In this document: positions 1 to 64,000 of the stretch, in pieces | Position numbering within the stretch: the stretch's first letter is position 1 | Layout of the letters: every line of letters begins with the position of its first letter | Assembly (NCBI RefSeq): GCF_035474595.1 | Contig: NZ_DATIND010000151.1 | Location: 62,001-126,000 of the forward strand | DNA from: Longimicrobium sp. | GTDB lineage: Bacteria > Gemmatimonadota > Gemmatimonadetes > Longimicrobiales > Longimicrobiaceae | Reading direction: 5' to 3' | Length of the DNA: 64,000 bases | Position numbers and translations under genes: made by a program | The notes under the pieces: model-generated | The model's database searches: none | Seen by the model: only the letters and a program-made list of their open reading frames with translations | What the model was told of the DNA's origin: nothing

Positions 1-1824
1 GAAGCCGGCGGGCGCGGCGTGGGTGAGGACGACGGCGGGGGCGCTGTCTTCCAGCATGTAGCGCAGCCGGTCCTCCGGATACTGCGGGTCGAGGGGGACG
101 TAGGCGCCGCCCGCCTTCAGCACCGCGAGGAGCGCGGGGACCAGCTCCAGCCCCCGCTCGGCGCAGATGGCGACGCGCGCGTCCGGCCCGACGCCGAGCG
201 CGCGGAGGTGGCGGGCGAGGCGGTTGGCCGCCGCGTTCAGCTCCGCGTAGGTCAGCGAGCGCTCGCCGTGCAGCACGGCGACGGCGTCCGGCGTGCGCGC
301 GGCCTGCGCCTCCACCAGGTCCTGCATGCAGGCGGCGGGATACGCGGCCTGGCTGCGGTTCCAGTCGTCGAGGAGAAGACGGCGCTCGGACGCGGGGAGG
401 AGGTCGAGCCGCTCCAGCGGGCGCTGGTCGTCCTCCACCATCTCCTCCAGCACGCGGCGGAGGTAGCCCACGTAGCGCTCCACCGTGGCCGCCTCGAACA
501 GCGAGGTGGCGTACTCCAGCCCGCCCACGATGCGCCCCGCCTGCTCCGACATCTCCAGCGACAGGTCGAACTTGGCGGTCACGCGCGCCGAGCCCTCCGG
601 CGTCACCTCCAGCCCGGGGAGCTGCAGCGCCGACCGGGGGACGTTCTGCCAGGCGAACATCACCTGGAACACCGGGTTGTGCGCGAGCGACCGCGCCGGC
701 TCGACCAGCTCCACTACCTGCTCGAACGGGATGTCCTGGTTCTGCTGCGCCTCCAGCGCCCGCGCCTTCACCCGCGCCAGCAGCTCGGCGACGGTCGGCG
801 AGTGGCCGAGATCGACCCGCAGCGCCAGCGTGTTCACGAAGAAGCCGATCAGCCGCTCCACCTCGGCGCGGTTGCGGTTGGCGGTCGGCGTGCCGATGAC
901 CACCTCGTGCTGGCCCGAGAGGCGGCCGAGGACGACCGACCACCCCGCCAGCAGCGTCATGAACAGCGTGGTGCCGTGGCGCTGGCCGAGCGCCTTCAGC
1001 CCCGCCGTCAGCGCCTCGTCCAGCTCCACGCGGACCAGGCCGCCGGCGTGGTCCTGCCGCGCCGGACGCGCGTGGTCCTTGGGCAGCTCCAGCAGCTCGG
1101 GGGCGCCGGCCAGCGTGCGCTTCCAGTACTCGCCCTGCGCCTGCAGCACCTGGTCGTTCACCCAGCGCCGCTGCCACGCCGCGTAGTCGGCGTACTGCAC
1201 GGAAAGCGGGGGGAGGGGATCGCCCTCGCCGCGCAGGAAGGCGCCGTAGAGCGTGGCCATCTCGTCGATCAGCACCCCCACCGACCACCCGTCGGAGACG
1301 ATGTGGTGCATGGCGATGAGGAGCACGTGGTCGTCCTCGGCCAGCCGCACCAGGCGGCCGCGGATGAGCGGCCCGCGCGCCAGGTCGAACGGGCGCGCGG
1401 CCTCCTCGGCCATCAGCCGCTCCAGCTCGGCCGCGGCGTCGGGGTGCGCCGAGATGTCGTGGTCGGTGACGGCGAACGCGGCCCCGGCCGCCGGGGCGAT
1501 GTGCTGCTCCGGCTCCTCGTGCTCGACGCGGAAAACCGTGCGCAGCGGCTCATGGCGCGCGACCACGCCGTCCAGCGCGCGCCCCAGCGCGTCGCGGTCC
1601 AGCCGGCCGCGCATCCGCAGCCGCGCCGTCATGTGGTAGGCGCCGCGCAGCTCGCTCAGGCGGTCCAGGAACCACAGCCGCTGCTGCGCGAACGACAGCG
1701 CCAGCCGCCCGCCGCGGTCCACCGGCTCGATCGGGGACAGCTGCGACCAGCTGCGCTCCAGGTTGGCGGCGCGCGCCAGCTTCAGGAGCCGTTCACGTTC
1801 GGCGATCGTCAGGGTGGCCGTCAT
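1..1824 (-). CDS. NRPS D, N-terminal part (C-A..., cut by window edge)
   Basis: First 608 codons of an NRPS whose 3' end lies beyond base 1. After about 30 residues with no evident docking fold comes a condensation domain of the L-L type (residues about 30-460), with LSFAQQRLWFLDRL near its start and the catalytic HHIVSDG. An adenylation domain opens at about residue 495 and is cut shortly after the LKAGGAYVPLDP motif, before any specificity residue, so the substrate cannot be read. The ATG at 1824 follows gene C by 190 bp. No Shine-Dalgarno sequence is visible; GAGCCGTTG (plus strand 1834-1842) also lies just upstream of NRPS A. The last carrier domain of C is of the subtype that feeds L-L condensation domains, so D very probably continues the chain from C. 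Confidence 0.9.
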   Translation of the reverse strand, partial: MTATLTIAERERLLKLARAANLERSWSQLSPIEPVDRGGRLALSFAQQRLWFLDRLSELRGAYHMTARLRMRGRLDRDALGRALDGVVARHEPLRTVFRVEHEEPEQHIAPAAGAAFAVTDHDISAHPDAAAELERLMAEEAARPFDLARGPLIRGRLVRLAEDDHVLLIAMHHIVSDGWSVGVLIDEMATLYGAFLRGEGDPLPPLSVQYADYAAWQRRWVNDQVLQAQGEYWKRTLAGAPELLELPKDHARPARQDHAGGLVRVELDEALTAGLKALGQRHGTTLFMTLLAGWSVVLGRLSGQHEVVIGTPTANRNRAEVERLIGFFVNTLALRVDLGHSPTVAELLARVKARALEAQQNQDIPFEQVVELVEPARSLAHNPVFQVMFAWQNVPRSALQLPGLEVTPEGSARVTAKFDLSLEMSEQAGRIVGGLEYATSLFEAATVERYVGYLRRVLEEMVEDDQRPLERLDLLPASERRLLLDDWNRSQAAYPAACMQDLVEAQAARTPDAVAVLHGERSLTYAELNAAANRLARHLRALGVGPDARVAICAERGLELVPALLAVLKAGGAYVPLDPQYPEDRLRYMLEDSAPAVVLTHAAPAGF

Positions 1825-2014
1825 CTGCTTTTGGAGCCGTTGTGCGGGTACGGGCGCGGCGCTCCGCGGCCGCCGGTGGGGCGGTCGCGCGAGCCGCGCT
1901 GCGATGTTCGTCGGTTTTCCGCCGCCGGCGGGGGCGGGCGCCGGCCGGGGCCGGGCCCGCTCTGCGTTCAGGCGGACGGGTTCGAGGTCTGCTGGGTCCG
2001 GGCGCGCCGGTGGA

Positions 2015-5000
2015 TCAGGTCACGGGTGCCGGGCGGACCAGCGCCGTCAGGTTGGCGATGTCGATCGCGCTGAACTGGGCCAGCTGCGCGTCCAGGATCG
2101 CGTTCGCGAGCTGCCAGAGCACGGGGTGCTCGAAGACGTCGCCCAGCGCGACGTCCACCTCCATGTGCTGCTTGATGCGGGGCACCAGCTTGCTGGCCAT
2201 CAGCGAATGGCCGCCGAGCTCGAAGAAGTGGTCGTGCCGCCCCACCCGCTCCACGCCCAGCACCTCGCTCCACAGCCGGGCCAGGATCGTCTCGGTCTCG
2301 CCCTCGGGCGCCTCGTAGCCGCGCCGGGCGTAGGCGTCGCCCTCGGGCGCGGGAAGCGCGCGGCGGTCCACCTTCCCCGTCCCCGTGCGCGGCATCGCCT
2401 CCAGCCGCACGTACGCGGCGGGAACCATGTACTCGGGGAGGCGCTCGGCGAGATGCGCCCGCAGCGCGTCCACGTCCGCCTCCTCGCCCACGAAGTAGGC
2501 GACGAGCCGCTTGTCGCCCGGCCCGTCCTCGCGCGCCACGACGACGGATTCGCGGACGGCGGCGTGCTCGGCCAGGCGCGACTCGATCTCGCTCAGCTCG
2601 ATGCGGAAGCCGCGCACCTTCACCTGGAAGTCGTTGCGCCCCACGAACTCCAGCCTGCCATCCGCCTTCCAGCGGACGAGGTCGCCGGTCCGGTAGAGAC
2701 GCGCGCCGGGCTCGCCGCCGAACGGATCGGAGACGAAGCGCTCGGCGGTGAGGTCCGCGCGGTTCCAGTATCCCAGCGCCACGCCGTGCCCGCCGACGTA
2801 CAGCTCGCCGACGGCGCCGGTCGGCACCGGCTCGCATGCCGCGTCGAGGACGTAGACGCGGGTGTTCCCCTTCGGCCGACCGATCGGGACGACGCGCGTA
2901 TCCTCCGTCACCCCCACGACATCGTGGGCGATGGAGAAGCAGGTCGTCTCCGTCGGCCCATAGCAGTTGTAGATGGTGACGCGGCCGCGCTCGGCCAGCA
3001 CCCGCGCGTACGCCGCCGGATCGGCCTTGTCGCCGCCGGTGAGGATCTGCTTCAAGCCCGCGAGCGCGACGGGGATGACCCGCGCGTAATGGTTGAACAG
3101 CACGGGGGTGATGAGGATCGTCGTCACGCCCTGGTTGACCAGCAGCGTGCCGTACGCCTCCGGATCGAGCAGCACGTCCTGCGGCACGACGACGATGCGG
3201 CCGCCGTTCAGCAGCGGCCCCCAAACCTCCATCGTCGCCGCGTCGAACGCCGGGTTCGAGGCGAGGGCGACGCGATCGTCCGCATCCAGGTCCGCGAAGC
3301 CGTTCGTCATCACCAGCTGCGTGATGGCGCGATGCGGAACCATCACCCCCTTCGGCTCGCCGGTCGATCCCGACGTGTACATCACGTAGGCGACGGACTC
3401 GCCGCCGCTGGTGATGCGGAGGTTCTCCGTATCCCCATCGACCACGCGGTCGATGTCGATGCGCTCGACGTTCGGGAGATGCGGAACCTGCTCGCCCGAC
3501 TGGCTGAGCAGCACGCCGCAGCCGCTGTCCGCGACCATGAAGGCGATGCGCTCGGCGGGATACGTCGCATCGAGCGGGACGTACGCGGCGCCCGCCTTCA
3601 GCACCGCCAGCTCCGCGGCGACCAGCTCCGCGGAGCGCGGCAGCAGGATCGCCACGCGCGTCCCCGCGCCGACGCCGCGGGCGGCGAGGTGGTGCGCGAG
3701 GCGGTTCGCGCGAGCGTTCAGCTCCGCGTACGTCACCGTCGCGGCGCCGTCCACGATGGCGGCGGCGGCCGGCGTGCGCTTCGCCCGCGCCTCGAACAGC
3801 TCGTGCACCGCGGACCAGCTGGGGTAGGACGCGGCGGTCGCGTTCCACGTGTGCAGCACCCGCCAGCGCTCGTCCTCGGGCACCAGCGCCAGCCGCTCCG
3901 CGGGGCGGGGGTCGTCGGCCACCATCTCGGCCACCGCGCGGCGGAGGTAGCCGGCGATCCGCTCCACCGTGGCCGCCTCGAAGAGCGACGTCGCGTACTC
4001 CATCCCGCCCACGATGCGGCCGTCCGCCTCGCGCAGCTGCAGCGACAGGTCGAACTTCGACGTCGCCAGCGTGGCGCCCGGGAGCGCCGCGGGCTCCAGC
4101 CCGGGAAGCTGCAGCGTGCCGCGCGGCGCGCTCTGCCAGGCGAACATCACCTGGAAGACCGGGCTGTGCGCCAGCGAGCGGGCGGGCTGCACCAGCTCCA
4201 CCACCTGCTCGAAGGGGATGTCCTGGTTCTGCTGCGCCTCCAGCGCCCGCGCCTTCACCCGCCCCAGCAGCGTGGCGACGGACGGCGAATCGGAGAGGTC
4301 GACGCGCAGCGCCAGCGTGTTCACGAAGAAGCCGATCAGCCCCTCCACCTCGCGCCGCCCGCGGTTGGCCGTGGGCGTGCCGATCACCACGTCGTGCTGT
4401 CCCGACAGCCGGGCCAGCACCGTGGCCCAGGCGGCCATCAGCGCCATGAACGGCGTGGCGCCGTGGCGGCGGGCGAGCGCCTTCACCCCCGCCGTCAGCG
4501 CCTCGTCCAGCTCCAGCGGCAGCGTCGCCCCGGCGTGGTCCTGCCGCGCCGGGCGTGCGTGGTCAAGCGGCAGCTCCAGCAGCTCCGGCGCGCCCGCGAG
4601 CGTGGCCTTCCAGTAGTCCGCCTGCGCGCGGACGGCGCCGCCGTCCACCCAGCGCCGCTGCCAGGCCGCGTAGTCGGCGTACTGCACCGGCAGCGGGGCG
4701 AGCGGGTCGCGCTCGCCGCGGCGGAAGGCGGCGTACAGCGCGCCCAGCTCGTCGGTCAGCACGCCCATCGACCACGCGTCGGAGACGGCGTGGTGCAGGG
4801 TCACCAGCAGCACGTGGTCGTCGTCCGCCAGGCGGATCAGCCGGGCGCGCGCCAGCGGCCCGCGCGACAGGTCGAACGCCGCCGTGGCCTCGTCGGCCAT
4901 CAGCCGGTCCAGCATCTGCTCCGCGTCGCCGTGCTCGCGCAGGTCGTGCTCGCGCAGGGGGAAGCGCGCGTCGGAGACGGGGGCGATGCGCTGCTCCGGC

Positions 5001-8000
5001 TCGCCATCGTTCCCGGCGAAGGTGGTGCGCAGCGCCTCGTGGCGCTCGGCGATGCGGTCCAGCGCGCGGACCAGGGCGGTGCGGTCCAGCTCGCCGCGCA
5101 GCCGCACGCGGCTGCGGACGTGGTACGCGGGGCCCAGGTCGCCCAGCTGCTCCAGGAACCAGAGCCGCTGCTGCGCGTGCGACAGCGGCAGCGCCGCGCC
5201 GCGGTCCGCGCGCCCGATGGGCGGCAGATCGGCGCGCGCGGCGGCGTCCAGCGTCCGCGCGAACTCGGCCAGCGTCGGGCGGTCGAAGAGCTCGCCGAGC
5301 GCGGCCTCTACCCCCAGCACCTGCCGCACGCGCGAGATCATCCGCACGGCCACCAGCGAGTGGCCGCCCAGCTCGAAGAAGCCGTCGCGGCGGCCGACCC
5401 GATCGGCCCCCAGAACCTCGGCCCAGATCTCCGCCAGCGCCGACTCGGTCTCGCCCACCGGCGCCTCCCACTCGCGCGCGGCGAACGCGTCACCCTCGGG
5501 CGCGGGGAGCGCGCGGCGGTCCAGCTTGCCGTTGGGCGTCAGCGGGAACGCGTCCATCCTGACGTACGCCGCGGGCACCATGTACTCCGGCAGCGCGGCG
5601 GCGAGATGCGCCCGCAGCGCCTCGGTCTCCCCCTCGCCCACGAAGTAGGCGGCGAGGCGCCGGTCGCCCGGCACGTCCTCGCGCGCCACCACCACGGCCT
5701 CGCGGATGCCGGGGAAGGCGGCCAGGCGCGCCTCGATCTCGCCCAGCTCGATGCGGAAGCCGCGGACCTTTACCTGGAAGTCGTTGCGGCCCAGGAACTC
5801 CAGAACCGAAGTGCGTGAGTGCGGGAGTGCGGCAGTGCGTCCATCGCGCGCGGAGGACGTACTTCCGCACTCACGCACTTTCGCACTTTCGCACCATCTC
5901 GCGAGGTCGCCCGTGCGGTACATCCGCGCGCCGGGCGTGGACGCGAACGCATCGGGGACGAAGCGCTCGGCGGTGAGCGCCGGGCGGCCGAGGTATCCCC
6001 GCGCCACGCCCGCGCCGCCGATGTACAGCTCGCCCGCCACCCCGGCCGGCACCGGCTCGCCGCGTCGGTCCAGGAGATAGAAGCGCGTGTTCGCCAGCGG
6101 CCCGCCGATCGCCACCGAAGCGGTGGAGAGGGAGCCGTCCGCGTCCACCGGCTGCACCGACGACCAGATGGTGGTCTCCGTCGGCCCGTACACGTTCCAC
6201 AGTGCGCCGACCCGCTCGCGCAGCCGCGCGGCCAGCTCGGCCGGCAGCGCCTCGCCGCCGCAGAGGGCGCGGAGATTCGCATCGCCCTCCCACCCGGCGT
6301 CCACCAGCATCCGCCAGGTCGCGGGCGTGGCCTGCATCACCGTCGCCCCGCCCGCGGCGATGGCGCGCATCAGCGCCTCCGGGTCGGCCGACGAGGCGCG
6401 GTCCAGCAGCTCCACCCGCGCGCCGGTGACCAGCGGGAGGAAGAGCTCCAGGACGGAGATGTCGAAGGAGATGGTGGTGACGGCGATGAGACGATCGGCG
6501 GGCGTCATCCCGACCGTCCCGCCGATCGACGCGAGGAGGTTCACCACGCCCCCGTGCGTGTTCATCACCCCCTTCGGCTCGCCCGTGGAGCCGGAGGTGT
6601 AGATGACGTACGCCAGGTTCCCGGGCCGCACCCGCCCGCGCGCCGGGTTCGCCGCGGACAGATCGGCCCACGTCCCCGCGTCCGCGTCCAGCCGGAAGAC
6701 GGGGATCTCCATCCCCCCGAAACGGTCCGACAGCGATGCCTGGGTGAGCACCACCGCGGGCGCGCCGTGGCGGAGGACGTAGCCGACGCGGTCCGCCGGG
6801 TACGCGGGATCGAGCGGGACGTAGGCGCCGCCCGCCTTCAGCACGGCGAGCAGGGCCACCATCATCTCCACCCCGCGCTCCGCGCAGACGGCCACCCGCA
6901 CGTCCGCCCCCACGCCGCGCGCGATCAGCGCATGTGCGAGGCGGTTGGCGCGCGCGTTCAGCTCGCCGTACGTCACCTGCTCCCCGTGGAAGACGAGGGC
7001 AACGGCGTCCGGCGTCCGCGCGGCCTGCGCCTCGACCAGCTCGTGCACGCAGGCGCCGGGATACGCGGCCTCGGTTGCGTTGCGCGCCTCGAGGGCGGCG
7101 CGGCGCTCGGCGGCGGGGAGGACGTCCACGCGGGCCAGCGGCCGCGCGGGCGCCGTCTCCAGCGCCTCGGCCAGCCCTTCCAGCGCGCGGTGCATCATCG
7201 CGCAGACGCGGTCCGCGCCCACCGACGCGGGGGCTACGGAGGTCAGCGACAGCGCCTCGCCGCGGTCGTCCACCGACAGGGTGAGCGGATAGTTGGTGCG
7301 GCCGACGCCGTAGATCGGCTCGAAGTCCGAGGCACGTGCCGCCTTCCCCGCCCCGCCGCCACTGTGGCGGTAGTTCAGCAGCGCGGTGAAGAGCGGCGCC
7401 GGGGCCTCCACCCCGCTGCAGCGCTGCGCCAGCGCCAGCGAGGCGTGCTCGTGGCGCAGCAGCTCGGCCAGCTGCCGGTGCGCGCCGCGCACGGCGGCCT
7501 CGGCGCCCTCGTCCGCCACGCGCACGCGGACGGGGAGGGTGTTGTTGAAGAGCCCGAGCACGCGGTCCGCGCCCTCGCCGCCCTTCATCCGGCCGAAGAG
7601 CACGGTGCCGAACACCACGTCGTCGCGGCCGGAGACGCGGGCGAGCACCTGCGCCCACGCCACGTGGCAGAGGGCGGCCGCGCTCACGCCCAGCTTCCGC
7701 GCGCGGTCGCGCAGCGTCGCGGCGAGCTTCCCGTCCACCGGGAGACGGGCCTCGGCCACGCCCGAGCCGTCGCCGCGCACGTCCAGCAGCCCGAACGGCG
7801 CGGTGGGCTCGTCCACGTCCGCCAGCAGCTTGCGGAAGTACGCCTCGTGCTCGGCGCGGCTCACGCCCAGGCGCGCCTGCGCCACGTAGTCGCGGAACGG
7901 CAGCGGTGCGGGGAGCGAGGCCGCGCGCCCCAGCAGGTGCGCCTCCACCTCGGCCTGCAGGACTTCCTGCGCCTGGTGGTCGCTCACCAGGTGGTGGCGC

Positions 8001-11000
8001 AGCACCAGCAGCAGCCAGCGTCCGCGCGCTTCGTCGCGGGCCACCACGGCGCGCATGATCGGCGCGCGGCGCACGTCCAGCCGGTGCAGCCGCGGGTCGA
8101 AGCGGTCGTACAGCCGGCGGACGGCATCGCCCTCCCCCTCCAGCTCCACTTCCTCGACGGGGAGCACGGCGCGGCGGCAGACCACCTGCACCGGCTCGCG
8201 CAGCCCTTCCCACATCACCGCCGTCCGCAGCACGTCGTGGCGGTCGATCACCGCCTGCAGCGCGCCCAGGTACGCGTCCAGCCGCCAGCGCGTGTCGAAG
8301 CCGTACACGACGGCGAGGAGATACGGATCGCCCTCCGCGGCCAGCAGGTGGTGGAAGAGGATCCCCTCCTGCAGCGGGGCCAGCGGGTAGATGTCCTGCA
8401 CGTTGGCCGCGCCGCCCTCGACGCCCGCGACGACCCGGTCGATCTCCCCCTGCCCCAGCTCCACCAGCGGGAGCATGGCCGGGGTGATGGCGGTGCACGG
8501 CGTGGGGATGCGGTTGGCGGGGACGGCCACGTCGCTCGACTTGCTCCTCACCACCCCCGCCAGCTCGGCCAGCGAGGTGGTGGTGAAGAGCGCGCTGACC
8601 TCGGCGTGCAGCCCGCGCTTGCGCATCCGCCCGGCCACCATCATCGCCCGCAGCGAGTGGCCGCCCAGCTCGGCGAAGTTGTCCCACCGCCCCACGCGCT
8701 CCACGCCCAGCACCTGGCACCAGATCTCCGCCAGCGCCTCCTCGGTCTCCCCCTGCGGCGCCTCGAAGCCGCGGCGCGCGAAGGCGTCGTCCTCGGGCGC
8801 GGGAAGGGCGCGGCGGTCCAGCTTGCCGTTGGGCGTGCGCGGCAGCTCGTCCAGCGCCAGGCAGGCCGCGGGGACCATGTACTCGGGCAGCCGCTCGGCC
8901 AGGTGCGCCCGCAGCGCGTCGGCATCGACGGCCCCGTCCGCCACGTAGTAGGCCACGAGGCGCCGGTCGCCGGGCGAGTCCTCGCGGGCGATGACGACCG
9001 CTTCGCGGATCTGGGGATGATCGATCAGGCGCGACTCGATCTCGCCCAGCTCGATGCGGAAGCCGCGCACCTTCACCTGCGCGTCGGCGCGCCCCATCAC
9101 CTCGATCGCCCCGTCCGCCAGCCAGCGGCCCAGGTCGCCCGTGCGGTAGAGGCGCGCGCCCGCCTCGCCCGAGAACGGGTCGGCCACGAAGCGCTCCGCC
9201 GTCAGCTCGGGGCGGTTCCGGTATCCCCGCGCCACCTGCACGCCGCCGATGTACAGCTCGCCGACCACGCCGGCGGGCACCGGCTGCGCGTCGCCGTCCA
9301 GCACGTACATCCGCACGTTCGCCATCGGGTGGCCGATGGGGATGCGGTCGCGCTCGTCGCCGGCGGCGCAGCTCCACTCGGTGACGTCCACCGCGGCCTC
9401 GGTCGGCCCGTAGACGTTGTAGAGGCGCGTGTCGGGGAGATGCTGGTGGAAGCGCTTCACCAGCTCCGGCGGCAGCGCCTCGCCGCCGCAGACCACGCGC
9501 TTCAGGTGGGTGCACTCGCCGAAGTCCGCCTCCTGCACCAGCACCTGCAGCATCGAGGGGACGAAGTGCAGCGTCGTCACGCGCTCGCGGCGGATCGTCT
9601 CCAGCATGTAGCGCGCGTCGCGGTGGCCGCCGGGACGGGCGACCACCATCCGCGCGCCGACCAGCAGCGCCGGGATCAGCTCGCGGAGCGAGGCGTCGAA
9701 GCTGTACGGCGTCTTCTGCAGCACCACGTCGGTCGAATCCAGCCGCCACGCCGCGTTCATCCAGGCGAGGACGTTCACGATCGCGCGGTGCTCGACCATT
9801 ACCCCCTTGGGCTGGCCCGTCGACCCCGAGGTGTAGATGAGGTACGCCAGGTGGTTCGGGGTGACCGCGCGCTCCGGATTCGTCTCCGGGAGATGCGACC
9901 ACGCCGCCGCGTCGCGGTCCAGCGCCACGACGGGAACGCCGAGCCCGCCGAAGCGGTCCGCCGACGCGCCGCAGGTGAGGAGGACGGCGGGCTCGCTGTC
10001 CACCAGCATGTAGCGCAGCCGCTCCTCGGGATACTCGGGGTCCAGCGCGACGTAGGCGCCGCCCGCCTTCAGCACGCCCAGCAGCCCGGCCATCATCTCC
10101 AGGCTCCGCTCGACGCAGAGGCCCACGCGCACGTCCGGCCCCACGCCGCGCGCCACCAGGTGATGCGCGATGCGGTTCGCCCGGGCGTTCAGCTCGCGGT
10201 AGGTGATCGAATCGCCCTCGAAGGTCAGCGCGAGCGCGTCCGGCGTCCGCTCCACCTGCGCCTCGAAGAGGTGGTGGAGACAGGCGGCATGGGGATACTC
10301 CGCGGCGGTCGCGTTCCATCCCTCCACCACCTGCCGGCGCTCCGCCTCGGGGAGCACCTCGATGGCGCGCAGCGGGCGCTCGGGCGCCGTCTCCAGCGCG
10401 TCCACCAGCCCGGCCAGCGCGCGCTCCACCAGCGCGCACACGCGGCCGGGGCCGACGGACGCGGGGGCGAAGACCTTGAACGACAGCGACTCGCCGCGGT
10501 CGTCCACGTTCAGGGTGAGCGGGTAGCTGTTGCGCGTCAGCATGCGCAGGCGCCGGATCCCCTCGGGGAGCCCGGCCTGGGCGGGCGTCTGCTCGCCCAG
10601 CGCGCGGCTGTGGCGGTAGTTCAGCAGCGCGGTGAACAGCGGCGCCGGCGCCTCCACCCGGCTGCAGCGCTGCGCCAGCGCCAGCGACGCGTTCTCGTGG
10701 CGCAGCAGCCCGGCCAGCTGCCGGTGCGTGGCCAGCACGCCGCCCTCCGCCCGCTCGGCGCCCACGCGCACGCGGAAGGGGAGGGTGTTCATGAACGGCC
10801 CCAGCACGCGGTCGGCGCCCTCGCCGCCCTGCATGCGGCCGAAGAGCACGGTGCCGAACACCACGTCGTCGCGGCCGGAGACGCGCGCCAGCACCTGCGC
10901 CCACGCCACGTGGCAGAAGCTGGCGGCGCTCACGCCCAGCCGCCGCGCGCGGTCGCGCAGGCGGATGGCGAGCGCGGGGTCCACCGCCAGCACGCCCTCG

Positions 11001-14000
11001 TCCAGGTCCAGCCCGTCGCCCCAGGCGTCCGCCAGCCCGAACGGCGCCGTCGGCTCTTCCACGTCGCCCAGCAGCGCGCCGAAGAACGCCTCGTGCTCGG
11101 CCTGCGTCACCCGCATCCGCGCGCGCGCCACGTGGTCGCGGAAGGCGATCGGCTCGGGAAGCTCGCCCCCGCGGCCGGCCAGGTGCGCGTGGATCTCGTC
11201 CTCCAGCGCCTCCTTGGTCACGTGGTCGGCCACCACGTGGTGAAGCTGGTCCAGCAGCACCCAGCCGCCGTCCTCGCCGCGCGCGGCGTACAGGCGGATG
11301 AGCGGCGCGCGGCGCAGGTCCATCCGCCGCCGCAGCGGCGCGACCCAAGTCCACAGGCGCCGGGCGGCGTCGCCCTCGCCGGGCTCCAGCTCGACCTCGA
11401 CCACCTCCAGCTTCGCCCGGCGCCACACCACCTGCACCGGCTCGCGCAGCCCCTCCCACGCAACCGACGAGCGCAGCACGTCGTGCCGGTCGATCACCGC
11501 CTGCAGCGCGGCCACGTACGCGTCCAGCCGCTCGCGGCTCTCGAACAGGCTGATCCCCGCCAGCACGTACGGGTCGCCGTCTTCCGCCATCAGGTGGTGG
11601 AAGAGGATTCCCTCCTGCAACGGGGCCAGCGGGTAGATGTCCTGCACGTTCGCCGCGCCGCCGTCCACGGTCGCCACGATGCCGTCGATCTCCCCCTGCG
11701 CCAGCTCCACCAGCGGCAGCATCTCGGGGGTGATGGCGTCGCACGCGGCGGGGATGCGGCTCGCGGGGACCTCGATCTCGCGCGCCTCGGTGCCGGCGAC
11801 CGCGGCCAGGCGGGCCAGCGTGGGCGCGCCGAACAGGTCCTGCACGCGGGCGTGCAGGCCGCGCTGGCGCATGCGCTCGGTCAGCTTCACCGCCAGCAGC
11901 GAGTGGCCGCCCAGCTCGAAGAAGTTGTCGCCGCGGCCGACGCGCGCCACGCCCAGCAGCTCGGCCCAGATCTCCGCGAGCACGGCTTCCGTCTCGCCCT
12001 CGGGCGCCTCGTAGCCGCGCGCCGCGAAGGCGCCGGCGTCCGGCGCGGGAAGCGCGCGGCGATCCACCTTGCCGTTCGGCGTCAGCGGGAGCGCCTCCAG
12101 CCGCACGAACGCGGCGGGCACCATGTACTCGGGCAGCCGCTCCGCCGCGAACGCGCGCAGCGCCTCCGCGTCGATCGCCGCGTCCGCGACGTACCACGCC
12201 ACCAGCCGCGGGTCGCCGGCGCTTTCGCGCGCGAGGACGACGGCGGCGCGCACCTGCGGATGCCCGGCCAGCCGCGTCTCGATCTCGCCCGGCTCGATGC
12301 GGAAGCCCCGCACCTTCACCTGGAAGTCGTTGCGCCCCAGGAACTCGATCGTCCCGCCCGCCCGCCAGCGCACGAGATCGCCCGTCCGGTACATCCACGC
12401 GCCCGGCTCGGCGGCGAACGGATCGGGGACGAAGCGCTCGGCCGTGAGCCCGGGCCGGCCGAGGTAGCCGCGCGCCACGCTCGCGCCGCCGACATACAGC
12501 TCGCCCGCGACGCCGACGGGCACCGGCTCGCCGCGCGCGTCCAGCACGTAGACCTGCGTGTTGGCGATGCCGCGCCCGATGTGCAGCCGGTCCGCCGCGC
12601 CGACCTCGCCCGAGGTCGCGACGACCGTCGTCTCCGTCGGCCCGTAGTTGTTGATGACGGTGTAGCGCGCGTCCGCCGGAAGCGTCCGCAGCCGGTCGCC
12701 GCCGACGAGCAGCGTCCTCAGGGTCGCGGGGGCGATGCCTCGCTCGAACGCGAGCTCGGCCAGCGGCGTGGGGAGGAAGCACACGTCCAGCGGCTGCTTC
12801 GCCCACCACTCCAGCAGCGCCTCGGGATCGCGCGCGGCGGGAAGGTGCAGCGCGGCGCCCGCGCACAGCGGCGGCCAGATCTCCCACGTGCTCGCGTCGA
12901 ACCCGAAGCCCGCTACGCTGGACGACCGGTCGCCCTCGCGCAGCGCGAACGCATCGCAGTGCCAGGCGACCAGGTTGCCCAGGCTGCGGTGCTCCACCTG
13001 CACGCCCTTCGGCGTCCCCGTCGATCCCGAGGTGTAGACGACGTACGCCAGGTGCCCCGCGTCCAGCCCGACGCTCTCGCGCGCAGGATTCGTGGCGTCG
13101 CGATCCGCCCACGCCGCATCGTCGCCCAGGTCGAGGACGGGGAGATCTACATCCGCGAAGCGCGCGGCGAGCGACGCCTGCGTCAGCAGGGCGACGGGGG
13201 CGCTGTCCGCGAGCATGTAGCGCAGCCGCTCGTCGGGATACGCGGGATCCATCGGCACGTACGCACCGCCCGCCTTCACCACGGCGAGCAGCGCTTCCAC
13301 CATCTCCGTCCCCCGCTCCACGCAGACGGCGACGCGCGAATCCGGGCGGACGCCGAGCGCGCGGAGGTGGTGCGCGAGGCGGTTGGCGCGCGCGTTCAGC
13401 TGCGCGTACGTCAGCGCCCCGCGCTCGGAGACGACGGCGTCCGCGTGCGGCGTCCGCGCGGCCTGCGCCTCGAAGCGCTGGTGGATGCACAGGTCGCGCG
13501 GGTAGTCCAGCGCGGTTGCGTTCCACGTCTCCACCACCTGCCGGCGCTCGGCGTCGGGGAGGAGGGAGATGGAATCCACGCGCTGGCCGTCGCCGGCCAC
13601 CATCGCCTCCAGCACGCGGCGGAGGTAGCCCATCCACCGCTCCACCGTCTCCGCCTGGAAGAGCGACGTCGCGTACTCCACCCCGCCGGCGATCCGTCCC
13701 CCCACCTCCTGCAGCGACAGCGACAGGTCGAACTTGGCCGACGGCTGCGGCGAGCGCTCCAGCACGGCGGGCGCCAGGCCCGGCAGCGCCAGGCGGCTGC
13801 GCCGCACGTTCTGCCACGAGAACACCACCTGGAACACCGGGTTGTGCGCCAGGCTGCGCGTGGGCTGCACCCGGTCCACCACCTGCTCGAAGGGGAGGTC
13901 CTGGTTGTGCTGCGCGGCGATCGCGCGCTCCCGCACCCGCCCCAGCAGCTCCGCCACCGTCGGCGCGTCGGCGAGGTCGATCCGCAACGCCAGCGTGTTC

Positions 14001-15220
14001 ACGAAGAAGCCGATCAGCCCCTCGATCTCGCCCCGCCCGCGGTTGGCCACCGGCGACCCGATCACCACGTCCGTCTGCCCCGCCAGGCGGCCGAGCACCA
14101 CCGCCCAGCCGGCCAGCAGCGTCTGGTACAGCGTGGTCCCGTGGCGGCGGCCCAGCGCCTTCAGCCCGGCCGTCAGCGCCTCGTCCAGCTCCAGCGCGAC
14201 GGAGGCGCCGGCGTGGTCCTGCCGCGCGGGGCGGGCGTGGTCCAGCGGCAGCTCCAGCAGCTCGGGAATGCCGGCCAGCGCGCGGCTCCAGTACGCCGCC
14301 TGCTCCTCCAGCACCTCGTCCTCCACCCACCGGCGCTGCCACGCGACGTAATCCGCGTACTGCACCGGCAGCGCGGGAAGCGGGTCCGCCGCGCCGCGCC
14401 GGAACGCCGGGTACAGCACCCCTAGCTCGTCCACCAGCACCTCCATCGACCAGCCGTCGGCCACGATGTGGTGCAGGGTGACGAGCAGCACGTGGTCGTC
14501 CGCGGCCAGCCGCACCAGCCGGCCGCGCGCCAGCGGCCCGTTCTCCAGGTCGAAGGGCGCCACCGCCTCCTCGGCGATCAGGCGGCGAAGCTCGGCGTCC
14601 GCCTGCGGATCGGCCGAGAGGTCGTGGTGGGCGAGGGGGAAGCGGGACGACTCAGCCGGGGCCACGCGCTGCTCCGGCTCGCCGTCCATCGCGTGGAAGC
14701 TGGTGCGCAGCGCCTCGTGGCGGTGGACGATACGGTCGAGCGCGCGGGCCAGCGCCTCGGCGTCCAGCTCGCCGCGCAGCCACAGCTGGCGGGGGATGTT
14801 GTACACGCCGGGAAGGCCCAGCTGCTCCAGGAACCACACGCGCTGCTGCGCGAAGGAGAGCGCCAGCCGGCCGCCGCGGTCCGCCGCGGCGATGGGCGGC
14901 AGCTCCGCGTGCGCCGCCTGCGCCACCCCGCGCGCGAACTCGGCCAGCACCGGCCGCTCGAACACCTCGCCCACCGCCACGTCCACGCCCAGCGCCTGGC
15001 GCACGCGCGCGGCCACCCGCGCGCCCAGCAGCGAGTCGCCGCCCAGCGCGAAGAAGTCGTCGCCGCGGCCCACGCGCGGGGCGCGCAGCACCTGCTGCCA
15101 GATCTCCGCGACCGCCGCCTCCACCTCGCCCACGGGCACGGCGTACCCCGGCCACCCGTCGCCGCCCTGCGGGGCGGGAAGGTGTCCGGCCGAGCTGCTC
15201 GTTCCGACGTCACTGCGCAT
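2015..15220 (-). CDS. NRPS C, 4401 aa: PCP-(C-A-PCP)-(E/C-A-PCP)x2-(C-A-PCP)
   Basis: Multimodular NRPS. Carrier domains have their serine near residues 62 (LGGDSL), 1106, 2188, 3287 and 4339 (LGGHSL). Condensation domains lie at about 110-550 and 3330-3770 (HHIVADG, HHAVSDA). Dual E/C domains lie at about 1170-1610 and 2240-2700, with the extended N-terminal HHx5GD motif plus HHVVADH and HHLVSDH. Adenylation domains begin near 582, 1651, 2726 and 3808. Pocket codes read by alignment to GrsA are DAWFLGNVVK (Leu), DARHVGVVDK (closest to Glu DAKDLGVVDK), DILQLGVIWK (Gly) and DAMLLGCCFK (hydrophobic, no close match). The E/C domains imply D-Leu and D-Glu-like residues. The protein begins inside a module: a short LPAPQ tail typical of an adenylation-domain end, then a carrier domain with no partner. 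The third adenylation domain carries a 25-residue repeat-derived insertion. The ATG at 15220 is chosen because homologous sequence begins there; the frame stays open to 15460 but reads as low-complexity. Confidence 0.95.
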   Translation of the reverse strand: MRSDVGTSSSAGHLPAPQGGDGWPGYAVPVGEVEAAVAEIWQQVLRAPRVGRGDDFFALGGDSLLGARVAARVRQALGVDVAVGEVFERPVLAEFARGVAQAAHAELPPIAAADRGGRLALSFAQQRVWFLEQLGLPGVYNIPRQLWLRGELDAEALARALDRIVHRHEALRTSFHAMDGEPEQRVAPAESSRFPLAHHDLSADPQADAELRRLIAEEAVAPFDLENGPLARGRLVRLAADDHVLLVTLHHIVADGWSMEVLVDELGVLYPAFRRGAADPLPALPVQYADYVAWQRRWVEDEVLEEQAAYWSRALAGIPELLELPLDHARPARQDHAGASVALELDEALTAGLKALGRRHGTTLYQTLLAGWAVVLGRLAGQTDVVIGSPVANRGRGEIEGLIGFFVNTLALRIDLADAPTVAELLGRVRERAIAAQHNQDLPFEQVVDRVQPTRSLAHNPVFQVVFSWQNVRRSRLALPGLAPAVLERSPQPSAKFDLSLSLQEVGGRIAGGVEYATSLFQAETVERWMGYLRRVLEAMVAGDGQRVDSISLLPDAERRQVVETWNATALDYPRDLCIHQRFEAQAARTPHADAVVSERGALTYAQLNARANRLAHHLRALGVRPDSRVAVCVERGTEMVEALLAVVKAGGAYVPMDPAYPDERLRYMLADSAPVALLTQASLAARFADVDLPVLDLGDDAAWADRDATNPARESVGLDAGHLAYVVYTSGSTGTPKGVQVEHRSLGNLVAWHCDAFALREGDRSSSVAGFGFDASTWEIWPPLCAGAALHLPAARDPEALLEWWAKQPLDVCFLPTPLAELAFERGIAPATLRTLLVGGDRLRTLPADARYTVINNYGPTETTVVATSGEVGAADRLHIGRGIANTQVYVLDARGEPVPVGVAGELYVGGASVARGYLGRPGLTAERFVPDPFAAEPGAWMYRTGDLVRWRAGGTIEFLGRNDFQVKVRGFRIEPGEIETRLAGHPQVRAAVVLARESAGDPRLVAWYVADAAIDAEALRAFAAERLPEYMVPAAFVRLEALPLTPNGKVDRRALPAPDAGAFAARGYEAPEGETEAVLAEIWAELLGVARVGRGDNFFELGGHSLLAVKLTERMRQRGLHARVQDLFGAPTLARLAAVAGTEAREIEVPASRIPAACDAITPEMLPLVELAQGEIDGIVATVDGGAANVQDIYPLAPLQEGILFHHLMAEDGDPYVLAGISLFESRERLDAYVAALQAVIDRHDVLRSSVAWEGLREPVQVVWRRAKLEVVEVELEPGEGDAARRLWTWVAPLRRRMDLRRAPLIRLYAARGEDGGWVLLDQLHHVVADHVTKEALEDEIHAHLAGRGGELPEPIAFRDHVARARMRVTQAEHEAFFGALLGDVEEPTAPFGLADAWGDGLDLDEGVLAVDPALAIRLRDRARRLGVSAASFCHVAWAQVLARVSGRDDVVFGTVLFGRMQGGEGADRVLGPFMNTLPFRVRVGAERAEGGVLATHRQLAGLLRHENASLALAQRCSRVEAPAPLFTALLNYRHSRALGEQTPAQAGLPEGIRRLRMLTRNSYPLTLNVDDRGESLSFKVFAPASVGPGRVCALVERALAGLVDALETAPERPLRAIEVLPEAERRQVVEGWNATAAEYPHAACLHHLFEAQVERTPDALALTFEGDSITYRELNARANRIAHHLVARGVGPDVRVGLCVERSLEMMAGLLGVLKAGGAYVALDPEYPEERLRYMLVDSEPAVLLTCGASADRFGGLGVPVVALDRDAAAWSHLPETNPERAVTPNHLAYLIYTSGSTGQPKGVMVEHRAIVNVLAWMNAAWRLDSTDVVLQKTPYSFDASLRELIPALLVGARMVVARPGGHRDARYMLETIRRERVTTLHFVPSMLQVLVQEADFGECTHLKRVVCGGEALPPELVKRFHQHLPDTRLYNVYGPTEAAVDVTEWSCAAGDERDRIPIGHPMANVRMYVLDGDAQPVPAGVVGELYIGGVQVARGYRNRPELTAERFVADPFSGEAGARLYRTGDLGRWLADGAIEVMGRADAQVKVRGFRIELGEIESRLIDHPQIREAVVIAREDSPGDRRLVAYYVADGAVDADALRAHLAERLPEYMVPAACLALDELPRTPNGKLDRRALPAPEDDAFARRGFEAPQGETEEALAEIWCQVLGVERVGRWDNFAELGGHSLRAMMVAGRMRKRGLHAEVSALFTTTSLAELAGVVRSKSSDVAVPANRIPTPCTAITPAMLPLVELGQGEIDRVVAGVEGGAANVQDIYPLAPLQEGILFHHLLAAEGDPYLLAVVYGFDTRWRLDAYLGALQAVIDRHDVLRTAVMWEGLREPVQVVCRRAVLPVEEVELEGEGDAVRRLYDRFDPRLHRLDVRRAPIMRAVVARDEARGRWLLLVLRHHLVSDHQAQEVLQAEVEAHLLGRAASLPAPLPFRDYVAQARLGVSRAEHEAYFRKLLADVDEPTAPFGLLDVRGDGSGVAEARLPVDGKLAATLRDRARKLGVSAAALCHVAWAQVLARVSGRDDVVFGTVLFGRMKGGEGADRVLGLFNNTLPVRVRVADEGAEAAVRGAHRQLAELLRHEHASLALAQRCSGVEAPAPLFTALLNYRHSGGGAGKAARASDFEPIYGVGRTNYPLTLSVDDRGEALSLTSVAPASVGADRVCAMMHRALEGLAEALETAPARPLARVDVLPAAERRAALEARNATEAAYPGACVHELVEAQAARTPDAVALVFHGEQVTYGELNARANRLAHALIARGVGADVRVAVCAERGVEMMVALLAVLKAGGAYVPLDPAYPADRVGYVLRHGAPAVVLTQASLSDRFGGMEIPVFRLDADAGTWADLSAANPARGRVRPGNLAYVIYTSGSTGEPKGVMNTHGGVVNLLASIGGTVGMTPADRLIAVTTISFDISVLELFLPLVTGARVELLDRASSADPEALMRAIAAGGATVMQATPATWRMLVDAGWEGDANLRALCGGEALPAELAARLRERVGALWNVYGPTETTIWSSVQPVDADGSLSTASVAIGGPLANTRFYLLDRRGEPVPAGVAGELYIGGAGVARGYLGRPALTAERFVPDAFASTPGARMYRTGDLARWCESAKVRECGSTSSARDGRTAALPHSRTSVLEFLGRNDFQVKVRGFRIELGEIEARLAAFPGIREAVVVAREDVPGDRRLAAYFVGEGETEALRAHLAAALPEYMVPAAYVRMDAFPLTPNGKLDRRALPAPEGDAFAAREWEAPVGETESALAEIWAEVLGADRVGRRDGFFELGGHSLVAVRMISRVRQVLGVEAALGELFDRPTLAEFARTLDAAARADLPPIGRADRGAALPLSHAQQRLWFLEQLGDLGPAYHVRSRVRLRGELDRTALVRALDRIAERHEALRTTFAGNDGEPEQRIAPVSDARFPLREHDLREHGDAEQMLDRLMADEATAAFDLSRGPLARARLIRLADDDHVLLVTLHHAVSDAWSMGVLTDELGALYAAFRRGERDPLAPLPVQYADYAAWQRRWVDGGAVRAQADYWKATLAGAPELLELPLDHARPARQDHAGATLPLELDEALTAGVKALARRHGATPFMALMAAWATVLARLSGQHDVVIGTPTANRGRREVEGLIGFFVNTLALRVDLSDSPSVATLLGRVKARALEAQQNQDIPFEQVVELVQPARSLAHSPVFQVMFAWQSAPRGTLQLPGLEPAALPGATLATSKFDLSLQLREADGRIVGGMEYATSLFEAATVERIAGYLRRAVAEMVADDPRPAERLALVPEDERWRVLHTWNATAASYPSWSAVHELFEARAKRTPAAAAIVDGAATVTYAELNARANRLAHHLAARGVGAGTRVAILLPRSAELVAAELAVLKAGAAYVPLDATYPAERIAFMVADSGCGVLLSQSGEQVPHLPNVERIDIDRVVDGDTENLRITSGGESVAYVMYTSGSTGEPKGVMVPHRAITQLVMTNGFADLDADDRVALASNPAFDAATMEVWGPLLNGGRIVVVPQDVLLDPEAYGTLLVNQGVTTILITPVLFNHYARVIPVALAGLKQILTGGDKADPAAYARVLAERGRVTIYNCYGPTETTCFSIAHDVVGVTEDTRVVPIGRPKGNTRVYVLDAACEPVPTGAVGELYVGGHGVALGYWNRADLTAERFVSDPFGGEPGARLYRTGDLVRWKADGRLEFVGRNDFQVKVRGFRIELSEIESRLAEHAAVRESVVVAREDGPGDKRLVAYFVGEEADVDALRAHLAERLPEYMVPAAYVRLEAMPRTGTGKVDRRALPAPEGDAYARRGYEAPEGETETILARLWSEVLGVERVGRHDHFFELGGHSLMASKLVPRIKQHMEVDVALGDVFEHPVLWQLANAILDAQLAQFSAIDIANLTALVRPAPVT
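5808..5894 (-). repeat. Palindromic 8-bp-unit repeat inserted in frame in NRPS C
   Basis: Left arm 5809-5824 is the exact reverse complement of right arm 5865-5880. Both arms are built from 8-bp units (GTGCGTGA, GTGCGGGA; TTCGCACT, CACGCACT). Read on the minus strand it adds about 25 codons to the third adenylation domain, between the A7 motif (TGDLARW) and LEFLGRNDF before the A8 hinge, giving CESAKVRECGS...ALPHSRTSVL where relatives have six residues such as LPDGNI. The frame is preserved. The same unit occurs in an intergenic array at 60511-60542, so this is a genomic repeat and not NRPS sequence. Confidence 0.9.
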
Positions 15221-15267
15221 GGACGAAATACGGGGTCGTTGGGTGGGCAAAGGTCCCGGTCGAACGG

Positions 15268-15291
15268 CCGGCCCCGCCGCGGCGGGGCCGG
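15268..15291. promoter_or_regulatory. 24-bp perfect palindrome upstream of NRPS C
   Basis: Two 12-base arms, CCGGCCCCGCCG and its exact reverse complement, with no spacer. It lies 48-71 bp upstream of the ATG of NRPS C in the leader on the minus strand. It could be a protein-binding site or a very stable leader hairpin. There is no T-run on either side, so it is not a typical intrinsic terminator. Function is inferred from position only. Confidence 0.3.
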
Positions 15292-15633
15292 TCCTGTCGG
15301 TGGAGGCGGGCGGATGTCCGCCTCTGTCTGTGCGTGTGTGTGCCTGCCGAGGGGGGTGCGTCCACTGCGGAGCTGCGTCCTCCACCATCAGCCGCCCCGG
15401 AGCCGCGCGCGCTCCGGTCCCGTCCTGCCGCCTCCGTGGTCCCGGGAGCCCGGGAGCCATGCGGTGGCGGGTTCACTCCGTATGTTCACCGGCGTCCGCT
15501 CGATGGCGCCTTCGCAGCGCCATTGCCGGACGGGGAACGCTCCGCCGGTCCGTCATCGCCCTCGCCGGGCGATCCACCGCTCTCCGCCGCCGGGTGCGGG
15601 GACGCACCCGGTGTACGCCCGTTCAGCCGTTTG

Positions 15634-15657
15634 GGGTCACCGCTGGTACGGTGACCC
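15634..15657 (-). terminator. Hairpin after NRPS B
   Basis: Perfect 9-bp inverted repeat (GGGTCACCG / CGGTGACCC) with a 6-base loop, 63 bp downstream of the NRPS B stop codon. It lacks a T-run on the minus strand, as is common in very GC-rich genomes. It is a candidate transcription end or 3'-stabilising hairpin for the A-B operon. Confidence 0.45.
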
Positions 15658-15719
15658 GGCCGGGCGGGTTTCACATCCGCCGATCGATGCCGTAAGGAAA
15701 TCGGGTCCGGGCAGGCAGG

Positions 15720-39469
<23,750 letters not shown>

Positions 39470-39473
<4 letters not shown>

Positions 39474-42400
39474 AGCCGGAACTCCTGCACGTGCTCGGTG
39501 ACCGCGGCCAGCCCGGCCAGCGTGGGGGTGGTGAACAGGTCGCCGACCTCGGCGTGCAGGTCGCGCTGCCGCATCATCTCGAACAGGCGCACCGCCAGCA
39601 GCGAGTGGCCGCCCAGCTCGAAGAAGTTATCCGTGCGCCCCACGCGCTCCACGCGCAGCAGCTCGGCCCAGATCTCCGCGAGCACTTCCTCCGTCTCGCC
39701 CACCGGCGCCTCGTAGCCGCGCGCCGCGAAGGCGCCGGCGTCGGGCGCGGGAAGCGCGCGGCGGTCCACCTTGCCGTTGGGCGTCAGCGGCAGCGACTCC
39801 AGCCGCACGAAGGCGGCGGGGATCATGTACTCCGGCAGCCGCTCGCCGACGAACGCGCGCAGCGTCTCCGGCTCGATCGCCGCGTCGGCCACGTACCACG
39901 CCACCAGCCGCGGCCCGCCCGGCGCATCCTCGCGCGCCAGGACGACGGCCGCGCGCACCTGCGGATGATCCGCCAGCCGCGTCTCGATCTCCCCCGGCTC
40001 GATGCGGAAGCCGCGCACCTTCACCTGGAAGTCGTTGCGGCCGAGGAACTCGATCGTCCCATCCGCCAGCCAGCGGACGAGGTCGCCCGTGCGGTACATC
40101 CGCGCGCCCGGCCCGGCGCTGAACGGATCGGGGATGAATCGCTCCGCCGTGAGACCGGGCCGGCCGAGGTAGCCGCGCGCCACGCCCGCCCCGCCGACGT
40201 ACAGCTCGCCCGCGACGCCGACGGGCACCGGCTCGCCGCGCGCGTCCAGCACGTAGACCTGCGTGTTGGAGATGCCGCGCCCGATGTGCAGCCGCGCCGC
40301 CGTCCCGACGATGCCGGATGTGGCGACGACCGTCGTCTCCGTCGGCCCGTAGTTGTTGACGACGGTGTAGATGGCGTCCGCCGGGAGCGTCCGCAGCCGG
40401 TCGCCGCCGACGAGGAGCGTGCGCAGCGTCTTCGGGGCGATGCCTCGCTCGAAGGCGAGCTCGGCCAGCGGCGTGGGGAGGAAGCACACGTCCAGCGGCT
40501 GCCTCGCCCACCACTCCAGCAGCGCCTCCGGATCGCGCGCGGCGGGGAGATGGAGCGCGGCGCCCGCGCAGAGCGGCGGCCAGATCTCCCACGTGCTCGC
40601 GTCGAACCCGAAGCCCGCGACGCTCGAAGACCGATCACCCTCGCGCAGCGCGAACGCGTCGCAGTGCCAGGCGACCAGGTTGCCCAGGCTGCGGTGCTCC
40701 ACCTGCACGCCCTTCGGCGTCCCCGTCGAGCCCGACGTGTAGACGACGTACGCCAGGTGCCCCGCGTCCAGCCCGACGCTCTCGCGCGCCGGGTTCGCCG
40801 CGTCACCATTCGCCCACGCCGCATCGTCGCCCAGGTCGAGCACGGGGACGTCGATGCCGGTGAACCGCGCCGCCAGCGATGCCTGCGTCAGCAGGGCGAC
40901 GGGGGCGCTGTCCGCGAGCATGTAGCGCAGCCGCTCGTCCGGGTACGCAGGGTCCATCGGCACGTACGCGCCGCCCGCCTTCACGACGGCGAGCAGCGCT
41001 TCCACCATCTCCGTCCCCCGCTCCACGCAGACCGCGACACGCGAATCCGGCCGCACACCCATCGCGCGCAGGTGGTGCGCGAGGCGGTTGGCGCGCGCGT
41101 TCAGCTGCGCGTACGTCACCGTCCCCCGCTCGGAGACGACGGCGTCCGCGTGCGGCGTCTGCACCGCCTGCGCCTCGAAGCGCTGGTGGATGCAGAGCTC
41201 GCGCGGGTAGTCCAGCGCGGTGGCGTTCCACGTCTCCACCACCTGCCGGCGCTCTTCACCGGCCAGCAGCGGGATCGATGCGACGCTCCGGCGCTCGTCC
41301 GCCACCATCCCCGCCAGCACGCGGCGGAGGTAGCCCATCCACCGCTCCACCGTCTCCGCCTGGAAGAGCGCGGTCGCGTACTCCACCCCGCCCACGATCC
41401 GCCCGTCGCGCTCGGAAAGGGTCAGCGAGAGGTCGAACTTCGCCGTCGCCTGCGCGGCCCCGCCGACGGAGCCCACGGCCAGGCCGGGGAGCTCCAGCCG
41501 CCCCTGCGGCGTGCTCTGCCAGGCGAACATCACCTGGAAGAGCGGCGTGTGCGCCAGGCTGCGCACCGGCTGCACCAGCTCCACCACCTGCTCGAAGGGG
41601 ATGTCCTGGTGGTGCTGCGCCCCCAGCGCCCGCTCCCGCACCCGCCCCAGCAGCGCGGCGGCGGAAGGCGCGTCCGCCAGGTCGATGCGCACCGCCAGCG
41701 TGTTCACGAAGAAGCCGATCAGCCCCTCGATCTCGCTCCGCCCGCGGTTCGCCGTCGGCGTGCCGAGAACCACGTCGCCCTGCCCGGCCAGGCGGCCGAG
41801 AACCACGGCCCACGCGGCCATCAGCGTCATGAACGGCGTGGTGCCGTGGCGCTGGCCGAGCGCCTTCACCGCCGCCGTCAGCGCCTCGTCCAGCTCGAAG
41901 CCCAGCGACGCGCCCGCGTGGTCCTGCCGCGCCGGGCGCGGATGGTCGGTGGGCAGCTCCAGCCGCTCGGGAGCGCCGGCCAGCGTATCGCGCCAGTAGT
42001 CCGCCTGCCGCCGCAGCACCTCGCCGTCCACCCAGCGGCGCTGCCAGGCCGCGTAGTCGGGGTACTGGACGGGGAGCGGCGGAAGCGGATCGGCGGCGTC
42101 CCGGCGGAAGGCGCCGTACAGCGCGCCCAGCTCGTCGGTCAGCACGCCCATCGACCACGCGTCGGAGACGATGTGGTGCAGGGTGATGAGCAGCACGTGG
42201 TCGTCGGCCGCCAGCCGGATCAGCCGCCCGCGCACCAGCGGCCCGCGCTCCAGGTCGAACGGCGCGCCGGCCTCGCCCGCCGCCAGCCGCCGCAGCTCGG
42301 CCTCGGGGCCGGCGTGCGCGGACAGGTCGTGCTCGCGGAGATGGAACCGGCTCTCCTCCGCGCGCGCCACGTGCTGCGCCGGCTCGCCGTCCACGGTGCG

Positions 42401-45400
42401 GAAGGTGGTGCGCAGCGCCTCGTGGCGCGCGACGATGCGGTCCAGCGCGCGGACCAGTGCGTCGCGGTCCAGCTCGCCTCGCAGCCGCAGCCGCCGCGGG
42501 ATGTGGTACGCCGTGTCCACGCCGCCCAGCCGCTCCAGGAACCACAGCCGCTGCTGCGCGAACGACAGCGCCAGAGGCCCGCTGCGGTCCGCGGGCTCGA
42601 TCGCCGGAAGGTCGGCGCGCGCGGCGGACTCCAGCCCGCGCGCGAAGTCCGCCAGCACCGGGCGCTCGAACACCTCGCCCAGCTGCGCGTCCACGCCCAG
42701 CAGCTGCCGCACCCGCGACACCGCCTGCACCGCCAGCAGCGAGTGGCCGCCCAGCTCGAAGAAGTGGTCGTGGCGGCCCACGCGCTCCACGCGCAGCACC
42801 TCGCGCCAGATCTCCGCGACCGCCGTCTCCATCTCGCCGAGCGGCGCCTCGTAGCCGCGCCGGGCGTACGCGTCGCCCTCGGGCGCGGGGAGGGCGCGAC
42901 GATCGACCTTGCCGGTGCCGGTGCGCGGGAACGCGTCCAGCCGCACGTACGCGGCGGGAACCATGTACTCGGGGAGGCGCTCGGCGAGATGCGCCCGCAG
43001 CGCGTCCACGTCCGCATCCTCGCCCACGAAGTACGCGACCAGGCGCTTGTCGCCCGGCCCGTCCTCGCGCGCGACGACGACGGACTCGCCGACGGCCGGA
43101 TGCTCCGCGAGCCGCGACTCGATCTCGCTCAGCTCGATGCGGAAGCCGCGGACCTTCACCTGGAAGTCGTTGCGGCCCACGAACTCCAGCCGCCCATCGG
43201 CCCGCCAGCGCACCAGGTCGCCGGTGCGGTACATCCGCGCCTCCGGATCGCCGGCGAACGGATCGGCGACGAAGCGCTCCGCCGTCAGCTCCGCGCGGTT
43301 CCAGTATCCCAGCGCGACACCGTCGCCACCGACGTACAGCTCGCCGACGGCGCCGATCGGAACCGGCTCGCCGGCCGAATCCAGCACGTAGACGCGGGTG
43401 TTCGACTGGGGGCGGCCGATCGGGACCGTGCGCGTATCCTCCGTCACCCCAACGACATCGTGGGCGATGGAGAAGCAGGTCGTCTCCGTCGGGCCGTAGC
43501 AGTTGTAGATGGTGACGCGCCCGCGCTCCGCCAGCACCCGCGCGTACGCCGCCGGATCGGCCTTGTCGCCGCCGGTGAGGATCTGCTTCAGCCCGGAGAG
43601 CGCGCCGGGGATGACCCGCGCGTAGTGGTTGAAGAGCACGGGGGTGATGAGGATCGTCGTCACGCCCTCATCCACCAGCAGCATGCCGTACGCCTCGGGA
43701 TCGAGCAGCACGTCCTGCGGGACGATGACGATGCGGCCGCCGTTCAGCAGCGGACCCCACACCTCCATCGTCGCCGCGTCGAACGCGGGGTTCGAGGCGA
43801 GGGCGACGCGATCGTCCGCATCCAGGTCCGCGAAGCCGTTCGTCATCACCAGCTGCGTGATGGCGCGATGCGGAACCATCACCCCCTTCGGCTCGCCGGT
43901 CGATCCCGACGTGTACATCACGTACGCGACCGCTTCGCCGGTGATGGAGATCTGGAGATCATCCGCGTCTCCATCCCCAATCCCGTCGATGTCGATGCGC
44001 TCGACGTTCGGGAGATGCGGGACCTGCTCGCCGGACTGGCTCAGCAGCACGCCGCAGCCGCTGTCCGCGACCATGAAGGCGATGCGCTCGGCCGGATAGC
44101 TCGCATCGAGCGGCACGTACGCGGCGCCCGCCTTCAGCACCGCCAGCTCCGCGGCGACCAGCTCGGCCGAGCGCGGCAGGAGGATCGCGACGCGCGCCCC
44201 CGCACCGATGCCGCGACTCACGAGGTGGTGCGCGAGGCGGTTCGCCCGCGCGTTCAACTCGGCGTAGCTCACCGTCGCGCCGCCCTCGGCGATCGCGGCG
44301 GCGTTCGGCGTCTGCTGCGCCCGCGCCTCGAACAGCGCGGGGACGGACGCGTGGCGGGGATACTCCGCATCCGTCGCGTTCCACGTCTCCACCACCGTCG
44401 CGCGCTCGGCGTCGGGCAGCACGGCGAGCCGGTCGACGGGGCGGGCGTCATCCGCCACCATCTCCTCCAGCACGCGGCGCACGTAGCCCGCGACGCGCTC
44501 GACCGTCGCCGCGTCGAAGAGCGACGTCGCGTACTCCAGCCCGCCCACCAGCCGCTCGCCGCGCTCCGAGAAGGCGAGCGACAGGTCGAACTTGGCCGTC
44601 ACCTGCCCGCCGCCGTCCACCGGGGCGACCTCGAGCCCCGGCAGCTCCATCCCGCCGGCGCGCGCGGCGCCGTGCCACGCGAACGCCACCTGGAAGACGG
44701 GCGTGTGCGCCAGCGACCGCGCCGGCTGCACCAGCTCCACGATCTGCTCGAACGGGATGTCCTGGTTCTGCTGCGCCGCCAGCGCGCGCTCCCTCACCCG
44801 CGCCAGCAGCGCGGCGACGGACGGCGAATCGCCCAGGTCGATGCGCAGCGCCAGCGTGTTCACGAAGAAGCCGATCAGCCCCTCGATCTCGCGCCGCCCG
44901 CGGTTGGCCGCCGGCGTGCCGATCACCACGTCGCGCTGCCCCGAAAGGCGGCTCAACACCACCGCCCACGCGGCCAGCAGCGTCATGAACGGCGTCGCCC
45001 CGTGCCGCCGCCCCAGCGCCTTCACCCCCGCCGACAGCGCCTCGTTCAGCTCGAAGCCGAGCGAGGCGCCCGCGTACTCCTGCCGCGCCGGGCGCGGACG
45101 GTCGGTGGGCAGCTCGATCAGCTCCGGCGCGCCGGCCAGCGCCTCCTTCCAGTAATCGCCCTGCTGCCGCAGGACGTCGCCCTCCACCCAGCGCCGCTGC
45201 CAGGCCGCGTAGTCCGCGTACTGCACGGGAAGGGGCGTGAGGGGATCGGCGTCGCCGCGGCGGAAGGCGGCGTAGAGCGCGGCCAGCTCGCGGGTGAGCA
45301 CGCCCATGCTCCACCCGTCGGCCACGATGTGGTGCAGGGTGACGAGCAGCGCGTGGTCGTCCGACGCCATCCGCACCAGCCGCCCGCGGACCAGCGGCCC

Positions 45401-48400
45401 GCGCTCCAGGTCGAACGGCGCGTTCACTTCCTCGATCGCCAGGCGGCGCAGCTCCGCCGCCGCGCCCGCCTCGCCCGACAGGTCGTGCTCGACGAGGTGG
45501 AAGCGGCACCCCTCCGCCGGCGCGATGCGCTGCGCGGCGGCACCGTCCGTCTCGCCGAAGGTCGTCCGCAGCGCCTCGTGCCGCGCGACGATGCGGCCCA
45601 GCGCGCGCGTCAGCGCAGCGCGGTCCAGCTCGCCGCGCAGCCGCAGCCGCGCGGGGATGTGGTAGGCCGCGCCCGCGCCGCCCATGCGGTCCAGGAACCA
45701 GAGCCGCTGCTGCGCGAACGACAGCGCCAGCCGGTCGCCGTCCTCCGCCGGCACGATCGCGGGAAGGTCCGCGCGCGACGCCGACTCCAGCCCGCGCGCG
45801 AAGTCCGCCAGCACGGGGCGCAGGAAGAGGTCGCCCAGCGGCACCTCCACCCCCAGCGCCTGCCGGACGCGCGAGATCACCTGCACCGCGCGCAGCGAGT
45901 GCCCGCCCAGCTCGAAGAAGTGGTCGCGGCGGCCAACGCGGTCCACGCGCAGCAGCTCCGCCCAGATCTCCGCCACCGCCTGCTCCGCCTCGCCCTCCGG
46001 CGCCTCGTACGCGCGGCTGGCGAAGGCGTCGCCCTCCGGCGCGGGGAGCGCGCGGCGGTCCAGCTTGCCGTTGGGCGTCAGCGGGAACGCGTCCATCCGC
46101 ACGAACGCCGCGGGCACCATGTACTCCGGCAGCGACGCCGCCAGGTGCGCCCGCAGCTCCTCGATCTCCACCCCATCGCCGAGCACGTAGGCGACGAGCC
46201 GCGCGTCGCCGGAGCCGTCCTCGCGCGCCAGCACGGCGGCCTCGCGCACGGCGGCGTGCTCCGCCAGCCGCGCCTCGATCTCGCCCAGCTCGATGCGGAA
46301 GCCGCGCACCTTCACCTGGAAGTCGTTTCGGCCGACGAACTCGAGGACCGCGGTGCGTGAGTGCGGGAGTGCGGGAGTGCGCTGGTTCTCGCGCGGATCC
46401 AACGCACTTCCGCACTCACGCACTTCCGCACTTTCAGTCCATCTCGCCAGGTCGCCCGTGCGGTACATCCGCGCCCCCGGCTCGCCGGAGAACGGGTCGG
46501 CCACGAAGCGCTCGGCCGTCAGCTCGGGGCGACCGAGATATCCGCGCGCCACGCCGGCACCACCGACGTACAGCTCGCCCACGGCGCCGAGCGGCACCGG
46601 CTGGCCCTCGCCGTCCAGCACGTAGATGCGCGCGTTCGCCACGGGGCGGCCGATGTGCGGCTTCCCGCCGCTCTCCATCGACCCCGAGGTGGCGACGACG
46701 GAGGCCTCGGTGGGGCCGTAGTTGTTCACCAGCGCGAACGGCAGCCCCTCCGGCACCGCGTGCAGCCGGTCGCCGCCGACCAGCAGCGTGCGGAGATGGG
46801 GATGGGTGATGCCGCGCGCGAACGCCGACTCGGCCAGCGGCGTGGGCAGGAAGCTCACGTCCAGCGGCTGCGCGGCCCACCACTCCAGCAGCGCCGATGG
46901 ATCGCGCCCGGCCGGGGGAAGGAGGAGCGCGGCGCCCACCGCGAGCGGCGGCCAGATCTCCCACGTGGCCGCGTCGAAGCCCAGCCCGGCCACGCACGAC
47001 GAGCGGTCGCCCGCCTTCAGCCCGAACGCCGCGCAGTGCCAGCCGACCAGGTTGGCCAGCCCGCGGTGCGGCACGGCCACGCCCTTGGGCATGCCCGTCG
47101 ACCCGGAGGTGTAGATGACGTACGCCAGGTGCTCCGGCGTCACCCCCGCCACCCGCGGATCCGCGTCCGATTCGTCCGCCCACGCCGTGTCCGCGTCCAG
47201 CGCGAGGATCGGCAGGTCGGCGGCGAGCGCGCCGAGGCGCGGGGCGAGCGCGTTCTGCGTCAGCAGCACGGCGGGGCGGCTGTCGGCCAGCATGTAGCGC
47301 AGCCGGTCGTCCGGGTGCTCGGGGTCGAGCGGCACGTAGGCGCCGCCCGCCTTCAGCACGCCGAGCAGCCCCGCCACCATCTCCATCCCCCGCTCCACGC
47401 AGAGCGCGACCGGCACGTCCGGCCCCACGCCGCGCGCGACCAGGTGGTGCGCCAGCCGGTTCGCGCGGCGGTTCAGCTCGCCGTAGCTCAGCGTCTCGCC
47501 ACCGGCCTCCACCGCCGCCGCCTCGGGCGACTGCGCCGCGCGCGCCTCGAACAGCGCGTGCACGCAGACGCCGGTCGGGTGGTCCGCGGCGGTCGCGTTG
47601 AACGCTTCCAGCAGCTGCGCCCGCTCGGCGGCGGGGAGCAGGTCGAGCCGGTCCACGCGCCGCGTCTCGTCCGCCGCCATCTCCGCCAGCGCGGCGCGGA
47701 GGTAGCCGGCGTGCCGCTCCACCGTGGCCCGATCGAAGAGCGCGGTGGCGAACTCCATCGCCCCCACGATCTTGCCGTTCCACTCGGAGAGGGAGAGGGA
47801 GAGGTCGAACTTGGCCGTCTCCTCCGCCACGCCTCCGGGAACCGGCGCCAGCTCCAGCCCGGGGAGCTCGAGCTTCCCGCCCGGCGCGTTCTGCCACGCG
47901 AACATCACCTGGAACACGGGGGTGTGCGCCAGCGACCGCGCCGGCTGCACCAGCTCCACCACCTGCTCGAACGGGATGTCCTGGTGATGCTGCGCCTCCA
48001 GCGCCCGCGCCTTCACCCGCGCGAGGAGCGTGGAGACGGTCGGCGAGCCGTCGAGATCCACGCGCAGCGCCAGCGTGTTCACGAAGAAGCCGATCAATCC
48101 CTCGATCTCCCGCCGTCCGCGGTTGGCCGTGGGCGTGCCGATCACCACGTCCCGCTGGCGGGCCAGGCGGCCCAGCACCGCGGCCCACCCGGCCAGCAGC
48201 GTCATGAACAGCGTGGTCCCGTGCCGCTGCGAGAGCGCCTTCAGCGCGGCCGTCAGCGCCTCGTCCAGCTCCACCCGCACCGAGGCGCCCGCGTGGTCCT
48301 GCCGCGCGGGGCGGGGGCGGTCGGTGGGCAGCTCCAGCAGCTCCGGCGCGCCGGCGAGCGACGCGCGCCAGTAGTCGGCCTGGCGCTGCAGCACCTCGCC

Positions 48401-51400
48401 GTCCACCCAGCGCCGCTGCCACGCCGCGTAGTCGGGATACTGGATGGGGAGGGGCGCAAGGGGATCGGGGTCGCCGCGGCGGAAGGCGGCGTACAGCGCG
48501 CCCAGCTCGTGCACCAGCACCCCCATCGACCACGCGTCGGAGACGATGTGGTGCATGGAGACGAGGAGCACGTGGTCTTCCGCCGCCAGCCGCACCAGCC
48601 GCCCGCGGATGAGCGGCCCGCGCGCCAGGTCGAACCCGGCGTTCGTCTCCGCGGCGATGAGGGCGCGCAGCTCGGCCGCGGTGTCCTCGTAGTAGCCGGA
48701 CAGGTCGTGCTCGGCGAGATGGAAGCGGCTCCCCTCCGCCGGCGCCACGCGCTGCTCCGGCTCGCCGTCGGCCGCGGCGAAGGTGGTGCGCAGCGCCTCG
48801 TGCCGCTGGACGATGCGGTCCAGCGCGCGGACCAGCGCGGCGCGGTCCAGCGCCCCCTTCAGCCGCAGCCGCCGGCGGATGGTGTAGGCGGGGCCCACGC
48901 CGCCCAGCTGCTCCAGGAACCACAGCCGCTGCTGCGAATAGGAGAGCGCCAGCCGTCCGCCGCGCTCCGCCGGTTCGATCTCGGGCAGCTCCGCGCCGTC
49001 CGCGATGTCCAGCCCGCGCGCGAAGTCCGCCAGCACGGGGCGCTCGAACACCATCCCCAGCGGCACCTCCACGCCCAGCACCTGCCGCGCGCGAGAGATC
49101 ACCTGCAGCGCCAGCAGCGAGTGGCCGCCCAGCTCGAAGAAGTCGTCGTGGCGCCCCACGCGGTCGGTGCCCAGCACCTCGGCCCAGATCCCGGCCACCG
49201 CGCGCTCCGTCTCGCCCTCCGGCGCGTGGTAGCCGCGCCGCGCGAAGGCGTCGCCCTCGGGCGCGGGGAGCGCCTTGCGGTCCAGCTTGCCGTTGGGCGT
49301 CAGCGGCATGGCGTCCAGCGCCACGTACGCCGCCGGCACCATGTGCTCGGGAAGCTGCTCGCCCAGCCACGTCCGCAGCGCCTCGGCGCCCACGCCCTCG
49401 CCGACGTAGTAGGCGACGAGCCGCTTGTCGCCCGGACTGTCCTCGCGCGCCAGCACCGCGGCCTCGCGCACCTCGGGGTGCCGCGCCAGCCGCGCCTCGA
49501 TCTCGCCCAGCTCGATGCGGAAGCCACGGATCTTCACCTGCGCGTCGTTGCGGCCCAGGAACTCGATGTTCCCGTCCGGCAGCCAGCGCGCGAGGTCGCC
49601 CGTGCGGTACATCCGCGCCCCGGGATCGGCCGCGAACGGGTCCGCGACGAAGCGCTCCGCCGTCAGCTCGGGGCGATCGAGATACCCGCGCGCCACCCCG
49701 TCGCCACCGATGTACATCTCCCCGACGACGCCGGCGGGCACGGGCTCGCCGTCCGCGTTCAGCAGGTAGATCTGCGTGTTGGCGAGCGGCCGGCCCACGT
49801 GCGGCGCGAAGCCGTCCTCGCGCCGCATCTCCACCCACGTCGAGTACGTCGTGGTCTCCGACGGGCCGTACAGGTTGCAGACGCGATCGACACCGGTTTC
49901 GGCGAAGATGCGCTCCACCAGCCCCTGCTTCAGCGGCTCGCCGGCCAGGTTCACCGTCCGCACGGTCGACGGGACGCGGCCGGCCTCCACCAGCGCCTTG
50001 ATGGCCGAGGGGACGGTGTTCACCAGCGTCGCATCGACCTCCGCGTGCACCAGGTCCAGCGCGTCGCGCACCACCCGCACCGCCCCGCCCACGACGAGGG
50101 GAACGAAGGTCTCGAAGACGTGCAGGTCGAAGTTCAGCGACGTCGACAGCAGCGTCCGCTCGATCGCGCGGCCCTGGAACTCGCGCGCGCCCCAGGCCAG
50201 GAAGTTCACCGCGTTGCGATGGGCGATGGCGACGCCCTTCGGCTGCCCGGTCGATCCGGAGGTGTAGATGAGGTAGGCGAGATGGCCGGAACGCAGCCCG
50301 CCGTGCTCGGGATTCGTCTCCGGCCGGTCCGCCCAGCGCGGCGCGTCCGCGTCCAGCGCGACGACCGGCATCCCCACACCGGCGAAGCGCGAGGCCAGCC
50401 GCGCCTGCGTCAGCAGCACGGCGGGGCGGCTGTCGGCCAGCATGTAGCGCAGCCGGTCCTCGGGGTACTCGGGGTCCAGCGGCACGTACGCCCCGCCCGC
50501 CTTCAGCACGGCGAGCAGCCCCACCATCATCTCCACCCCGCGCTCCACGCAGAGGCCGACGCGCACGTCGGGCCCCACGCCGCGCGCACGCAGCTCGTGC
50601 GCGAGGCGGTTGGCGGCACGGTTCAGCTCGCGATAGGAGAGCGACGCCGCCGCGTCGGCGACGGCTTCCGCGTCCGGCGTGCGCTCCGCCTGCGCCTCGA
50701 AGAGCGAGTGGATGCACGCATCCCGCGGGTACTCCGCGGCGGAGCGGTTCCACTCCACCAGCACCCGGCCGCGCTCCTCCGCGGGAAGCACCTCCACGCG
50801 CGCCAGCGGGCGCCCGGGCGCCGTCTCCAGCGCGTCCACCAGCCCCTCCAGCGCGCGCCGCATCATCGCGCAGACGCGCTCGGGACCGACGGAGGAAGGC
50901 GCGAGCACGGTCAGGCCCACCTGCTCGCCCCGGTCCTCGACCGAGAGGGTGAGGGGATAGTTGGTCCGCTCCTCGCCGCGCACCCCGCGGATCCCCTGCC
51001 ACGCGCGCGCCGCCTCCGCCGTCCGCGCCTGCTTCCCGCCGCCGATGTGGCGGTAGTTCAGGATGGCGGTGAAGAGCGGCGCCGGCGCGGCCACCCCGCT
51101 GCAGCGCTGCGCCAGCGCCAGCGAGGCGTGCTCGTGGCGCATCAGCTCCGCCAGCTGGCGGTGCGCCGCGCGCACGGCGTCGGCCGCGCCCTCCGCGCCC
51201 ACCCGGACGCGGACGGGAAGGGTGTTCATGAACGGCCCCAGCACCCGGTCCGCCCCTTCCCCGCCCTGCATGCGCCCGAAGAGCACCGTCCCGAACACCA
51301 CGTCGCCGCGCCCCGAGGTCCGCGCCAGCACCTGGGCCCACGCCACGTGGCACAGGCTGGCGGCGCTCACCCCCAGCCGCCGCGCGCTCTCGCGCAGCCG

Positions 51401-52354
51401 CAGCGAGAACGCGTCGTCCAGCCACAGCTCGTGCTCGGCGATCCCCGAGCCGTCGCCGCGCACGTCCAGCAGCCCGAACGGCGCCGTCGGCTCCTCCACT
51501 CCCGCCAGCAGCGCGCGGAAGTACGCCTCGTCGCCCGCGCGGCCGTCGCCGCGGCGCGCCTGCGCCACGTAGCCGCGGAAGGCGAGCGGCGCGGGGAGCT
51601 CGGCCTGGCGCCCCAGCAGGTGCGCGCGGATCTCCTCGCCCACGATCTCCGACGTCACGTGGTCGCCGATCACGTGGTGGCGCTGGCGCACCATCACCCA
51701 GCGCTCCCCGTCCCTCGCGGCGAACAGGCGCATCAGCGGCGCGCGGCGCAGGTCCATCCGCTGCGCGCCGGCCCCGTGGCGCGCCCACAGCTGCCCCGCC
51801 ACGTCGCCCTCCGCCGGGTCCAGCTCCACCTCCGCCACCTGCAGCGTGGCCTGGCGCCAGACCACCTGCACCGGCTCGCGCACCCCCTCCCAGGCCAGCG
51901 ACGTGCGCAGGATGTCGTGCCGGTCGATCACCGCCTGCATGGCCGCCACGTACGCGTCCAGCCGGTCGCGCGTCTCGAAGGTGGACAGGCTCACGCCGAT
52001 GTACGGATCGCCCCCGTGCGCCATCAGGTGGTGGAAGAGGATCCCCTCCTGCAGCGGCGCCAGCGGGTAGATGTCCTGCACGTTGCGCGCGCCGCCCTCC
52101 ACCGTGGCCACGACGGTGTCGATCTCCTCCTGCGTGAGCTCGACCAGCGTCAGCATCTCGGGGCGGATGGCCGCGGGCGACCACCACTCCTCGCCGGCGA
52201 TCAGGTCCAGCAGCGCGGACTTGTGCACCCGCAGCTGGCCCAGCAGCTCGGGGTCCAGCCGGGTCCGGTCGCCCGAGACGGCCAGACCCTCGCCGCTCCT
52301 GCGCAGCTGGATTCCGGCGGCGTGGAGCCTGGCGAGCAACGCGTGAACTGTCAT
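39470..52354 (-). CDS. NRPS A, 4294 aa: TubC dock-(E/C-A-PCP)-(C-A-PCP)x3
   Basis: Four-module elongation NRPS, first of the A-B operon. A TubC-like docking domain (residues 1-55) implies an upstream partner protein. A dual E/C domain follows (about 75-510; HHx5GD then HHVIGDH), so the incoming residue is expected to become D. Condensation domains start near 1110, 2190 and 3245 (HHIVSDA, HHIVADG, HHIVSDA). Adenylation domains begin near 553, 1603, 2676 and 3725, with codes DLFNNALTYK (Ala-type), DAWFLGNVVK (exact Leu code), DAMLLGCCFK (hydrophobic, unassigned) and DAWFLGNVVK (Leu). Carrier serines lie near 1078, 2152, 3204 and 4249. The last carrier reads MRQRDLHAEV after the serine helix, a signature shared with the carriers in NRPS C that precede E/C domains, which fits hand-over to NRPS B. 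The second adenylation domain has a 26-residue repeat-derived insertion. The ATG at 52354 begins the docking fold; no Shine-Dalgarno sequence is visible. Confidence 0.95.
46353..46436 (-). repeat. Palindromic 8-bp-unit repeat inserted in frame in NRPS A
   Basis: Left arm 46353-46366 (GTGCGTGAGTGCGG) is the exact reverse complement of 46410-46423. The arms are 8-bp units, as in the copy at 5808-5894. It encodes TESAEVRECGS...ALPHSRTAVL in the second adenylation domain, 26 residues longer than the usual six-residue loop between A7 and A8. Strand, frame and site are the same as in NRPS C, although the two hosting domains have different substrate codes (Leu and Gly). Confidence 0.9.
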
Positions 52355-53751
52355 ACGGGGGTGCCTGAGCCGTTGCGGATGCAGGGAGATGGAGAGGGCT
52401 TGCCCGCCCTCGCAGCCGAAGCGCGGAAGCCGGCGCGCGCCGTGGAGATGCCGCTCGCGCCGCCGCGCGGATGCGGACGCGGCAAGCCCGCCCGGACGCG
52501 CGAGACGCGGCCGGGGGCCACCGCGCGTGCGCGGCGCGGGACGTCGAAATGCGGCCGCGGGAGCTCCCGGCGCGGCTCCACGGGGAGCGGCGACGAGATC
52601 CCGGCGCGGCGTGCGGGACCGGAGTGGCGGATTGGCACCGGTGGGGGTAGCCGATCGGGCGGAGCGTGGGCGAAAACGGAGGCGCGTCCGGTGGCGCGGA
52701 ACTGCCCCGCGCGCCGGACGCCCCTGGGGGACGTCAGTCTGTTCGGAATGTGGACGGCCGGCTCGCCCGGCGCGGCGTCACACGGAAACCAGCCCTGCGG
52801 GATGGACGGCGCGGAGGCGGCGCGGCACGGCACCGCGTCCATCGGCCGGCGGACACTTCACACGGCAGGCGCTTCACACGGCGGACACCTCAGGACGGCG
52901 CGCGCGGCAAGCCCCGCGGTCCTCTCCGCCGCCCGGGGACGGGGAGCGATCGTGTCGGGGTGCCGGAGCCGGCGAAATCCTCCCGCGGCTCCTCCGCCCG
53001 CCCCGCGTTCCTGGAGGGGTGGAGAAGTGCACGTAAGGTCCGTCGGTGGCCCGAAGTGGATGGGCTGCGTCGCCGGAGGTACGGGTGTCGGTGCGACAAA
53101 GATGGAGCAAAGATCCGGATCGCGCCAGTGTTCCCCACCCCGCGCGACAAACCGGTGATTCCGCGCGGAGCGGAGGATTCCAATGCGGACGGAGGGTGCG
53201 CGGCCGGTCCGGCAGCTTTCCCCGCCGGGGATTCACCCGCGACCCGGCCGAACGTCGAAGGATGTCTCGCCGGGTGTGCGCGATGGCGCGTTCCGGGTGC
53301 GGATTTGCGGGGTGCGCTTGACGCGGGAGCGGTTTTGCTCCACTCTACAGCACATCCCAGCGGAACTCGTGGAAGCGCGGCCGGCGTGAAAGGGGCCGCG
53401 TTCGTCAGGTGATGGCGCGTTCAGTGGTTCCCCGCCTCTACATCCCGCTCCGGCGCCAGGCGGCGCGTACCCATACCGATCCGTCTTCCCCGATCCCGAT
53501 CCACCGGCTCGCCCGGCGGCGGACGTAGCGCTCGCCTTGCGCCTGCGCACGCACGCCCCCGGGCCGGTCCACGCCGCCGCGCGGCTGCATCGCCGCGGCG
53601 GCGGACGGCAGCGTAAAAATCGTCCGATCGCATCTCCCTGGCCGGAGGTGCCGGCCGGACGCGCACTCGCGCGGGCGCCGCACCGCAGGTCCGGCGGCGC
53701 CCGCGTCCCGAGCCCGATCCGCACCCCACCCACCCATCTGGAGCAAGACTG
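52355..53751. other. Divergent intergenic region between NRPS A and the hydroxylase
   Basis: A 1397-bp gap between two divergent transcription units. Open frames exist on both strands but read as arginine/proline/alanine-rich low-complexity sequence with no domains, start sites or conserved motifs, so I call the gap non-coding. It should contain the promoters for both directions. Visible structure is a nested direct repeat at 52847-52888. A TTGACG hexamer at 53318-53323 has no good -10 partner. No regulator gene is present. Confidence 0.7.
52847..52888. promoter_or_regulatory. Nested direct repeats, possible operator
   Basis: CTTCACACGGC occurs at 52856-52866 and 52872-52882, 16 bp apart. 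CGGCGGACAC occurs at 52847-52856 and 52879-52888, flanking them. The block lies about 500 bp upstream of NRPS A and 865 bp upstream of the hydroxylase gene, in otherwise unstructured sequence. Spaced direct repeats of this size are typical of binding sites for dimeric regulators. No regulator gene is seen in the window, so the role is inferred. Confidence 0.3.
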
Positions 53752-54783
53752 ATGAGCGTCGCAGTGAACGAGCGCGTGCAGGTTCCCGGGATCGCCCCCG
53801 CGCACGACGGCCGCGTGGAAACCAGCCGCCTGGACGGCTTTCCGGGCGCGCCCGTGGTGGTGCGCCCCGCCGGGGCCGGCGTGGTGCTGGCCGACTGGGC
53901 GGAGCAGAACCGCCCCTGGCTGGAGAGCGTGCTGCACGTGCACGGCGCCGTGCTCTTCCGCGGCTTCGGCATGGACGACGTGGACGAGTTCCAGCGCTTC
54001 ATGCTCTCGGCGTCGGGCGAGCTCCTTCCCTACACCTACCGCTCGTCGCCGCGCACGCAGGTGAAGGGCAACGTCTACACCTCCACCGAGTACCCGGCCG
54101 ACCAGACCATCCCGTTCCACACGGAGATGTCGTACACCAGCGCGTGGCCCATGCGCATCGGCTTCCTGTCGCTGATCGTGGCCGCCACGCAGGGCGAGAC
54201 GCCCATCGCCGACAGCCGCCGCGTGTACGACCGCCTGCCCGAGGAGATCCGCGAGCGCTTCGAGCGGCTGGGGGTGATGTACGTGCGCAACTACACGCCC
54301 TGGATGGACCTTCCCTGGAAGAACGTGTTCCAGGCCGAGACCCGCGAGCAGGTGGACGAGTTCTGCCGCGCGCAGGGGATCCAGGCCGAGTGGATCAGCG
54401 ACGAGCACCTGCGCACGCGCCAGATCTGCCAGGGCGTGGCGGTGCACCCGGCCACCGGCGAGAAGTGCTGGATGAACCAGGCGCACCTCTTCCACGTCAG
54501 CAGCCTGGACCCGTCGCTGGTGGAGATCCTGATGGAGGACTTCGGCGAGGAGAACCTTCCCCGCAACACCTACTACGGCGACGGCTCGCCCATCGACCCC
54601 GAGGTGTTCGCCGCCATCCGCGAGGCGTACGACGCCGAGGCGCTCGTCTTCCCCTGGGAGCAGGGCGACGTGCTCCTGCTGGACAACATGCTGATGGCCC
54701 ACGCGCGCTCCCCCTTCACCGGCGACCGCAAGGTCGTCGTGGGGATGGCCACGCCGCACACCTCCAGCTGGACCCCGGCCTGA
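53752..54783 (+). CDS. SyrP-like Fe(II)/2-oxoglutarate hydroxylase (TauD/TfdA family)
   Basis: A 343-residue non-heme iron oxygenase of the TauD/TfdA superfamily, close to the SyrP-type enzymes of NRPS clusters that beta-hydroxylate an amino acid, often while it is bound to a carrier domain. The iron ligands are visible as HTE (His123, Glu125) and the distal His317 in MLMAHARS. Arg326 in GDRKVVVG is the likely 2-oxoglutarate anchor. An HxE instead of HxD motif is usual in this branch. The ATG at 53752 has GGAG 8 bases upstream. It is the first of three plus-strand accessory genes divergent from the NRPSs. The substrate is not evident; the Glu-like residue of NRPS C is one candidate by analogy with beta-hydroxylation of acidic residues. 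Confidence 0.87.
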
Positions 54784-54802
54784 CCTTCACCACGGATCGA
54801 TC

Positions 54803-54837
54803 GAGGGGCGGGGATGACGATGTCTCCCCCGCCCCGC
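54803..54837 (+). terminator. GC-rich hairpin after the hydroxylase gene
   Basis: GGGGCGGGG (54805-54813) pairs exactly with CCCCGCCCC (54827-54835), 20 bp after the hydroxylase stop codon. It is flanked by two copies of CGGATCGATCG (54793-54803 and 54838-54848). There is no T-run. It may reduce read-through from the hydroxylase gene into the MbtH gene. Confidence 0.4.
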
Positions 54838-54854
54838 CGGATCGATCGCGAACA

Positions 54855-54875
54855 GCCTCGCGCGGTTTGCGAGGC
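54855..54875 (+). terminator. Second hairpin between hydroxylase and MbtH genes
   Basis: GCCTCGC and GCGAGGC form a 7-bp stem with a 7-base loop, followed by a short pyrimidine stretch (TTCCC). It lies in the same 234-bp spacer as the hairpin at 54803-54837. It may be a weak terminator or a processing structure. Confidence 0.3.
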
Positions 54876-55017
54876 TTCCCGTAGTTGTTGCCGCGACTTC
54901 AGTCGCCGGTGAAGCTGGACCCGCGCGCTTCAAGCCCGGGGGACACGCCGAATCGCCTTCGATTTGCGGCGTCCATCCCCCTGCGACTCATCCGACCTAC
55001 TCTCGAGAGACACCGAC

Positions 55018-55230
55018 ATGGCCACGGACACGAACGAAGATACCCGCACCTACATCGTGCTGGTGAACCACGAGGAGCAGTACTCCATCTGGCTGGCCGA
55101 CCGCGAGATCCCGCTGGGATGGAAGGCCGTGGGCAAGCCCGGCTCCAGGGCCGAGTGCCTGGCGTACGTGAAGGAAGTGTGGACCGACATGCGCCCGCTG
55201 AGCCTGCGCGGCGAGGCCGTGGCGGCCTGA
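55018..55230 (+). CDS. MbtH-like protein
   Basis: A 70-residue MbtH-family protein, a small chaperone-like partner that binds adenylation domains and is often needed for their solubility or activity. The family signature is clear: [13 protein letters not shown], then [10 protein letters not shown] at the end, with the conserved Ser and Trp residues in place. WL replaces the more usual WP after the first motif. The ATG at 55018 is preferred over an in-frame upstream ATG at 54964 because it begins the conserved fold and has GAGAGA 7 bases upstream. It is the only MbtH homologue in the window, so it may serve all four NRPSs. Confidence 0.95.
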
Positions 55231-55256
55231 GCCGTCCCCGGCTCCGCAGGGACGGC
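55231..55256 (+). terminator. Hairpin directly after the MbtH gene
   Basis: GCCGTCCC (55231-55238) and GGGACGGC (55249-55256) form a perfect 8-bp stem with a 10-base loop, starting at the base after the MbtH stop codon. It has no T-run. It could end or stabilise the mbtH message ahead of the aminotransferase gene. Confidence 0.4.
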
Positions 55257-55382
55257 GAATCATCGCCAGAAACGGCGGAGAGCGAGGGGGGATTCCGGTT
55301 TCCCCGCGCCTCCGCCGCTCCATCGTGGGGACGTGCGCGAGCACCCGCCCGCGCGCCCGACTCCATCTACCCGGAACACCCG

Positions 55383-56570
55383 ATGCCTTCCGCTGCCACC
55401 CATCTGGCCGACGTCGCGCAGGCCCTGTCCATCCGGTACAACAACCGGGTGTACGAGATGAAGGCCCGCGGCGAGGACGTGATCGTCCTGTCGCTGGGCG
55501 AGGCGTTCTTCGACATCCCGCTCTTCAGCTTCGCCGAGATGCCGATGCCGGAGAGCTACCACTACAACAGCTCGCGCGGGAACCCCGAGCTGCGCCGGCA
55601 GCTGGCCGCGTACTACGGCCGCCGCTACGGCGTGGCGGTCAATGCCGACACCGAGATCCTGGTCACCGCCGGCTCCAAGGCCGCCATCCACATGTCGCTG
55701 ATGGCCATCCTGGACCCGGGCGACGAGGTGCTGGTGCTGGAGCCGGCGTGGGTGAGCTACACCGAGCAGGTGAAGCTCTGCCACGGCGTGCCCGTGATGG
55801 TGCCGATCGACGAGACGGTGTTCGGGCTGGACCGGTACGTGACCGCGCGGACGAAGGCGATCATCGTCAACAACCCGAACAACCCGTCGGGGCAGGTGAT
55901 GACGCGCGCCGAGCTGGAGCACCTGCACGCGCTGGCGGAGCGCCACGACCTGTTCCTGCTCTCCGACGAGGCGTACAGCGAGTTCCTGCTGGACGACGCC
56001 TTCATCTCGTGCGGCGCGCTGGACCCGGAGAAGCGGCACACCCTCGTGTGCAACTCCATCTCCAAGAACCACGGGATGTCGGGGTGGCGCATCGGCTACG
56101 TGATCGCCAGCCCCGCGCTCATCGCCGAGGTGCTGAAGATCAACCAGCACCTGATCACCTGCCCGCCCACCATCCTGGAGCACTACCTGGTCCGCCACTT
56201 CGACGCGATCCTGGAGGTCACCCGGCCGCAGATCGCCGAGGTGGTGCGCAAGCGCGGGGAGATGGCGCGCTACCTGGAGTCGTGCGGCATCGGCCGCCTT
56301 CCCGGCGACGCGACCTTCTACCTCTTCGCCTCGATCGAGCCGTCGACGCTGGGCTCGGAGGAGTTCTGCACGCGGCTGCTGGAGGAGCACCACGTCTGCG
56401 CCGTGCCGGGGATCGGCTACGGCACTTCGTGCGACCGCTACATCCGCATCAGCGTGGGCACCGAGAGCGACGAGCGGGTGAAGCACGGCATCCGCCAGGT
56501 CCGCCGCCTGATCGAGGCGACCGCCCCCGCGCCCATCCACTTCCGCCTGGAGCCCGCCGCGGCGGTGTGA
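55383..56570 (+). CDS. PLP-dependent aminotransferase, class I/II (fold type I)
   Basis: A 395-residue aminotransferase of the aspartate/aromatic superfamily. Visible landmarks are the substrate/PLP loop NNPNNPSG (163-170), the PLP-ring Asp195 and Tyr198 in LSDEAYSE, the catalytic Lys228 in SISKNHGMSGWR, and a C-terminal carboxylate-binding Arg in YIRISVG. Length is normal for the family. The ATG at 55383 has GGAA 6 bases upstream and starts the conserved fold; the frame is open further upstream but reads as non-coding. It follows the MbtH gene by 152 bp. Its place in the cluster suggests it makes a non-standard amino-acid precursor or recycles one, but the substrate cannot be read. A primary-metabolism role is also possible. 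Confidence 0.88.
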   Translation: MPSAATHLADVAQALSIRYNNRVYEMKARGEDVIVLSLGEAFFDIPLFSFAEMPMPESYHYNSSRGNPELRRQLAAYYGRRYGVAVNADTEILVTAGSKAAIHMSLMAILDPGDEVLVLEPAWVSYTEQVKLCHGVPVMVPIDETVFGLDRYVTARTKAIIVNNPNNPSGQVMTRAELEHLHALAERHDLFLLSDEAYSEFLLDDAFISCGALDPEKRHTLVCNSISKNHGMSGWRIGYVIASPALIAEVLKINQHLITCPPTILEHYLVRHFDAILEVTRPQIAEVVRKRGEMARYLESCGIGRLPGDATFYLFASIEPSTLGSEEFCTRLLEEHHVCAVPGIGYGTSCDRYIRISVGTESDERVKHGIRQVRRLIEATAPAPIHFRLEPAAAV

Positions 56571-56618
56571 CCACGGCCAGGCAATCGCGGACGCGGCGCC
56601 TTCCCAAGGCGACCCAGT

Positions 56619-56654
56619 AACGGCCGCCCGACGCATCTGCGTGGGGCGGCCGTT
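56619..56654. terminator. Long hairpin at the right edge of the NRPS cluster
   Basis: AACGGCCGCCC (56619-56629) pairs exactly with 56644-56654. Inside it ACGCA (56631-56635) pairs with TGCGT (56638-56642), separated by a single G/G mismatch. It sits 48 bp after the aminotransferase stop codon, between convergent genes, and could work in both directions. No T-run is present. Confidence 0.55.
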
Positions 56655-56697
56655 GACGACTCAGCACGCCCCCTCATCTCCGCGTCTCCTCAACCGT

Positions 56698-56781
56698 GAT
56701 CTCTCACGCGGAGACGCGGAGTCGCGGAGTCGCTTTCCTGCACCTCCGCGTCTCCGCGTCTCCGCGTCTCCGCGTGAGATC
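56698..56781. repeat. Dispersed palindromic repeat, CTCCGCGT family, copy 1
   Basis: Arms 56703-56721 (CTCACGCGGAGACGCGGAG) and 56760-56778 are exact 19-bp reverse complements, bounded by GAT and ATC. The interior contains further CTCCGCGT units. The family recurs at 57719-57783 and 60349-60420, always between genes. Confidence 0.85.
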
Positions 56782-56810
56782 AGCCGATGTGGCGGCCGCG
56801 ACCGGTGGCG

Positions 56811-57587
56811 TCAGCCGCCTCCATCACCCGCGATCGCCGTCGCGGCCGCCCGCTGCAGGACCTCCGCCACCGCCGGGTCGATGCGGACGATGGTGCCGTC
56901 GCGAAGATTGAGCGTCGACGGCGATCCCACCGGCGAGCGGTGCAGTAGCCCGGCGCAGATGACGAGCGCCGCGGCGTACGTCCCCGCCACCGAGGGATGG
57001 AGGCCGTCTGCGGCGTAGAGTTGGAGACCGGGATCGGCGCGCCAGGCGGCCCGCCACGCCTCGCCGGCGGGGAAGAGCATCGCGTCCACCTCTTCGGCCG
57101 CCAGCCGGTACGATTCGGTCGCGCGGTCGAAGTCGCCCGAGCGGGAGAGCGACGGCCAGACGGCGTAGAGTGCGGGCGTGGCGCCGGCCGCGCGGATCTC
57201 GCCCGCGAAGCGCCGCGCGTAGTCGATCAGCAGCGTGCGGCTCTCGGGCAGCGAAGAGGGGCCCTGCTGCAGCACCACCACCTCCCACCCGCCGCGCCGG
57301 ATCGCCGCTCGCGCGCCGCCGCCGTTCCAGTGGTCCTCCAGGCTCCAGTCCGGGTTCGCTACCATCTCCACGCGCAGCGTCTCCCCGGACGCCAGCGCCA
57401 GCGCCCGCACCATCTCCGGCAGGTCGTTGGCGTAGGTCAGGCTGTTGCCGACGAAGAGCACCCCCCGCCCGTCTTCCTCCACCACCGCCGCCGGTCCCGC
57501 GCCGCCGCACGCCAGCACCAGCGCGAACGCGGCCACGCCCATCGCCATTCGCCACCCTCGCATCGGTCGCGGCACGCCGATTCGCAT
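56811..57587 (-). CDS. SGNH-fold hydrolase-like lipoprotein
   Basis: A 258-residue predicted lipoprotein. A basic, hydrophobic signal segment (residues about 9-26) ends in the lipobox VLAC with Cys27 as the lipidated residue. The SGNH/GDSL block I appears as GNSL (Ser49 catalytic) and block V as DGLHPS (Asp194, His197), so a serine hydrolase on the periplasmic face is likely. The substrate is unknown. The ATG at 57587 is chosen over one at 57590 because GGAGG is then 6 bases upstream; the frame is open to 57641 but the signal peptide fits the later start. It is convergent with the aminotransferase gene and not obviously linked to peptide synthesis. Confidence 0.75.
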   Translation of the reverse strand: MRIGVPRPMRGWRMAMGVAAFALVLACGGAGPAAVVEEDGRGVLFVGNSLTYANDLPEMVRALALASGETLRVEMVANPDWSLEDHWNGGGARAAIRRGGWEVVVLQQGPSSLPESRTLLIDYARRFAGEIRAAGATPALYAVWPSLSRSGDFDRATESYRLAAEEVDAMLFPAGEAWRAAWRADPGLQLYAADGLHPSVAGTYAAALVICAGLLHRSPVGSPSTLNLRDGTIVRIDPAVAEVLQRAAATAIAGDGGG

Positions 57588-57718
57588 CATCCCCCTCCGG
57601 TTGAGCGGATCTCCATCTCCGGGCAAGAACGCCGCGTCCACGCGAGGTTCTTACGGTCATGGGACGGATGGGTGCGGGCGGGTGTGGATCGATGATTCCC
57701 GATCCTGAAAAGAATGGG

Positions 57719-57783
57719 ATCACGCGGAGACGCGGAGTCGCGGAGAGGCTCGTTGGCGTCTCCGCGTCTCTACGTCTTCGCAT
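57719..57783. repeat. Dispersed palindromic repeat, CTCCGCGT family, copy 2
   Basis: The left arm starts ATCACGCGGAGACGCGGAG (57719-57737). The right arm from 57760 (CTCCGCGTCTCTACGT) matches its reverse complement with two mismatches. It has the same organisation as the copy at 56698-56781, but is more diverged. Confidence 0.75.
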
Positions 57784-57947
57784 GACACGACTGCGGGAGA
57801 AGGATTGGTGCATCCGGCCAGCTCACGCGCGGCCGCGCCCACAGATTCTTTGGCCTGCAAGATGTTGTGCGGATGCGAGTTGCGGCGTGGCCGGCCTCAG
57901 GATGACGTCGGGTGGGTGCGGTGCGGATGCGGAAGCTGAGCACTCGG

Positions 57948-57974
57948 ATCCCGCATGAGATGCTGTTGCGGGAT
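57948..57974 (-). terminator. Hairpin after pbpC
   Basis: ATCCCGCA (57948-57955) and TGCGGGAT (57967-57974) form a perfect 8-bp stem with an 11-base loop, 37 bp beyond the pbpC stop codon on the minus strand. There is no T-run. It is a candidate end of the alpha-2-macroglobulin-pbpC transcript. Confidence 0.4.
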
Positions 57975-58011
57975 TCGAAAGACCGGAGACGGTCAGGAGC
58001 GTGCGGCCGGC

Positions 58012-60285
58012 CTAATCCCCCTCCACCCCGATCCGCACGCTGTCCGCCGCACCGGTGGCGGACTGGGCGCGGACGCGGTGCTCGCCCTGGACAAGCCGCC
58101 AGCGCCCGCCCGGCACCTCGGCGCCGTCCACGAACCAGCGGACGGGCGCGCCGGCGCCGGCGGCGTGGAAGGTGAGGGTGGCGTAGCGGGGCTCGACGCC
58201 GGCGGGCACGGAGTAGCGGTCGCCGTCGCGCGGGGCCACGATGCGGAAGCGCTCGCCGCCCGGACGCGCGAGCGCCGCCCAGCGCCCGCCCTGCGCCGAC
58301 GCCCACTCGGCGTACTCGTCGGGCAGCGCCACGCGCCCGCCGCGCTCCCAGTCGTCCATCCGCGACGGCTGGGTGCCGGGGACGAACCACTCCACCAGCG
58401 AGGGGCACTCCGGCGTGGCGAGCAGCCCCGAGAGGCGGCAGACGCGCACGGGAACCAGCCCCGCCTCGGCCGGCGCGGGAAGCGCGCCGGGGGCGCGGCG
58501 GCTGGCGACCGCCAGCATCGCCCGGTACAGCAGCGGGCCGGCGCCGGTGATCCCGCTCACCCCCGCCATGGGCCGGCCGCTGAAATCGCCCACCCACACG
58601 GCCACGGTGAAGCCGCGGGTGACGCCCACCGCCCAGTTGTCGGTGAAGTGCCGGCTGGTGCCCGTCTTGGCCGCCGCCGGGAAGGGGAAGTCGAACGGAG
58701 TCTCGGTGCCGAACCCCGCCGCGCGGGCGTCGGGGTCGGCCAGGATGTCGAGCACCAGCGCCGCCGCCTGGCGCGACATCACCCGCTCATGGGGCGGGGC
58801 CATGTCGCCGGGCGCGGCCGGGCGCAGGCGCACCGGCGTCCACTCGCCGGCGTTGGCCAGCGCGCGGTAGGCGTTGGCCAGCTCCAGCAGCGTCACGTCG
58901 CCGTTGCCCAGCGCCAGCCCCAGCCCGTAGTGCGGGGCCGGGCGCGCCAGCGAGGCGAAGCCGGCGCGGTGCAGCGTTTCGAGCAGCGCCTCCACCCCCA
59001 CCCGGTCGGCCACCTCCACCGCCGGCACGTTGAACGAGCTGGCCAGCGCCTCGCGCGCCCGCACCGGCCCGTGGAAGCGGCGGTCGTAGTTCTGCGGACG
59101 ATAGGGCCCCAGCGTGGTGGCGAAGCTGCGCGGCACGTCGGGGATGACGGTGGCCGCGGTGTGGCCGCGGTCGAACGCCAGCCCGTACAGGAACGGCTTC
59201 AGCGCCGACCCCGGCTGCCGCGGCGAGACCACCATGTCCACCTGCCCCACTTCCGGCTCCCGGAAGTCGGGCGAGCCGACCCACGCCAGCACCTCGCCGG
59301 TGGCGTTGTCGAGCACCACCGCCGCAGCGTGGCGGGCGCCGCGGCCGCGCAGCACGCGCACGGTGTGGCGCACCTCGCCCTCCAGCAGCGTCTGCAGCTC
59401 CAGGTCCAGCGACGTCCGCACGGTGCCGTCGCGCACCCCCGCCGCCTCGGCGTCGCGCAGCACGCGGGTGGTGAAGTGCGGCGCCAGGAACGCGGCGGCC
59501 CCCTCGGGGGGGATCACCGGCTCTTCCACCGCCCGCGCCACCTCGCCGGGGGTGGCGTACCCCAGCCGCCGCATCCGCCGCAGCACCGCGTCGCGCCGCG
59601 CCCGGGCCCGCGCGGGCGAGGCGAGCGGGTTGTCGCGCGAGGGCGAGCGGGCGATTCCCGCCAGGAGCGCGGCCTGGCCCAGGCTCAGCTCCCGCGCCGA
59701 GCCGCCGAAGTACAGCGACGCCGCGGCCGAGACGCCCACCGCGCCCTGGCCCAGCGGCACGCGGTTCAGGTACTGCTCCAGGATGTCGCGCTTCTCCAGG
59801 TGCGCCTCCAGCCGCAGCGCCCACAGCGCCTGCCGCGCCTTGCCGCCCCAGCTGCGGTCGATGGGCCGCAGCAGCCGCGCGGTCTGCATGGTCAGCGTCG
59901 ACGCGCCGGAGCGGTGGACGCCGCGCACGTTGTCGCGCAGCGCGCGGCCCACCGAGCGCGGGTCCACCCCGTGGTGCGAGAAGAAGCGGTGGTCCTCGGC
60001 GCTCACGAACGCCTGGATCAGCCGCGGATCGACCTCCGCCACGGGCGTCCACCCGCCGCGGCTGCCGTCCGGGGCGCGGGTGGCGCGCAGCGGCAGGCCG
60101 CCGCGGTCCTCCAGCACCAGCCGGGGCACCGGCACGGGCGCCGCCGTCCCCGCCGGCAGCGGCCACGCGACCCAGGCACCCGCGGCCAGCACCGCCCCCG
60201 CCGCCACCACCGTGGCTCCCCGCGCCGCCCATCGCGCGCGCCGCAGGCCCCGGACGAGGGGATGCGGTTCCGATGCGTAGTGCAC
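58012..60285 (-). CDS. pbpC: Penicillin-binding protein 1C
   Basis: A 757-residue bifunctional class A penicillin-binding protein of the PbpC type, anchored in the inner membrane with its body in the periplasm. One membrane segment lies at about 22-42. The glycosyltransferase domain shows EDHRFF (catalytic Glu97) and GASTLTMQ (128-135). The transpeptidase domain has SxxK as SALK (Ser360, Lys363), SFN near 418 and KTGT (Lys540). A C-terminal beta domain typical of PbpC (about 660-757) follows. Start is GTG at 60285 with GGGAGGA about 6 bases upstream. It lies directly downstream of an alpha-2-macroglobulin gene, the conserved pairing also seen for pbpC and yfhM in Escherichia coli, where the pair is thought to trap proteases that breach the envelope and repair the wall. 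Confidence 0.95.
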   Translation of the reverse strand: MHYASEPHPLVRGLRRARWAARGATVVAAGAVLAAGAWVAWPLPAGTAAPVPVPRLVLEDRGGLPLRATRAPDGSRGGWTPVAEVDPRLIQAFVSAEDHRFFSHHGVDPRSVGRALRDNVRGVHRSGASTLTMQTARLLRPIDRSWGGKARQALWALRLEAHLEKRDILEQYLNRVPLGQGAVGVSAAASLYFGGSARELSLGQAALLAGIARSPSRDNPLASPARARARRDAVLRRMRRLGYATPGEVARAVEEPVIPPEGAAAFLAPHFTTRVLRDAEAAGVRDGTVRTSLDLELQTLLEGEVRHTVRVLRGRGARHAAAVVLDNATGEVLAWVGSPDFREPEVGQVDMVVSPRQPGSALKPFLYGLAFDRGHTAATVIPDVPRSFATTLGPYRPQNYDRRFHGPVRAREALASSFNVPAVEVADRVGVEALLETLHRAGFASLARPAPHYGLGLALGNGDVTLLELANAYRALANAGEWTPVRLRPAAPGDMAPPHERVMSRQAAALVLDILADPDARAAGFGTETPFDFPFPAAAKTGTSRHFTDNWAVGVTRGFTVAVWVGDFSGRPMAGVSGITGAGPLLYRAMLAVASRRAPGALPAPAEAGLVPVRVCRLSGLLATPECPSLVEWFVPGTQPSRMDDWERGGRVALPDEYAEWASAQGGRWAALARPGGERFRIVAPRDGDRYSVPAGVEPRYATLTFHAAGAGAPVRWFVDGAEVPGGRWRLVQGEHRVRAQSATGAADSVRIGVEGD

Positions 60286-60348
60286 GGTGATCCTCCCCTC
60301 CAGTCAAAGTCTGATCGGCATCATCGTCGCCCGGCCGCTGCATCCGCC

Positions 60349-60420
60349 GATCTCACGCCGAGACGCGGAGACGCGGAGGATTCGCCACGGCACGGAGCTC
60401 CCCGCGTCTCCGCGTGAGGA
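60349..60420. repeat. Dispersed palindromic repeat, CTCCGCGT family, copy 3
   Basis: CTCACGCCGAGACGCGG (60352-60368) faces CCGCGTCTCCGCGTGAG (60402-60418), complementary with a single mismatch. It lies in the 265-bp gap between the alpha-2-macroglobulin gene and pbpC. Confidence 0.8.
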
Positions 60421-60510
60421 ACCGCCGTTGGAGAGGCGCGGAGATGACGGGATCGCGCCGGGCCGGGAGGCGAGGAAACGCGCAGGAGTGAGCCGCGCGA
60501 CGAACCCACT

Positions 60511-60542
60511 CTCGCACTCTCGCACTTTCGCACTTTCGCACA
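60511..60542. repeat. Intergenic array of the 8-bp TCGCACT repeat
   Basis: Four consecutive 8-bp units (CTCGCACT twice, TTCGCACT, TTCGCACA) just beyond the stop codon of the alpha-2-macroglobulin gene. These are the same units that build the in-frame insertions in NRPS A (46353-46436) and NRPS C (5808-5894), here in a normal intergenic setting and without a strong opposing arm. Confidence 0.8.
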
Positions 60543-60550
60543 TCTCTTCC

Positions 60551-63500
60551 TCATCGCCCCGCCGGGCGTACGGTGAACAGCCCGCCGCCGCTGCGCCCGT
60601 GCACGCCGGGGTTGTACATCTCCTCCGCCTGCGCCGGCGCGGAAACGAAGCGGCCGGCCGTGGTCGCCCGCGCCAGGTAGGTGGCGTCGTAGCTTCCCCG
60701 CCACAGCCGCCGGGCGAAGTAGACCACGCGGTCGTCGCGGATCTCGGTGTGGTCGAACGCCGTCCACATCCCCGAGTCCCAGCTCCCGTATCCCCAGTAC
60801 CAGGCGCCGCGCGGCTCCTCCTCTTCCCCGTTCTCCGGCTCGGGGGTGAGCAGGTCGCTGGCGAAGGGGCTCACGGTGCGCAGGCTCAGGTCCACCGCCT
60901 CCAGCCCGGCGGGAAGCGGATCGTCGAGCACCACCATGCTGCGGTCTTCGGGGATGGTGATGCGCAGCCGCACGCGCACCACCTGCCCGGCCGCCACGCT
61001 GGTGACGGGGCGCCGCGAGTCCACCGTCTCGTACCAGCGCTCCACCGCGATGCCGCGGTCCAGCGGGCGGTAGGTGGCGCGCCCGACCACCTCGCGCACC
61101 GCCAGCTGGTAGTACACGGCCGGGCCCGCGCCGTCGGCCCGCACCTGCACGCGCAGCACCTTGCGCCCGTCCCAGCGCGTGGACACCAGCCCCGTCAGCG
61201 CCGACGTGCTGTCGGGCGTCTGCCCGCGGCGCGCGCGCATCCGGGCGACGACGCGGCCGCCCTGGCGCACGCTCACCATGCGGTCGGGCGCGCCGCGCTG
61301 CGCCCGCTCGAAGCGGTACAGCGCCAGCACCGCCGCGCCGTAGTCCTGCGTGGTCCATTCCAGGGCGCCCTCTTCCCGCCCCTGCTGCACCACCGTCTCC
61401 ACCAGCGCGCCCAGCATGGGGTGCCCCGGCCGCAGCTCCAGCGTGGCCGTCAGCAGCCGCGCCGCCGGCCGCACCGGCGAGGCGAAGTAGAAGTGCCGGT
61501 CGTACGCCGCGGGCGGGAGGTAGGCGCGCGTTCCCCGCACCCGCACGCCCGCCCACGCCGCGTCCAGCAGCCGCAGCGCCGGCTCGCGGGCGCCGCGGCG
61601 CGCCAGCACCTCGGCCAGCGCCACGCGGTCTTCCCAGGTCATCCGCGCCGCCTGCCCCAGCAGCAGGTTCTCGGAGGGCACGTCGGGGCGCCCCATGCGG
61701 CTCAGGAAGTCGGCCGCGGCCAGGCGCTCGGCCAGCACCTCGTACACGCGCGGGTCGCGGACGCCCAGCGCCTGCCGCACCGCGTCGGGCTCGTGCAGGG
61801 CGCGGGTCAGATAGCTGGCGATGCCGTTCAGCACGGTGTCGCGCACCGGGAAGCCGGCCTCGCGGGCGTCCAGCAGCACGCGCCCGGCGTAGGCGGTCAG
61901 CCAGGGCGTGGTCCAGTCGGTCTGGCTCCACAGCCCGATCCCGCCGTCCTCGCGCTGCCGCCCCGAGAGCGTGCGCACCACCTGCTCGATGCGCGGCCGC
62001 GCATCGCCCTTCAGCAGCGTGGCTCCGCTCGCCCGCTGCGCGCGGTAGAGGGTGACCAGCGGCAGGCCGCGGCTGGTGACCTGCTCGGAGCACTCGTAGG
62101 GGTAGATGTCCAGCCAGCGCTGGTACGCCTGCACCATCGCCAGCGGCGAGGTGCCGAAGCCCAGCACCAGCCGCGAGCGCGACAGGTCGGTCTCGGCCGG
62201 CAGCTCGAACTCCACCGTGGCCGTGTCGCGCAGCACGCCCGAGACGGCCTGCGTCACCGGCCGGTTGGCGGGGTGGATGGGGATCCCCACCTGCACCGCG
62301 TCGCCCGCGCCGTTCCCGCTCGCGTCGAAGCGGAAGCGCGCCGTGTCGCCCGCAATCGCGTGGAAGTGGAAGAGCGCCTCGGCGCCGCGCCCGGCGCCCA
62401 GCGACAGCGTCTGCCGCGCCCCGCCGAGGAGGCTCACCCCGCGCGCCTGCGCGCTCACCGTTGCCGTGACGCCGCCGGGGAAGCGGTGGTTCACCACCAC
62501 GCCGGCCATGAAGTCGTCGCCCTCGCGCAGGAAGCGCGGGAGGGAGGGGCGCGCCAGCAGCGGGCGCGTGGCCAGGAGCGGCGCGTGGCCGCTGCCGTAG
62601 CGGTCGCCCGCCGTCACCGCCAGCGCCATCACCCGGAAGGTGGTGATGTTGTCGGGGAGCAGGCCGGAGACGACGGCCTCGCCGTTGGCGTCGGTGACCA
62701 CGGAGCCGATGAAGAACGCGGTGGGGCGGAAGACGGAGCGGAGCACGCCCACGGCGTCGCGCCCGCCGCTGCCGCCGGGGTTGCGCGCGCCCTTCTGCCC
62801 CTCGGGCACCTGCGGGGCCACGGAGACCAGGTTGCTGGCCAGCCGCATCCCCAGCCCGCGCGGCTGGTAGATGAGGTCGATGGGGTCCGGCGTCTGGTAG
62901 CCGGTGAGGGAGAGCACGCCCTCGTCCACCGCCCACACCGTCACCTCGCCCGCCTGCGGACGGCCGGCGGCGTCGCGCAGCCGCACGCGGACCCGGGCCG
63001 TGTCGCCGGGGCGGTACTCGGGGAGGAGCGGCTGCACCGTCACCGCCAGCCGCTTCACCTCGGGCGTCACCTTCAGCTCGGCGTAGCCCACCCGCAGCGT
63101 GGGCCGGCCGGGGTCGTCCACCGTTCCCGGCCGGGCCGAGCGGCCGCGCACCATCACCACGCTCACGTACGCGTTGGGCGCCAGCGCCTCGGTGATGGGG
63201 ATCTTCACCGTCTGCGTTCCCGACGTCACCCGGATGCGGAAGTGCCGCAGCACCCGCTCGCGCTCCACCGTGACCCACGCCTCGGCGTTGGTGAACGGCG
63301 CGGCGATGAGGACGGTGGCGGTGTCGCCCACCGCGTAGCGCTGCCGGTCGGGGACCACCTCCATGCGGAACTTCCCCTCGTCGTTCCACGGCACCCAGCC
63401 GGGGCCCACCACCCAGCGGGTGAGGCTGGTGCGCACCGCGCGCCCCTTCCGGTCGCGCGTGGCGAAGGTGACGGTGTAGTCGCCGCCCTCGCGCGGGGTG

Positions 63501-64000
63501 AAGGCGCAGGGCGCGGGCGCCGCCCCCGTGGTCAGCCGGCAGGTGGCCACGGTGTCGGTCACCCACTCGCCCACCTCGTCGTACACGCCGCCCCGCATCC
63601 GCCGGGTGGAGTGCCATTCGCGCCGCGCCACCGTGCCCTCCACGGCCACGCCGGCCACGCCGTGCCCGTCGGGGCGCACGGCGATCACGTCCACGCGCAC
63701 CGGCACCCCGGCCGGCCAGAAGTAGCCCTTCCCCTGCGGCTTGGCGCCCAGGTAGAACTCGGCGGGGTGCACCATCACCGAGGTGCTGGCGGCCACCGTC
63801 TGCCGGTTGGCGTCCACCACCTCGGCCTCCACCGTCAGCATCGCCGGCCGGCCGCCGGGCTGCGGCGCGGCCCGCACCGCCAGCTCGCGGTAGCCGCGGG
63901 CATCCAGCGTGTCCACGCCGCTCCCCGCGCTCTGCTCGCCGCCGTCCGTCTCGCCGCTCCACCAGTTCGGCTCCTCGCCCAGCTGGTAGCCGTCGGTGCC
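60551..64000 (-). CDS. Bacterial alpha-2-macroglobulin, C-terminal part (cut by window edge)
   Basis: The last 1149 residues of a large secreted or lipid-anchored protease trap; the N-terminus lies beyond base 64000 and the frame is open to the edge. The thioester motif CSEQ is encoded at 62092-62081, within YPYECSEQ, so this is a thioester-bearing member of the family, which can link covalently to a trapped protease. Around it are the alternating beta-sandwich segments and the helical thioester domain expected for this family, then a C-terminal receptor-like beta domain. It is followed by pbpC on the same strand after 265 bp. A GTG at 63916 could be read as a start but the upstream sequence is in frame and coding-like, so I treat the gene as incomplete. 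Confidence 0.9.
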   Translation of the reverse strand, partial: GTDGYQLGEEPNWWSGETDGGEQSAGSGVDTLDARGYRELAVRAAPQPGGRPAMLTVEAEVVDANRQTVAASTSVMVHPAEFYLGAKPQGKGYFWPAGVPVRVDVIAVRPDGHGVAGVAVEGTVARREWHSTRRMRGGVYDEVGEWVTDTVATCRLTTGAAPAPCAFTPREGGDYTVTFATRDRKGRAVRTSLTRWVVGPGWVPWNDEGKFRMEVVPDRQRYAVGDTATVLIAAPFTNAEAWVTVERERVLRHFRIRVTSGTQTVKIPITEALAPNAYVSVVMVRGRSARPGTVDDPGRPTLRVGYAELKVTPEVKRLAVTVQPLLPEYRPGDTARVRVRLRDAAGRPQAGEVTVWAVDEGVLSLTGYQTPDPIDLIYQPRGLGMRLASNLVSVAPQVPEGQKGARNPGGSGGRDAVGVLRSVFRPTAFFIGSVVTDANGEAVVSGLLPDNITTFRVMALAVTAGDRYGSGHAPLLATRPLLARPSLPRFLREGDDFMAGVVVNHRFPGGVTATVSAQARGVSLLGGARQTLSLGAGRGAEALFHFHAIAGDTARFRFDASGNGAGDAVQVGIPIHPANRPVTQAVSGVLRDTATVEFELPAETDLSRSRLVLGFGTSPLAMVQAYQRWLDIYPYECSEQVTSRGLPLVTLYRAQRASGATLLKGDARPRIEQVVRTLSGRQREDGGIGLWSQTDWTTPWLTAYAGRVLLDAREAGFPVRDTVLNGIASYLTRALHEPDAVRQALGVRDPRVYEVLAERLAAADFLSRMGRPDVPSENLLLGQAARMTWEDRVALAEVLARRGAREPALRLLDAAWAGVRVRGTRAYLPPAAYDRHFYFASPVRPAARLLTATLELRPGHPMLGALVETVVQQGREEGALEWTTQDYGAAVLALYRFERAQRGAPDRMVSVRQGGRVVARMRARRGQTPDSTSALTGLVSTRWDGRKVLRVQVRADGAGPAVYYQLAVREVVGRATYRPLDRGIAVERWYETVDSRRPVTSVAAGQVVRVRLRITIPEDRSMVVLDDPLPAGLEAVDLSLRTVSPFASDLLTPEPENGEEEEPRGAWYWGYGSWDSGMWTAFDHTEIRDDRVVYFARRLWRGSYDATYLARATTAGRFVSAPAQAEEMYNPGVHGRSGGGLFTVRPAGR

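Follow-up and report, generated by a model that had tools for sequence, protein, structure and literature searches.

An NRPS locus of Longimicrobium sp., contained in part in the 64,000 nucleotide window analyzed here (contig NZ_DATIND010000151.1, hereafter C151), includes a protein, NRPS C, that begins with a carrier domain and has no adenylation (A) domain ahead of it. We asked whether this start is real and, if so, what charges the first carrier.

The N-terminal start of NRPS C

NRPS C (4401 aa) is encoded on the reverse strand at positions 2015 to 15220, with a plausible ATG start at 15220 and a stop at 2015, in a frame that stays open up to 15472. Its domain order, mapped on the translated ORF with our own HMMs (and with Pfam for the first 1400 codons), is PCP1-C-A-PCP-C*-A-PCP-C*-A-PCP-C-A-PCP, without a thioesterase (TE). 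The N-terminal carrier, PCP1 (14930 to 15121, reverse strand), scored 86 bits with our own HMM and 52.3 bits with the Pfam PP-binding domain (PF00550, cut-off 20.8; residues 36-97 counted from ATG 15220), and its serine site is intact, the phosphopantetheine serine of the LGGDSL motif being encoded by codon 15034-15032. The condensation domain that follows, C1 (13532 to 14866, reverse strand; identified by own HMMs, motif and relatives), has an intact HHIVADG motif and reached 619 bits by itself on our own condensation profile; Pfam PF00668 gave 408 bits over a segment that takes in part of the second C domain of NRPS C. Both sets of scores bear out the sequence-only reading that NRPS C begins with a carrier (LGGDSL) and then a condensation domain, and it is confirmed that the protein starts with these two intact domains and has no A domain in cis ahead of them; chance can be excluded as an explanation because of the profile scores together with the conservation of this start in a second species.

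The residues ahead of PCP1 (MRSDVGTSSSAGHLPAPQGGDGWPGY..., 15122 to 15220, reverse strand) include LPAP, which resembles the linker between A domains and carriers. The suggestion that they derive from the tail following an A10 motif stood only in part: LPAP fits the LPxP pattern, which 144 of 149 mapped A-PCP linkers from the fetched contigs show, but the orthologue of NRPS C in a congener reads QPPP at this position. A Pfam search found no match to TubC_N in this tail, and no docking domain was recognized at the N-terminus by Pfam or by inspection of the termini.

The 499 bases between NRPS B and NRPS C (15221 to 15719, reverse strand) had been read as free of any adenylation remnant, and a six-frame profile search of 497 of these bases and of the congener's gap agreed, as the A profile never scored better than E = 0.87 in either species; an A domain hidden in the gap was thus rejected. 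The other best values for both gaps pooled were 0.89 for the C-terminal part of the A domain and 0.98 for the PCP, and the best value for the C profile (0.046) came from the congener's gap. Neither promoter-like nor terminator-like matches were found in 15221 to 15719. NRPS B (15720 to 39473, reverse strand; 7 modules mapped by Pfam and own HMMs) ends A-PCP-TE-TE; a split module to which NRPS B would donate a terminal A domain was also rejected, as this protein ends PCP-TE-TE.

At the corresponding locus of the congener (G001:C221, locus L033), TE-TE, a short gap and a PCP-C start follow each other as at the NRPS B/NRPS C junction, and an in-frame stop lies six codons ahead of the ATG of the NRPS C orthologue. 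The two C1 domains are reciprocal best BLAST matches (77%) and pair in a tree of 27 LCL-type C domains (support 100/99) as well as in a tree of 82 C domains (SH-aLRT 100); moreover, a TauD gene adjoins the NRPS A orthologue in both species (82%). LGGDSL is kept in PCP1 of both species, and among the 23 carriers of proteins A to E the GGDS form is unique to PCP1, the other 22 reading GGHS (PCP1 of the congener also reads GGDS). The junctions are therefore orthologous, and a fused A domain in relatives, which had been named as the observation that would overturn this start, was not found, as the single congener with an orthologous junction also has none. NRPS repeats are prone to misassembly, and a fused A domain might have been dropped at the start of NRPS C; however, as a second species, assembled separately, also has this junction, with a stop shortly before the ATG, an artefact is exceedingly improbable, and the comparison argues firmly that the PCP-C start is real.

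The congener has a second PCP-C start (G001:C178), for which the next upstream gene encodes an acetoacetyl-CoA-synthetase-like enzyme. The three PCP-C starts group together as a single lineage in the 27-row tree (support 91/94), while the 82-row tree did not recover the G001:C178 start joining the pair; if they are one lineage, such a start would represent an inherited mode of starting rather than an accident. Among 70 broad-relative loci, one (L104, Streptomyces sp. TSRI0281) has a PCP-C ORF start away from the locus edge, with overlapping frames. The two best DNA matches opened from a plasmid collection lie within longer NRPS genes, and the best protein identity in the plasmid collection was below 60%. 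Little literature was found on PCP-C starts of this kind.

The search for an enzyme that charges PCP1

The sequence-only reading had proposed a search for a stand-alone adenylation or acyl-CoA ligase gene near the cluster; none that is dedicated was found among the ORFs of C151 and its flanks. All 27 AMP-binding matches on C151 fall in carrier-holding NRPS genes, and among the 19 flank ORFs scanned the sole AMP-binding ORF was the A-PCP gene F. Other flank ORFs include glyoxalase/HPPD-like, aminotransferase, Ldh_2, HlyD, ABC, sigma-54 regulator, carbamoyltransferase, MacB and TauD genes; four of the ten ORFs in the second batch had no family match. In the genome, a draft of 163 contigs, 14 stand-alone AMP-binding ORFs were mapped (domain mapping left aside the portions beyond 20 kb of NRPS pieces on C144, C69, C146, C77, C32 and C100), and neither the contig nor the stand-alone AMP-binding genes examined yielded a free-standing A gene of the amino-acid type. 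An NCBIfam scan of nine of the 14 (all but C14, C140, C81, C97 and C7:23612) placed seven in CoA-ligase families and gave no match at 1e-100 for two. A benzoate-CoA-ligase-like enzyme (C46:65893) and a 489-aa ligase (C46:150035) were rejected as dedicated loaders because their presence in 10/10 and 6/10 genus genomes, respectively, does not tie them to the cluster. The acetoacetyl-CoA-synthetase-like enzyme of the congener was likewise rejected as a common loader, as none of the 57 candidates scored in the present genome, out of 153, matched it at E ≤ 1e-60.

The lack of a loader among the genes examined could mean that PCP1 is a relic, i.e., that recombination in the A-PCP linker removed the starter A domain and that synthesis now bypasses PCP1 and C1 and begins with module 1 (Leu). 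The LPAP at the N-terminus, as a possible linker remnant, is in line with such a loss, and so is the dN/dS estimate for PCP1, which was the highest of the 23 carriers (0.79, interval 0.46-1.44; others 0.19-0.64) and fits relaxed constraint. On the other hand, PCP1 has been retained in two species with its serine and GGDSL intact, and C1 had a dN/dS estimate of 0.37. Identity of PCP1 between species is higher in the N-terminal half around the serine (34/42) than in the C-terminal half (25/46), a gradient that the carriers here generally show (0.65 vs. 0.36). Overall, we regard a bypassed PCP1 as rather unlikely, although a recombination in the linker that removed a starter A domain is a plausible origin of the start itself.

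Another explanation is that an A domain in the line, e.g., the first of NRPS C (A1; 12062 to 13474, reverse strand; own HMMs and code extraction) or the last Leu A domain of NRPS B, charges PCP1 in addition to its own carrier. Four A domains of the cluster share the code of A1, DAWFLGNVVK, which we take to specify Leu from the code table, and the failure to find a free A gene of the amino-acid type would also agree with double use. However, A1 is not a conserved loader, since its code differs between the two species (DAWFLGNVVK in NRPS C, DILQLGVIWK in the congener), and charging from within the line appears decidedly unlikely. There is a precedent, as the available parts of two sources (PMC9547227, PMC7539972) describe a single A domain of HMWP2 that serves three carriers, both in cis and in trans.

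Predicted place of NRPS C in the assembly line

The docking elements of the NRPS proteins suggest a biosynthetic order that differs from the gene order A-B-C-D-E. The tail of NRPS E matches two tails in another genome, G009 (z = 7.9 and 10.0), and the genes after those tails start like NRPS A (z = 48.1 and 44.4) rather than like NRPS B (z = 17.3 and 19.5), all with hand-picked termini. By eye, NRPS C and D both end in LDAQLAQF, and NRPS D and E share the same helical N-terminal peptide, which is not present at the start of NRPS C. Only the first part of NRPS D lies in the window (1 to 1824, reverse strand, continuing to C151:52761; ORF and own HMMs), and its first A domain, outside the window, carries a methyltransferase insert. 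NRPS A (39470 to 52354, reverse strand; Pfam and own HMMs) consists of a TubC_N docking domain and 4 modules with the C-terminal tail VQEFRL; its N-terminus resembles that of NRPS B (z = 20), which is TubC_N-like with a Pfam score below the cut-off. SLiM/beta-hairpin docking pairs can be promiscuous, as stated in the available part of PMC9113145. From these elements we infer the order C-D-E-A-B, in which NRPS C is probably the first protein of the whole line; because of this order, PCP1 is predicted to be the loading carrier of a 22-module line ending in a tandem TE.

The sequence-only reading had offered a separate adenylation or acyl-transfer enzyme, or a lost starter A domain; of these, charging in trans of a genuine loading carrier has the best support, but the enzyme it calls for was not found among the genes examined. 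In the mechanism that we propose, NRPS C would be the first protein of a C-D-E-A-B line with 22 extension modules, an adenylating or acyl-transferring enzyme encoded outside the cluster would supply PCP1 with its starter in trans, the LCL-like C1 would couple this unit to the first extender (predicted Leu), and the tandem TE of NRPS B would release the product. Both the starter and its transfer in trans are inferred, and we hold the mechanism as a whole with moderate confidence. A more far-reaching version, which we consider quite unlikely, is that there is no dedicated loading gene anywhere for this 22-module line, PCP1 being loaded either by an A domain of the line that acts a second time or by a housekeeping CoA ligase; if a housekeeping CoA ligase does load, the G001:C178 start of the congener, beside its acetoacetyl-CoA-synthetase-like gene, would be an example.

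The properties of C1 bear on what it may accept. It looks like a C domain of the ordinary LCL type and clusters with the LCL-like C domains of its own cluster in a comparison without a labelled starter-C reference set, starter C domains being those that would serve lipoinitiation. A cyclization (Cy) domain, which has the motif DxxxxD, was not found after PCP1, as C1 carries HHIVADG and its best matches are ordinary C domains. As an LCL-type domain could accept a peptidyl donor, and as carrier-to-carrier transfer occurs in other systems, PCP1 might also be a relay to which another NRPS or a transferase passes a completed acyl or peptidyl chain. However, the N-terminus of NRPS C has no recognized docking domain and NRPS B ends in TE-TE, which makes a relay very improbable.

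Comparison with known systems

Product prediction usually takes the units of an NRPS from gene order and in-cis A domains. At the present locus, a prediction made in this way would probably give the wrong order of synthesis and would overlook the first unit entirely; a starter carrier that is not tied to one A domain would also offer a natural place at which to alter how a long peptide begins. PchE/PchD has an aryl-carrier start, in which a separate enzyme loads an N-terminal carrier. In pristinamycin I synthesis (SnbA/SnbC), the 3-hydroxypicolinate ligase is a separate enzyme and an NRPS protein has a carrier at its start. In contrast to the present locus, both the precursor genes and the NRPS genes of that system are known (the pristinamycin I genes and units are named in the available part of PMC6963833).

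An N-terminal carrier loaded in trans would follow a logic already known from HMWP2/YbtE, where the N-terminal ArCP, also without an A domain in cis, is charged by a separate A domain, YbtE (available part of PMC9547227). In HMWP2/YbtE and PchE/PchD, a Cy domain comes next and the ligase is known, whereas in NRPS C the next domain is an LCL-like C domain and the search turned up no dedicated ligase; these two points set NRPS C apart from both systems. In WS9326A synthesis, the A domains Cal22 and Cal23 also supply amino acids to the NRPS in trans, but, in the available part of PMC7539972, these are Thr5 and Asn6 rather than a starter, and both proteins are located in the cluster. The likeness to teixobactin is at the level of the C domain only, Txo2 (463.8 bits) and Txo1 (459.1 bits) being the highest-scoring solved relatives of C1; the DNA match in Eleftheria terrae falls inside a longer NRPS gene. 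A C-domain-free logic (available part of PMC12186527) was set aside as a parallel.

Two further features of the cluster were observed. A gene for an MbtH-like protein, a partner protein of A domains, is located upstream of the NRPS operon (55018 to 55230, forward strand; PF03621, 81.4 bits). In addition, a tandem thioesterase region (15864 to 17171, reverse strand; domain maps), which had not figured in the sequence-only reading, terminates the gene directly preceding NRPS C.

Carrier-first start of NRPS C

Five NRPS genes, lettered A to E by their order along the operon, follow one another on the minus strand of the 144,554-base contig C151, of which the window is a part; the NRPS load of this 6.57 Mb draft genome is high (112 AMP-binding and 107 PP-binding matches genome-wide). 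As the sequence-only reading had proposed, NRPS C (minus strand, ATG at 15220, to 2015) opens with a carrier without an adenylation (A) domain. This carrier, PCP1 (14930-15121; PF00550, 52.3 bits), is followed directly by a condensation (C) domain, C1, in the architecture PCP-C-A-PCP-C*-A-PCP-C*-A-PCP-C-A-PCP, where C* denotes C domains at 324-337 on a profile that gives the other two C domains of NRPS C 615-619. The same reading had found no A-domain remnant between the NRPS B stop and NRPS C (499 bases), and this was confirmed, as A, A-C-terminal and PCP profiles yielded nothing better than E 0.87 over the 497 bases searched or in the congener's gap. NRPS B terminates in A-PCP-TE-TE; a split module in which B would provide the A domain was therefore ruled out.

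An A domain fused upstream in a relative, with an assembly error here, had been named as the case that would overturn this start; the junction in the congener G001 also lacks an A domain. Its contig C221 carries, in order, PCP-TE-TE, a stop, approx. 360 bases and a gene whose first two domains are a carrier and a C domain and whose ATG lies six codons downstream of a stop in the same frame; as the junction is the same, an assembly artefact was rejected. The PCP-TE-TE ends of the two genomes share 59% identity across 593 residues, and their C1 domains are reciprocal best BLAST matches (77%) that pair with support of 100/99 in a tree of 27 LCL-type C domains from both genomes and with an SH-aLRT of 100 in an 82-row tree. 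The carrier-first start of NRPS C is real and is conserved in one congener. A third PCP-C start, on G001 contig C178, groups with the C1 pair in the 27-domain tree (91/94) and not in the 82-row tree. In a Streptomyces locus (Streptomyces sp. TSRI0281, L104, 151-1959), the start of a PCP-C ORF overlaps another frame, a possible frameshift.

Proposed loading of PCP1

Each of the 27 AMP-binding matches on C151 falls within an NRPS gene that encodes a carrier as well. Fourteen stand-alone AMP-binding ORFs were mapped outside this contig; among the nine checked with NCBIfam, seven were assigned to CoA-ligase families (three of these above a curated cut-off), two were without a match at E<=1e-100, and none reached that threshold for the amino-acid adenylation family; BLAST found a G001 relative for four of the remaining five. 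Two shared ligases are present in 10/10 and 6/10 genus genomes. Thus, no dedicated loader was found on C151 or among these nine ORFs; the draft genome may miss one. Separately, an acetoacetyl-CoA-synthetase-like gene (758-2746 of locus L034) lies next upstream of the PCP-C-start NRPS on G001 contig C178, and has no match in the genome studied here at E<=1e-60 among the 57 of 153 candidates scored.

HMWP2 (yersiniabactin) has an N-terminal aryl carrier loaded by a separate A domain, YbtE, and an A domain of its own that charges three carriers (PMC9547227); WS9326A is an established case of A domains acting in trans (PMC7539972). NRPS C resembles HMWP2 in opening with a carrier that no A domain precedes, and differs in the LCL-like C domain after this carrier and in the absence of a dedicated ligase from the cluster. 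By analogy, NRPS C may work as a putative member of this trans-loaded kind. The lack of such a ligase also counts against the separate loading enzyme suggested by the sequence-only reading; nevertheless, the best reading, which we consider fairly likely, is that a long line starts on PCP1 as its loading carrier and that PCP1 is charged in trans.

The other suggestion, loss of a starter A domain, persists in the main rival, that PCP1 is a bypassed relic, which we regard as rather unlikely. The PCP1 dN/dS estimate of 0.79 (bootstrap interval 0.46-1.44, 82 codons) favors a relic, being the highest among the 23 carriers of NRPS A-E (0.19-0.64 for the others, with upper limits reaching 1.35 in some), in an uneven comparison of PCP1 with its orthologue and of the other carriers with the most similar G001 carrier; the estimate for C1 is 0.37. 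However, both species retain the PCP1 serine site and the histidines of C1, and GGDS, present in 8 of 165 carriers compared, is limited to PCP1 among these 23 and is kept in the congener's PCP1, both of which argue against a relic. The congener's C1 reads HHLVSDQ and is one of 25 among 108 LCL-type domains in which the final G is absent.

Probable protein order and adjoining genes

NRPS A and B carry N-terminal TubC_N-type domains (27.9 bits, and 22.8 bits, below the cut-off of 26). By eye, NRPS D and E have a common helical peptide at the N-terminus and NRPS C and D both end in LDAQLAQF (tails matching at z 7.1); NRPS A ends in VQEFRL and NRPS E in VELIL. In a second congener, G009, two genes have tails matching NRPS E (z 7.9 and 10.0), and the genes directly after them have N-termini matching NRPS A (z 48.1 and 44.4, vs. 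17.3 and 19.5 for NRPS B), with termini chosen by hand for this comparison. From these matches, NRPS E probably hands over to A, which would put the proteins in the order C-D-E-A-B and place release at the tandem TE. Such an order would explain why A has a docking domain, why E has no TE and why no docking element can be recognised on C. Our reading is tempered by the similar N-termini of A and B (z 20.2) and by the promiscuity possible for SLiM/beta-hairpin pairs, known at PCP/C junctions (PMC9113145). The extension modules number 22 (4+3+4+4+7). In NRPS D, the module 1 A domain contains a methyltransferase insert (C151:59784-60950), and the residue of this module may therefore be N-methylated.

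TauD-family, MbtH-like (55018-55230) and PLP aminotransferase (likely start 55377) genes occupy 53752-56570 of the window, divergent from the NRPS operon; in G001 the TauD gene (82%) has the same position next to the NRPS-A orthologue, together with an aminotransferase relative (73%) inverted onto the opposite strand. Carbamoyltransferase and MacB/FtsX-type genes adjoin the operon (C151:32539-34554 and 36525-39485). A row of glyoxalase/HPPD-like, aminotransferase and Ldh_2-family genes to the left of the window (C151:17695-21383) may form a 4-hydroxyphenylglycine supply cassette and adjoins a separate A-PCP/four-module NRPS pair.
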